Shown here in pieces: positions 1-38,706 of a stretch of DNA of 38,706 nucleotides (its first letter is position 1; the number at the start of each line of letters is the position of its first letter). The translations under genes and the position numbers were made by a program. The notes beneath the pieces were generated by a model. That model searched no databases. It was given only the letters and a program-made list of their open reading frames with translations, and was not told the DNA's origin. The stretch is from contig JAFGXR010000060.1 of NCBI GenBank assembly GCA_016936555.1, positions 1 through 38,706 of the forward strand, given 5' to 3'. Origin of the DNA: Spirochaetales bacterium (GTDB lineage: Bacteria; Spirochaetota; Spirochaetia; DSM-2461).

Positions 1-310
1 AACTAGTCAGTGCTTTAGGGCAATCCTGAATCTCATCAAAAAAAAGAAGATCCTTTTGTCTGTCAATCTGATTACCCAGAACAAATTCCAGTTCTTCAAG
101 AATCCGGAATGGATCCAGGTTTTTATCAAAAACTGAAGAGATCTCAGGATTGGATTGGAAATTGATATAATGCACCATCCTGAACTCTGTTCTGCCGAAC
201 TCATTGAGTAGATAAGTTTTTCCTGTTTGACGGGCACCTTTGAGAACAAGAGGCTTTCGCGAAGAGGAGTTTTTCCATTGAAGCAGTTTGGGATAAATTT
301 TCCGAATCAT
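1..310 (-). CDS. AAA+ ATPase of the AAA_14/DUF4143 type, N-terminal part (cut by the window edge)
   Basis: The reverse strand reads open from an ATG at 310 for 103 codons to the window edge, so the C-terminal part lies outside. It begins MIRKIYPKLLQWKN. A Walker A loop GARQTGKT is at residues 25-32, and a hydrophobic strand ending FFDEIQD (Walker B) at about 89-96. This order and spacing are typical of the large prokaryotic ATPase family that carries a C-terminal DUF4143 domain. Cellular role is generally unknown; some members resemble nucleic-acid-linked or toxin-antitoxin-like ATPases. The ribosome site is weak and the DNA is more AT-rich than the neighbours. It is separated by about 100 bases from the next gene, which is read in the same direction. 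Family is quite sure; function is not assignable. Confidence 0.82.
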   Translation of the reverse strand, partial: MIRKIYPKLLQWKNSSSRKPLVLKGARQTGKTYLLNEFGRTEFRMVHYINFQSNPEISSVFDKNLDPFRILEELEFVLGNQIDRQKDLLFFDEIQDCPKALTS

Positions 311-410
311 ATACTAAAAGATTAGCACAAGTTGAATAAAAAACAATTATTCCTATTAATAAATGTAAAAAACAGCAAATATTCATAGGAAAAAATGTAG
401 TAATATACAG

Positions 411-1265
411 TTATATGGACGAATATAGGCTGAAAGCCCAGTAGAACCCCGCGAGGCAATCCCGGCCCGATGTGGAGCCGTGTCCCGCTGCGGCATGAAC
501 CGCAGATAAAATTTTATTATCTGAATCCGTTGTTTTTATAGTTTCTGCATATTTCAGTATATAGGCAGGAAAACTCCCTCTCAAAGCGGCATAGAGCATG
601 GTTCGCCCCGGAGCCGTCGTTTTTTCGAGTCGCTCTCCGATTTCCTGTTTGTCCGTTTGAAAGGGGCAGATTCCGCATTCCCCGGCCAGAAGTACTCCGG
701 TCAGAAAATCATCTCCAGCCGGTGTAAGCCCCTGTCCGAGACCGACCAGTTTTTCCAGACCCCGAAGAATTCTGTCTTTGCCTGAGATGCAATGGTTTGT
801 GATGTCCCGCGCTTTTCTCTGAAAGATCGTCTCATCTCCGTCCTCATCAGCCAGGAGGGAGAGAAAGCTGTCTCCTTTTTCAAGAATATCCCTGATGATT
901 GCGAACTCTCTGTTTCTGTTCCGTGAGTTGTCCCGCAGAGAGGTAGCGGCTCCTTTCCAGGACGGACAATTTTTATAGGAAATAAGCGTACCGGCCAGGT
1001 TGAGTTTTTCCTCTTCCGTGGAGAAAGCTGAACAGGGATTAGATTTTGCTTCGCCGTCTCCGTCGAAAAGCTCAGGAACCAGCAGACTGAACGCCGTCAT
1101 ATTTTCCCTGTCGGCAATAAGCGACCAGACCAGTCCGCTTTCTCTTTCCAGGAGATTTAGTATACCCCGGTGCCTTGAAAGCTCATCAAATGAAAAGAGG
1201 CCGCTTTGAATAAAACGGCCTCTCAGTTGAGCTTCAATAGGATCAGGCGTCTTCCATTTTGACAT
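411..1265 (-). CDS. allH: DUF2877 protein, AllH/YlbF-like oxamate carbamoyltransferase subunit
   Basis: A 284-residue protein of the DUF2877 family. The signature is GLGQGLTPAGDDFLTG (about residues 175-190) followed near the C-terminus by HGSTSGRD. E. coli YlbF is of similar length and, with FdrA and YlbE, has been assigned to oxamate carbamoyltransferase (AllFGH), which makes carbamoyl phosphate and oxamate from oxalurate in anaerobic allantoin use. Its start overlaps the end of the upstream permease gene by 23 bases and has no clear ribosome site, which suggests translational coupling. The two partner subunits are in the divergent operon at 6398-9375, so the set is split across one control region. 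Whether the substrate here is oxalurate is unknown. Confidence 0.85.
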   Translation of the reverse strand: MSKWKTPDPIEAQLRGRFIQSGLFSFDELSRHRGILNLLERESGLVWSLIADRENMTAFSLLVPELFDGDGEAKSNPCSAFSTEEEKLNLAGTLISYKNCPSWKGAATSLRDNSRNRNREFAIIRDILEKGDSFLSLLADEDGDETIFQRKARDITNHCISGKDRILRGLEKLVGLGQGLTPAGDDFLTGVLLAGECGICPFQTDKQEIGERLEKTTAPGRTMLYAALRGSFPAYILKYAETIKTTDSDNKILSAVHAAAGHGSTSGRDCLAGFYWAFSLYSSI

Positions 1266-2487
1266 CGGGGATGATCAGGTTGAGGATGATTCCCACAACG
1301 GCGGACAGCCCGAGTCCCGCCAGGTTGAAGTTGCCCCAGGAGAACTGAGCTCCGCCCATTCCCAGAACGAGCATGGTGGAGGAGATGATCAGAATCTTGG
1401 GATTGGACAGATTGATCTGAGCCTCAACCATGTTTCTGACACCGATGGATGCAATCATTCCGAAGAGAAGAATGGAGATTCCCCCGATAACCGGACCGGG
1501 AATGGTAACGATGATCGATGTGAACTTGGGAATGAATGCCAGGAAAATGGCGAAGATGGCGGCGATTTCCATAACCACGGGGTTGTAGATTCCCGTCAGG
1601 GCCACGGCTCCGGTATTTTCGCTGTAAGTCGTGTTGGCGGGGCCTCCCATAAGAGCGGAAACCGAAGTGGCGATACCGTCTCCCAGAAGAGTTCTTGTGA
1701 TTCCCGGATCTTTGATAAAGTCTTTGCCGACGACGTTTCCGATAGCCAGAACGTCACCGAAGTGTTCAACCATGGCGACGATGGAGATGGGAACCATGAT
1801 GGATATGGCGTAACCGGAGAACTTGGGTGCCATAAATCCGGGAAGTCCGATCCAGGCGGCTTCCCTGATCGCTGTATAATCGACAACACCGATAATCATG
1901 GAGAAAAGGTAGCCGACGACCAGCGCGAAGAGAACCGGCAGGTTCGAAAGGAACTTCCAGCCGAATTTCGGGAAGGCGATTTTTACGAAAACTCCCGTTG
2001 CGAATGTGATGAGAGCCACGAGCCAGGAGCCGTTTGTGCCGATTTTTTCGACGACGGCGGGAGAATTGACGCCGCTGGCGTTCTGAATGGCCACTCCGGC
2101 CAGCATCAGACCGATGAGAATGATCATCGGGCCTGTTACATAGGGCGGAAGGATTTTATGGAGTGTTTCATACTGTATGAATTTGAAAATGACAGCAACC
2201 ACTACATAAAGCAGACCGGCGATGACGATTCCCCCCGTGGCATAGGCAAGTCCCTGTTCAGCGGAAACAGCGAAAATACCCGGGAGAAAGGCGAAGGAAC
2301 TTCCCAGAAATACGGGAACCTTGGCCTTGGTCAGAATGTGAAAGATGATTGTACCGATACCCGCTGCGAATAAAGTAACGCCAATGTCCAATCCCGTCAG
2401 AAGAGGTACCAGAACGGTGGCCCCGAACATGACGAACGTGTGCTGGATTCCCATGATGACAAGTTTCAAATCCAACTTTTTTTCCAT
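1243..2487 (-). CDS. NCS2/NAT family nucleobase (xanthine/uracil-type) permease
   Basis: A 414-residue membrane protein of the nucleobase:cation symporter-2 family, starting at an ATG with a good GGAGGG ribosome site. Length and residue numbering match UraA closely: VEHFGD places E241, and GGPANTTYSENTG places E290, both substrate-binding positions in UraA. The residue at UraA position 245, histidine in uracil carriers, is aspartate here; aspartate occupies this place in purine carriers such as XanQ and UapA. E290 is uracil-like rather than the glutamine of purine carriers. The binding site is thus mixed, and the substrate is some oxo-purine, oxo-pyrimidine or analogue. It is first in the leftward operon and faces the molybdenum hydroxylase operon. 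Confidence 0.93.
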   Translation of the reverse strand: MEKKLDLKLVIMGIQHTFVMFGATVLVPLLTGLDIGVTLFAAGIGTIIFHILTKAKVPVFLGSSFAFLPGIFAVSAEQGLAYATGGIVIAGLLYVVVAVIFKFIQYETLHKILPPYVTGPMIILIGLMLAGVAIQNASGVNSPAVVEKIGTNGSWLVALITFATGVFVKIAFPKFGWKFLSNLPVLFALVVGYLFSMIIGVVDYTAIREAAWIGLPGFMAPKFSGYAISIMVPISIVAMVEHFGDVLAIGNVVGKDFIKDPGITRTLLGDGIATSVSALMGGPANTTYSENTGAVALTGIYNPVVMEIAAIFAIFLAFIPKFTSIIVTIPGPVIGGISILLFGMIASIGVRNMVEAQINLSNPKILIISSTMLVLGMGGAQFSWGNFNLAGLGLSAVVGIILNLIIPDVKMEDA

Positions 2488-2515
2488 AAAACCCTCCGTG
2501 AAAATAAATTATATA

Positions 2516-2545
2516 ATTCTAGAGACATCTTACCGAAGTTAGCAA
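2516..2545 (-). promoter_or_regulatory. Putative promoter of the permease-allH operon
   Basis: Reading leftward, TTGCTA (2540-2545) and TAGAAT (2516-2521) are separated by 18 bases and lie about 30 bases before the permease start at 2487. A second possible -10, TATAAT, is at 2508-2513. This is a sequence match only, with no data on start sites. Confidence 0.4.
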
Positions 2546-2566
2546 GTAAAAAGCACAATCTTTTTC

Positions 2567-2595
2567 TTGTGAAATCTGAATTTCGCAATTATCAT
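2567..2595 (+). promoter_or_regulatory. Putative sigma-70 promoter of the molybdenum hydroxylase operon
   Basis: TTGTGA (2567-2572) and TATCAT (2590-2595) are separated by exactly 17 bases. The predicted start point is near 2602, about 70 bases before the first gene. A perfect palindrome overlaps that start point, so the promoter is probably repressed by a dimeric regulator. Confidence 0.55.
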
Positions 2596-2600
2596 GAAAA

Positions 2601-2614
2601 TGTAACTAGTTACA
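2601..2614. promoter_or_regulatory. 14-bp perfect palindrome, likely operator
   Basis: TGTAACTAGTTACA is its own reverse complement. It begins six bases after the -10 box of the rightward promoter, so a bound protein would cover the transcription start. A further 10-bp palindrome, ATGTTAACAT, follows at 2625-2634. The form suits a dimeric helix-turn-helix repressor such as a GntR-family protein. No regulator gene adjoins it in this window. Confidence 0.55.
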
Positions 2615-2671
2615 TCCTTGATGAATGTTAACATGGTTCCGGGTATTTGCAAAGAAAAACAGGAGAAGGTT

Positions 2672-3553
2672 ATGTTGAATTTTGACTATCGGAGACCTGA
2701 GTCTCTCGATGAAGCCCTGTCTCTGAGAAAAGAATGGGGCGGAAAATCATCACTGCTTATGGGAGGGACCGATCTCTTCCTGGCTATTGAAGAAGAGGTC
2801 CGCCGTCCGGAGCTGCTGATCGATCTGAAAAAAATAAGAGCACTGTCCGGCCTGGAAGAGAAGGACGGGGCGGTTCATATAGGGGCGGCTGTGACCTACA
2901 GCGAACTGATCCATTCCGATCTGGTTCATCAGAAGCTCCCGGGAATCTGGGAGTCCTCGCGGCTGGTCGCTTCGGTGGGCATCCGCAACAGTGCCACCAT
3001 GGTCGGGAATATCTGCAATGCCGTGCCTTCCGCCGAAAGCGCGACGCCCCTGATGATCCGCGATGCGGTGATTCATATCACTTCGGCTTCGGGGAGCCGG
3101 TCGGTTCCCGCTGTGGAGTTCTTTACAGGGCCGCGGAGAACCGTGGTGAAGGATGATGAGATCGTCACTTCCATATCGGTTCCCCTGATGAAGGGAAAAT
3201 TCGGAGAGTCCTATGTGAAGCTGGGCCGTTACAGGGGTGAGGATATAGCCCAGGTGGCCACGGCGGTTCTGGTCGATGAGAACTGGAATTACAGAATCGC
3301 CTATGGAGCGGTCGGTCCCGTTCCCATGGGGATTCCCGGTGCCGAAGCCGTTCTGAAAGGGAAGAAGCCTGCGGCTGATCTGATTGAGAAAGCAAAATCT
3401 GAAGTTCTGAATACCGTATCTCCCATCGGAGATATCCGGGCCAGTAAGGAATACAGGCTCCATATGTGCGCTGTTATGTTCGAAAAAGCGATAGATGCCG
3501 CTGTTTCCCGCATGGAAACCGGCGCTCCCGCATACGGCGCGAGACTGATCTAG
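2672..3553 (+). CDS. Molybdenum hydroxylase FAD-binding subunit (XdhB/CoxM/CutM type)
   Basis: A 293-residue FAD subunit of the xanthine dehydrogenase / CO dehydrogenase family, which passes electrons from the iron-sulfur subunit to an acceptor such as NAD or ferredoxin. The FAD contacts are recognisable as LLMGGTDL (about residues 29-36) and VGIRNSATMVGNICNA (about 105-120). The start chosen is the ATG at 2672, preceded by AGGAG six bases upstream and followed by LNFDYRRPESLDEAL, the usual family N-terminus; an in-frame ATG at 2618 would add 18 unlikely residues and lie inside the leader. It is the first gene of the rightward operon and lies 12 bases ahead of the 2Fe-2S subunit. Confidence 0.93.
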   Translation: MLNFDYRRPESLDEALSLRKEWGGKSSLLMGGTDLFLAIEEEVRRPELLIDLKKIRALSGLEEKDGAVHIGAAVTYSELIHSDLVHQKLPGIWESSRLVASVGIRNSATMVGNICNAVPSAESATPLMIRDAVIHITSASGSRSVPAVEFFTGPRRTVVKDDEIVTSISVPLMKGKFGESYVKLGRYRGEDIAQVATAVLVDENWNYRIAYGAVGPVPMGIPGAEAVLKGKKPAADLIEKAKSEVLNTVSPIGDIRASKEYRLHMCAVMFEKAIDAAVSRMETGAPAYGARLI

Positions 3554-3565
3554 GGAGGTGAGGAA

Positions 3566-4042
3566 ATGGTTAGGGAAATCGAGTTTACATTAAACGGATA
3601 TCATCAGAAAGTGAGCGTGAAGCCCGGTGAGAAACTTCTCGATGTGCTGCGGGACAAGCTGGGTATCACCAGCGCCAAATACGGCTGCGGGAAAGGGGAG
3701 TGCGGGGCCTGTACGGTCAATCTCGACGGGAAAACCGTCCGTTCCTGTCTGATGTACGCCGTGGAAGCCGACGGCTCTGTCATCGAAACCCTCGAAGGTT
3801 TTCAGAGACTGGGCAAGAAGGAAATTCAGGAGATATACCAGAAACACAATGCCTTCCAGTGCGGTTTCTGCGCTCCCGGGTTCATTCTGAGTACCGATGA
3901 GCTCCTCTCTCAGAACCCGGATCCCGATGAGGAGGAGATCAAGGAAGCCCTTGCGGGCAACCTCTGCCGCTGTACGGGCTACAAAAACATATTCTCAGCT
4001 GTCAAGGAGATGGTTGAAATCAGAAAGGGGAGGGAGTCATGA
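3566..4042 (+). CDS. Molybdenum hydroxylase 2Fe-2S subunit (XdhC/CoxS/CutS type)
   Basis: A 158-residue iron-sulfur subunit with two 2Fe-2S clusters. The N-terminal plant-ferredoxin-like cluster uses C41, C46, C49 and C61 (CGKGECGACT). The C-terminal helical cluster uses C99 and C102 (CGFC) plus C134 and C136 (CRC). All eight ligands are present and length is normal. A strong GGGAGGTGAGG ribosome site precedes the ATG. It carries electrons from the molybdenum site to the FAD subunit. Its stop codon overlaps the start of the large subunit by four bases, so the two are translationally coupled. Confidence 0.97.
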   Translation: MVREIEFTLNGYHQKVSVKPGEKLLDVLRDKLGITSAKYGCGKGECGACTVNLDGKTVRSCLMYAVEADGSVIETLEGFQRLGKKEIQEIYQKHNAFQCGFCAPGFILSTDELLSQNPDPDEEEIKEALAGNLCRCTGYKNIFSAVKEMVEIRKGRES

Positions 4043-6384
4043 GCAAGAACACGAAAGTCGTCGGCCACGATGCGGTCCGAATCGATATGGAGGAGAAGAT
4101 CACCGGCGCCGCGCTCTACACGGACGATCTTCCCTTCGGGCCCAATCTCCTTCATATGAGCGTTCTGGCCAGCCCTCATGCCCATGCGGAAATCCTGAAT
4201 ATCGATACTTCTGAAGCGGAGAAGTTTCCCGGAGTAATGGCCGTGGCCACGGGAAAAGACTATCCCCAGAAATTCGGCCTTTACCTCCAGGACAAGTCGA
4301 TTCTGCCGGTGGACCGGGTCCGCTATGTGGGCGAGCAGGTGGCCGTCGTTATCGCCCGGACCAAGGAGATCGCCGACGAGGGATGCAAGCTGATTAAAGT
4401 GGATTACAAAATCCTCGAACCGATTCTCGATGTCAGGGACGCCTTGAAAGAGGACGCCGTTCTGATCCATCCCGATCTGGGCGATTATCAGGTCATACCC
4501 TGGATCAATCCCCAGCCGGGCACGAATATCTCCCATATCCGGAAAATCCGGAAAGGCGATGTGGAGAAGGGATTCGAAGAGGCGGATTTTATTCTGGAGG
4601 ATGAATACCATGTTCCCCATGTGGTTCACGCCTGCATAGAAACCCATATTTCCGTGGCCCGTTACGATTATACGAAGCGGTTAACCATGTGGAATTCCAC
4701 CCAGTCCCCCCATACGCAGCGCCATATCATGGCCAACGCCCTGGGAATTCCCCATAAGGATATCCGGATCATCGCTCCCTACGTGGGCGGCGGTTTCGGA
4801 GGCAAAGCGGGGATCAGCATGGAAGCCCTCACGGTAGCCTGCCAGAAAGTTCCGGGATATCCCGTGAAGCTCCGCTGGTCGAGAAAAGAGGAGTTCCTCA
4901 ATTCGTCGCAGCGTCAGGAATTGAGGGCCACCGTCAAGATGGGCGTTACAAAAGAAGGGAAGATAACGGCGCTCCGCCATATCATGCACTGGGATGTGGG
5001 GGCCTCGGCCGAATACGGAAACAATGTGGTCAACGCCACGGGATTTTCCGCCACGGGACCCTACTATATCCCCAATGTCAGTATCGATTCGGTCGGTGTC
5101 TACACGAACCATCCGCCCTGCGCCGCCTACCGCGGATTCGGCTATTCGGAATTCCACTTCGGCATCGAAAGCCATATGGACCGGATCGCCAAGGCCATCG
5201 GCATCGATCCTGTCGAATTCCGCCGGATCAACGCCATTAAAACCGATGACGAAGTGGCTTACAAATGCCATATGAACCCCTCGGGCATGCTCGAGTGCAT
5301 CGATAAAGTGGCCCAAGCCATCGAGTGGGGCAAGGAGGAAGTTTCCGACGATCCCGATATCGTTATTGCCAAGGGATTCGCCAGCGCCTGGAAAGCGCCG
5401 GCCATGCCTCCCAATGCGGGGTCTTCCGTATTTATTAAATTCAGTGAGGACGGCAGTATAAACGTACTGGTTTCAGGTATGGAAATCGGGCAGGGGCTTC
5501 ACACCGCCGTGGCGAAATTCGCTTCGGAAATCCTCACGGTGCCCCTGAATAAAATCCGGGTGGAACTGCCCGATACGGACAGGAACCCCTATGAATGGCA
5601 GACCGTGGCCAGCCATGAAACCTGGGAGCTGGGTAACGCCACCATCAGGGCGGCCCGCGATGCCAGAGCCAAGATTTTCGATGTGGTCAGCCGCGCCTTC
5701 CATCTGGAAAAAGAGAGCCTTTATCTGGAAGACGGTAAGGTCAAGGACGACCTCGATCCCGATTTCGCCCTTCCCTTCGAGGATTTCGTTATCACCGGAA
5801 TCCAGACCGAGTTCAACACCTGGGTGGGCGGTCCTATCATGGGTATCGGTTCCTTCATACCCGAGTTCACCAATGCCATGGTCGACCCCGACACAGGCAT
5901 GGGCGGTCATCCCAATGTCCACTATACCGTGGGCGCCGGGGCTGTAAAAATCGAACTGAACAAAAAGACCGGTGTGGTGCGGGTCGTTAAAATGGCCGAA
6001 GGCTTCGACTGCGGAAAAGCCATCAATCCCGACCTGGTGAAGGATCAGATCGTGGGCGGATTCATTCAGGGGCTGGGCACGGCACTCTATGAAGTCTGCA
6101 TCTTCGACGACAAGGGGAAAATGCTCAATACCAATTTCACCGACTACAAGATCCCGACCATTCTGGAAATGCCCGATGAAATGATTCCCATCATTGTGGA
6201 AGTGCCCCAGCCCGACGGTCCCTTCGGGGCCAGGGGTATGTCGGAACACACCATGATCCCCGTCATGCCCGCCGTGGCCAACGCCATCGCCAACGCCATC
6301 GGCCTGAGGATAAAGGATATTCCGCTGACTGCCGAGAAGGTGGCCCTGCGGCCTCTGCAGAAAGATTTTGTGGCTGAAAAATGA
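4039..6384 (+). CDS. Molybdenum hydroxylase large, molybdopterin-binding subunit (XdhA/CoxL type)
   Basis: A 781-residue catalytic subunit that would hydroxylate a heterocycle or aldehyde at an sp2 carbon with oxygen from water. Visible motifs are the cofactor loop YVGGGFGGK (about residues 248-256), AYRGFG (about 363-368, around the substrate-binding arginine of xanthine dehydrogenases), GMEIGQGLHT, and the catalytic glutamate in FGARGMSEH (about E736). It is not a CO dehydrogenase, since the Cu-binding active-site loop is not evident. Its neighbours (carbamoyltransferase subunits, nucleobase permease, cyclase-family hydrolase) suggest a purine- or pyrimidine-like substrate. Because the window also encodes the marker set for selenium-dependent molybdenum hydroxylases, a labile selenium at the Mo site is plausible. 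Exact substrate cannot be read from sequence. Confidence 0.95.
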   Translation: MSKNTKVVGHDAVRIDMEEKITGAALYTDDLPFGPNLLHMSVLASPHAHAEILNIDTSEAEKFPGVMAVATGKDYPQKFGLYLQDKSILPVDRVRYVGEQVAVVIARTKEIADEGCKLIKVDYKILEPILDVRDALKEDAVLIHPDLGDYQVIPWINPQPGTNISHIRKIRKGDVEKGFEEADFILEDEYHVPHVVHACIETHISVARYDYTKRLTMWNSTQSPHTQRHIMANALGIPHKDIRIIAPYVGGGFGGKAGISMEALTVACQKVPGYPVKLRWSRKEEFLNSSQRQELRATVKMGVTKEGKITALRHIMHWDVGASAEYGNNVVNATGFSATGPYYIPNVSIDSVGVYTNHPPCAAYRGFGYSEFHFGIESHMDRIAKAIGIDPVEFRRINAIKTDDEVAYKCHMNPSGMLECIDKVAQAIEWGKEEVSDDPDIVIAKGFASAWKAPAMPPNAGSSVFIKFSEDGSINVLVSGMEIGQGLHTAVAKFASEILTVPLNKIRVELPDTDRNPYEWQTVASHETWELGNATIRAARDARAKIFDVVSRAFHLEKESLYLEDGKVKDDLDPDFALPFEDFVITGIQTEFNTWVGGPIMGIGSFIPEFTNAMVDPDTGMGGHPNVHYTVGAGAVKIELNKKTGVVRVVKMAEGFDCGKAINPDLVKDQIVGGFIQGLGTALYEVCIFDDKGKMLNTNFTDYKIPTILEMPDEMIPIIVEVPQPDGPFGARGMSEHTMIPVMPAVANAIANAIGLRIKDIPLTAEKVALRPLQKDFVAEK

Positions 6385-6397
6385 TGAGAGGAAAGTG

Positions 6398-7957
6398 ATG
6401 ATAAAAAGAATTGTTGAAAAAGACCAGTACTTCGATTCGGTCTTTCTGATGTTGATCAACAGTGAGATCAAGGGACTCGAGGGAGTGAGCGACGCCGTCG
6501 TCTCCATGGGGACGGAAATGAACATTCAGCTCCTGAAGGATATGAATTTCGCCGATGATGCGATACTGGCCGCCACACCGAATGACCTGGTTGTCGCGAT
6601 CGAATGCAAAGATGAAGAGACAGGTGAGAAAGCCGTTGCGGCAGTCTATTCCCTGCTCAATAAGAAGAAAGAGAAGAGCTCCGGTCAGATCTACCGGCCC
6701 CGATCCCTGCAGTCTGCGGTAAAGGAAGAACCGGAAGCCAACCTGGTCCTCATTTCCCTGCCCGGAGAGTTCGCCGCCCGGGAAGCCAGGTCCGCTCTGG
6801 AGAAAGGACTCAACGTCATGCTCTTCTCCGACAACGTTTCAGTGGAACAGGAGATTGCCCTGAAAGATCTGGCTGTCGGGAAGGGGCTGCTGATGATGGG
6901 ACCGGACTGCGGGACCGCTATTATAAACGGTCAGCCGCTCTGCTTCGCCAATGTGGTTTCCCCCGGCGATATAGGAATCGTCGGCGCTTCGGGTACGGGT
7001 ATCCAGGAAGTGACCTGCTGTATCGATACTTTCGGCGGCGGGATCACCCAGGCCATCGGAACGGGAGGGCGCGACCTGAAAGACGCCCGGATCGGCGGAA
7101 AAATGATGCTTCTGGGCATCGAAGCGCTGAAAAACGATCCGGCAACGGAGATTCTCGTGGTTATCTCCAAACCGCCTGCGGCCGATGTGGCGGAAAAAGT
7201 CCTGACGGCTCTGGAAAAAACGGGAAAACCGTCAGTTGTCCATTTTATCGGCCAGGAACCGGAGAAGGGGAGAAAGGGGCTCTACTTCGCATCCAGCCTG
7301 GAGGAGACGGCCAGAATCGCCGTCGATCTTTCGAAAGGGGTAAGTCCCTCTTCATCGACCTTTACCATCCCGGAGGCTGAACTCCGGCAGATTGTCGAGC
7401 GGGAAAGCGCGAAACTGGCCCCGTCCCAGAAATATCTGAGGGGGCTCTATACGGGAGGCACTGTGGCCGATGAGGCTCTGATTCTCTTCGAACGGGAAGG
7501 CGTGACGGTCTATTCGAACAATCAGAAAAAAGAGGAGCTCCAGCTGCCCGATCCCTTCGTCTCGAAAGAGCACACCATCGTGGATCTGGGAGATGATATT
7601 TATACGGTAGGCCGCCCCCATCCCATGATAGATCCCTCGACAAGGGAGGACAGAATCAAAATCGAGGCGGACGATCCCTCTATGGCAGTCATGCTCCTCG
7701 ATATCGTTCTGGGATACGGTTCCCATCACGATCCGGCGGGGGCCATTCTCAAAAGCCTGAAAGAGGCGAAGGCCAAAGCCGAAGCAAGAGGGGGATACCT
7801 TCCTATCGTCGCTTCGGTGGTGGGTACGGAGCAGGATTTTCAGGGTTACGGGGCGACCGTCGCCAAACTGGAATCGATCGGCTGCGTCGTTATGCCTTCC
7901 AACTTCCAGGCATCCATGATGTCCCTTGAAATCATGAAAAAGGCAGGTTCCCTATGA
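6398..7957 (+). CDS. fdrA: FdrA/AllF, succinyl-CoA-synthetase-like carbamoyltransferase subunit
   Basis: A 519-residue FdrA protein, a little shorter than the E. coli homologue of about 555. It has the two-part fold of succinyl-CoA synthetase alpha/beta chains: a CoA-binding-like N-terminal half with MMGPDCGTAI (about residue 165) and GDIGIVGASGTGIQEV (about 190-205), then a ligase-like C-terminal half. In E. coli FdrA works with YlbE and YlbF as oxamate carbamoyltransferase. The start at 6398 follows GAGAGGAAAG; the reading frame opens slightly upstream, but only at a TTG inside the preceding gene. Its stop overlaps the next gene by four bases. Annotation as an acyl-CoA synthetase is common but probably misleading. 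Confidence 0.93.
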   Translation: MIKRIVEKDQYFDSVFLMLINSEIKGLEGVSDAVVSMGTEMNIQLLKDMNFADDAILAATPNDLVVAIECKDEETGEKAVAAVYSLLNKKKEKSSGQIYRPRSLQSAVKEEPEANLVLISLPGEFAAREARSALEKGLNVMLFSDNVSVEQEIALKDLAVGKGLLMMGPDCGTAIINGQPLCFANVVSPGDIGIVGASGTGIQEVTCCIDTFGGGITQAIGTGGRDLKDARIGGKMMLLGIEALKNDPATEILVVISKPPAADVAEKVLTALEKTGKPSVVHFIGQEPEKGRKGLYFASSLEETARIAVDLSKGVSPSSSTFTIPEAELRQIVERESAKLAPSQKYLRGLYTGGTVADEALILFEREGVTVYSNNQKKEELQLPDPFVSKEHTIVDLGDDIYTVGRPHPMIDPSTREDRIKIEADDPSMAVMLLDIVLGYGSHHDPAGAILKSLKEAKAKAEARGGYLPIVASVVGTEQDFQGYGATVAKLESIGCVVMPSNFQASMMSLEIMKKAGSL

Positions 7958-9375
7958 AGGCGGATAAAATAAACAGACTTTTTGAAAGCGACCTGAACGT
8001 TCTGAATATGGGGCTGGAATCCTTCAGCGAGACCCTTTCGGGCCGCGGCGTGAGAAGCACCCAGATCGACTGGACGCCCCCTGCCGGGGGGAAAGCCGAT
8101 CTGATCGAGGCGCTGGATTTTCTGGAGACGAGAAAAGAGGATATTGAGAAGGCCAATGCCAAAGCTCTGGAGATCATACAGAAGGGGAAACCGGAAATCG
8201 TCGATATTCAGATCGCCGGAGAGGTCATACCCGGCATGACAGCGAAAACCGTACTCCACGCCGGACCTCCCGTCACCTGGGAGAATATGTGCGGGCCCAT
8301 GAGAGGGGCTGTTATCGGCGGACTGATTTTCGAAGGGCTGGCGGCGGACCGGGAAGAGGCGGAAAAGATGGCGGCTTCGGGGGAGATCCTCTTCGATCCC
8401 TGTCACCATCACAGCACGGTCGGGCCGATGGCGGGAATCGTCACGGCATCCATGCCGGTCTGGGTTCTGAAAAACAGCGTGTACGGCAATACAGCCTTTG
8501 CGACACTCAACGAAGGGCTGGGAAAGGTTCTCCGCTACGGCGCTTTTTCCGATGAAGTCATCGATAAGCTGCGGTGGATGAGAGACGAACTGGCTCCCAT
8601 TCTCAGAAAAGCCCTGAAGCTTCACGGACCGGTGGATATGAAGACTCTTATCGCCCAGGTTCTGCAGATGGGCGATGAAGGGCACAACAGAAACCGCGCG
8701 GGAACCTCTCTCTTTATCCGGGAGATGGCGCCCCATCTGGTTATGCTCGACGAGGACCGGGAGAAAATTGCGAAAGTGTTTAACTTCATGCACCAGAACG
8801 ACCATTTCTTCCTGAATCTGACCATGCCGACCTGCAAGTGCCTGATCGATGCGGCGCGGGATATCGAAAACAGCTCGCTGATCGTAACCCAGGCGAGGAA
8901 CGGAACGGAATTCGGGATTCAGATTTCGGGACTGGGATCGAGGTGGTTTACCGGTCCGGCTTCCAGAGTGGACGGACTCTATCTGCCCGGATACACCGAA
9001 GAGGACGCGGGGCTCGATATAGGAGACTCGACGATTACCGAGACAGTCGGTATCGGCGGATTTGCCATGGCGGCGGCGCCGGCTATCGTCAAATTCGTCG
9101 GGGGCTCCCCGGAAGACGCCATGAAATTTACCCAGGATATGTACGAGATTACCATGGGGGAAAACTCCGTCTTCCAGATCCCGGCGCTTGACTTCAGGGG
9201 GACGCCGACCGGTATAGACCTGATGAAAATCGCACAGACGGGAATTTATCCGGTCATCAATACGGGCATCGCCCACAAGGATCCGGGTATCGGCATGGTG
9301 GGGGCCGGACTGGTCAAGCCGCCGGTCAACTGTTATGAGGATGCGCTGAAAGCTTTCAAGGAAGCATTGAAATAA
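7954..9375 (+). CDS. allG: DUF1116 protein, AllG/YlbE-like carbamoyltransferase subunit
   Basis: A 473-residue DUF1116 protein, the usual FdrA partner. Characteristic stretches include MCGPMRGAVIGG (about 112-123), CHHHSTVGPMAGIVT (about 150-164) and SGLGSRWFTGPASRVDG (about 326-342). It overlaps FdrA by the four bases ATGA, which fits a stoichiometric complex. In E. coli the homologous protein YlbE is one of the three subunits of oxamate carbamoyltransferase; the third, DUF2877/AllH, is at 411-1265 on the other strand. No carbamate kinase, which would turn carbamoyl phosphate into ATP, is in this window. Confidence 0.92.
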   Translation: MKADKINRLFESDLNVLNMGLESFSETLSGRGVRSTQIDWTPPAGGKADLIEALDFLETRKEDIEKANAKALEIIQKGKPEIVDIQIAGEVIPGMTAKTVLHAGPPVTWENMCGPMRGAVIGGLIFEGLAADREEAEKMAASGEILFDPCHHHSTVGPMAGIVTASMPVWVLKNSVYGNTAFATLNEGLGKVLRYGAFSDEVIDKLRWMRDELAPILRKALKLHGPVDMKTLIAQVLQMGDEGHNRNRAGTSLFIREMAPHLVMLDEDREKIAKVFNFMHQNDHFFLNLTMPTCKCLIDAARDIENSSLIVTQARNGTEFGIQISGLGSRWFTGPASRVDGLYLPGYTEEDAGLDIGDSTITETVGIGGFAMAAAPAIVKFVGGSPEDAMKFTQDMYEITMGENSVFQIPALDFRGTPTGIDLMKIAQTGIYPVINTGIAHKDPGIGMVGAGLVKPPVNCYEDALKAFKEALK

Positions 9376-9394
9376 TTATACGAAGGAGAAAAGA

Positions 9395-10252
9395 ATGAAA
9401 ATTGTTGATTTAACCATTCCATTGGGGATAGGAACACCGCCCTGGCCGACATACGAACCGCTTCAGGTCAAGTATTTCAAGAGACTGGCTCCCAACGGAG
9501 CCAACGGGCAGATCGTGACCCATTCCAACCATATCGGTACCCATCTCGATGGAGAGATTCATTTCTACACTCCGGGAAAAGATATCGCCTCCCTCGATTT
9601 TGACTTTCTGGTACACGAAGGGGTCGTGGTCGACCTTTCGGACTGTGTCGAGGACTACAGCATCTACACCTCCAAAATGGTTGAGGAAAGAGTGGAAGTG
9701 AAAGAGGGGGATATTCTCATCATCAACACGGGTTATCACAAATTCGGATGGGATCAGCCGACCGCCGATGAAGTGCGCTACATGATCAAGCACCCCGGTC
9801 CCGACAGGGAATTCGCCGAGTGGGCCAAGAAGAAAAAACTCCGGTGGATCGGTGTGGACTGCGGAAGCGCCGACCATCCCTTCAATACGAAAATACGCGA
9901 CTGGATGCCCAAAGAGGCGAAGCAGTGCGATGCCTATTTCCAGAAGAACTACGGCAAGGGACTGGAAGAGGTTTTCTCCGATGACAAGTATCAGCTGATG
10001 CACCTGGAGATGTTTAATCACCATATCCTCCACGCCGAGTGCCTTGGCGGCGATATGGACCTTCTCAACAATCAGAGAGTGACCATCGGATGCTTCCCCT
10101 GGCGTTTTGTCGACGGAGAGTCGAGCATTTCCCGTATCGTCGCCATGGTGGACGACGACAAGTACGACGAACTGATGAAAAAGAAAGCCCGGTGCGGCCT
10201 TACTAAATTCGGTGATGTCACCGGCGGCGGAAACGAGTTTCTGCACTCATGA
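9395..10252 (+). CDS. Cyclase-family metal-dependent hydrolase (kynurenine formamidase/isatin hydrolase fold)
   Basis: A 285-residue member of the Cyclase family (PF04199). The metal-binding signature HIGTHLDGEIH supplies H46, H50, D52 and H56, preceded by the usual N-terminus IVDLTIPL. Relatives are kynurenine formamidase and isatin hydrolase, which hydrolyse amide bonds of N-formyl compounds or cyclic imides using Mn or Zn. It has no signal peptide, so it is cytoplasmic. Its place directly after the molybdenum hydroxylase and carbamoyltransferase subunits suggests hydrolytic opening of the hydroxylated ring. A strong ribosome site (GAAGGAGAA) precedes the start. The exact substrate is not predictable. 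Confidence 0.9.
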   Translation: MKIVDLTIPLGIGTPPWPTYEPLQVKYFKRLAPNGANGQIVTHSNHIGTHLDGEIHFYTPGKDIASLDFDFLVHEGVVVDLSDCVEDYSIYTSKMVEERVEVKEGDILIINTGYHKFGWDQPTADEVRYMIKHPGPDREFAEWAKKKKLRWIGVDCGSADHPFNTKIRDWMPKEAKQCDAYFQKNYGKGLEEVFSDDKYQLMHLEMFNHHILHAECLGGDMDLLNNQRVTIGCFPWRFVDGESSISRIVAMVDDDKYDELMKKKARCGLTKFGDVTGGGNEFLHS

Positions 10253-10273
10253 TTTTTTTTAAAGGAGAAAATT

Positions 10274-10963
10274 ATGGCTATTGATAAAATGGAACAATCA
10301 TTAAGACCTCCCCAGCTGGATCTTAAACCCTTTCCCGCCAAGATTATTACTCTGGCCAATGGAGAGGAAATGGTGGTCCGCGAAGTGAAGCGCGAGGAAG
10401 TCGGAGTCCTTCTGGGAACCATTCAGCCCCTTATGGGCGTTCAGAAAGATTTTTATGATATCGTCGCATCCAGAATGTATGCGGAAATACTCGGATGGTT
10501 CGAATACCGTGTGGCCAACGAGTTCGTCCTGGTCGGAGCGATCAACGGAGAAATAGCCGGAATCGTCAACAGCCGCCTGATCGACGGAAAAACGGGTATG
10601 AGCTATCACACCATGACCATCAAGAGAGGCCTCAGGATCGGGGCACAGCTGTTCGCCGCTAAAATGGAGCACCATATCGATATTCTGGGCAATGACGAAG
10701 TTCATATCGTGGCGGAAAGCCCCAACGGATTCAAGAGATGGATGATCGAATACGCTCTCGAAGACAGATCATCCCGGTATCCGGCTCTTCATCACGAGCT
10801 GGGGGGAGTCCCCACTTTTACGCTGACCAGAGAGCTTTGGGAACGGGTCAAAGCTGACAAATGCACGGGAACCCGTCCTGTGTCTCCGGAAAAACTGGCT
10901 ACGGCAGATAAGCTGAAAATGCCGTCCGAGTATCCCCAGATTCCGGGATTCAAGAGAGGCTGA
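10274..10963 (+). CDS. Uncharacterised protein with a GNAT-like acyltransferase core
   Basis: A 229-residue cytoplasmic protein that I do not recognise by name. The middle (about residues 85-165) resembles a GNAT N-acyltransferase: a strand FVLVGAINGEIAGIV, a following beta strand, a helix after RGLRIGAQLF in the position of the acyl-CoA pyrophosphate loop, and a last strand VHIVAESPNGFKRWM. The N-terminal 35 and C-terminal 55 residues are proline-rich extensions without clear domains. It lies between the cyclase and the thiolase-like gene, two bases before the latter, so it is firmly part of the operon. It could transfer an acyl group to a pathway amine, or be a structural relative with another role. 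A good AAAGGAGAA ribosome site precedes it. Confidence 0.6.
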   Translation: MAIDKMEQSLRPPQLDLKPFPAKIITLANGEEMVVREVKREEVGVLLGTIQPLMGVQKDFYDIVASRMYAEILGWFEYRVANEFVLVGAINGEIAGIVNSRLIDGKTGMSYHTMTIKRGLRIGAQLFAAKMEHHIDILGNDEVHIVAESPNGFKRWMIEYALEDRSSRYPALHHELGGVPTFTLTRELWERVKADKCTGTRPVSPEKLATADKLKMPSEYPQIPGFKRG

Positions 10964-10965
10964 AT

Positions 10966-12174
10966 ATGAGAAATGTGTCCATTGTCGGAATCGGGCACAC
11001 CGTTTTCGGCAATCTGAGTGATTTTGATCTTGTCGATGTTATGGCTTTCGCCTCGGGCAATGCTCTGGACGATGCGGGAATCCGCGAGGACCGGAAGATT
11101 ATCGAGCAGGTTTTCGTGGCCAATATGGGAGGAGGGATTATCAATCACCAGACGGGGATCGCCTCCTCTCTGGTCAGCCGGATGGATATGGAACCGGCCA
11201 TGGCCGAACTGGTGGAAAACGGGCCGGCCAGCGGGGCGAGTGCCGTGAAGTTGGGTTATATGGCCATTGCCAGCGGCATGGTCGATGTGGTTATGGTTAC
11301 CGGCGGGGAACTGATGCGATCGGTTACGGGCTGGGAGGGGACCGACTTCGTCGCGTCTCTTCTCCATCCCGAGGCTGAGTACAACTACGGACTGACGCTC
11401 CCGGCATACGGTGGCATGTTCACCCGCATATATATGGAACGCTATGGACTTACCGAACGGGACCTGGGGCTCATCGCCGTAAAGGACCATCAGAACGGGG
11501 CCAAGAATCCCTTCGCCCATGTGCGGGTACCCTGCACGATCGAAGCGATTCATGACAGCGAGAATGCCCATGTTATCAACAACTATGTGGCGGAACCCTT
11601 GAGAATGTACGGCATGTGTCCCGTTTCCGACGGAGCGGCCTCGTTGATTCTCTGCGCCGAGGATTCGCCGAAAATGAAGTATTTTACCAAACAGACTCCG
11701 ATTCGCATCACCGGGATCGGGTCGGCTACGGACACCCACTGCGTTCATAACCGGAAGGATCCGCTCGTTCTCGATGCGGTCCGTCTGGCGGCGGAACGGG
11801 CCTATGCCATGGCGGGGCTGAAAGCGGAGGATATCTCCTTTGCGGAGCTCCACGATGCCTTTGTCATACTGGAACTGGCCATATCCGAGGAAGTCGGCTT
11901 TTTCGAACGGGGCAAATCGGCTGAGGCTTTGCGCAACGGCGTGACAGCTATCGACGGCGCCAAGCCGATCAACACATCGGGAGGGCTCAAGTCCAAAGGC
12001 CATCCGGTCGGCGCTACCGGTGTCTCCCAGGTTTTCGAGCTGGTCAAACAGCTCCGGGGGCAGGCGGAAAAAGAAGGCCGTCAGGTTAAGAATGCGAAAC
12101 ACGGCATGGCTGTGAATTTCGGGGGGTTCGGCAATAATGTGGTGGCGGTTATCTGCTCAAGGAGGGACGCATGA
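10966..12174 (+). CDS. Thiolase-fold protein (SCP2-thiolase-like) lacking the nucleophilic cysteine
   Basis: A 402-residue member of the SCP2-type thiolase group. It keeps the LHDAF motif (H296) and the C-terminal GGLKSKGHPVGATG (H346). At the place of the catalytic cysteine, usually read as (E)xxCASG, it has ENGPASG, so the nucleophile is replaced by proline P87; the codon is ccg. Ordinary Claisen/thiolysis chemistry through an acyl-enzyme is therefore unlikely. The next gene, overlapping by four bases, encodes a DUF35 protein, the standard partner of this thiolase group. Thiolase-fold enzymes with DUF35 partners include sterol side-chain aldolases such as Ltp2, so a retro-aldol-type C-C cleavage is an attractive but unproven alternative. 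Confidence 0.88.
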   Translation: MRNVSIVGIGHTVFGNLSDFDLVDVMAFASGNALDDAGIREDRKIIEQVFVANMGGGIINHQTGIASSLVSRMDMEPAMAELVENGPASGASAVKLGYMAIASGMVDVVMVTGGELMRSVTGWEGTDFVASLLHPEAEYNYGLTLPAYGGMFTRIYMERYGLTERDLGLIAVKDHQNGAKNPFAHVRVPCTIEAIHDSENAHVINNYVAEPLRMYGMCPVSDGAASLILCAEDSPKMKYFTKQTPIRITGIGSATDTHCVHNRKDPLVLDAVRLAAERAYAMAGLKAEDISFAELHDAFVILELAISEEVGFFERGKSAEALRNGVTAIDGAKPINTSGGLKSKGHPVGATGVSQVFELVKQLRGQAEKEGRQVKNAKHGMAVNFGGFGNNVVAVICSRRDA

Positions 12175-12563
12175 TTGATTTCAGTGCCTACGGGGTCAAG
12201 ACTCCCGAAGTTAAGGCAGTCAAATGTCCGTCCTGCGGAAAACTGCATTATCCCGCTCCCATGATCTGCAATAAATGCGGCGAGAGGAGAGACCCTTCCG
12301 GTGTCATTTTCAAGCACTGGGAGACCGTTTCCCTCTCGGGAGAATGCACGTTACTCGCCTGGACCAGAGTGTATGCTCTGCCCGACGGATTGGATATGCA
12401 GTATCTCCTCTTCGGAATTGTGGAATTTCCCAACGGCCTTCGGGCCAGTGGAAGACTCGAGGTCGATCAGCCGGTTACGGGTATGAAGGTGAACGCCCGG
12501 GCTGAGACGATGGACAACTCCAAAGGGAAGGAGTTCGACGGGTTGATTTTCGGGGATTTATAG
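12171..12563 (+). CDS. DUF35 zinc-ribbon / OB-fold protein, partner of the thiolase-like protein
   Basis: A 130-residue DUF35-family protein. The N-terminal rubredoxin-like zinc ribbon has two pairs, CPSC (residues 19-22) and CNKC (33-36). The C-terminal part (about 50-130) is the acyl-CoA-associated OB fold. Such proteins bind to SCP2-like thiolases and shape their substrate tunnel. The start overlaps the thiolase stop by ATGA, as expected for a complex made in fixed ratio. It is the last gene before a strong terminator. Confidence 0.92.
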   Translation: MIDFSAYGVKTPEVKAVKCPSCGKLHYPAPMICNKCGERRDPSGVIFKHWETVSLSGECTLLAWTRVYALPDGLDMQYLLFGIVEFPNGLRASGRLEVDQPVTGMKVNARAETMDNSKGKEFDGLIFGDL

Positions 12564-12581
12564 AACACTCGTTTACTATCG

Positions 12582-12616
12582 GCGGAGCTGCAGTAAGAAT
12601 GCAGCTCCGCTTTTCT
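12582..12616 (+). terminator. Rho-independent terminator of the molybdenum hydroxylase operon
   Basis: A perfect 11-bp stem, GCGGAGCTGCA (12582-12592) paired with 12600-12610, with a 7-base loop GTAAGAA and followed by TTTT. It lies 19 bases after the DUF35 stop codon. There is no T-run on the opposite side, so it acts on rightward transcription; the convergent YhcH gene ends just beyond it. Confidence 0.9.
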
Positions 12617-12620
12617 GATT

Positions 12621-13079
12621 TTACATTTTAATTTTTACAACGAGTTTCTTCACTCTACAGGACTCTTTCCCTGGAATTGTACATCCGGGCATATGTGCTT
12701 CGCCGGGGTAGAATATGGAGTAATACCCGGCATTGAGCCGGCACTGACTTCGTTCCGTCGGCTTGTATTTTTCAATATCTTTATCCAGTCTGTAGGGTTC
12801 CTGAACTGTCAGATCTTCCTTTTCGCCAAACCCTATCATTTCAAATCCGCTTACAATATACTGAATATCTATGTATTGCCTGTGGGTTTCAAAGAATTTT
12901 TCGTGATAATCGGCTGTATCGTATTCCTGAATAAGAATAAAAAGATTCTCTCCCTCCAGTTCGTATCGTCCCGGTTCTTTTAAATACAAATCTGTATTAC
13001 GGATATAATTGAAAGCCTTTTTAAAGGATGGATGGAAATCTTCATATCGCTCTGAAATTTTTATATGATCAATAATCAT
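12621..13079 (-). CDS. YhcH/YjgK/YiaL-family protein (sugar anomerase-like)
   Basis: A 152-residue cupin-like protein of the YhcH/YjgK/YiaL (DUF386) family. The signature appears as HRQYIDIQYIVSGFEMIG (about residues 66-83) and FYPGEAHMPGC (about 123-133), supplying metal-binding His and Glu residues. Characterised relatives act on sialic acids or related sugars as anomerases, and YiaL sits in a ketogulonate gene cluster. It is the last of three leftward genes with KDG kinase and KDPG aldolase, so a role in handling sugar-acid anomers is likely. An AAGGAGGAT-like ribosome site precedes the ATG. Confidence 0.88.
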   Translation of the reverse strand: MIIDHIKISERYEDFHPSFKKAFNYIRNTDLYLKEPGRYELEGENLFILIQEYDTADYHEKFFETHRQYIDIQYIVSGFEMIGFGEKEDLTVQEPYRLDKDIEKYKPTERSQCRLNAGYYSIFYPGEAHMPGCTIPGKESCRVKKLVVKIKM

Positions 13080-13091
13080 ACAATCCTCCTT

Positions 13092-14186
13092 CTAACGCTT
13101 AACCCGGCCGGAGGAATTTCCTCTCATTAGGGAAATCACTTCATTTCGGGTCGAGTAATTGAAATCCCCTTTGATGGAGTGGCAGAGACAGGAGGCTGAA
13201 ACGGCATAGGACAGGGCTTCCTTCATATTGTCTTTAAACTCATTATCGGTCAGGGCGTAAATCAAACCGGCTGAAAAGGAATCACCTCCTCCCACTCTGT
13301 CGACAATAAATTTGATCTGATAAGGTTTGTATTCTCCCTCAGACATAGGGGCGAAAGATGCTGAATCGTTTTTGCTGTCATAGAGCATGGCACCCCAGTT
13401 ATTATGACTCGCCGAAAGACTTTCTCTAAGGGTAATGGCTACTTTACCGACATTTGGAAACTGTTCAACAATTCTGCGGGCAACTTCGGGGTACCGTTCG
13501 ATTTCAAGATGTCCGCTCTCCACATCGCTATTTTCTGTTTTTATTCCAAGGATATCCCATGCGTCTTCTTCATTGCCTATAACCACATCTACATAAGGAA
13601 GCATTTTCCGCATGGTTTTTTCCGCCAGATCCCGAGGTGTGAGAGATTTGTCCCATCTCCATAGCTTCTTCCTGAAATTCAGGTCGCAGGAAACGGTGGC
13701 ACCCTGCTCTTTAGCCTTTTTTACTGCCATAAGAGCTGCTTCTGCCGCATTAACAGAAATGGCAGGGGTAATCCCGCTGATGTGAAACCACTGCGAATCA
13801 CTGAAAATAGCATCCCAGTTATAGCTCTCTCCGGACATTTGGCTGACAAGAGAACCTTCCCTATCATAAATAACGTTGCTGGGACGTTGATTTGCCCCCG
13901 TTTCCAGAAAATACAGACCCAGACGGCCTTCTGCCCGGATAATGAACGACGTATCAATCCCGAACCGACGGACAGAATCGAGACAGGCTTCCCCCAGATC
14001 ATTTTCAGGCAGAGCCGTGACATAGCGGGTTTCCCTTCCCATCATCTGCAATGATGCGGCTACGCTTCCTTCAGCCCCGGCAAAGGAAATCTGCAGGTTT
14101 CCCGGCATTGACTGGCGGAATCGCATAAATCCTTCCGGTTCGATCCGGCCCATTATCTCTCCGAAACAAACAACCTTTTTTCCCAT
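13092..14186 (-). CDS. kdgK: 2-keto-3-deoxygluconate kinase, PfkB family
   Basis: A 364-residue PfkB/ribokinase-family kinase. The N-terminus GKKVVCFGEIMGRIEP, the loop FAGAEGSVAASL (family pattern GGaxxNvA) and the C-terminal anion-hole motif VGGGDSFSAG with catalytic D302 are clear. It would phosphorylate 2-keto-3-deoxygluconate to KDPG, which the adjacent aldolase cleaves. The start at 14186 is preferred: the sequence TAATG joins it to the aldolase stop with one shared base, and GAGGTAAGAGG precedes it. A longer frame runs back into the aldolase gene but has no family similarity there. Confidence 0.88.
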   Translation of the reverse strand: MGKKVVCFGEIMGRIEPEGFMRFRQSMPGNLQISFAGAEGSVAASLQMMGRETRYVTALPENDLGEACLDSVRRFGIDTSFIIRAEGRLGLYFLETGANQRPSNVIYDREGSLVSQMSGESYNWDAIFSDSQWFHISGITPAISVNAAEAALMAVKKAKEQGATVSCDLNFRKKLWRWDKSLTPRDLAEKTMRKMLPYVDVVIGNEEDAWDILGIKTENSDVESGHLEIERYPEVARRIVEQFPNVGKVAITLRESLSASHNNWGAMLYDSKNDSASFAPMSEGEYKPYQIKFIVDRVGGGDSFSAGLIYALTDNEFKDNMKEALSYAVSASCLCHSIKGDFNYSTRNEVISLMRGNSSGRVKR

Positions 14187-14845
14187 TATCCTCTTACCTC
14201 CCGCAGTATTCTGTATGCTTCGGCGGCATTTTTTCCGATTGTCTTCCAGTCTTCTGCCTGAATGAGAGGCCTCGGTGCTATCCATGAGCCGCCCAGAGCG
14301 AGAACTTCTTCCATTTCCAGATATTCGTGTATATTGTCGGGTTTCAATCCGCCGAGGGGAATATAGGAAAGATTCAGAAAACTGTAGGGGGCGTTTATTC
14401 CTTTCAGATATTTAACTCCCCCCATGGCTTCGGCATGGAAAAACTTCAGAACGTTACAACCATTTTCAACAGCCCCTTCCAGTTCCGAGGGAGTTGAAAT
14501 CCCCGGGCTGAAGGGAAATTTCTCCGATGCTGCTTTCTCGACAACCCGCCGATTGAATCCCGGTGCAACACCAAAGGCGGCTCCTGCCGAATTGACTTCT
14601 ACTACCTGTGCAGGAGAGAGAACAGTTCCTGCTCCTGCCATAATCTCCGGTACTTCTCTGCGGATGCGTCTGAGTGATTCAAGTGCTGTTTCAGTTCTGA
14701 GAGTCAGTTCAATAGTATTCACACCATTTTCCAGCAGAGTTTCTGCCAGGGGTACAGCCATATCGGGATTATCGATTATCAATACAGCGATAATCCCGGC
14801 TTTTTTCAGATTTCTCTTCATTTCCTCCGGTATGGCTACTTCCAT
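14186..14845 (-). CDS. eda: 2-keto-3-deoxy-6-phosphogluconate / 4-hydroxy-2-oxoglutarate aldolase
   Basis: A 219-residue class I aldolase splitting KDPG into pyruvate and glyceraldehyde 3-phosphate. The Schiff-base lysine is K134 in VLKFFHAEAMGG and the catalytic glutamate E46 in IELTLRT. Where the family usually has KFFPAE, this protein has KFFHAE. The ATG at 14845 is chosen because TTGGAGGACAAG lies just before it; the frame could also open at that TTG. It heads the eda-kdgK-yhcH operon and diverges from the IclR gene, whose product probably controls it. Confidence 0.93.
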   Translation of the reverse strand: MEVAIPEEMKRNLKKAGIIAVLIIDNPDMAVPLAETLLENGVNTIELTLRTETALESLRRIRREVPEIMAGAGTVLSPAQVVEVNSAGAAFGVAPGFNRRVVEKAASEKFPFSPGISTPSELEGAVENGCNVLKFFHAEAMGGVKYLKGINAPYSFLNLSYIPLGGLKPDNIHEYLEMEEVLALGGSWIAPRPLIQAEDWKTIGKNAAEAYRILREVRG

Positions 14846-14882
14846 CTTGTCCTCCAAATATCAATTTTATGAAAATTACCAC

Positions 14883-14954
14883 ATAATGAGACAGGTGTCA
14901 ATATAATGGGACAAAATGCTTATTAAATGAATATGTTGTCTATATAATGAGATA
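14883..14954. promoter_or_regulatory. Phased direct repeats between eda and the iclR gene
   Basis: Three copies of ATAATGRGAYA, all in the same direction, lie at 14883-14893, 14903-14913 and 14944-14954. Start-to-start distances are 20 and 41 bases, about two and four helical turns, so the copies face the same side of the DNA. Each contains a TATAAT- or CATAAT-like core, and the third could be the -10 box of the rightward transcript (TTATTA, 17 bases, TATAAT at 14943-14948). An IclR-type regulator is the likely binder. Confidence 0.55.
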
Positions 14955-15006
14955 TGTTATTGTGAAAATCTGGACAATTTCCTGTAAATCCATTATTTCT
15001 TTTAGT

Positions 15007-15762
15007 ATGGATTCAGCTCAAACCGTAGCCCGGGCTATTGCCATTCTTGAAATACTGGGCAGTCACAAAACTTTAACCGCTTCCCAGATAAATAAGCTTC
15101 TGGGATATCACCGCAGTACAACCTACCGTCTTCTCGGAACACTTCAGCAACTGAAATATCTTCGAAAAGATGAGGAAACCGGGCTGTATACCCTGTCTCC
15201 CCGCATTCTGAGACTGGCATCGGCAGTAATGGAACAACAGGATATCACGGCTATTGCCAGACCTTTCCTGGAAAAGCTTCACGAGAAAACTCAAGAAACC
15301 CTCCATCTGGCAATTGTGGATAATTGGGATCTTGTCTATCTGGATAAAATGGAATCGACACGGAATCTCAGAGTTGTCATGGGTTCCCGCAAGGGAAGCA
15401 AGGCTCCTCTCTACTGTACGGGTATCGGTAAAATTCTTCTTGCCTGGATGGAGGATGAGGATTTTTCCGTTTATCTGGAACGGGTTGATTTTGTGAAATT
15501 CACGGAAAATACCCTTACATCCCCAGTTGAACTAAAAAAGGAACTGGATGAGATACGCAAGCAAGGGTATGCAGTCGACAGGGAAGAACATGAACTGGGG
15601 GTTTTCTGTGTAGCAGCCCCCGTCCGGGATTCCTTCGACCGTGTAGCGGCAGCTCTCAGTGTTTCCCTGCCTTCAGTCAGGTTGAATCAGACTCTGTTAA
15701 TTGAACTCATAGCTCAGGTTCGCAATACAGCCGGAGACATTTCCCGGGCTCTGGCCCGATAG
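15007..15762 (+). CDS. IclR-family transcriptional regulator (KdgR-like by context)
   Basis: A 252-residue IclR-family regulator with an N-terminal winged helix-turn-helix (TASQINKLLGYHRSTTYRLLGTL, about residues 26-48, shown in parts) and a C-terminal effector domain (APLYCTGIGKILLAW, REEHELGVFCVAAPV). It diverges from the KDG kinase/KDPG aldolase operon, so a KdgR-like repressor of sugar-acid genes that senses KDG or a related compound is likely. The start at 15007 (MDSAQTVARAIAIL) gives the usual family N-terminus. An upstream ATG at 14947 is in frame but lies inside the repeat region. The ribosome site is weak for both. The kinase gene follows 15 bases later. Confidence 0.92.
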   Translation: MDSAQTVARAIAILEILGSHKTLTASQINKLLGYHRSTTYRLLGTLQQLKYLRKDEETGLYTLSPRILRLASAVMEQQDITAIARPFLEKLHEKTQETLHLAIVDNWDLVYLDKMESTRNLRVVMGSRKGSKAPLYCTGIGKILLAWMEDEDFSVYLERVDFVKFTENTLTSPVELKKELDEIRKQGYAVDREEHELGVFCVAAPVRDSFDRVAAALSVSLPSVRLNQTLLIELIAQVRNTAGDISRALAR

Positions 15763-15777
15763 AAGCGGCAGCGGATT

Positions 15778-17316
15778 TTGAAACTCGTCCGGAAGATCCT
15801 GAGAACGACACTTGTCAGCTCACTGATTTTTGTTTTTATATTTGCTGTTACTTTATTAATCGCGAACTTCATGCTCGGTTTGAAGGAATTATCCAATAAA
15901 ACTATTAAGGTTATGTCCGACTGGAATGCTCTGGACCGGATTACCAATGATATTCTCTATCACCGTATCGATTCGGTGGACCTTCTGACTTCTCTGGAAA
16001 AAAACTGGATCGATATGACTGCCGAGCTGGGCTTGTCATTTCAGACTCTGCGTAATGATAAACTTCTAAAGCTTCTGCCCGATGAAATATCGCAATCAGT
16101 TGATGAAGCATGGTATCTCTGGCTCTATGCTGATGAAAAACTGAAAGCAGGACAGAAAATTTTCAGTAATATTTACATCGCATCGGAACAGAGACTGGCA
16201 TCGATAGAAAAAATCACCTTTTATGAAAAACTACTCCAGATCATTGATGAGACTGAAACATTTGAGGAGAAAGCTGTATACAAGAGTTTTTTATCCCATA
16301 TGTATGTTCTCGATATAACCGGCGAAAGCTTTTCCCGGAGTATCGAAAGAATCAATGAGGATATTCCCGATGAAATCAATACCTACATCTATTTCCTCCT
16401 GATGACTGTAGGAATTTTGTTTTTTCTGGTCATTCTGGTTTCCGTTCTTTCTGCCCGCAGACTTGCATTGCCAGTCATCCGGATGGCATCGTCAGTACAG
16501 AATATGGGAGATGAGGATTATCCGGAAGATATGGAGCTTCCTCCCGTGGACCAGGATGACGATGAACTGAAAATCATACAAAGCGGTTTTATCAGAATGG
16601 CTTTGAGAATTCATGCTCTTTATGATGAATCTCTGAAAAAGGAAAGAGAGAAAAGACAGGCACAGTTCCAGGCCCTTCAATATCAGATCAATCCTCATTT
16701 CCTGTATAATACTCTGGGTACTCTCAGAATGAAAGCCGCTGTACAGGGAGACCGGGAAATGGCTGGAAGTATTGAGGCTTTGAGCAGGCTTTTAAGAAAC
16801 ACTATCAATAAAAGCGGTGGTTTTATCACCATTTCTGAAGAAATAGATATTGCCGGCGATTATCTGAGTATCATGCAGGTGCGCTACAAGAATAGAATCG
16901 GCGTTCAGATTGAATTCCCTGAAAAGCTGCTGGATTTTTATATACCCTCGCTTATTTTGCAGCCGGTTTTGGAAAATGCCATCCTCCATGGGTTGAATTC
17001 CAGACTGAACAGGACTGCAGGGGAAGCTGTGCTTGAACTTTCGGGGGTCCTTCAAGAAGAAGATGTTCTGCTGACGGTATGCGATAATGGCAGAGGGATG
17101 GACAAAGAATCGATTGACAGAATTTTCCTGGGAGAGCCGGGGCGGCAGAAGGAAGGACATATCGGATTGAAAAACATACATGATAGAATCAGGCTGTTAT
17201 TCGGATTGCCCTACGGCATAACTATAGAATCGGAACCGGGTCGATATACAAAAGTTCTTTTGAGGATTCCGGTCGTGGATGAAGAGATAAATGCTGAAAC
17301 TATTAATCGTCGATGA
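15778..17316 (+). CDS. YesM-type sensor histidine kinase
   Basis: A 512-residue membrane kinase of the LytS/YesM class. A first membrane helix (about residues 8-33), an extracellular sensor region (about 34-200) with no recognised domain, and a second helix (about 202-225) are followed by a HAMP-like linker. The His_kinase motif QYQINPHFLYN carries phosphorylated H307, and the ATPase domain shows the N-box LQPVLENAILHG and DNGRGM. Translation probably starts at a TTG at 15778 with only a weak ribosome site, so levels may depend on coupling with the regulator gene before it. It overlaps the response regulator gene by 26 bases. Confidence 0.92.
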   Translation: MKLVRKILRTTLVSSLIFVFIFAVTLLIANFMLGLKELSNKTIKVMSDWNALDRITNDILYHRIDSVDLLTSLEKNWIDMTAELGLSFQTLRNDKLLKLLPDEISQSVDEAWYLWLYADEKLKAGQKIFSNIYIASEQRLASIEKITFYEKLLQIIDETETFEEKAVYKSFLSHMYVLDITGESFSRSIERINEDIPDEINTYIYFLLMTVGILFFLVILVSVLSARRLALPVIRMASSVQNMGDEDYPEDMELPPVDQDDDELKIIQSGFIRMALRIHALYDESLKKEREKRQAQFQALQYQINPHFLYNTLGTLRMKAAVQGDREMAGSIEALSRLLRNTINKSGGFITISEEIDIAGDYLSIMQVRYKNRIGVQIEFPEKLLDFYIPSLILQPVLENAILHGLNSRLNRTAGEAVLELSGVLQEEDVLLTVCDNGRGMDKESIDRIFLGEPGRQKEGHIGLKNIHDRIRLLFGLPYGITIESEPGRYTKVLLRIPVVDEEINAETINRR

Positions 17317-18856
17317 CGAACCGATGTTCCGGGAAGGCCTTATAAAAACTATCGACTGGGCTTCAATGGATATCCGTATTGCCGGTGAGGCATTCAATGG
17401 CCTCGAAGCTCTTTCCATTATCGAGAAGTGTGAACTGGATTTTGTTCTGACCGATATCAGAATGCCGGAAATGGACGGGTTGGAGCTGATCAGAGCTGCC
17501 AGGCGGATCAAGCCGCGTCTGGGATTTATTGTTCTCAGTGCCTATGATGATTTTTCTCTTGTTAAAGAGGCATTCAAGCTGGGCGTTGTTGATTACATTC
17601 TCAAATCGGAAGTGGGGGAGGAGGAAATCCTTCAGATCATAGAGAGGCAGCAGTCTGCCCTATCCTCTTCTGGGGGATCTGACCGCAATAGCGATTACTG
17701 TCGTAATAATGAGTTTTTTCTGAAACAGCAGCTCCTGCGAAGCTGTGTCGAAAGACGGATTGAGCTCGAGTCTGTACCTGATTTTGCAGTTCTTTTCGGA
17801 AAACCTGATTCAAGACCGCTTTGTTCTGTCTTTCTCCGGCTGCACGCCTTTTCCGATGTTATGATTCCCGGTGATTCCGAATCTCTGATTGAAGAGGTAC
17901 ACAGGAAGCTCGATGATTTTCTGTATGTTTCAGAGGAATGGGTCGGTTATTGGGAAAATAAGCGCTCTATGGTTCTCTTTGATTTATCACCCCGGTCCGC
18001 TGATTGGAATTGTTTTTCCCTTCGCTGTGAAGAACTGAAAAAAGCAGCTGCAAATTTCTTTCCTGTTGAAAAAGGATGTGTAACTCTTGGTTTATGCAGT
18101 TTCAGGCTCGACAGAAATTTCAGCCGGGTAAGGCGGGAAGCGGAAAAAGCCTGTGAATACTCATTTTTCAGAGGAATAGGCCGATGTATCTCATACAATC
18201 ATTATCAGTCCAGTCTGGATAAGGCCCAGGTTGATATTCAGTCTTTATTCAGACATTTTGCCGGTATCATCGACCGGCAGGAGTTCGATAGTGAATCCTA
18301 TGAGAAATGTCTGCTTAATCCCTATAGTTGTAACGGTGATCAGAAAGAGGCAATCACCGGTCTTTATCAGAAGTATTACCACTATCTGCTTGCTTTTTTG
18401 GAAGCCAGAGGAACCGGTCCGGATAATGAACAGAAGAACCTGATCGATTTATTTCCGCATTTGAGATCAGAAGGTGCTTCTCTTGATGATTTAAATAAAT
18501 GGTTCAGAAGGATTATGAATATGCTGGGTATTTTGGAAAATAAGGCTCTCAGTCTCAGCAGCAAAGTTTCCCGTTATCTTGATAAACACTACAGGGAAGA
18601 TGTCTCTTTGTCTGATGCAGCTGAAAGCCTGGAAGTGAATCCCAGCTATCTCAGCCGTGTTTTTTCCAGTGAGATGAAAATCGGTTTTACCCAGTATCTT
18701 CTGGAATTGAGGATAAAAAAGGCTCTTAAGCTCATGGAATCCACTAATCTCAAACATTACCAGATAGCAGAAGAGGTGGGATTTTCCAATCCTGAATCTT
18801 ACAGCCGCGGATTTAAGAAAGTAATGGGAGTCAGTCCCAGCCGGTTCCGCCATTAA
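17291..18856 (+). CDS. YesN-type response regulator with AraC DNA-binding domain
   Basis: A 521-residue regulator with an N-terminal receiver domain (acidic pocket D9/D10, phosphorylation site D55 in TDIRMPEMDG, S83, K105), a long middle region of about 250 residues, and a C-terminal AraC-type double helix-turn-helix (about 420-521, ending VGFSNPESYSRGFKKVMGVSPSRFR). It forms a pair with the preceding kinase. Genes directly downstream encode a TTT transporter, whose promoter has 20-bp-spaced direct repeats that suit an AraC-type activator. Confidence 0.93.
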   Translation: MLKLLIVDDEPMFREGLIKTIDWASMDIRIAGEAFNGLEALSIIEKCELDFVLTDIRMPEMDGLELIRAARRIKPRLGFIVLSAYDDFSLVKEAFKLGVVDYILKSEVGEEEILQIIERQQSALSSSGGSDRNSDYCRNNEFFLKQQLLRSCVERRIELESVPDFAVLFGKPDSRPLCSVFLRLHAFSDVMIPGDSESLIEEVHRKLDDFLYVSEEWVGYWENKRSMVLFDLSPRSADWNCFSLRCEELKKAAANFFPVEKGCVTLGLCSFRLDRNFSRVRREAEKACEYSFFRGIGRCISYNHYQSSLDKAQVDIQSLFRHFAGIIDRQEFDSESYEKCLLNPYSCNGDQKEAITGLYQKYYHYLLAFLEARGTGPDNEQKNLIDLFPHLRSEGASLDDLNKWFRRIMNMLGILENKALSLSSKVSRYLDKHYREDVSLSDAAESLEVNPSYLSRVFSSEMKIGFTQYLLELRIKKALKLMESTNLKHYQIAEEVGFSNPESYSRGFKKVMGVSPSRFRH

Positions 18857-18900
18857 TTGGAAATTACCAATCTTAATAGATCTCCCTTTCATGTAAATAT

Positions 18901-18956
18901 CCATCATAATAAGTAAAGAACCATCATTGATGATTCTCAAATTCAGCCAATACAAT
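18901..18956 (+). promoter_or_regulatory. Putative activator repeats and promoter of the TTT transporter operon
   Basis: CCATCAT occurs at 18901-18907 and again at 18921-18927, exactly 20 bases apart. The second copy abuts and shares one base with a -35-like TTGATG (18927-18932), which is 18 bases from TACAAT (18951-18956). AraC-type activators typically bind direct repeats at two-turn spacing with the near site against -35, so this is a likely YesN-type target. Confidence 0.5.
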
Positions 18957-18982
18957 AATCACAAGAGTAGAGGAAAGACCTG

Positions 18983-19936
18983 TTGAAAAAGATTGTTTTT
19001 ACTGCTGTTTTCACATTTTTTATCGGCATATCCGCTTTCGGTTCGGGGAGAAAAGATCATGGAGATTTTCCCGATTCACCTATGAGAATCATAGTTCCCT
19101 ATGCGGTCAACGGTGGAACCGATGTCGTTTCCCGGATCATGGGGCGGGCTCTGGAACGGGATCTGGGACAACCTGTTTTCATTGAAAATATTCTGGGCGG
19201 ATCCGGTGCCGGAGGGATGATTGCCGGGGCAGCTTCCATCCCCGATGGTTATACCATGACAATGGTTACCAGGGAATTGGTCTCACTGCCGGAAATGGGA
19301 ATGGCAGAGATCAATACCGGCGATTTCCGCCTTTTGGGGCTTGTTAACCTGGAACCGGCCATTCTCGTTGTCAGATCAGATTCTCCTTACAGGAGTCTCG
19401 GGGATCTGATCGAAACAGCAGAAAGAAAACCGGGAAAACTGAAGTTTGCCAGTGCGGCCAAACCTCATTTTTATGTTCTGGAGTTTGAAGATAGAAAGAA
19501 GATCAGCTTCAACAAGATTCCCTATAACGGCGCGGCTATGGCTATTCCTGCTGTTGCCCGGGGGGATGCGGATTTCACTCTGGCTAATTACGGAGAGATC
19601 TGGGAGTCGTTGGAAGGCGGTCAGATAAGAGCTCTTGCCGTGATGCATGAAAGCAGAATGAGCGGGCTCGAGTCTGTTCCAACGTTCCGGGAACTTGGAA
19701 TAGATATTATTTCTTATACATGGAGAGGACTGGTTGTTCCTGCCGGCACACCGGATTCCGTCTATCTGCTATTGGAGAACGCTGTGAGAAAAGCTTGTGC
19801 CGATCCGGAATTTATTCAGGAAATGAAGGATTATCATTACCGGCTCAGCTATAAAAATCCCGAAGAGTTCATGGCCTTTATCGAAAAGGACCGGGAAACG
19901 ATCCGGAATATTTTGAAACAGACAGCTTTACAATAA
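18983..19936 (+). CDS. TTT transporter periplasmic binding protein (TctC/Bug family), first copy
   Basis: A 317-residue solute-binding protein with an N-terminal signal peptide (residues 1 to about 20, ending AFGSG) and the Bug-family pattern: RIIVPYAVNGGTDVVSR, GGSGAGGMIAG, PDGYTMTMV. These proteins bind carboxylates and hand them to the TctAB membrane complex. It starts at TTG (18983) after AGAGGAAAG. Context suggests an organic or sugar acid feeding the KDG/KDPG route. It is a diverged neighbour of the next gene, so one copy may bind another ligand or signal to the YesM kinase. Confidence 0.88.
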   Translation: MKKIVFTAVFTFFIGISAFGSGRKDHGDFPDSPMRIIVPYAVNGGTDVVSRIMGRALERDLGQPVFIENILGGSGAGGMIAGAASIPDGYTMTMVTRELVSLPEMGMAEINTGDFRLLGLVNLEPAILVVRSDSPYRSLGDLIETAERKPGKLKFASAAKPHFYVLEFEDRKKISFNKIPYNGAAMAIPAVARGDADFTLANYGEIWESLEGGQIRALAVMHESRMSGLESVPTFRELGIDIISYTWRGLVVPAGTPDSVYLLLENAVRKACADPEFIQEMKDYHYRLSYKNPEEFMAFIEKDRETIRNILKQTALQ

Positions 19937-19982
19937 CTTGTGATTTTTGGTCCAAGGACCTGAATATAAGGAGATATATTTC

Positions 19983-20948
19983 ATGAACAAAAGAGTTTTT
20001 CTGTTATTTGCAGTCGCGGTACTGTCTGTCGGAACTCTGCTGGCCAACGGGCAGCAGGAAGCGTCGTTTCCTCAAAAAGATCTAACGGCAATCTGCCCCT
20101 GGTCTGCCGGAGGCGGAACAGATACCATTCTGAGAGCCCTTGCTAAAGAGACTGAACCATTCCTGGGACAGGGAATAACCGTAACCAATAAGACAGGTGG
20201 CGGTGGTGCTGTTGGACACGGTGCCGGAATCAGTGCCGATGCCGATGGATATACAGTTACCATGGTAACTTTTGAGATCCTTTCCCTTCCCCCTCAGGGG
20301 CTGGTTCCCTTTACCTATGCTGATTACGATTTTCTGATGAGAGTCAACATGGATCCGGCTGCTCTGACTGTTCCGGCAGATGCTCCTTATAATACGGTTG
20401 AAGAGTTTGTCGATTACGCCAAAGCTCATCCAGGTGAAATCAATGTCGGTCATTCAGGACCCGGTTCTGTTTGGCAGATTGCAGGAGGCGTTCTGGCTCA
20501 AAAAGCGGGAATTGAAGTGAAATTCGTACCATATGATGGTGCTGCTCCGGCAGTATCCGCTCTTGTCGGTCAGCATATTGAAGCCGTAACAGTAAGCCCC
20601 GCTGAAGTTCAGGGGCAGGTGGAAGCGGGAACCCTTAAAATCCTGGGTGTCATGAGTTCTGAACGTGTCGAAATCTTTCCCGATGTTCCCACAATGCAGG
20701 AAGAGGGACTGGATGTGGTTTTCGGAACCTGGCGGGCTCTTGCTGTACCCAAAGGAACTCCTGAATCGGTTCAGAATACGCTCTCAGTCGCTTTCAAAGC
20801 CGGGATGAACAGTACCAACTTTCGGGAATTCGCAAAAAATACCGGTCTGGGACTTGCTTACATGCCCGGGCAGGATTTCGAAGCGGAGCTTTCTACTGCT
20901 TCCACAGATGTCAACCAGGTTATGAAGAACCTGGGACTGGCTAAATAA
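19983..20948 (+). CDS. TTT transporter periplasmic binding protein (TctC/Bug family), second copy
   Basis: A 321-residue paralogue of the preceding protein. Signal peptide residues 1 to about 21 end in LLANGQQEA, a form typical of spirochaetal binding proteins. Family motifs are ICPWSAGGGTDTILRA, GGGGAVGHGAGI and DGYTVTMV. The ATG at 19983 follows AAGGAGATATATTTC. It lies 46 bases after the first copy and 44 bases before tctB. Confidence 0.9.
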   Translation: MNKRVFLLFAVAVLSVGTLLANGQQEASFPQKDLTAICPWSAGGGTDTILRALAKETEPFLGQGITVTNKTGGGGAVGHGAGISADADGYTVTMVTFEILSLPPQGLVPFTYADYDFLMRVNMDPAALTVPADAPYNTVEEFVDYAKAHPGEINVGHSGPGSVWQIAGGVLAQKAGIEVKFVPYDGAAPAVSALVGQHIEAVTVSPAEVQGQVEAGTLKILGVMSSERVEIFPDVPTMQEEGLDVVFGTWRALAVPKGTPESVQNTLSVAFKAGMNSTNFREFAKNTGLGLAYMPGQDFEAELSTASTDVNQVMKNLGLAK

Positions 20949-20992
20949 GAACTCTGCCGGGAGTTTCTGCTCCCGGCTTTCAGGAGATTTCA

Positions 20993-21448
20993 TTGAAACG
21001 AGTCAATATTTTATTCGGACTGATCGGTATTGCCCTCGGGTTATATGTTTTCGCGGTAACAGCCACTTTCCCGGATGATGCCATTATGAAGATCGGCCCC
21101 GGCTTTTTTCCGAGAATTCTGGCTGTAGCTCTTGTCCTTTTCTGTCTGGTTCTGATTATCCAGAATCTTGCCGGAAAAGGAGAGAAAGGGGAATCGGGTT
21201 TCGATATAAAAGATCCGGGTGTTCACAGATCGGCTCTGGTTCTGCTTATAACGGTATTATATGCGGTTATCATCCCTTTCGCCGGATTTGTTGCCGCATC
21301 GGTTATTTATCTTTTTATTCTCATGTATCTGATGAAGCTTAGAAAATGGATTCAGATGATAGCTGTCTCTACCGGGGTTTCCTTCGCTATCTACTTTATT
21401 TTCAGCGTACTGTTGAAGATTGCTCTGCCGCAGGGATTCTTGTCTTAG
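20993..21448 (+). CDS. TTT transporter small membrane subunit TctB
   Basis: A 151-residue TctB-type protein with about four membrane helices (about residues 3-22, 37-57, 78-108 and 120-145) and the family pattern GPGFFPRILAVALVLFCLVL. It is the small integral subunit that pairs with TctA. Translation starts at TTG after CAGGAGATTTCA. The tctA gene follows after 11 bases. Confidence 0.9.
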   Translation: MKRVNILFGLIGIALGLYVFAVTATFPDDAIMKIGPGFFPRILAVALVLFCLVLIIQNLAGKGEKGESGFDIKDPGVHRSALVLLITVLYAVIIPFAGFVAASVIYLFILMYLMKLRKWIQMIAVSTGVSFAIYFIFSVLLKIALPQGFLS

Positions 21449-21459
21449 GAGTTTGTTAA

Positions 21460-22947
21460 ATGAATTTTGAATTATTGTTACAGGGGTTTGCGAATATCCT
21501 TTTCGGTAAAGCCCTGATTATGGTCTTTCTCGGTGTCATCGGTGGTATTCTGGTCGGCTCTCTTCCCGGTCTCACGGCTACAATGGGAATTGCGTTACTA
21601 GTCCCCTTTACATTCGGTCTGCCAATAAATGAATCGATGGGCATGCTCCTCGGTATTTTCAGCGGTGCTATTTTCGGCGGATCCATATCGGCAATTCTGA
21701 TCCGCACTCCGGGAACACCAGCCGCAGCCGCGACTCTTCTGGACGGGTACCCCATGGCCAAGAGGGGAGAAGCCGGACGAGCTTTGAGTATGTCTGTTTT
21801 CGCCTCATTTATCGGAGGTTTCACCGGAGCTCTGATTATGTCTTTTTTAGCTCCCCAGATATCAAAGGTCGCCCTGAAATTCGGCGCTGCTGAATATTTT
21901 GCCCTGGCCTTTTTTGGTTTGAGTATTATTATATCCGTATCGGGTAATTCCATAATCAAGGGAATTATCGCCGGACTGTTCGGGCTGCTGATTTCCACAA
22001 TCGGATTTGATCCCATTTCCGGATTCCCGCGGTTTACTTTCGGGCAGATGGATCTTTTTGAAGGGCCTGCCTTTATTCCCACTTTGATTGGGCTTTTTGC
22101 CTTTTCAGAAGTTTTCAAAGGGGTGGAAACCATTGTAGAGAAACAGCAGGTCGTTAGCAAATTAACGAGATTTCTGCCCGAGTGGAAGGACATCAAAGCT
22201 TCGTGGATTGATATCCTCAAGTCCAGCATCCTCGGTACATTTATCGGGTCTATTCCCGGTGCAGGAAGCGATATAGCCGCATTCGTTGGTTACAGTGAAG
22301 CAAAAAGACGGTCAAAAACACCTGAGAAGTTCGGCACCGGCATGATCGAGGGTGTCGCCGCCGCTGAATCCGCCAACAATGCCTGTACAGGCGGAGCCAT
22401 GATCCCCATGCTCTCCCTTGGAGTTCCCGGTGATGCTGTTACAGCCGTTTTGCTGGGTGCTTTTGTCATTCAGGGATTGCAGCCGGGACCGCTTCTGTAC
22501 CGCGACCATATTGATGTGGTTTACAACGTTTTTGCAGCTATGATGATTGCTAACATCGTGATGTTTATTGTCGGAGCACTTGGAGTCCGTATTTTTGCTA
22601 AAGTCATTACCATTAATCGAAATATTCTGATTCCTGCGATTTTTGTTCTCTCTGTCGTCGGATCATTCTCCATGAGAAACAGTATGTTCGATGTCGGTGT
22701 GGCTCTGTTCTTCGGTGTTGTCGGATATTTTCTCAACCGGTTCAATTTCCCGGCTTCGCCGATACTGCTGGCTCTGATACTGGGGCCGATGGCTGAAAGC
22801 AATCTTCGAAGAGCACTGGTCATTTCCGACGGAAGCCCTCTTGTTCTGGTAACCAGGCCTATCAGTGTGGCGTTGCTGGTGCTCGGAGTGCTCTCGTTAG
22901 TCTCTTCAATTATAAAGCAGCGGAAATCACAGAAAGCTTCTGTATAA
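21460..22947 (+). CDS. TTT transporter large membrane subunit TctA
   Basis: A 495-residue TctA-family permease with about 11-12 membrane helices. Characteristic motifs are GSLPGLTATMGIALLVPFTF (about residues 30-50, quoted in family form), IRTPGTPAAAAT, and a second related block SIPGAGSDIAAFVGY with NNACTGGAMIPMLSLGVPGD. With TctB it drives secondary transport coupled to an ion gradient, using ligand brought by TctC. AGGAG lies 10 bases before the ATG. Confidence 0.95.
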   Translation: MNFELLLQGFANILFGKALIMVFLGVIGGILVGSLPGLTATMGIALLVPFTFGLPINESMGMLLGIFSGAIFGGSISAILIRTPGTPAAAATLLDGYPMAKRGEAGRALSMSVFASFIGGFTGALIMSFLAPQISKVALKFGAAEYFALAFFGLSIIISVSGNSIIKGIIAGLFGLLISTIGFDPISGFPRFTFGQMDLFEGPAFIPTLIGLFAFSEVFKGVETIVEKQQVVSKLTRFLPEWKDIKASWIDILKSSILGTFIGSIPGAGSDIAAFVGYSEAKRRSKTPEKFGTGMIEGVAAAESANNACTGGAMIPMLSLGVPGDAVTAVLLGAFVIQGLQPGPLLYRDHIDVVYNVFAAMMIANIVMFIVGALGVRIFAKVITINRNILIPAIFVLSVVGSFSMRNSMFDVGVALFFGVVGYFLNRFNFPASPILLALILGPMAESNLRRALVISDGSPLVLVTRPISVALLVLGVLSLVSSIIKQRKSQKASV

Positions 22948-22962
22948 TACAATTTTATTTAT

Positions 22963-22997
22963 TTATCCGGAGTGAAAAACTGATAAGCTTCGGATAA
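22963..22997 (+). terminator. Possible weak terminator after tctA
   Basis: TTATCCGGAG (22963-22972) pairs with CTTCGGATAA (22988-22997), a 10-bp stem with one G-T pair and a 15-base loop. There is no solid T-run after it, so termination would be weak. It lies between convergent genes. Confidence 0.4.
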
Positions 22998-23063
22998 TAT
23001 TCTTTACAGCAGTCATCAATTAATCTATCTCCTTTTTTGAGACGGTTTTAATGATTCCTTTTA

Positions 23064-23564
23064 TTATATAGAACTGATTTCTTTCAGATAGGTCTGGGCC
23101 GGTCTGGCCTCAGGGAACTTATGGCTTTTCAGGGAAATATCCAGGCCGTTGTTTTTCAGCCATTCTTCGGCTTCTTCTAAAGATGTAACTGTACCCGCAT
23201 CAAGTCCCTCTTCTCCCTGTTCTTTCCGTTCCGAGACTATTTTATTCATCATAACCAGATAATCCCCGGAGACTATATAGACCATTACCGTTTTCTTATT
23301 CCTTCTGAAGGCTTCGCTATAGGCTTTGCGCATATAGGCCCGGGCTTCTTCGGTTTCGAGATGCCAGTCTCTTGCGTCTATAAGGGCATACCTTTTGTCC
23401 AGGCTGTCCCGTCCTATGGACTTTCTGAAATCCGACAGTTCCTGTATAAACACCTGAAAGAATATCTTTGTGCATTCCAGATTCCAGGAACCCGAAATCG
23501 TAATCAGGGTTATTTCCGGAAGAATGGTAATACCGAAGTTCCCATGGGCCTCAAAATCTGTCAT
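23064..23564 (-). CDS. Small cytoplasmic protein, possibly STAS/SpoIIAA-like
   Basis: A 166-residue protein without signal peptide or membrane helices. The pattern of a first strand ITLITISGSW, a helix, a strand YALIDARDWH, a helix and VMVYIVSGDY resembles the STAS-like alpha/beta fold of SpoIIAA-type proteins, but identity is not secure. The start at 23564 (MTDFEAHG) is preferred; it comes seven bases after the stop of the upstream gene. It is the last gene of the leftward selenium-hemerythrin group and may simply be co-transcribed. Confidence 0.6.
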   Translation of the reverse strand: MTDFEAHGNFGITILPEITLITISGSWNLECTKIFFQVFIQELSDFRKSIGRDSLDKRYALIDARDWHLETEEARAYMRKAYSEAFRRNKKTVMVYIVSGDYLVMMNKIVSERKEQGEEGLDAGTVTSLEEAEEWLKNNGLDISLKSHKFPEARPAQTYLKEISSI

Positions 23565-23571
23565 AGGTATT

Positions 23572-23901
23572 TTATTTCCTCTTCCATTCCACGACTTCAT
23601 CGCCTGTTATATAGACGAAGAGATCGCTGTAGCTCCAGATAAATCTGGTTACCGATTGATCCAGAACCCGTTTGCGGCCCGGTTCCCCGAAGAGGTCGAT
23701 CAGAAGTTCTGTTTTCATGCCGGGCCAGGGTTCTCCATTCCGGATATTGGTTCTTTGCTCTTCAGGCAGTTGTGGGTGGGATTCCATATATTGTTTTCTC
23801 TGTTCAGCATAATAGGCATTCTGTTTTTTTTGATTTCGGCTGTAATAGAGCCAGGCGGCAATTAGAAAAAGCAGAAAGGGAGTGATATAGATATTCAGCA
23901 T
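23572..23901 (-). CDS. Membrane-anchored small protein with SmpA/OmlA-like C-terminal domain
   Basis: A 109-residue protein with one N-terminal membrane helix (about residues 3-19), a charged linker, and a C-terminal half reading WPGMKTELLIDLFGEP then FIWSY and YITGDEVVEW. The order GM-LxxxFGxP-WxY-F-V is that of small SmpA/OmlA-type domains. No function is known here. AGGAG precedes the ATG. It lies 36 bases after the hemerythrin gene. Confidence 0.65.
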   Translation of the reverse strand: MLNIYITPFLLFLIAAWLYYSRNQKKQNAYYAEQRKQYMESHPQLPEEQRTNIRNGEPWPGMKTELLIDLFGEPGRKRVLDQSVTRFIWSYSDLFVYITGDEVVEWKRK

Positions 23902-23937
23902 GGGAACTCCTGTTTATATAACTCCATATCGGCAATC

Positions 23938-24801
23938 TTACCGGTTAAGGCTCTTATCTATTAAATAATCCTTGTATTTCCTGTCTTCCCGGAGGATGTG
24001 TCCGATAGTCCAGTCCTTCAGGAAGACGATGATTTCATCGGTCAGTTCGGTGAATCCCTGTCCGTATTCTGTAGCGAAATGGCGCACTTTATCGATAAAG
24101 CCCTTGTGAAGAATCATATGGTCTTTCAGTTCGGGGAACCCGTTCTTCGCCATATGCTCCTCTTCGTAGGAGAAATGGAACTGGCTGTAATAGAACAGCT
24201 TTTTGATAATGACGGGAATGTAGATGGTCTTGCGGCTTCCGCTCGTGTGCTGAAGGTCATTCGTCTGCTGAAGGATATAGATCAGCTCTTTATGCTGGTC
24301 ATCGATCCCCTTGATTTCCAGTTCGAGCTGCTGGTGTTCCCACTGATCGAGGATATTGCTTCTTTTGTCTTCGGAGATGGAGAAATGGGTTTCCGGCTTA
24401 ATGCCCTTCTCTTTGAAATAATCGGCGTATTTGACATCTTCGCCTTTTATGTGTTTCAGAATCCATTCGACCAGAAAATCCTGAATCGGTGCCAGAGGAT
24501 AGTTCAGCTTATCGCGGACACCTTCCAGCTCCTCCTTTATTTTCCCTTTGAAGGAGCGGTGTATGGCGATGTGCCCGTTAAGCGCTGGGTAGCCGTATTC
24601 CTTCTGAAGGGCTTCCTCGCTGGTGAAATGATAACTTGTATAGGCGTAGAGCCGCTTGAGTATCCTGATCGCTTCCTTCTGCTGGTTTTCCTTGTCGACA
24701 ATGCTGTGGAGCTGATTGGTTATGGTAATCAGCTCTCTGTGCTGGGTATCGATCGTCGGGATTCCCAGGCTGAAGTTTTCGTCTTTCCACTCAATGAACA
24801 T
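23938..24801 (-). CDS. Tandem two-domain hemerythrin
   Basis: A 287-residue protein with two bacteriohemerythrin domains. Domain 1 (about residues 1-130) has TQHRELI, YHFTSEEALQ, GHIAIH and HIKGED; domain 2 (about 155-285) has DQHKELI, FHFSYEEEHM, DHMILH and HILRED. Both have the full set of His, Glu and Asp ligands for a di-iron oxygen-binding centre. Likely use is oxygen storage, scavenging or sensing in an anaerobe, possibly protecting the oxygen-labile selenium/molybdenum system encoded just upstream. The start at 24801 has GGAGG six bases upstream; an ATG two codons earlier abuts that site. Confidence 0.93.
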   Translation of the reverse strand: MFIEWKDENFSLGIPTIDTQHRELITITNQLHSIVDKENQQKEAIRILKRLYAYTSYHFTSEEALQKEYGYPALNGHIAIHRSFKGKIKEELEGVRDKLNYPLAPIQDFLVEWILKHIKGEDVKYADYFKEKGIKPETHFSISEDKRSNILDQWEHQQLELEIKGIDDQHKELIYILQQTNDLQHTSGSRKTIYIPVIIKKLFYYSQFHFSYEEEHMAKNGFPELKDHMILHKGFIDKVRHFATEYGQGFTELTDEIIVFLKDWTIGHILREDRKYKDYLIDKSLNR

Positions 24802-24816
24802 CTGCATCCTCCCCGT

Positions 24817-24897
24817 TTAAATTGTAGTACGGGGTCCGACAGATTTACAGAATATTTTAACCGGCTCTCCCTTCTCATCATTCCATTCGACAAACAT
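24817..24897 (-). CDS. 26-codon open frame resembling a hemerythrin N-terminus (possible remnant)
   Basis: Between yedF and the hemerythrin gene, an ATG at 24897 opens a 26-codon frame beginning MFVEWNDEKGEP, close to MFIEWKDENFSLG at the start of the hemerythrin. It stops before any iron ligand. AAGG lies just upstream. It may be a duplication remnant or a short coupled peptide; expression is unknown. Confidence 0.35.
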   Translation of the reverse strand: MFVEWNDEKGEPVKIFCKSVGPRTTI

Positions 24898-24903
24898 AAA
24901 GCC

Positions 24904-25533
24904 TTATCCTACCGTAACGGTATTGCCCTTCCCGGTCAGAATGGAAGCGATTTCGTACATATTGGACACTTTCCCGACGGCAAGCTGCTCTTTCATGCCG
25001 TAGAAGTCCAGACAGGCCCCGCAGACATAAATGGTGATTCCCGATTCTTCCAGCTCTTTCAGGTTCCCGATGCAGGGGCTGCCCTCGACGGCGACTTTGA
25101 CGCCGCCGTTCATCATCAGGATATTGTCGGGCCGTCTTTCGATTTCCGTCAGCGAATAGATAAAGGCTTCCATCAGCTTCGATCCCAGTTTGGGGTCTCC
25201 CTGGCCGATGGTCTCCGCATTGATAAAGATATTGAGCGGCTCTTCCGTGGATCCTTTGCCAAGTTCGGCGAACTGAAAAGCCGGTTCCGCAGGCGGTGCG
25301 TCCCCTTCGCTATAGCTCTCGTTTTCTATGGTGATGGTGCGGATTTCCCCTTCCCGGGTCACCGAAAGGATGGCGTGTCCGCTGTTTTCGCAGAAGCGGG
25401 TCACGTTTTCCACGGCCGCCTGGTTGTCCACCTGGATTTCCATAGTGGAGAATCCCCCTTCGTCAAAGGCCTGTTTGACTCTAATGACCGGCTGAGGACA
25501 GGCCAGACCCGTCCCGTTTATAGATTTCTTCAT
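24904..25533 (-). CDS. yedF: YedF, TusA/DsrE-fusion selenium metabolism protein
   Basis: A 209-residue two-domain protein. The N-terminal TusA/SirA-like domain has the sulfur- or selenium-carrying motif CPQP (C12), and the C-terminal DsrE-like domain ends with VCGACLDFYGMKEQLAVGKVSNMY, the pattern of the YedF family. It is a known marker, with orphan SelD, of genomes that use a labile selenium cofactor in molybdenum hydroxylases. It probably carries reactive selenium. A GGGAGGGAGC ribosome site lies inside the overlapping DUF3343 gene, whose end overlaps this one by 53 bases. Confidence 0.93.
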   Translation of the reverse strand: MKKSINGTGLACPQPVIRVKQAFDEGGFSTMEIQVDNQAAVENVTRFCENSGHAILSVTREGEIRTITIENESYSEGDAPPAEPAFQFAELGKGSTEEPLNIFINAETIGQGDPKLGSKLMEAFIYSLTEIERRPDNILMMNGGVKVAVEGSPCIGNLKELEESGITIYVCGACLDFYGMKEQLAVGKVSNMYEIASILTGKGNTVTVG

Positions 25534-25771
25534 ATTTTCTGCTCCCTCCCGAGTTGTATTGGAGATAGATCCGCTCGATTGTATTGGGTCCGCCGGTCAG
25601 TTCCTCCGTCACGGCGGGGTTTTCCGATTTCACACGGATGGAAAATCCGCATTCCGAGGAAATTTCCCGGGGCGTGGGGATCAGCTTCATATTATAGCCC
25701 CCTTCGTCCAGTCTTTCTTCCTCTTCCATGGCATCGTGGGTATTTTTAAAGGTGAGGACAAAGCTATTCAA
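25481..25771 (-). CDS. DUF3343 selenium-cluster protein
   Basis: A 96-residue DUF3343 protein. The family pattern is a first strand LTFKNTHDAM, then IPTPREISSECGFSIRV, where the conserved cysteine is about C41. DUF3343 is a regular neighbour of yedF and selD in selenium-dependent molybdenum hydroxylase loci and may carry or pass on selenium or sulfur. It overlaps selD by 8 bases and yedF by 53 bases, so its last 17 residues share DNA with yedF. Confidence 0.88.
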   Translation of the reverse strand: MNSFVLTFKNTHDAMEEEERLDEGGYNMKLIPTPREISSECGFSIRVKSENPAVTEELTGGPNTIERIYLQYNSGGSRKYEEIYKRDGSGLSSAGH

Positions 25772-26795
25772 GGATTTCGATTCCCCGTTTGTCCTGGGTC
25801 GTACCGATCATCCGGGCCGGTACTCCTCTGGATATCAGTTTTCCCAGCAGTTCTTCGGCCTGTTCCTGCGCCACCGAGAAGAAGAGGCCGCCCGATGTCT
25901 GGGGATCGAAAATCAGATCCAGAGTGAGCCTGGACAGGGATTCGCTGTTGTTGATGAATTTCAGACGGAAATCCCGGTTCCGGTAGGTTCCCGCGGGAAT
26001 CAGCCCCATGGAGGCGTAATCGGCTGCATCGGGAAGGAATTCCAGTTTTTTCATATCGATGGACAGACCCACTTCGCTGTCGGCTATCATTTCGCAGGCG
26101 TGTCCCGCCAGTCCGAATCCCGTTACATCGGTACAGGACGAAACATTGTAGTCATAAATCACTTCCGCAGCTATCTTGTTGAGTGTTCTCATGGATTCGG
26201 TAAAGGCTTCTATGGCCCGTTCCGAAGCGATCCCTCCGCGCAGCGCCGTGTTGATCAGTCCCGTACCCAGAGGTTTGGTCAGGATCAGCGCTTCATTCTT
26301 TTTCGGCCTGTTGTTGTAGAGCACCTTGTCGGGATGGACGGTTCCCGTAACGGAAAACCCGAACTTCAGTTCTTCATCCTCGATGCTGTGTCCGCCGAGG
26401 AGAGCCGTTTCCGCTTCGATCAGCTTGTTCAGGCCTCCGTCCATCATGGCCCGGAGCGTTTCGATATCCGATTTGTCTTTGGGAAAGCAGACCAGGGACA
26501 GAGCCGTAATGGGCCGCGCTCCCATGGCGTAGACATCGGAGAGGGAATTGGCCGCCGCGATCTGTCCGAAAACATAGGGATCATCGACGATGGGCGGAAA
26601 GAAATCGACGGTCTGAATCAGGGCCGTTTCATCATTTATCCGGTAGACGCCCGCATCGTCGGAGGTACTGAAGTCGGAAATCATATTCTCGTATTTCGGC
26701 TGCTGCAGTCCGCAGAGCGCCTTATCGAGAAGGGCCGGACCCAGTTTGGCTCCGCATCCCGAGAATTTCGTGAATTGTGTCAGTTTATTATCCAT
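25764..26795 (-). CDS. selD: Selenide, water dikinase
   Basis: A 343-residue SelD, making selenophosphate from selenide and ATP. The catalytic region reads FSGCGAKLGP with C14 and K17, matching Cys17 and Lys20 of the E. coli enzyme; the codon is TGC, so it is not itself a selenoprotein. Other family stretches are DFFPPIVDDPYVFGQIAAANSLSD and DVTGFGLAGH (given in parts). No selA, selB or selenocysteine tRNA is seen in this window. Together with yedF and the XdhC-YqeB fusion, this points to selenium for a molybdenum hydroxylase rather than, or in addition to, selenocysteine. It overlaps the desulfurase gene by 8 bases. Confidence 0.97.
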   Translation of the reverse strand: MDNKLTQFTKFSGCGAKLGPALLDKALCGLQQPKYENMISDFSTSDDAGVYRINDETALIQTVDFFPPIVDDPYVFGQIAAANSLSDVYAMGARPITALSLVCFPKDKSDIETLRAMMDGGLNKLIEAETALLGGHSIEDEELKFGFSVTGTVHPDKVLYNNRPKKNEALILTKPLGTGLINTALRGGIASERAIEAFTESMRTLNKIAAEVIYDYNVSSCTDVTGFGLAGHACEMIADSEVGLSIDMKKLEFLPDAADYASMGLIPAGTYRNRDFRLKFINNSESLSRLTLDLIFDPQTSGGLFFSVAQEQAEELLGKLISRGVPARMIGTTQDKRGIEILE

Positions 26796-27930
26796 TTACT
26801 ATTTCCCTCACTGCTTCCAGCGCCGAATCGATATCCTCATCGCTGTTGAAATAACCGGGACTGAAACGGATGGTGCCGCCCCTGTCATAAGTTCCCAGAG
26901 ATTTGTGAGCCGACGGGGCGCAATGCAGTCCCATCCTCTGGGCTATTCCGGCATCGTCCAGTTCTTCCGCCAGTTCCGATATATCCACTCTATCATGAAA
27001 AAAGGAGACAACGGAATTCCTTAAGGCGGGATTTCGGGGACCGGCGACGGTTATTCCCTCTATCGATTTCAGACCTTCTATCAGTCTGAGGGATAAGTCC
27101 ATCTCTTTTTTCCCGATGACATCCACTCCCGTTTCCAGTAAAAAAGCGGTGGAGGCTCTCAGCCCCGCCAGTCCCGGAATGTTCCGGGTACCGCTTTCGT
27201 ACAGATCGGGCAGAAAGCGGGGCTGGATCTCCTCTTGTGAGGCGCTGCCGGTTCCCCCTTCCATCAGTGAACCGATCTCTATGCCCTCTTTTATATAAAA
27301 GCCGCCGGTCCCCGCCGGTCCCAGAAGCCCTTTATGCCCGGCGAAACAGTAGAAATCCGCATCGAGTTCAGAGAGATTTATGCTTTTGTGCCCTGCTGAC
27401 TGGGCTCCGTCGAGACAGACCAGAGCGCCGGCCTCATGGGCATCTTTTATCATTACTTCAACAGGAAAAACAGCGCCGCTTACATTGGAGCTGTGGCAGA
27501 GAACGACCAGATCGGGTTTTGACTTCAGTCGGGTCCTGTAGTCATCGAGATCCGCTGTCCCATCGCTGCGGCAATTGAAGCGATCCAGAACGTTACCATG
27601 CCCTTTCAGTGCATTGAGAGGGCGCATGACCGAATTGTGCTCACCCCTGGAGGTGAGCGCTCTCATTCCCGGCTTCAGGAACCCTTTGATAACGGTATTG
27701 AGCGATTCGGTCGCCCCGGAGTTGAGAACGATCCGCGAGCTGTCGGGCAGGGAGAAGAGACTTGCCAGATTGCGGCGGCAGTCGTAGAGAACGCGGCTCC
27801 CTTCCAGCGCCTGGTCATAAGAGGCCCGGCCGCTGGTCCCGCAGGAAAGCAGATTGTCCCGGACCGCTTCGGCGACACCCGGCGCTTTGGGGTAGGAGGT
27901 GGCGCTGTTATCCAGATAGATCAGGGACAT
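26788..27930 (-). CDS. Class V aminotransferase, cysteine desulfurase / selenocysteine lyase type
   Basis: A 380-residue PLP enzyme of the NifS/CsdB type starting SLIYLDNSATSYPK. The PLP lysine is K200 in FAGHKGLLGP, and the catalytic cysteine is C337 in MGLHCAPSAHKSLGT. GTIRFSPGYFN near the C-terminus fits the subfamily usually found beside selD and yedF. It probably provides sulfur or selenium for the molybdenum site or for SelD. It overlaps the upstream XdhC-YqeB gene by 10 bases. Confidence 0.93.
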   Translation of the reverse strand: MSLIYLDNSATSYPKAPGVAEAVRDNLLSCGTSGRASYDQALEGSRVLYDCRRNLASLFSLPDSSRIVLNSGATESLNTVIKGFLKPGMRALTSRGEHNSVMRPLNALKGHGNVLDRFNCRSDGTADLDDYRTRLKSKPDLVVLCHSSNVSGAVFPVEVMIKDAHEAGALVCLDGAQSAGHKSINLSELDADFYCFAGHKGLLGPAGTGGFYIKEGIEIGSLMEGGTGSASQEEIQPRFLPDLYESGTRNIPGLAGLRASTAFLLETGVDVIGKKEMDLSLRLIEGLKSIEGITVAGPRNPALRNSVVSFFHDRVDISELAEELDDAGIAQRMGLHCAPSAHKSLGTYDRGGTIRFSPGYFNSDEDIDSALEAVREIVNG

Positions 27931-29495
27931 ATGCCTTCTCTGAGCAGGATTTCCAGAACCGATCCGGCAATGGCATAGGCTTTATCGGAGATATTGGTGT
28001 AATTGGCCCTTTCCCCACGGGGATCCACATCGCCCATTTTCATTCCCTTCTTTACGATGGTTCCGTCGAGAATCATGCCGCGGATCATGCCGGTCAGGGT
28101 TGCGGGCAGTTCGACCCCGCCTACTATGGCCACGGTTTCGCCTTTTGTAACCAGGGAGCTGATATCCTTTACGACTTTTACCACTCCGTCGGCAGGGGCT
28201 CTGAGAATTCTCTCTTCCGTATACCCTTCGATATTACCGGGAATCTTTGTATCAGGATGGGGCGGCCCGTTTTCAATAATCTGTCCCAGAGTGTGCCCCC
28301 TCTTGGTTTCAACGACGTAATGGACATCATCTCCGGCTGAAAATCCCGGTCCGAGGGCTATGGTCACTTTTGCCATGGAGCGATTTGTCCCCAGGTTTTT
28401 TTTGGCCAGAATGGCGTCGATCACAGCGGCGGGCCTCAGCTCCTCTATCAGTCTGCCTTCGGGATCCGCTGCTACGGCTATATCCTCCTCGGCCAGGATC
28501 ATCCTCACTTCATCGGCTGTTACGGCCCTTCGCGCTTTCAGGCCTTCCACGGTCATCTCCCCGTTGCGCACCGCATCGGCAAAAGCAACCGTCCGCCTGA
28601 TTACAGTAGGCTGTTCCGTTTCCAGGGCCAGAACCTTGTAACCGGCTCTGTGGAGACGGGCGATCGTCCCCGAAGCGATATCTCCGGCGCCGCGGACAAC
28701 TATTACCTGGCGCGATTTTTCATAAAGGGATTTTCCCGATGTTCCGCTTCTTGTCATCATCATCTGGCTGACGAGGCTGACGGCGATTTCGTCAGGTGTT
28801 TCAGCACCGATATCCAGGCCGGAAGGGGAGATAACCCTATCGAGATTTTCCCGGCTGAAGCCCTCGGAGGCCAGGTCTTTTTTCAGAGATGCCACTTTTC
28901 TTTTGCTGCCCAGCATCCCCAGGTAGGGAACCTGGTGTTTCAGGGAACAGCGGAGTGCCGCTTTGTCCTCGCTCCCCGTGGCTACGAGGATGTAGGTGTT
29001 TTCATTTATGGTCGCTTTGGCGACCGCTTCATCGAGAGACTCTCCGTAGATCAGCGTGCTGTTGGCCGGAAAGAGCTCTTCTTTCAGCAGATTTTCACGG
29101 TCATCGGCTACGGTTATGGTAAAACCTGTCCGGGCTGCCAGACGGGCTACAGCCTGATTGACGTGACCGGCCCCGATCAGCAGAAGGGATGCGCCGGGTG
29201 TCTGCACATCGATAAAGAACTGCAGGGCTCCTCCGCAGATCATCGACCCGCCCAGATCTTCCCTCAATCCGTAATCACAGGACCGGCTCTTCCCTTCCTG
29301 AATGGCTGCGAGAGACTGTTGTATGACGAAGAGCTCGGCTGCTCCTCCTCCGATTGTTCCGACCGTTGTCCCATCGTCCCTGACAAGCATTCTGGCTTTG
29401 GACCTGGGAGTTGATCCTTTCGATTCTGTTATCATGGCTATGGCAAAAGCCCTGTTCAGCGATTCCAGAGCTGCCGCTTCTTTATATATGTTCAT
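27921..29495 (-). CDS. XdhC-YqeB fusion, selenium-dependent molybdenum hydroxylase maturation protein
   Basis: A 524-residue fusion. The N-terminal part (about residues 1-245) is XdhC/CoxI-like: STPRSKARMLV, GTIGGGAAE, then a Rossmann motif LLIGAGHVNQAVARLA and LGMLGSKRKV. The C-terminal part (about 260-524) is the YqeB/EF2563 family, starting VIVVRGAGDIASGTIARLHRAGY. XdhC proteins insert the sulfurated cofactor into xanthine dehydrogenase-type enzymes; YqeB-family proteins mark selenium-dependent members. The start at 29495 is preferred, with an alternative two codons earlier at 29501; neither has a ribosome site, and a -10 box abuts them. It is the first gene of the leftward selenium operon. 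Confidence 0.92.
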   Translation of the reverse strand: MNIYKEAAALESLNRAFAIAMITESKGSTPRSKARMLVRDDGTTVGTIGGGAAELFVIQQSLAAIQEGKSRSCDYGLREDLGGSMICGGALQFFIDVQTPGASLLLIGAGHVNQAVARLAARTGFTITVADDRENLLKEELFPANSTLIYGESLDEAVAKATINENTYILVATGSEDKAALRCSLKHQVPYLGMLGSKRKVASLKKDLASEGFSRENLDRVISPSGLDIGAETPDEIAVSLVSQMMMTRSGTSGKSLYEKSRQVIVVRGAGDIASGTIARLHRAGYKVLALETEQPTVIRRTVAFADAVRNGEMTVEGLKARRAVTADEVRMILAEEDIAVAADPEGRLIEELRPAAVIDAILAKKNLGTNRSMAKVTIALGPGFSAGDDVHYVVETKRGHTLGQIIENGPPHPDTKIPGNIEGYTEERILRAPADGVVKVVKDISSLVTKGETVAIVGGVELPATLTGMIRGMILDGTIVKKGMKMGDVDPRGERANYTNISDKAYAIAGSVLEILLREGICP

Positions 29496-29501
29496 ATGCA
29501 T

Positions 29502-29530
29502 ATTATACACAGAAATATCAGATTGTCTAA
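29502..29530 (-). promoter_or_regulatory. Putative promoter of the selenium operon, possibly giving a leaderless mRNA
   Basis: Reading leftward, a perfect TATAAT lies at 29502-29507, directly before ATG codons at 29501 and 29495. A start point seven bases downstream would fall on the ATG at 29495. Possible -35 elements are weak: TTAGAC (29525-29530, 17-base spacer) or TTGTTA (29528-29533, 20 bases). Confidence 0.45.
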
Positions 29531-29548
29531 CAAAGGGAAAATTAACTT

Positions 29549-29576
29549 TTTGCATATACAAATCCCATGATATTAT
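29549..29576 (+). promoter_or_regulatory. Putative promoter of the tup-moeA operon
   Basis: TTTGCA (29549-29554) and TATTAT (29571-29576) are 16 bases apart; TTGCAT/TATGAT with 18 bases is an overlapping alternative. The start would be near 29583, leaving a leader of about 155 bases before tupA. It lies back to back with the promoter of the selenium operon. Confidence 0.4.
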
Positions 29577-29584
29577 GATGACTG

Positions 29585-29725
29585 ATTACAGACGCCGAGC
29601 GAAAACTCCTAAGCCATTAAAAGGTATGGGGTCCAGCCGATAGGGTCGTCGGGGAAACCGGGCGGCCTCCCGTTGCGGAAAGGCGGAGAATATCTCCAGC
29701 CTTCAATATTTAATGTACTTTATTT
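29585..29725 (+). ncRNA. Structured 5' leader of tupA, candidate metal-cofactor riboswitch
   Basis: The gap before tupA is much more GC-rich than the flanking promoter DNA and folds by eye into several helices. ACTCC (29608-29612) can pair with GGGGT around 29627-29631, closing an inner CCAT/ATGG pairing. GGTCGTC (29645-29651) pairs with GGCGGCC (29662-29668), capped by GG/CC around GGAAA. CTCC (29668-29671) can pair with GGAG near 29686, and GGAG/CTCC closes a last hairpin near 29697. Downstream genes are for tungstate/molybdate uptake and MoeA, where molybdenum-cofactor (Moco) RNA motifs are known. I cannot confirm a match to that consensus from memory, so the class is open. Confidence 0.45.
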
Positions 29726-29737
29726 ATTGGAGATATA

Positions 29738-30568
29738 ATGATGAAAAAAAGAAACTTTCTGCTCCTGACAGCAGCGTTGATCTTTCTCTCTGCAGGCCTT
29801 TATGGCGGCGGGCAGAAAGAGTCCGAACCGGTCCATATCAAAATGGCCACGACCACCAGCACCGAAAACTCAGGTCTGCTGGCTGAACTGCTCCCGGCAT
29901 TTCTCGAAGAGAAAAACATTCAGATCGATGTGATCGCCGTGGGAACAGGCAAAGCCATCACCCATGGGGAGAACGGCGATGTGGATCTCATTCTGGTTCA
30001 CGCCCCGGCTAAAGAGGATGCCTTTGTCGCCGACGGATTCGGCGTAAACCGCCGCGATGTCATGCACAATGACTTTGTCATCATCGGACCGGCCGACGAC
30101 CCCGCGGGCATTGCCGGAATGACAGATGCCGCCGCTGCTCTGAGTAAAATCTCGGCAGCTTCTGCTCCCTTCCTTTCAAGAGGCGATGAATCGGGAACCC
30201 ACGTGAAGGAAAAGGATCTCTGGAAAGATGCGGGAATCTCTCCGGCGGGGATCTGGTACAAGGAAACCGGACAGGGAATGGGCACTGTCCTGACCATGGT
30301 CGGCGAAATTCAGGGATACACGCTGACCGACAGGGGAACCTGGCTGGCCATGAAAGACAATCTCGATCTGAAAATTCTGGTTGAAGGGGACGGACGGCTC
30401 TTCAATCCCTACGGCATTATCGCCGTTAATCCCGAGCTTCACAGCCATGTCAACTACGACGGCGCCATGGCGTTTATCGACTACATCACCTCTGTGGAAG
30501 GACAGGATATAATCAGAAATTTCAAAAAGGGAGGGGAACAGCTTTTCTTTCCCGATGCTGTGCAATAA
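29738..30568 (+). CDS. tupA: Tungstate/molybdate ABC transporter binding protein TupA
   Basis: A 276-residue periplasmic oxyanion-binding protein with a signal peptide ending LYGGGQKE. The TupA hallmark ATTTSTENSGLL (about residues 36-47) and SRGDESGTHVKE (about 146-157) are present, distinguishing it from ModA. TupA proteins prefer tungstate strongly, though some systems serve molybdenum. GGAGA precedes the start; a second ATG one codon later would have slightly better spacing. It is the first gene of the operon tupABC-moeA-MOSC and sits behind a structured leader. Confidence 0.94.
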   Translation: MMKKRNFLLLTAALIFLSAGLYGGGQKESEPVHIKMATTTSTENSGLLAELLPAFLEEKNIQIDVIAVGTGKAITHGENGDVDLILVHAPAKEDAFVADGFGVNRRDVMHNDFVIIGPADDPAGIAGMTDAAAALSKISAASAPFLSRGDESGTHVKEKDLWKDAGISPAGIWYKETGQGMGTVLTMVGEIQGYTLTDRGTWLAMKDNLDLKILVEGDGRLFNPYGIIAVNPELHSHVNYDGAMAFIDYITSVEGQDIIRNFKKGGEQLFFPDAVQ

Positions 30569-30571
30569 TCA

Positions 30572-31249
30572 GTGAATGTTCTGACAGAAGCTTTCAAATT
30601 AATCCTTTCAGGAGATCCGGAGCTGGTGGAAATCTGCCTGACGTCTCTCCGGTTCTCCGCCATCTCTATCGTCCTGGCTTCTCTGGCGGGAATTCCTCTC
30701 GGCTTTTTTCTCAAGCTGAGAGACTTTCCCGGACGGAAGATGGTTCTTGTTGTCATTAACAGCCTGATGGCTCTTCCCACGGTTGTCGTCGGGCTTTTCG
30801 TCTATTCTCTGGTTGCCCGTTCCGGGCCTCTCGGTTCCTTGGGGCTTCTGTTTACACCGGTCGCTGTTATCATAGGACAGTTTATTCTCGTTCTGCCTAT
30901 CGTCACCTCCATGGTTCACGGAAGAGTCTCGGAAATGGATCCCCGGCTGCCGGAAACGCTCAGAACTCTGGGCGCTTCGGGGCCCCGATACTATTTTATG
31001 CTTGTCAGGGAGATGAAAGGGTCAATCGCTTCGGCTGTTCTGGCGGGGTTCGGACGTGTCATCGGTGAAGTGGGAGTCTCCATGATGCTCGGCGGCAATA
31101 TCCGCTGGTACACCCGGACCATCACCACCACGATTTCTCTGGAGACAAGCAAAGGGGAATTCGAGCTGGGACTGGCTCTGGGTATAATCCTCATGATGAT
31201 CGCTTTCCTTCTCAACTTTCTGACCCACAGGCTGGTGCGCTATGAGTGA
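30572..31249 (+). CDS. tupB: Tungstate/molybdate ABC transporter permease TupB
   Basis: A 225-residue permease with about five or six membrane helices and the ABC permease signature around RTLGASGPRYYFMLVREMKGSIASAVLAGFGRVIGEVGVSMMLGGN (cytoplasmic loop near residues 130-175). Translation begins at a GTG at 30572, three bases after the tupA stop. The gene overlaps tupC by 8 bases. Confidence 0.93.
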   Translation: MNVLTEAFKLILSGDPELVEICLTSLRFSAISIVLASLAGIPLGFFLKLRDFPGRKMVLVVINSLMALPTVVVGLFVYSLVARSGPLGSLGLLFTPVAVIIGQFILVLPIVTSMVHGRVSEMDPRLPETLRTLGASGPRYYFMLVREMKGSIASAVLAGFGRVIGEVGVSMMLGGNIRWYTRTITTTISLETSKGEFELGLALGIILMMIAFLLNFLTHRLVRYE

Positions 31250-32219
31250 TATCATCTGCCGGATCAGGGATTTGAAATTCGCCTATGAACCGGGTGTTCC
31301 TGTTCTCTCTATTGATGAACTGAATCTGGAACGGGGGGGCATTTTAACGTTCCGGGGGCATAACGGATCGGGAAAGACGACGCTTCTCAAAGTGCTGGCG
31401 GGACTTCTTCCTGTTTCCCGGGGAGAGGTCATTTTTAATGATGGGGAACGCTCCGTTCTGGTTCAGCAGGAACCCTACCTGTTTCAGGGATCGGTCAAGC
31501 AGAATCTGCTCTATCCTCTGAAGTTCCGCGGAGTCAGTTCGGGCAAAGAGCGCTCCGGAAAAATAGCGGAAGTCCTGGAATTCGTCGGACTGGGGGGATT
31601 TGAGAAGAGAAAAGCCCGGCATCTCTCCGGCGGAGAGAGTAAGCGGGTCGCCATTGCCAGGGCGCTGATGGCCGAATCTCCGGTTCTGATGCTCGATGAA
31701 CCGAATGCCAATGTGGACCGCGCCACTTCCGGAGCTCTGGAAGAGCTTTTCCTCCATTTAAAAGCTTCGGGTATAACAGTCATTCTCTCAACCCACGATG
31801 ACAGGCTGGCCTACCGGGTTTCCGACAGAATCGTTGATCTGGAAGGCGGTGTGCCCTTCCAGCATTATGAAACGATTTTAAAGGGGAGCTACGAATACCG
31901 CGACGGAATGTACTCCTTATTTCATTTGCAGGGAACGGCTCTTTCCTGCCCTTCCCGCCACGGTGAATATACAACGGCTGTTCTGTCTCCCTCAGATGTT
32001 CTTCTGTCGAAGGACAGAGTGAAGAAAGAAGGATACAATCAACTGGATGGAGTCGTTGAAGCGGTCTCTCCTTCGGGAGAAGACCGGTATATTATTACGG
32101 TAAATTGCGGTTTCCCCCTCCGGGCCTCGGTTCCGGGAGCGGCATATGAACTTTTAAAACCCCTCAAAGGAATGAAACTCTATGCGCTTTTCAGCCCTTC
32201 GGCGGTTCATCTTTTTTGA
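31242..32219 (+). CDS. tupC: Tungstate/molybdate ABC transporter ATP-binding protein TupC
   Basis: A 325-residue ABC ATPase: Walker A GHNGSGKTT (39-47), signature LSGGESKRVAIARAL (about 128-142) and Walker B VLMLDEPNA. After about residue 220 it continues with an extra domain of about 100 residues that ends LKGMKLYALFSPSAVHLF, a TOBE-like form often seen in oxyanion transporters, which may bind the metal oxyanion and control transport. It follows TupB with an 8-base overlap. Confidence 0.92.
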   Translation: MSDIICRIRDLKFAYEPGVPVLSIDELNLERGGILTFRGHNGSGKTTLLKVLAGLLPVSRGEVIFNDGERSVLVQQEPYLFQGSVKQNLLYPLKFRGVSSGKERSGKIAEVLEFVGLGGFEKRKARHLSGGESKRVAIARALMAESPVLMLDEPNANVDRATSGALEELFLHLKASGITVILSTHDDRLAYRVSDRIVDLEGGVPFQHYETILKGSYEYRDGMYSLFHLQGTALSCPSRHGEYTTAVLSPSDVLLSKDRVKKEGYNQLDGVVEAVSPSGEDRYIITVNCGFPLRASVPGAAYELLKPLKGMKLYALFSPSAVHLF

Positions 32220-32239
32220 TATATATATGAGGTAAGCCT

Positions 32240-33406
32240 ATGTTAACCATGGATGAAGTCTTTGAAATACTGGATCAGCAGTCCGCTGAAATCGCCACCG
32301 AAATTGTTCCTCTCGGCAGAGCTTCCGGGCGGATACTGGCTTCCCCTGTACTTTCTCCCATCGATCAGCCCCCCTTCGATAAAGCCGCCATGGACGGGTG
32401 GGCCATGAGGGAAGATGAAACATCTGCGGAACTGAAGATTGAAGAAACGATCGCAGCCGGAGAGGTCGGGGTAAAAGAGATAGAACCGGGGACCTGTTCG
32501 GCTATCATGACCGGGGCTAAACTGCCGGTCGGCGCGGGACGTATCATCCGTGTGGAGTACAGCCGCCGGGAAGGCGATAAGGTTATAATCGAAAAAGATG
32601 ATCCCCTTAAAAATATCATCCATAAAGGCGAAAACATGAAAGCCGGTGATGTCGTTCTGACTCCGAGGGTACTGCGCCCCGGAGATATCGGTATTCTCGC
32701 TTCCATGGGATTTGCGGTAGTCGAAGTCGTCATCGCCCCCGCTATAGGGATTATCGCAACCGGAACGGAGCTGAAAGAACCGGGTGAGCTTCTTAATGAT
32801 GGAGAAATCTATAACAGCAACGGCCATCAGCTTCTGGCTCAGGCCGATATCTGGGGGTGCCGGACCAGCTATTACGGTATTACCCCTGATGATCCGGAAA
32901 AACTGGCGGCAACGGTGAACCGGGCTCTGGGGGAAAACACCATCGTTCTTCTTTCCGGCGGCGTTTCCATGGGCGAATTCGACTACATTCCCGGCATACT
33001 GGAAGAAGCGGGAGTTCAGAAACTTTTTCACCGCATAGCTGTCAAACCGGGAAAACCGCTCTGGTTCGGGAAAAATAACAGAAATTTTGTCTTCGGAATG
33101 CCGGGGAATCCCGTTTCGACCTTTATTCTCTTTGAAGTCTTTGTCAAACATCTGATACAGAAACTCTGCGGACTGGCCTATGATCCCGCTTTTATCCGGG
33201 GAGTTTTGGGCCGGGATATCAGAAGAAAGACCTGGGACCGGACGGAGTTTCTACCGGTCAAGTGGGAGAATGAGGAAGTCATACCCATTTCCTATCACGG
33301 TTCCTCCCATCTGAACGCTCTCGCCGAAGCGACGGGGTTGATCATCGTGGACCGGGATGTGAAGAAAGTGGAAAAAGGAGAAACTGTTTATGTCCGTATC
33401 ATTTGA
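32240..33406 (+). CDS. moeA: Molybdopterin molybdenumtransferase MoeA
   Basis: A 388-residue MoeA, which inserts molybdate (or tungstate) into adenylylated molybdopterin. The family sequence appears as LPPIDQPPFDKAAMDGWAMR-like DQPPFDKAAMDGWA (about 42-55), GTELKEPGE, SGGVSMGEFDYI and GMPGNPVST. GAGGTAAGCCT precedes the ATG. It lies 20 bases after tupC, linking metal uptake directly to cofactor synthesis. No moaA/moaC/mogA gene is in this window. Confidence 0.95.
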   Translation: MLTMDEVFEILDQQSAEIATEIVPLGRASGRILASPVLSPIDQPPFDKAAMDGWAMREDETSAELKIEETIAAGEVGVKEIEPGTCSAIMTGAKLPVGAGRIIRVEYSRREGDKVIIEKDDPLKNIIHKGENMKAGDVVLTPRVLRPGDIGILASMGFAVVEVVIAPAIGIIATGTELKEPGELLNDGEIYNSNGHQLLAQADIWGCRTSYYGITPDDPEKLAATVNRALGENTIVLLSGGVSMGEFDYIPGILEEAGVQKLFHRIAVKPGKPLWFGKNNRNFVFGMPGNPVSTFILFEVFVKHLIQKLCGLAYDPAFIRGVLGRDIRRKTWDRTEFLPVKWENEEVIPISYHGSSHLNALAEATGLIIVDRDVKKVEKGETVYVRII

Positions 33407-33827
33407 AATACTCTCTCTCAATATATCGGAGAAAAAAGGGGAGCAGAAAAAACCGGTTCCCTCGATGGAACTCAAACCGGATCACGGAATTGTTGGAGAC
33501 GCCCACGCGGGGAACTGGCACCGGCAGATTTCACTGCTGGCCGATGAAGATGTCGATACGATCCGCGGCAGGGGAATGGAATTGAATTTCGGGGATTTTG
33601 CCGAGAACATCACGACCCGCGGCGTCGATCTGGGAGTTCTTCCTATCGGCACGAGAATCCGCATGGGCGAGGCTGAACTGGAAGTGACGCAGATCGGGAA
33701 GGAATGCCATCGGCATTGCGCCGTTTTCCGTGTCGTGGGAGATTGCGTTATGCCCCGGAAAGGGATATTCGCAAAGGTTATTACAGGCGGAACCATTACA
33801 ACGGAGAGCGAGTGCCATGTCCTATAG
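33390..33827 (+). CDS. MOSC-domain protein
   Basis: A 145-residue stand-alone MOSC domain (family of the molybdenum cofactor sulfurase C-terminus, YiiM-like). Motifs are GIVGDAHAGNWHRQISLL (about 35-52), FAENITTRG and the conserved cysteine in IGKECHRHC (about C107). MOSC domains bind and handle molybdopterin cofactors and may transfer sulfur or selenium. A strong AAGGAG site lies inside the end of moeA, which it overlaps by 17 bases. Confidence 0.93.
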   Translation: MSVSFEILSLNISEKKGEQKKPVPSMELKPDHGIVGDAHAGNWHRQISLLADEDVDTIRGRGMELNFGDFAENITTRGVDLGVLPIGTRIRMGEAELEVTQIGKECHRHCAVFRVVGDCVMPRKGIFAKVITGGTITTESECHVL

Positions 33828-34170
33828 ACGATTCTTATTACCATTTCTTATTCTCTCTATTTTCATTCTCTCCTGTTCCGGCAAAGAGAAGACCGAACCT
33901 TCGGCGGACCTGCAGTTCTTCTATCTCGAACTCTGCCCCGGCTGCGAAGAATATGAAACCGCCGACCGGCTGGCCGAACAGGTCAGGAGCCTCGGCGGTA
34001 GGGCATCCAATATCATTCATGACGAAGATGCGGCGGCGATGAAAGAGCTGCTCGAAGAGAAAGGGCTCGAGAGAATAGCTCATGCTTTACCGCTTCTGCT
34101 CGTAGAGAAAAACTTCTTTGTGGGATATGAGGATATCGAAAGCGAAATCCTCAGGCTTAAAGAAGAATAA
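33817..34170 (+). CDS. Thioredoxin-like lipoprotein
   Basis: A 117-residue exported protein. Residues 1 to about 18 are a lipoprotein signal with lipobox ILSC (C19). The mature part has a redox motif CPGC in FFYLELCPGCEEYETADRLAE and then an alpha/beta pattern consistent with a small thioredoxin fold; it ends with LLVEKNFFVGYEDIESEIL, like the end of a thioredoxin-type domain. It is probably an outer-face redox partner of the CcdA-like protein encoded convergently: the two genes overlap tail to tail by 14 bases. Its own start overlaps the MOSC gene by 11 bases. Confidence 0.78.
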   Translation: MSYRRFLLPFLILSIFILSCSGKEKTEPSADLQFFYLELCPGCEEYETADRLAEQVRSLGGRASNIIHDEDAAAMKELLEEKGLERIAHALPLLLVEKNFFVGYEDIESEILRLKEE

Positions 34171-35557
34171 GCAACAGAGCTGCCATAGCCAGAAAAAACA
34201 GGGCTGATATCAGCTTGACCGATCCGGCCTTTCGCGAAAACCATTCAGCGAGCCTCTGCGATGTCATTCCTTTCCAGGCCATAATGAAAATAGCCAGAAG
34301 AGGGATGATAAATGCCAGGTTGTAGAAACCCAGGAGAAGGTAGGAGGATATATTTCCCTCCAACCGGGTCATGTACATAAGGGTCGGCAGATAGATCTGT
34401 CCCGTACAGCCCAGTTCGAAAATGGTGACTGTAAAGCCGAGAACGAGGGATCCCGTAATCAATCCGGCTTTTCTCGTGTTTTCCCTGACCAGACTGTGGA
34501 TTTTCCGCTTTCTCTCCCGGCTCAGCTGCAGGGCTATTTCTCCTGTTTTCCCCATGCGCATCTTGCGGTAATCTGCCAGGTGAAGAATGGCTAGAACGAT
34601 GAGAACCGCCGCCATGATGTATTTGAGGGAGAGGCTGATCCACCTGAGGGAATCTCTCGCCCGCAAGGCTGTGAAAGCGCCGAGTCCCACGGCGTAATAG
34701 GTGACAAAGACCGAAAGAGAGAACAGGATTCCGGTCAGGAGTATCTCTTTTCTCGATCGCCCGGCAAGGCTCAGCCAGGAGAGAAGAAAGATAAGAGTGC
34801 TGAAGGCGCAGGGATTAATGCCGTCGAGCAGCCCCGCGGTAAAAACCGGAAGGATGGATAAGCTGATGGCGACGGTCGTTTTTTCCTGAGAGGCGCCATC
34901 TGCCGGAGGGGTCTTTTCCGTCATACTTTGCCGCAGGGCTTCTTCCAATCCTTCCTCGATGTCTCTGTCTCCTGCCAGAATTGTTTCTCCGATCACGATC
35001 AGGGGAAGCCTTTTCTCCCGTGACCGGAGATCTTCCAGTTTTTCCATAAGCATCTGCAGCCCCTCTGCCGTTGTCACATCCACGGCTGAAAGGCTTATAT
35101 TTCTTTCCAGCTTCTCTTCCAGTTCCGGCAAAGTCCGATCCAGGAATTCCCGGCAGCGGCTGCAATCGGGTGTGTAGAAATACTCTATATCCGCCTCTGT
35201 CTCCCTCTTCCCCGATAACTCAGGGGAGATTTCTTCTCTTCCCGGAGCGTAGATTCCGGGATTATCCCCGTGATCGGAAATGAATCTCAGATACAGCTGA
35301 TCGCGGGAAGTTTCTCCTTCCCTGAAGATCTTCAGTTCCTCCTCTTCCCCGGGAGGCACGCTTATCTGGCCTTTTTCGCATTTGTAGGCACTGTCCGCCG
35401 AGACGATCATGGCATCATAAGAGGTGTCGCTCTTATTTATGATGGTGAGAATCCAGCCGTCTCCATCGGGGATACTCCTTAACAGTATTTCCCCTTGGAC
35501 GGAGAGAGCCGCAGAGATCATCAGTATAAAAAGGAAGAGATTTTTTTTAGCTGCCAA
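34157..35557 (-). CDS. Thioredoxin-domain / CcdA-like membrane fusion protein (DsbD-like electron carrier)
   Basis: A 466-residue exported and membrane protein. After a signal peptide (1-22) comes a beta-rich region, then a thioredoxin-like domain with CSRC (C132, C135; about 120-210), then a CcdA/DsbD-type membrane domain (about 228-466) with six helices. The latter has the redox pair C250 (GINPCAF) and C384 (ELGCTGQ) that pass electrons across the membrane. It would deliver reducing power to outer-face thiol proteins such as the lipoprotein next door. Translation begins at TTG after AAGGAA, with 11 bases overlapping the radical SAM gene before it. Confidence 0.87.
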   Translation of the reverse strand: MAAKKNLFLFILMISAALSVQGEILLRSIPDGDGWILTIINKSDTSYDAMIVSADSAYKCEKGQISVPPGEEEELKIFREGETSRDQLYLRFISDHGDNPGIYAPGREEISPELSGKRETEADIEYFYTPDCSRCREFLDRTLPELEEKLERNISLSAVDVTTAEGLQMLMEKLEDLRSREKRLPLIVIGETILAGDRDIEEGLEEALRQSMTEKTPPADGASQEKTTVAISLSILPVFTAGLLDGINPCAFSTLIFLLSWLSLAGRSRKEILLTGILFSLSVFVTYYAVGLGAFTALRARDSLRWISLSLKYIMAAVLIVLAILHLADYRKMRMGKTGEIALQLSRERKRKIHSLVRENTRKAGLITGSLVLGFTVTIFELGCTGQIYLPTLMYMTRLEGNISSYLLLGFYNLAFIIPLLAIFIMAWKGMTSQRLAEWFSRKAGSVKLISALFFLAMAALLLILL

Positions 35558-37040
35558 TGGATATTTCCTTGATAAAGTGTTCGCACATCTCCCTGTTTAA
35601 ATCGGGGAGGGGTGTTATATTCTTGTTTTTTCCGACGAAGGTCTGCAGTGTTCCGGTTTCGAGTATGATATCTCTGAGTTGTTTCTCTTCATCTCCCGCC
35701 GCAGTGCTTTTGAGGAAATTGGAGAATCGGGAGAGCCGGAACGCCGTCACCAACTCTTCCGTCGACAGAGACCCGCTCCAGGGATAAGCGGAAGAACCAC
35801 TGCACAGAGCGGGCGGTTTGCTCAGAAACAGCGCCGGATCTTCAAATCTGGGCAGACCTGGAACCGGGTAAAAAAGAGAAATCCCCGACCGTGTGGGCAG
35901 CTCGTGAAGGTAGAGCAGAGTTCTGAGAACGCTTTCCGCTGTATCTCCCGGTAATCCGGCAATGAAAAAGGTCGTGACGGGAATGCCCTTCCTTTCCAAA
36001 TAGCCCAGAAGCCGCTCCAGTTTTTCCGGATCAGCCGGTCTTTTTTCCTCTTTCAGGACGGCCGGATCGGCGGAACCGAGGGAGAAAGAGAAATCCCTGA
36101 AACCTCTTCCGATGAGATAAGCTGTGAACTCTTCATCCAGAAGGGTGTAGTCCAGGCCGTTATCGGCGCTGAATGTGGCAGCGGGAAAACGGGTTTTGCA
36201 TTGGGACAGGAAATCTCTGAAGTATTCTTTATGATAGAGAAGATTGTCATCTTCCAGATTGATATGAATCGGCTTTCCCTTATCGTAGGGAATCTGCTCC
36301 CATTCTTTTTCGAGGGACGGGAGATCCACAAGTCTGAATCGTCTTCCCTGAGTCAGAAAATTGGAGCAGAAGCGGCACATCTTGGGGCAGCCTCTCGAAA
36401 GGGCCAGTGTGAGAAACTGATTCCCTTTGCTGTCTCTTGTAAATGAGAACAGGGGGGCGGGCTCATCTGTCAGCTCATTTTTTTCCTGAAAATTCTCCAG
36501 GGGAAGATCTTTATCCAGATGATCCAGCAGATCCCTTAGAGATGTTTCAGTCTCTCCTGTCATAACCAGATCGAAGAGCTCCCTCTGAATGAAGTACCGG
36601 GGGAGTACCGATGCTCCGGCTCCTCCGAGTATGATGGGGACGGAATAGCCCAGCCTTTTGCGAAGATGTTTCGCCAGTTCGAGCACATCGTCGGCATAAG
36701 TCCAGGCGAAAAGGCTGAGAAAGATGATGTCCGGGTTTTCTTCTGCGATCTTCCCGGCCGCATCGTGAAATGGGGGGCCGAATATTTTTCTCCCGGTGAA
36801 AAAAGAGAGAGGTCCTCTTTCACCTTCGACAATGAAAGGTTTGAGATAGCTGTACTCATCGGGCAGGGGGATAGAGGAGCCTCTCGGGTTGAGTCTCGGG
36901 AAATTGAAAGATCGGCAGCTGATGCCTCTCCGTTTCAATTCTCTGTTTACACCTTCCAGTCCGAGGGCAGATGTTCTTGATGGAGTAAAATAAAAATCTC
37001 TTACAGGCGGCGCAGCCGCAACCGCTCTTTCCAGTCTCAT
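35547..37040 (-). CDS. Radical SAM protein with N-terminal B12-binding-like domain
   Basis: A 497-residue protein with an N-terminal alpha/beta domain (about residues 15-180) of the B12-binding type, reading IIFLSLFAWTYADDVLELAKHL and VPIILGGAGASVLPRYF. It lacks an obvious DxHxxG cobalamin-ligand motif. The radical SAM cluster motif is C218, C222, C225 in SRGCPKMCRFCSNF, followed by the strand pattern INLEDDN and FSFSLGSADP. A C-terminal region of about 120 residues is not recognised. It is translationally joined to the CcdA-like gene. Substrate is unknown; the pairing with thiol-redox proteins is unusual. Confidence 0.87.
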   Translation of the reverse strand: MRLERAVAAAPPVRDFYFTPSRTSALGLEGVNRELKRRGISCRSFNFPRLNPRGSSIPLPDEYSYLKPFIVEGERGPLSFFTGRKIFGPPFHDAAGKIAEENPDIIFLSLFAWTYADDVLELAKHLRKRLGYSVPIILGGAGASVLPRYFIQRELFDLVMTGETETSLRDLLDHLDKDLPLENFQEKNELTDEPAPLFSFTRDSKGNQFLTLALSRGCPKMCRFCSNFLTQGRRFRLVDLPSLEKEWEQIPYDKGKPIHINLEDDNLLYHKEYFRDFLSQCKTRFPAATFSADNGLDYTLLDEEFTAYLIGRGFRDFSFSLGSADPAVLKEEKRPADPEKLERLLGYLERKGIPVTTFFIAGLPGDTAESVLRTLLYLHELPTRSGISLFYPVPGLPRFEDPALFLSKPPALCSGSSAYPWSGSLSTEELVTAFRLSRFSNFLKSTAAGDEEKQLRDIILETGTLQTFVGKNKNITPLPDLNREMCEHFIKEISIGS

Positions 37041-37191
37041 AAAGACTCATTATCAGCTTTTGCAGGATTCTGTCAAAGCCGGAACGTGAATAAGACTCGA
37101 AAATGTATGAAATGAATAATTAAGACACAAATATGTAGGAATATGACTTGATAAATCTTCTCTGAAGGGATTTAAAGGGCCTGATTCAAGT

Positions 37192-37207
37192 TGGCACGGG
37201 CATTGCA
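37192..37207 (+). promoter_or_regulatory. Sigma-54 (RpoN) promoter
   Basis: TGGCACGGGCATTGCA fits the -24/-12 consensus TGGCACGNNNNTTGCW at every fixed position, with the GG and GC pairs 10 bases apart. The start point would be near 37218, about 29 bases before the ATG of the amino-acid binding protein. It implies activation by an ATP-dependent enhancer-binding protein, as in nitrogen or amino-acid control. A small inverted repeat AAATC/GATTT (37153-37173) lies upstream. Confidence 0.85.
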
Positions 37208-37246
37208 ATATCTCCAATGTGTAAAATAAATAAATGGAGAGAATGT

Positions 37247-38335
37247 ATGTTGCGAATGAAAATGAAGACCCCGATTATGAAAATGCCGCTTCTGGCGGTA
37301 CTGCTGATGATGCTTGCCATATCCTGCGGCAACGATGCAACAGAAACGACAGAAACGGCGACAAAAGTAAAAGAAGAAGCGAAAAGCACTCTCGAGCTTG
37401 TCAAAGAGAGAGGAAAAGTCATTGTCGGCGTAACCGCCGGTGTTCCCGGTTATTCCGCACCGGACAGCGAAGGTGTCTGGCAGGGATTTGATGTCGATCT
37501 GGGAAGAGCCGTTGCGGCTGCCGTCCTCGGAGACGCCGATGCCATAGAGTGCCGTCCCTTAAGTGCGAAAGAGCGATTTACCGCACTTCAGTCGGGAGAA
37601 ATCGATGTGCTGAGCCGTGTCACAACCTGGACGGCGACAAGAGACAGCGGGCTGGGTATCAATTTCGCCGGTGTCAACTATTATGACGGACAGGGATTTA
37701 TGGTCGCCAAAGATTCGGGCATTAAATCACTTGCCGATCTCGACGGGGCGACTATTGCCGTTCAGGCCGGAACCACGACGGAGCTCAACCTTTCCGATTA
37801 TTTCCGGAAAATGGGGATGGAATTCGAACTGATCACCTTTGAGAAGAATGATCAGGCTTCCGCCGCCCTCGAAGCGGGACGGGCCGACGCCGTCACAAGC
37901 GATCAGTCCCAGCTCTACGCGCTCAGAACCAAATTCAGCGAGCCCGATAACTTCATCATGCTCCCCGAAGTTATCTCGAAAGAGCCTCTCGGACCTGCCG
38001 TACGGCAGGGGGATGATCAGTGGCTCGATATCGTTGCATGGTCCTTCATGGTTATGCTCAATGCCGAAGAATACGGCGTCACTATGGACAACGTCGATGA
38101 AATGAAGTCGTCCAGCACCAATCCCAACGTGAAGAGGATGCTCGGTGTAGAGGGTGAAGTCGCCGACGGATTCGGCCTCGATAAGGACTGGGGTTACAAC
38201 ATCATCAAACAGGTGGGTAACTACGGTGAGAGTTTTGAGAGAAACCTGGGGATGGGATCGCCGCTGAAGATCAGCAGAGGGTATAACGCTCTGTGGACGG
38301 AAGGCGGCCTCCAGTACGGTTTGCCCATCAGGTGA
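37247..38335 (+). CDS. Amino-acid ABC transporter substrate-binding lipoprotein (AapJ/family 3 type)
   Basis: A 362-residue binding protein of the polar/general L-amino-acid family. The start at 37247 has GGAGAG five bases upstream and gives a lipoprotein signal with lipobox AISC (about C27). The mature part has the family-3 pattern: GKVIVGVTAGVPGYSAPDSEG, FDVDLGRAVAAAVLGD, FTALQSGEIDVLSR, and the hinge IAVQAGTTTELNL. The length and ending (LMGSPLKISRGYNALWTEGGLQYGLPIR-like) match AapJ/BztA. Permease and ATPase genes are expected to the right of the window. It is expressed from a sigma-54 promoter, so nitrogen-status control is likely. Confidence 0.93.
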   Translation: MLRMKMKTPIMKMPLLAVLLMMLAISCGNDATETTETATKVKEEAKSTLELVKERGKVIVGVTAGVPGYSAPDSEGVWQGFDVDLGRAVAAAVLGDADAIECRPLSAKERFTALQSGEIDVLSRVTTWTATRDSGLGINFAGVNYYDGQGFMVAKDSGIKSLADLDGATIAVQAGTTTELNLSDYFRKMGMEFELITFEKNDQASAALEAGRADAVTSDQSQLYALRTKFSEPDNFIMLPEVISKEPLGPAVRQGDDQWLDIVAWSFMVMLNAEEYGVTMDNVDEMKSSSTNPNVKRMLGVEGEVADGFGLDKDWGYNIIKQVGNYGESFERNLGMGSPLKISRGYNALWTEGGLQYGLPIR

Positions 38336-38706
38336 TCTTTGGCTCCGCAGCTGCGAAACCGAACCTTCACCAGATGCAGATATCATGCTGCTTTGCGGGG
38401 GCGTCTGATCCGGAGTTGATGCCGGGGGGTGTTTCAGAGGGTCTTTGTACGAAGATCAATTCCCGCAAAGTTGTGTATAGCCGGCAGGTCCGGCGGAATA
38501 TTGCTTCTATAGAAATTCAATAATACCATGTTGCGGTCCGGCGGGATGTTATTCCGCCGGGCGCGTTTTTTAGCGGAATGCCCCGGCGGTATGGAAATGG
38601 AGGCGGGCATTCAAATGAGACCTGAATCCGTACAACCTGCACATAACCCCACCTCAGGGCTGACAATTTAATTAATTCATTCGGACCATATCAGCTTGAT
38701 CGGCCA
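38336..38706. other. Non-coding stretch after the binding-protein gene
   Basis: No credible gene was seen on either strand. The core CCGGCGG recurs at 38490-38496, 38538-38544 and 38583-38589, with its inverse at 38554-38560. The longer unit GGTCCGGCGGRAT appears at 38487-38499 and 38535-38547. One copy forms part of the terminator hairpin. The last 40 bases are AT-rich and may hold the control region of the next gene. Confidence 0.5.
38538..38571 (+). terminator. Rho-independent terminator downstream of the amino-acid binding protein gene
   Basis: CCGGCGGGA (38538-38546) pairs with TTCCGCCGG (38552-38560), allowing one G-T pair, around a TGTTA loop. It is followed by GCGCG and a run of six T at 38566-38571. 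It lies about 200 bases after the stop codon, so the transcript carries a long untranslated tail. Confidence 0.6.

Follow-up and report, generated by a model that had tools for sequence, protein, structure and literature searches.

A candidate oxidative, phosphorolytic pyrimidine catabolism operon from a Spirochaetaceae genome, with relatives in many phyla

The oxidative pyrimidine pathway of actinomycetes is aerobic and uses uracil dehydrogenase, barbiturase and ureidomalonase. Its first two reactions, and ureidomalonate itself, are the same as in the pathway proposed here, but ureidomalonate is hydrolyzed there to malonate and urea, whereas in the proposal it would react with phosphate on AllFGH. 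The ring would be opened in most members of the present gene cluster by an unrelated enzyme of family PF04199; Acidimicrobiia relatives of the cluster use a sequence-typical barbiturase, like the actinomycete pathway. AllFGH(K) of Escherichia coli, whose reaction is proven with oxalurate as the substrate (PMC11326118), is built from the same three families of proteins; several homologous operons of the cluster likewise include carbamate kinase. The cluster differs from the E. coli system in the absence of allantoin genes, in a separate AllG clade, and in the joining of AllFGH to a molybdenum (Mo) hydroxylase, a ring-opening enzyme and a CoA trio of GNAT, thiolase-like and DUF35 proteins. The cyanuric acid hydrolase operons on Aminobacter and Klebsiella plasmids likewise combine a ring-opening amidohydrolase with FdrA, AllG (DUF1116) and carbamate kinase, but their enzyme is of the cyanuric acid hydrolase type (SRG signature), and they contain neither Mo hydroxylase nor GNAT-thiolase-DUF35 genes. 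A thiolase fold paired with DUF35, as in the cluster, is known from Ltp2-ChsH2, Sal-Shy, the archaeal thiolase/HMG-CoA synthase and PhlABC; in contrast to these complexes, the partner in the cluster is a GNAT protein.

The window, i.e. the whole stretch of DNA analysed, comprises 38,706 nucleotides of a Spirochaetaceae genome, and the cluster occupies positions 411-12563. It is divergent, with AllH/DUF2877 and a permease on the minus strand and the remaining nine genes on the plus strand. These nine form one tight operon with intergenic distances of 2-21 nt or 4-nt overlaps, in the order Mo hydroxylase (three subunits), FdrA, AllG/DUF1116, PF04199 cyclase, GNAT-fold protein, thiolase-like protein and DUF35 protein. 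All genes named in a first-pass annotation of this DNA were recovered at their positions by profile searches, the GNAT protein by its predicted structure. The features are:

411..1265, minus: AllH/DUF2877, third subunit of an AllFGH-type carbamoyltransferase (PF11392, 73.7 bits); within the operon at homologous loci
1243..2487, minus: NCS2 nucleobase permease, uracil-permease-like (PF00860, 282 bits)
2669..3553, plus: Mo hydroxylase FAD subunit (PF00941 and PF03450); start at 2669 or at the upstream TTG 2618
3566..4042, plus: Mo hydroxylase 2Fe-2S subunit (PF01799 and PF00111)
4039..6384, plus: Mo hydroxylase molybdopterin subunit (PF02738/PF20256/PF01315), proposed uracil C6-hydroxylase
6395..7957, plus: FdrA/AllF (PRK06091 subfamily, 530 bits, cut-off 433); start GTG 6395 or ATG 6398
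7954..9375, plus: AllG/DUF1116 (PF06545, 329 bits)
9395..10252, plus: PF04199 cyclase-family hydrolase (110 bits), proposed second, non-homologous barbiturase
10274..10963, plus: GNAT-fold protein (predicted structure), proposed CoA-dependent malonamate acyltransferase in the breakdown direction
10966..12174, plus: thiolase-like protein without catalytic Cys (PF00108/PF22691), proposed malonyl-thioester decarboxylase
12171..12563, plus: DUF35/ChsH2-type zinc-ribbon OB-fold partner of the thiolase-like protein (PF12172, 27.8 bits; PF01796, 20.7 bits)
12581..12611, plus: intrinsic-terminator-like hairpin at the 3' end of the operon (12 pairs, 8 of them G-C, T-rich tail)
24904..29561, minus: YedF, SelD, CsdB-like protein and YqeB, selenium-dependent Mo hydroxylase maturation (TIGR03527, 195 bits; TIGR03309, 341 bits)

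All three subunits of AllFGH (FdrA/AllF, DUF1116/AllG and DUF2877/AllH) are thus encoded in the cluster, and the window FdrA scores 306 bits against FdrA of PDB entry 3dmy. In the window, AllH adjoins the permease on the other strand, whereas in homologues it is contiguous with FdrA-AllG. The AllG proteins of 71 pathway rows form a clade separate from E. coli AllG, the Aminobacter protein and two AllG without GNAT-thiolase-DUF35 (support 94/92, root uncertain).

A gene order unique to one genome, which the first-pass annotation had named as contrary to its reading, is excluded: the set recurs across many phyla, with 286 stretches related to the window cluster. The co-occurrence that it had asked to be checked was found for AllG, FdrA and Mo hydroxylase, which stand together in 25 of the 29 loci flanked by 8 kb on each side. 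In a sample of 98 related genomes, AllG (at least 67% identity) and the cyclase (at least 76%) share exactly the same 11 (Fisher p 9e-15, phylogeny ignored). Such recurrence is far beyond what chance would produce. DUF35 was found in 78/80 loci, and PucR-type regulators are present at 15 homologous loci. The same operon occurs in the culturable Clostridium ragsdalei, C. magnum, Anaerocolumna aminovalerica and Flavonifractor, so that direct testing is possible.

The window cyclase carries the HxGTHxD metal-binding motif of PF04199, extended to HxGTHxDxxxH (H46-H56); H46, G48, T49, H50, D52 and H56 are conserved to at least 97% in 57 sequences. In Acidimicrobiia clusters whose Mo subunit is 57-61% identical to that of the window and belongs to the same clade, the cyclase is absent and a PF09663 barbiturase stands instead beside AllH-FdrA-AllG. 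In four Actinomycetota genomes that have Mo hydroxylase, AllFGH and GNAT/thiolase-like/DUF35, the PF09663 protein is encoded in a Bar-AllH-FdrA-AllG operon and no cyclase homologue is present; a close cyclase is also absent from 16 further Acidimicrobiia genomes with PF09663, where one unrelated 29% match was obtained. Given sufficient flank, the Acidimicrobiia barbiturase is nearly always a neighbour of FdrA and AllG, and Mo hydroxylase and GNAT-thiolase are often present there as well. The window's own genome has no PF09663 protein, and the cyclase occupies its operon place. Cyclase and a split barbiturase-type gene occur together in one spirochaete genome (6% contamination). All barbiturase-linked AllG proteins fall into one clade, so the exchange may have been a single event, and it could have accompanied a shift of substrate.

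By sequence, the Acidimicrobiia replacement gene is a barbiturase. Its product scores 541 bits against the Rhodococcus barbiturase 5hwe versus 315 against the best cyanuric acid hydrolase, and all 21 aligned barbiturase-type sequences show SN/SSVASCSSG/FVSVxAxHQGP, compared with SRG/SSVASTSAG/YVSGGxEHQGP in cyanuric acid hydrolases. NCBIfam NF052395 nevertheless labels the protein a cyanuric acid amidohydrolase. In the barbiturase subgroup another residue stands at the position aligned with Arg188, and cyanuric acid is not a substrate of barbiturase (PMC4051656).

Because a barbiturase takes the place of the cyclase in Acidimicrobiia, we propose the route from uracil via barbiturate and ureidomalonate to malonamate and carbamoyl phosphate, and the cluster is probably an oxidative, phosphorolytic pyrimidine catabolism operon for uracil. 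The NCS2 permease would import uracil, or possibly a related pyrimidine such as thymine; its best NCBIfam match is the uracil permease PRK10720 (347 bits, below cut-off), compared with 260 for RutG and 208 for PbuX. Membership in the Rut pathway is not indicated, the permease reaching 260 of the 759 bits of the RutG equivalog, and no rut genes lie in the window cluster. The Mo hydroxylase would hydroxylate uracil at C6 to barbiturate, and the cyclase would hydrolyze the ring to ureidomalonate, thereby taking over the function of the PF09663 barbiturase. AllFGH would then use phosphate to cleave ureidomalonate into malonamate and carbamoyl phosphate; this would be the reaction of oxalurate to oxamate and carbamoyl phosphate on a substrate longer by one CH2. 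Carbamate kinase would finally yield ATP, NH3 and CO2 from carbamoyl phosphate. Its gene is absent from the window operon but lies inside homologous operons, among them that of C. ragsdalei, and is present at loci L042, L057, L062 and L208; two arcC genes lie elsewhere in the window's genome. We infer hydroxylation, ring opening, phosphorolysis and the kinase step with good confidence. The outline given in the first-pass annotation (import, hydroxylation, ring opening, carbamoyl transfer) thus agrees with the comparative data: the barbiturase in place of the cyclase and the carbamate kinase genes in homologous operons support this order and narrow the substrate, left there as a purine- or pyrimidine-like compound, to a pyrimidine. 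The GNAT, thiolase-like and DUF35 proteins, which had been given no role, receive a candidate one.

These three proteins would convert malonamate and CoA to acetyl-CoA, NH3 and CO2; most likely an N-acyl transfer run in reverse by the GNAT protein would yield malonyl-CoA, which would then be decarboxylated by the thiolase-like/DUF35 pair. This is the weakest step and is put forward tentatively. The GNAT protein has no Pfam or NCBIfam match, but its predicted structure (pLDDT 92.6, pTM 0.90) has a GNAT fold, with PA3270 (1yre) aligned to the model at Z 14.4 and rmsd 3.1 over 168 residues. Its S-P-x-G-F-x-x-W motif raised a suspicion of homology to malonyl-CoA decarboxylase; no solved malonyl-CoA decarboxylase is among the Foldseek/VIA-align matches listed for the model. 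The thiolase-like protein has Pro87 for the nucleophilic Cys and Asn384 for the second Cys in 79/79 sequences, with His346 retained, and an invariant HDAF at 296-299 in place of YDHF or YDCY/F, the catalytic motif of the Ltp2/Sal steroid aldolases (PMC12329534). A classical thiolase and an Ltp2/Sal aldolase are rejected because these catalytic residues are missing. In lacking the nucleophile the protein resembles TbSLP, a Cys-poor thiolase-like protein with slow decarboxylating activity on malonyl-CoA.

Another possible reading, likewise tentative, is that the trio acts on another acyl-CoA, in a biosynthetic, aldol or acyl-transfer reaction, and that malonamate is simply hydrolyzed by an amidase. 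DUF35-thiolase pairs are known as aldolases and acylases, and the trio is not restricted to the proposed pathway, since it also occurs in four genomes without AllFGH (no AllG), cyclase or barbiturase, some with a nitrilase and a symporter. At two loci (L209 and L214) there is a gene for an amidase-signature protein. Malonamidase E2 is among its solved relatives (140 bits), but this is not diagnostic because GatA scores the same, and most operons have no amidase. Against this reading, the GNAT protein (type I or II) tracks AllG and cyclase, being present, in the 98-genome sample, in 10/11 genomes with both and in 0/87 others; a type II GNAT adjoins an MmdA-type decarboxylase subunit where thiolase/DUF35 are missing; and neither the catalytic Cys nor the YDxF/Y aldolase motif is present in the thiolase-like protein.

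It is unlikely that the same enzyme logic serves another ring, such as thymine, a hydantoin (via parabanate to oxalurate) or another cyclic ureide, with AllFGH acting on the matching carbamoyl amide. AllFGH is proven for oxalurate only, hydrolases of the cyclase family open several ring types, and a type II GNAT beside a protein of the MmdA type (methylmalonyl-CoA decarboxylase alpha) would also fit thymine; some homologous Mo subunits (clade B) are only 36-49% identical to that of the window, so substrates may vary among loci. However, the enzyme that stands in place of the cyclase has the sequence of a typical barbiturase rather than that of a hydantoinase or cyanuric acid hydrolase, the window permease is closest to uracil permease, and dihydropyrimidinase and hydantoinase are absent from the operons.

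A purine route, with a xanthine dehydrogenase-type hydroxylase and the remaining enzymes for allantoin- or urate-derived ureides, is very improbable: purines are often served by NCS2 permeases and Mo hydroxylases, and AllFGH is known from allantoin degradation, but this route is rejected as the main reading because allantoinase (as the first-pass annotation had stated), ureidoglycine and allantoate genes are neither in the window nor conserved with it and because the substrate loop has A in cluster enzymes versus Q in E. coli XdhA and XdhD (KAG and not the XDH-type KQD, without the Glu/Gln that follows GGGFGxK), while the hydroxylase reaches 485 bits, far short of the 780 bits of the xanthine dehydrogenase equivalog cut-off and AllG lies outside the E. 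coli AllG clade.

For the uracil pathway, no description was found in the open-licence literature on barbiturase, uracil dehydrogenase, ureidomalonate, Mo-hydroxylase pyrimidine degradation and malonamate; the literature searched likewise yielded no uracil dehydrogenase gene and no paper proving a substrate for homologous loci; such a proof was what the first-pass annotation had named as fatal to its proposal. That the cluster represents an undescribed, energy-conserving oxidative uracil fermentation common to anaerobes of many phyla, with all proposed enzyme assignments correct, falls somewhat short of probable. If true, anaerobes would gain one ATP (from carbamoyl phosphate) plus acetyl-CoA from the pyrimidines of RNA and DNA. 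The cluster would then supply a uracil dehydrogenase gene, a second family of barbiturases that is not related to the known one, an AllFGH acting on ureidomalonate by phosphorolysis, and a CoA-dependent system from malonamate to acetyl-CoA (GNAT, cysteine-free thiolase/DUF35). FdrA/DUF1116/DUF2877 proteins outside allantoin clusters would be re-assigned, and PF04199 cyclases, the unnamed GNAT family and the cysteine-free thiolase/DUF35 family would each obtain a specific, testable function.

The cofactor of the Mo hydroxylase probably contains selenium. YqeB, SelD and YedF are encoded near the hydroxylase in the same window and, together with the CsdB-like protein, probably serve this enzyme; selenium maturation genes also adjoin the cluster in genomes G001 and G002.

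The genome from which the window derives (the window lies on its contig C103) is 4.73 Mb in size and of Spirochaetaceae type, and its nearest named relatives are Spirochaetaceae metagenome-assembled genomes. Gene calls and family models recovered every gene that the first-pass annotation had named in the window. The carbamoyltransferase subunits AllF (FdrA), AllG (DUF1116) and AllH (DUF2877), together AllFGH, are divided between the two strands, and neighboring plus-strand genes either share 4 nt or have gaps of 2-21 nt:

411-1265, minus strand: AllH (DUF2877)
1243-2487, minus strand: NCS2 permease, top NCBIfam model uracil permease
2669-12563, plus strand: compact operon of three molybdenum (Mo) hydroxylase subunits (MoFAD, MoFeS, MoCo), FdrA, AllG, Cyclase (PF04199), GNAT-like protein, thiolase-like protein and DUF35
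12581-12611: strong terminator-like hairpin 3' of DUF35

We infer that the locus encodes a form of oxidative pyrimidine catabolism in which the ring-opening enzyme and a CoA module are new and the second split is phosphorolytic rather than hydrolytic. It is considered new because no published description of such a gene combination was found in the open-licence literature. Reports of barbiturase and of oxidative pyrimidine breakdown cover a limited set of bacteria (PMC4051656), and in nitrifiers AllFGH was noted together with biuret/triuret genes (PMC12625717). The functions proposed here rest on gene context, gene replacement, sequence and one structure model.

In contigs of one genome per species, a profile built on the GNAT-like protein matched 286 related stretches, the best 80 of which were used for the locus survey. 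These 80 originate from Spirochaetota, Bacillota, Coriobacteriales, Chloroflexota, Actinomycetota, Planctomycetota and others, with Clostridium ragsdalei, C. magnum, Moorella stamsii, Anaerocolumna aminovalerica and Flavonifractor among the Bacillota carriers. In all 80 the GNAT gene is followed by the thiolase-like gene, and DUF35 is present in 78. Twenty-nine loci have 8 kb or more of flank on each side, and the same 25 of them carry all three of AllG, FdrA and the Mo subunit; 23 of these 25 contain the cyclase and the remaining two a barbiturase. PucR-type regulators occur in 15 loci and carbamate kinase in at least 7, many loci being metagenome-assembled and absence calls being limited by contig ends. 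The most complete operon, L057 of C. ragsdalei, has the order PucR, AllH, FdrA, AllG, Cyclase, GNAT, thiolase-like, DUF35, MoFAD, MoFeS, MoCo, NCS2, carbamate kinase and 3-hydroxyacyl-CoA dehydrogenase; a gene of the latter type is also the last one in the Clostridium operons L042, L048 and L060.

The Actinomycetota locus L084 contains no cyclase but a ring-opening amidohydrolase of family PF09663. The top solved relative of this protein is 5hwe (541 bits; the best cyanuric acid hydrolase reaches 315), a Rhodococcus enzyme named barbiturase in the PDB. In alignments the hydrolases read S-R-G where both 5hwe and L084 read S-N-G. Arg188 (Azorhizobium hydrolase numbering) is reported as conserved throughout the family apart from the Bacillus and barbiturase subgroups, with glutamine given in place of the aligned Asn, and cyanuric acid is not a substrate of barbiturase (PMC4051656). 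The Asn of S-N-G and two more barbiturase-type active-site segments occur in 21 of 21 barbiturase-type sequences examined, and such segments are absent from two aligned plasmid-borne proteins of the cyanuric acid hydrolase type. Barbiturase-type proteins, e.g. L084 1439-2533, score well above the cut-off of the NCBIfam model NF052395 (cyanuric acid amidohydrolase), so that barbiturases will be hidden by automatic annotation; we consider this model over-broad.

Among 20 genomes carrying the trio of GNAT, thiolase-like and DUF35 genes, PF09663 is limited to four Actinomycetota genomes, each with a barbiturase-AllH-FdrA-AllG operon and none with a cyclase homologue. All other AllG-carrying trio genomes tested possess the cyclase, and trio genomes without AllG possess neither cyclase nor PF09663. 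PF09663 was detected in 20 of 296 genomes drawn from the class Acidimicrobiia. The barbiturase gene adjoins FdrA, and usually AllG too, in 12 of 15 further Acidimicrobiia loci, two being too short to judge; most of the 12 with enough flank also encode a Mo hydroxylase 57-61% identical to that of the window, GNAT and the thiolase-like protein. A cyclase search in 16 Acidimicrobiia PF09663 genomes delivered a single unrelated match (29%) and otherwise none. Of 30 genomes searched that are of cyclase type or carry the trio, 29 lack PF09663, the exception being a spirochaete (G019, 6% contamination) with a split, stand-alone barbiturase-type gene (L224 6377-7099, L225 1-273) besides its cyclase cluster. 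As the barbiturase-linked AllG proteins form a single clade (support 100/100), a single replacement event may have occurred. The simplest reading is that cyclase and barbiturase would share one job, the opening of the barbiturate ring. On an Embleya replicon (L217 7988-13095), genes for a PucR-like regulator, a class III CoA-transferase-like protein, a weak MmdA-like match, carbamate kinase and barbiturase lie in a row, with a Mo hydroxylase and an NCS2 permease nearby.

In the oxidative pyrimidine route uracil is hydroxylated at C6 to barbiturate, a step for which the Mo hydroxylase is the candidate. Its Mo subunit falls into the same clade as the barbiturase-associated Mo subunits, and its substrate loop is devoid of the acidic/amide residue found in xanthine dehydrogenases, which fits uracil C6 hydroxylation; thymine or another cyclic ureide is a possible substrate instead. 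Nearest among solved relatives is 4-hydroxybenzoyl-CoA reductase, followed by CO dehydrogenase and the quinoline and nicotinate enzymes. Barbiturate is opened to 3-oxo-3-ureidopropionate in the oxidative route (PMC3758960). With uracil as the proposed starting compound, the cyclase would convert barbiturate to ureidomalonate. Since ureidomalonate is oxalurate plus one CH2, AllFGH of the locus should, by analogy with the E. coli enzyme, yield malonamate and carbamoyl phosphate from it. Conversion of oxalurate to oxamate and carbamoyl phosphate is proven for E. coli AllFGH (PMC11326118). Carbamate kinase would then use carbamoyl phosphate for ATP formation; the window's genome contains two arcC genes, and carbamate kinase is encoded inside homologous operons. 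Cyanuric acid hydrolase plasmids of Aminobacter and Klebsiella (L219 4570-18382, L220 4494-12649) carry fdrA, DUF1116, cyanuric acid hydrolase and carbamate kinase, in Aminobacter with DUF2877 nearby, which suggests that a cyanuric acid breakdown product may be another source from which AllFGH recovers carbamoyl phosphate.

The GNAT-like protein matched no family model and is predicted with confidence to adopt a GNAT fold. In the thiolase-like protein both catalytic cysteines are replaced (Pro87 and Asn384, 79 of 79) and His346 is retained. KSQ/chain-length-factor proteins, which have a thiolase fold without the nucleophile, decarboxylate malonyl thioesters. Slow decarboxylation of malonyl thioesters is also described for TbSLP, likewise of thiolase fold without a nucleophile (PMC12329534). 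GNAT type I or II was found in 10 of 11 AllG/Cyclase genomes versus none of the 87 others among 98 relatives. Type II (about 36% identical; loci L017 8631-17667, L018 and L019) adjoins a carboxyltransferase of MmdA type, whose score to TIGR01117 (735 bits) lies under the cut-off, and a PNPOx-like gene. The three type II genomes, not independent because all belong to one family, have a window-like operon that, as far as the contigs extend, lacks the trio genes. The GNAT protein is proposed to convert malonamate to malonyl-CoA and the thiolase-like/DUF35 pair to decarboxylate the latter, which would explain the exchange between thiolase/DUF35 and the MmdA-type protein. In L017 the type II GNAT gene also lies near dihydropyrimidinase and PreA/PreT-like genes.

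Four genomes possess the trio but not AllG. Of these, two are Coriobacteria (L053, L056), whose genomes lack AllG, cyclase and barbiturase and have PucR, nitrilase and sodium symporter genes beside the trio; speculatively, these neighbors would suit another malonamate source, e.g. cyanoacetate.

Downstream in the window the following selenium and molybdenum features were located:

24904-33406: YedF, SelD, CsdB-like, YqeB (selenium-dependent Mo hydroxylase maturation), molybdate/tungstate-type ABC transporter and MoeA
29581-29701: Moco riboswitch (RF01055, 56 bits) upstream of the ABC transporter

The selenium genes are located directly 3' of the operon in sister genomes. In the window KDG kinase, KDPG aldolase, YhcH, an IclR regulator, a two-component system and a tripartite tricarboxylate transporter lie in between (12621-22947); this block does not intervene in the sister genome G002, where hemerythrin-like and YedF genes directly follow DUF35. 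The tandem hemerythrin-domain protein (window 23938-24807) stays beside the selenium genes genus-wide. In G002 a dihydroorotate-dehydrogenase-like 4Fe-4S protein (L011 1963-3084) adjoins AllH.

Follow-up and report, generated by a model that had tools for sequence, protein, structure and literature searches.

We found that a thiolase-fold protein, here called ThiolaseP, has lost the nucleophilic cysteine of its fold throughout a clade of bacterial relatives, and that its gene sits in a conserved cluster which, at the level of the class, excludes the genes for a CaiB-type CoA-transferase, an amidase and a biotin-dependent, Na+-coupled decarboxylase. The protein is encoded on a contig of a Spirochaetales bacterium (JAFGXR010000060.1 of assembly GCA_016936555.1), and the whole 38,706 nucleotides that were analysed are referred to below as the window. 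The gene neighbourhoods suggest that ThiolaseP finishes an undescribed breakdown pathway for nucleobases such as uracil, and its reaction is probably a decarboxylation needing no cysteine. Our main reading, to which we give a probability of roughly 0.4, is that ThiolaseP, a DUF35 protein and a GNAT-fold protein (together, the triad) form the last section of an anaerobic catabolism of nucleobase-type rings and carry out a malonyl-type decarboxylation without an acyl-enzyme. The features on which this reading draws are collected in Table 1.

Table 1. Genes and codons of the ThiolaseP cluster, with window positions and supporting matches.
Feature	Position	Strand	Evidence
AllH homologue	411..1265	-	PF11392 73.7 bits, cut-off 25
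NCS2 nucleobase permease, nearest uracil permease	1243..2487	-	TIGR00801 335 bits, over cut-off
Mo hydroxylase FAD subunit (XdhB-like)	2618..3553	+	
Mo hydroxylase 2Fe-2S subunit (XdhC-like)	3566..4042	+	
Mo hydroxylase catalytic subunit (XdhA-like)	4039..6384	+	best models all far below cut-offs
FdrA/AllF homologue	6368..7957	+	NF004760 529.7 bits, cut-off 433
AllG, oxamate carbamoyltransferase subunit homologue	7954..9375	+	PF06545 328.8 bits, cut-off 27
Cyclase-family (PF04199) metal hydrolase, 'Cyc-A'	9395..10252	+	109.6 bits, cut-off 23.1
GNAT-fold protein, 229 aa, without sequence family	10274..10963	+	AlphaFold2 pLDDT 91.7; GNAT matches Z <=13.8
ThiolaseP, Cys-less SCP2-type thiolase-fold protein, 402 aa	10966..12174	+	Thiolase_C_1 138.7 bits, Thiolase_N 82.9
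G86-P87 codons, replacing Ala-Cys (nucleophile)	11221..11226	+	60/60 distinct orthologues
Codon C218, invariant Cys, PVSDGAA loop; possible displaced nucleophile	11617..11619	+	58/58 covering orthologues
Codon H296 of HDAF; aligns with HDCF of SCP2 thiolases and YDxF of aldolases	11851..11853	+	58/58 covering orthologues
Codon H346 of GHPxGAT (GHPVGAT in ThiolaseP)	12001..12003	+	58/58 covering orthologues
DUF35 partner, Zn ribbon and OB fold, 130 aa	12171..12563	+	zf-ChsH2 27.8 bits, cut-off 23.2

The ThiolaseP gene (10966-12174, plus strand) translates into 402 amino acids followed by a stop, and its codon 87 is CCG (11224-11226) within the motif VENGPASG. In phmmer alignments P87 was aligned with the nucleophilic Cys of the solved thiolases 7yvy and 6esq, and all 33 aligned Cys-type homologues had Ala-Cys at the position of G86-P87. 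Pro was observed at position 87 in each of 60 distinct covering orthologues of 49-100% identity, as was Gly at position 86, and the Pro was encoded by CCG in 26, CCT in 17, CCC in 13 and CCA in 4. Because every orthologue has the residue and all four Pro codons are used, P87 cannot be put down to faulty sequencing or to an isolated mutation. The preliminary description had read a proline at the nucleophilic position of a thiolase fold, had named an error at codon 87, or a true nucleophile elsewhere in the active site, as what would refute that reading, and had asked about conservation of the Pro in fdrA-linked orthologues; it is conserved there, the substitution is confirmed and the error is ruled out. 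Its further claim that no thioester can form at position 87 is supported. A 436-aa ORF antisense to ThiolaseP (10792-12102) was taken as spurious. Real genes were masked by antisense ORFs in several GC-rich loci and were recovered by tblastn.

The scan of genome contigs returned 58 loci. Orthologues make up 55 of these (51-91% identity), and all 55 read ENGPASG, a count biased by the use of two peptide patterns, one of which contains the Pro (L076-L078, partial and 19-30% identical, were left out). Two loci (L049 and L074) have a sequence outside the Pro-containing pattern, yet Pro was present in both. Searches free of this bias left the outcome unchanged, with Pro in close relatives and Cys in distant ones. 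Among 148 genomes of the window's class, seven places of 70-100% identity had Pro and seven of about 30-37% had Cys, while among 301 genomes of another phylum all five places of 50-56% identity had Pro; the latter search was sharply two-peaked, and 25 of its 34 weaker places were read, all 25 having Cys. The Pro proteins formed one clade (support 100/100) against the 33 Cys homologues on a stem of 0.78 changes per site, in a tree for which the program warned that long branches meet. The Cys set omits L091-L096 and L010 (L091, L092 and L094-L096 were incomplete or gave a poor alignment, L093 carries Gly instead of the nucleophile and L010 fell to the length filter), and L074 and L075, cut by contig ends, were omitted from the alignment sets. 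The clade was observed in records labelled Spirochaetota, Caldiserica, Verrucomicrobia, Eisenbacteria and Anaerolineales, and one of its carriers is the cultured Sphaerochaeta halotolerans (L035). No relative was found in the viral contigs searched.

An AlphaFold2 model of ThiolaseP built from 43 sequences (pLDDT 88.6, pTM 0.93) had 7yvy, 6et9/6esq and 4yzo as its best PDB matches, and TM scores of 0.84-0.90 to 7yvy/6esq by query length place it in the thiolase fold. The alignment used for fold prediction (A3) held 42 of the 53 full-length orthologues plus the window, and alignment A4 held 32 of 52 plus the window. In the model G86-P87 stands directly before helix 89-102, the place of the Cys in thiolases. 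H296, D297, F299, H346 and N384 were invariant in all 58 covering orthologues, so that both catalytic histidines are kept, as the preliminary description had stated, along with the DUF35 partner (53 of 55 loci). In SCP2 thiolases the HDCF motif supplies a second, acid/base Cys that is missing in ThiolaseP, which has HDAF; this position was Ala in 57 and Pro in 1 of the 58 covering orthologues, and HDAF is not specific to ThiolaseP but present in many Cys-type homologues. Positions that separate the Pro proteins from the 33 Cys homologues include E81, N85, G86, P87, S92 and Y139, and further C218, H258, F385, F388, N390 and N391, so that the C-terminal glycine loop was remodelled along with the surroundings of the Cys position. 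At position 218, 3 of the 33 Cys-type homologues had Cys and the other 30 had Ser or Pro. Malonyl decarboxylases of the KSQ/CLF type have Gln in place of the Cys; ThiolaseP, with Pro and not Gln, falls outside that type, and a likeness to it would be one of mode of action only.

The acetoacetyl-CoA thiolase-HMGCS-DUF35 complex (6esq/6et9) and the P. furiosus thiolase (7yvy) were the best matches of ThiolaseP in both sequence and fold. SCP2-type thiolases with DUF35 share with it the fold, the length, the His of GHP, the His of HD(A/C)F and the DUF35 link, but ThiolaseP has Pro instead of Cys, an NFGGFxNN loop for N(I/V)GG(S/T)G and another operon. The third-best sequence match, ST0096 of Sulfolobus tokodaii (4yzo, 'thiolase-like protein'; 31-32% identity in Foldseek), is also without the Cys, having Ser. 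TbSLP, the SCP2-thiolase-like protein of T. brucei (5ab4-5ab7), is another Cys-less thiolase fold and was a weak profile match (5.7e-21); it has YDCF where ThiolaseP has HDAF, and we know of no DUF35/GNAT operon for it. As reported in PMC12329534, TbSLP decarboxylates malonyl-CoA at a very low rate, which provides a precedent for decarboxylation by ThiolaseP. The steroid side-chain aldolases Ltp2 and Sal resemble ThiolaseP in joining a thiolase fold without nucleophilic Cys to a DUF35 partner; the same paper gives Gly at the Cys position of Sal, and the first residue of YDHF (Ltp2) or YDCY (Sal) as the catalytic Tyr. This Tyr is His in ThiolaseP, and a steroid pathway context of ThiolaseP was not recognised.

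The triad genes follow the order GNAT-fold protein, ThiolaseP, DUF35. The DUF35 gene adjoined ThiolaseP in all but two of the 55 loci, both misses being contig ends, and its Cys19, 22, 33 and 36 are conserved. The GNAT-fold gene was likewise present in 53 of 55 loci, with none detected in L064 and L073, and three loci of another phylum (L162, L184, L195) have a homologue of it close to FdrA/AllG but no ThiolaseP. Its fold assignment rests on matches such as 8gxk_B (Z 13.8, rmsd 3.1, 166 aligned residues; Foldseek E 5e-7), and no Pfam or NCBIfam family matched at E 0.001. A supposed likeness of its ESPNGFKRW stretch to malonyl-CoA decarboxylase was not borne out by the Pfam, PDB profile and fold searches: a Pfam scan to E 10, in which filters remove weak matches, gave no match to malonyl-CoA decarboxylase, and this enzyme was absent among the listed fold matches. 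GNAT-fold malonyl-CoA decarboxylases do exist (malonyl-CoA decarboxylase and the CurA GNAT domain; PMC3701320) and set a precedent for the GNAT-fold partner, yet the partner has no Pfam sequence match to that family and their His-Ser/Thr dyad was not located in it; given their existence, the partner could be the decarboxylase and ThiolaseP the CoA-handling enzyme.

All three AllFGH subunit families were found in the window, each above its cut-off. The E. coli AllFGH converts oxalurate to carbamoyl phosphate and oxamate (PMC11326118). Its operon serves allantoin, whereas that of the window joins the Cyclase, a Mo hydroxylase, an NCS2 permease and the triad. Against named models the permease scored 346.9 bits for uracil permease (cut-off 477), 260 for RutG and 208 for PbuX. 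With the XdhA-like models so far below their cut-offs, the sequence does not tell the substrate of the Mo hydroxylase. A carbamate kinase lies within the Gracilinema caldarium cluster (L041; 374 bits, cut-off 358), and two lie outside the cluster in the genome from which the window comes. Every genome with ThiolaseP also had AllG, both in the class (7 of 7 among the 148 genomes, 26 of which have AllG) and in the other phylum (5 of 5 among the 301, 56 of which have AllG).

Cyc-A was observed at E <= 1e-90 in 58 of 394 genomes of the class (74-100% identical), and we read all 58 of these loci, 16 with ThiolaseP and 42 without. The GNAT-fold gene was present in all 16 ThiolaseP loci, which represent seven kinship families. 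Genes for CaiB, amidase or Mmd proteins were observed in none of the 16 and in 31 of the other 42 (Fisher p 1.6e-7; because the genomes are related, this and the p-values that follow overstate independence). CaiB, a class III CoA-transferase, accounted for 25 of the 42 and was mostly the gene directly after the cyclase; an amidase-signature enzyme was present in 21 (20 with CaiB as well) and an MmdA/MmdB homologue in 8. Where at least 1.5 kb follow the cyclase, the CoA-transferase was seen in 0 of 15 ThiolaseP loci and any of the three genes in 25 of 31 others. No kinship family held both kinds (7 against 7, with neither in two; one-sided p 0.003). In the remaining 11 of the 42 loci, some of which are cut by contig ends, no replacement gene of the three kinds was seen. 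In three genomes (G134, G116, G488) genes for mmdA, a biotin carrier and a Na+-pump beta subunit lie between XdhA and FdrA, with model scores in G134 of 790 bits for TIGR01117 (below the cut-off of 999) and 511 bits for TIGR01109 (over cut-off). Genome-wide, mmdA homologues (E <= 1e-80) were found in 36 of the 42 carriers without ThiolaseP, 4 of the 16 with it and 126 of the 336 genomes of the class in which Cyc-A was not found, an enrichment over the last group for the carriers without ThiolaseP (p 2e-9) and not for those with it (p 0.43); by genus the counts were 19 of 19 against 4 of 9 (p 0.0013).

Outside the class a nitrilase-type amidase was observed beside the triad in five loci (L045, L047, L050, L055, L063) from records labelled Verrucomicrobia, Spartobacteria, Opitutia or Lentisphaerae, and FdrA/AllG was not found in the locus DNA of these five. 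An amidase-like match was also seen in L049 and L058. In G148, G203 and G269, all from the other phylum, ThiolaseP occurs together with a nitrilase in the AllFG cluster, and no GNAT-fold gene was found in the DNA read there (G203 was read partly). ThiolaseP and amide hydrolysis can thus occur side by side, and for this reason decarboxylation is the likelier part of ThiolaseP than cleavage of the amide. The survey of AllG loci comprised 57 loci, 21 of them from the window's class, and covered the AllG genomes of the other phylum in part. In G590, FdrA-AllG-Cyclase adjoins PreA (499 bits), dihydropyrimidinase (503) and a CoA-acylating methylmalonate-semialdehyde dehydrogenase (MMSDH, 545), all over their cut-offs.

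From its neighbours, ThiolaseP may be expected to act on an acid or amide of malonyl type, by decarboxylation or by CoA chemistry, and we infer that the triad stands in for the amidase, CoA-transferase and decarboxylase, in a pathway that conserves energy through carbamoyl phosphate. Uracil-type permease and the G590 gene set suggest pyrimidine substrates. MmdA-type decarboxylases act on malonyl- or methylmalonyl-type CoA esters, and the co-occurrence of amidase, CoA-transferase and MmdA-type decarboxylase suggests that what remains after carbamoyl phosphate is a short dicarboxylic mono-amide. The NCS2 permease would import a pyrimidine such as uracil or thymine, which the Mo hydroxylase may oxidise (uracil to barbiturate) and the Cyclase-family hydrolase may open (to ureidomalonate); uracil to barbiturate to ureidomalonate is the barbiturate route of pyrimidine breakdown. 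The AllFGH homologues would then phosphorolyse the ureido group to carbamoyl phosphate and a dicarboxylic acid mono-amide (malonamate), a putative C3 counterpart of the conversion of oxalurate to oxamate, and carbamate kinase would turn the carbamoyl phosphate into ATP. This C3 use differs from the oxamate and oxalurate with which alone AllFGH has been characterised (PMC11326118). In relatives, the amide would be taken to acetyl-CoA by the amidase, the class III CoA-transferase and an MmdA-type decarboxylase; in the window, the triad would do so. The thiolase CoA site of ThiolaseP may bind a thioester of malonyl type, and there H296, H346 and the N384-F-G-G-F loop would polarise the thioester carbonyl, CO2 would leave and the enolate would be protonated. 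A Cys-less thiolase site suits such a decarboxylation because the enolate needs polarisation of the thioester and not an acyl-enzyme, and since no acyl-enzyme is needed the Cys could be lost. The GNAT-fold protein may make or pass on the CoA ester from the amide, the least certain step.

A wider version of this proposal is tentative, and we consider it somewhat doubtful: the triad would be a new, cofactor-free decarboxylase system that ends an undescribed energy-conserving pyrimidine fermentation with at least three interchangeable endings. Uracil or thymine would pass through a barbiturate-type ring and ring opening to carbamoyl phosphate and malonamate, and on to acetyl- or propionyl-CoA, by amidase plus CoA-transferase, by a Na+-pumping MmdA-type decarboxylase or by the ThiolaseP triad. 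The open-licence literature yielded no paper on ThiolaseP or the pathway, and none joining a thiolase to FdrA/AllG.

Other readings of the same cluster were weighed against decarboxylation by ThiolaseP. It is unlikely, though well worth keeping in view, that the triad instead splits an amide or C-C bond directly with CoA and without covalent catalysis, either by a reverse-GNAT amidolysis or by a non-covalent retro-Claisen reaction on ThiolaseP, with decarboxylation being spontaneous or elsewhere. The near-constant pairing of GNAT-fold gene and ThiolaseP would fit such a cleavage, as would the replacement by the triad of the amidase and CoA-transferase of most loci without ThiolaseP and the GNAT-fold homologues near FdrA/AllG in L162, L184 and L195; however, the step from amide to thioester costs energy unless something pulls it, genomes with the triad also have mmdA much less often, and L064 and L073 have ThiolaseP without a detected GNAT-fold gene. 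We give a lower chance to a C2 pathway, in which ring opening would yield oxalurate, AllFGH would form oxamate and the triad would process oxamate or oxalyl-CoA. AllFGH is known as an oxamic transcarbamylase (PMC11326118), and the best model of the CaiB protein, CoA:oxalate CoA-transferase (380 bits, below the cut-off of 522), would fit a C2 acid. Oxalyl-CoA decarboxylase, on the other hand, was over cut-off in none of the 58 Cyc-A genomes (best 239 of 739 bits), which speaks against oxamate or oxalate, and the MmdA-type decarboxylases in or next to the cluster and the uracil-like permease also count against this pathway.

The active site bears on three further readings. If C218, invariant in all 58 covering orthologues, were a displaced nucleophile that forms the acyl-enzyme, the protein would still be a thiolase or acyltransferase, and its loop is one that we take to line the CoA site in thiolases; but the few homologues that share this Cys keep a normal nucleophile while all others have Ser or Pro, and the former Cys position is held by an invariant Pro and not by a tolerated small residue, so we regard a displaced nucleophile as improbable. 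The preliminary description had expected a reaction other than that of thiolases and had suggested retro-aldol cleavage; non-thiolysis does appear likely, whereas cleavage of a beta-hydroxyacyl-CoA as by Ltp2 and Sal is not supported, since all covering orthologues have His296 at the position that, going by the motif, corresponds to the aldolase Tyr. The common fold class (with a match of the ThiolaseP family profile to 6ok1 at 7.2e-38), the DUF35 partner and the missing Cys do speak for an aldolase. Against it, the change Y302F abolished Sal activity (PMC12329534), the conserved cluster showed no recognisable hydratase, and an unsystematic look recognised no enoyl-CoA hydratase or steroid gene beside the ThiolaseP family; we consider an aldolase very unlikely. 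Slightly less likely still is a non-catalytic scaffold that merely holds the GNAT-fold and DUF35 proteins together: loss of the nucleophile would agree with it, but not the invariance of H296, D297, F299, H346 and N384.

Cys-less thiolases such as Ltp2, Sal and TbSLP have been known as single cases, with debate about their chemistry. The Pro described here is fixed across an entire clade, whose operon suggests a definite class of substrates. The findings caution against annotating ThiolaseP proteins as acetyl-CoA acetyltransferase. If the decarboxylation reading is true, it would add a type of decarboxylase and give the AllFGH family a pathway outside allantoin, and it would sketch a way in which pyrimidines may provide anaerobes with ATP and, possibly, some lineages with a Na+ gradient.

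In one of the genomes compared (G590, locus L232), we found the AllFG core joined to reductive pyrimidine degradation, with MMSDH lying directly after FdrA-AllG-Cyclase. The Cyclase itself was unusually highly conserved, with 74-100% identity across many families (58 genomes of the spirochaete class), and could be used as a marker gene for the pathway. The Mo hydroxylase, FdrA, AllG and Cyclase were all observed in the loci of kinship family f23 (L155, L167-L171 and L154), and none of the three endings (CoA-transferase with amidase, MmdA-type decarboxylase or ThiolaseP triad) was present in the locus DNA read, which was cut in some cases by contig ends.

We also observed relatives of the triad's proteins. 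A second Cys-less thiolase homologue (33% identity) occurs in L093 (G148); its nucleophile position is occupied by Gly, and the GHP His is replaced by Phe. ST0096 (PDB 4yzo), a thiolase-like protein of solved structure that ranked third in sequence closeness to the ThiolaseP family, carries Ser at this position. Homologues of the GNAT-fold protein, which belongs to a family for which neither Pfam nor NCBIfam offers a model, were observed near FdrA/AllG in another phylum (L162, L184, L195), with ThiolaseP absent.

Features of the window and of two compared loci
Feature	Location	Strand	Remarks
FdrA-AllG-Cyclase, then MMSDH, hydantoinase/carbamoylase-family amidase, PreT-like, PreA, dihydropyrimidinase, aminotransferase	L232 (G590), about 5415-17837
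GNAT-fold homologue	L162, 7134-7859	-	near FdrA/AllG
Cyclase	window 9395-10252
Sensor kinase/response regulator pair; TctABC-like uptake system that includes two binding proteins	window 15778-22947	+	labels by eye
YedF, SelD, EF2568-type cysteine desulfurase, XdhC-YqeB fusion	window 24904-29561	-	model cut-offs passed by all except XdhC part
Tungstate/molybdate-type ABC transporter	window 29738-33827	+	TupA model 232 bits, under cut-off; other ABC parts by eye
MoeA-like and MOSC-like genes	after the transporter, window 29738-33827	+	MOSC by eye

The cluster is adjoined by the sensor kinase/response regulator pair and the TctABC-like system. Judged from their sequences, the genes from YedF to the XdhC-YqeB fusion are a maturation set for selenium-dependent Mo hydroxylases, and because this set is present in the window, the cluster's Mo hydroxylase may carry labile selenium.
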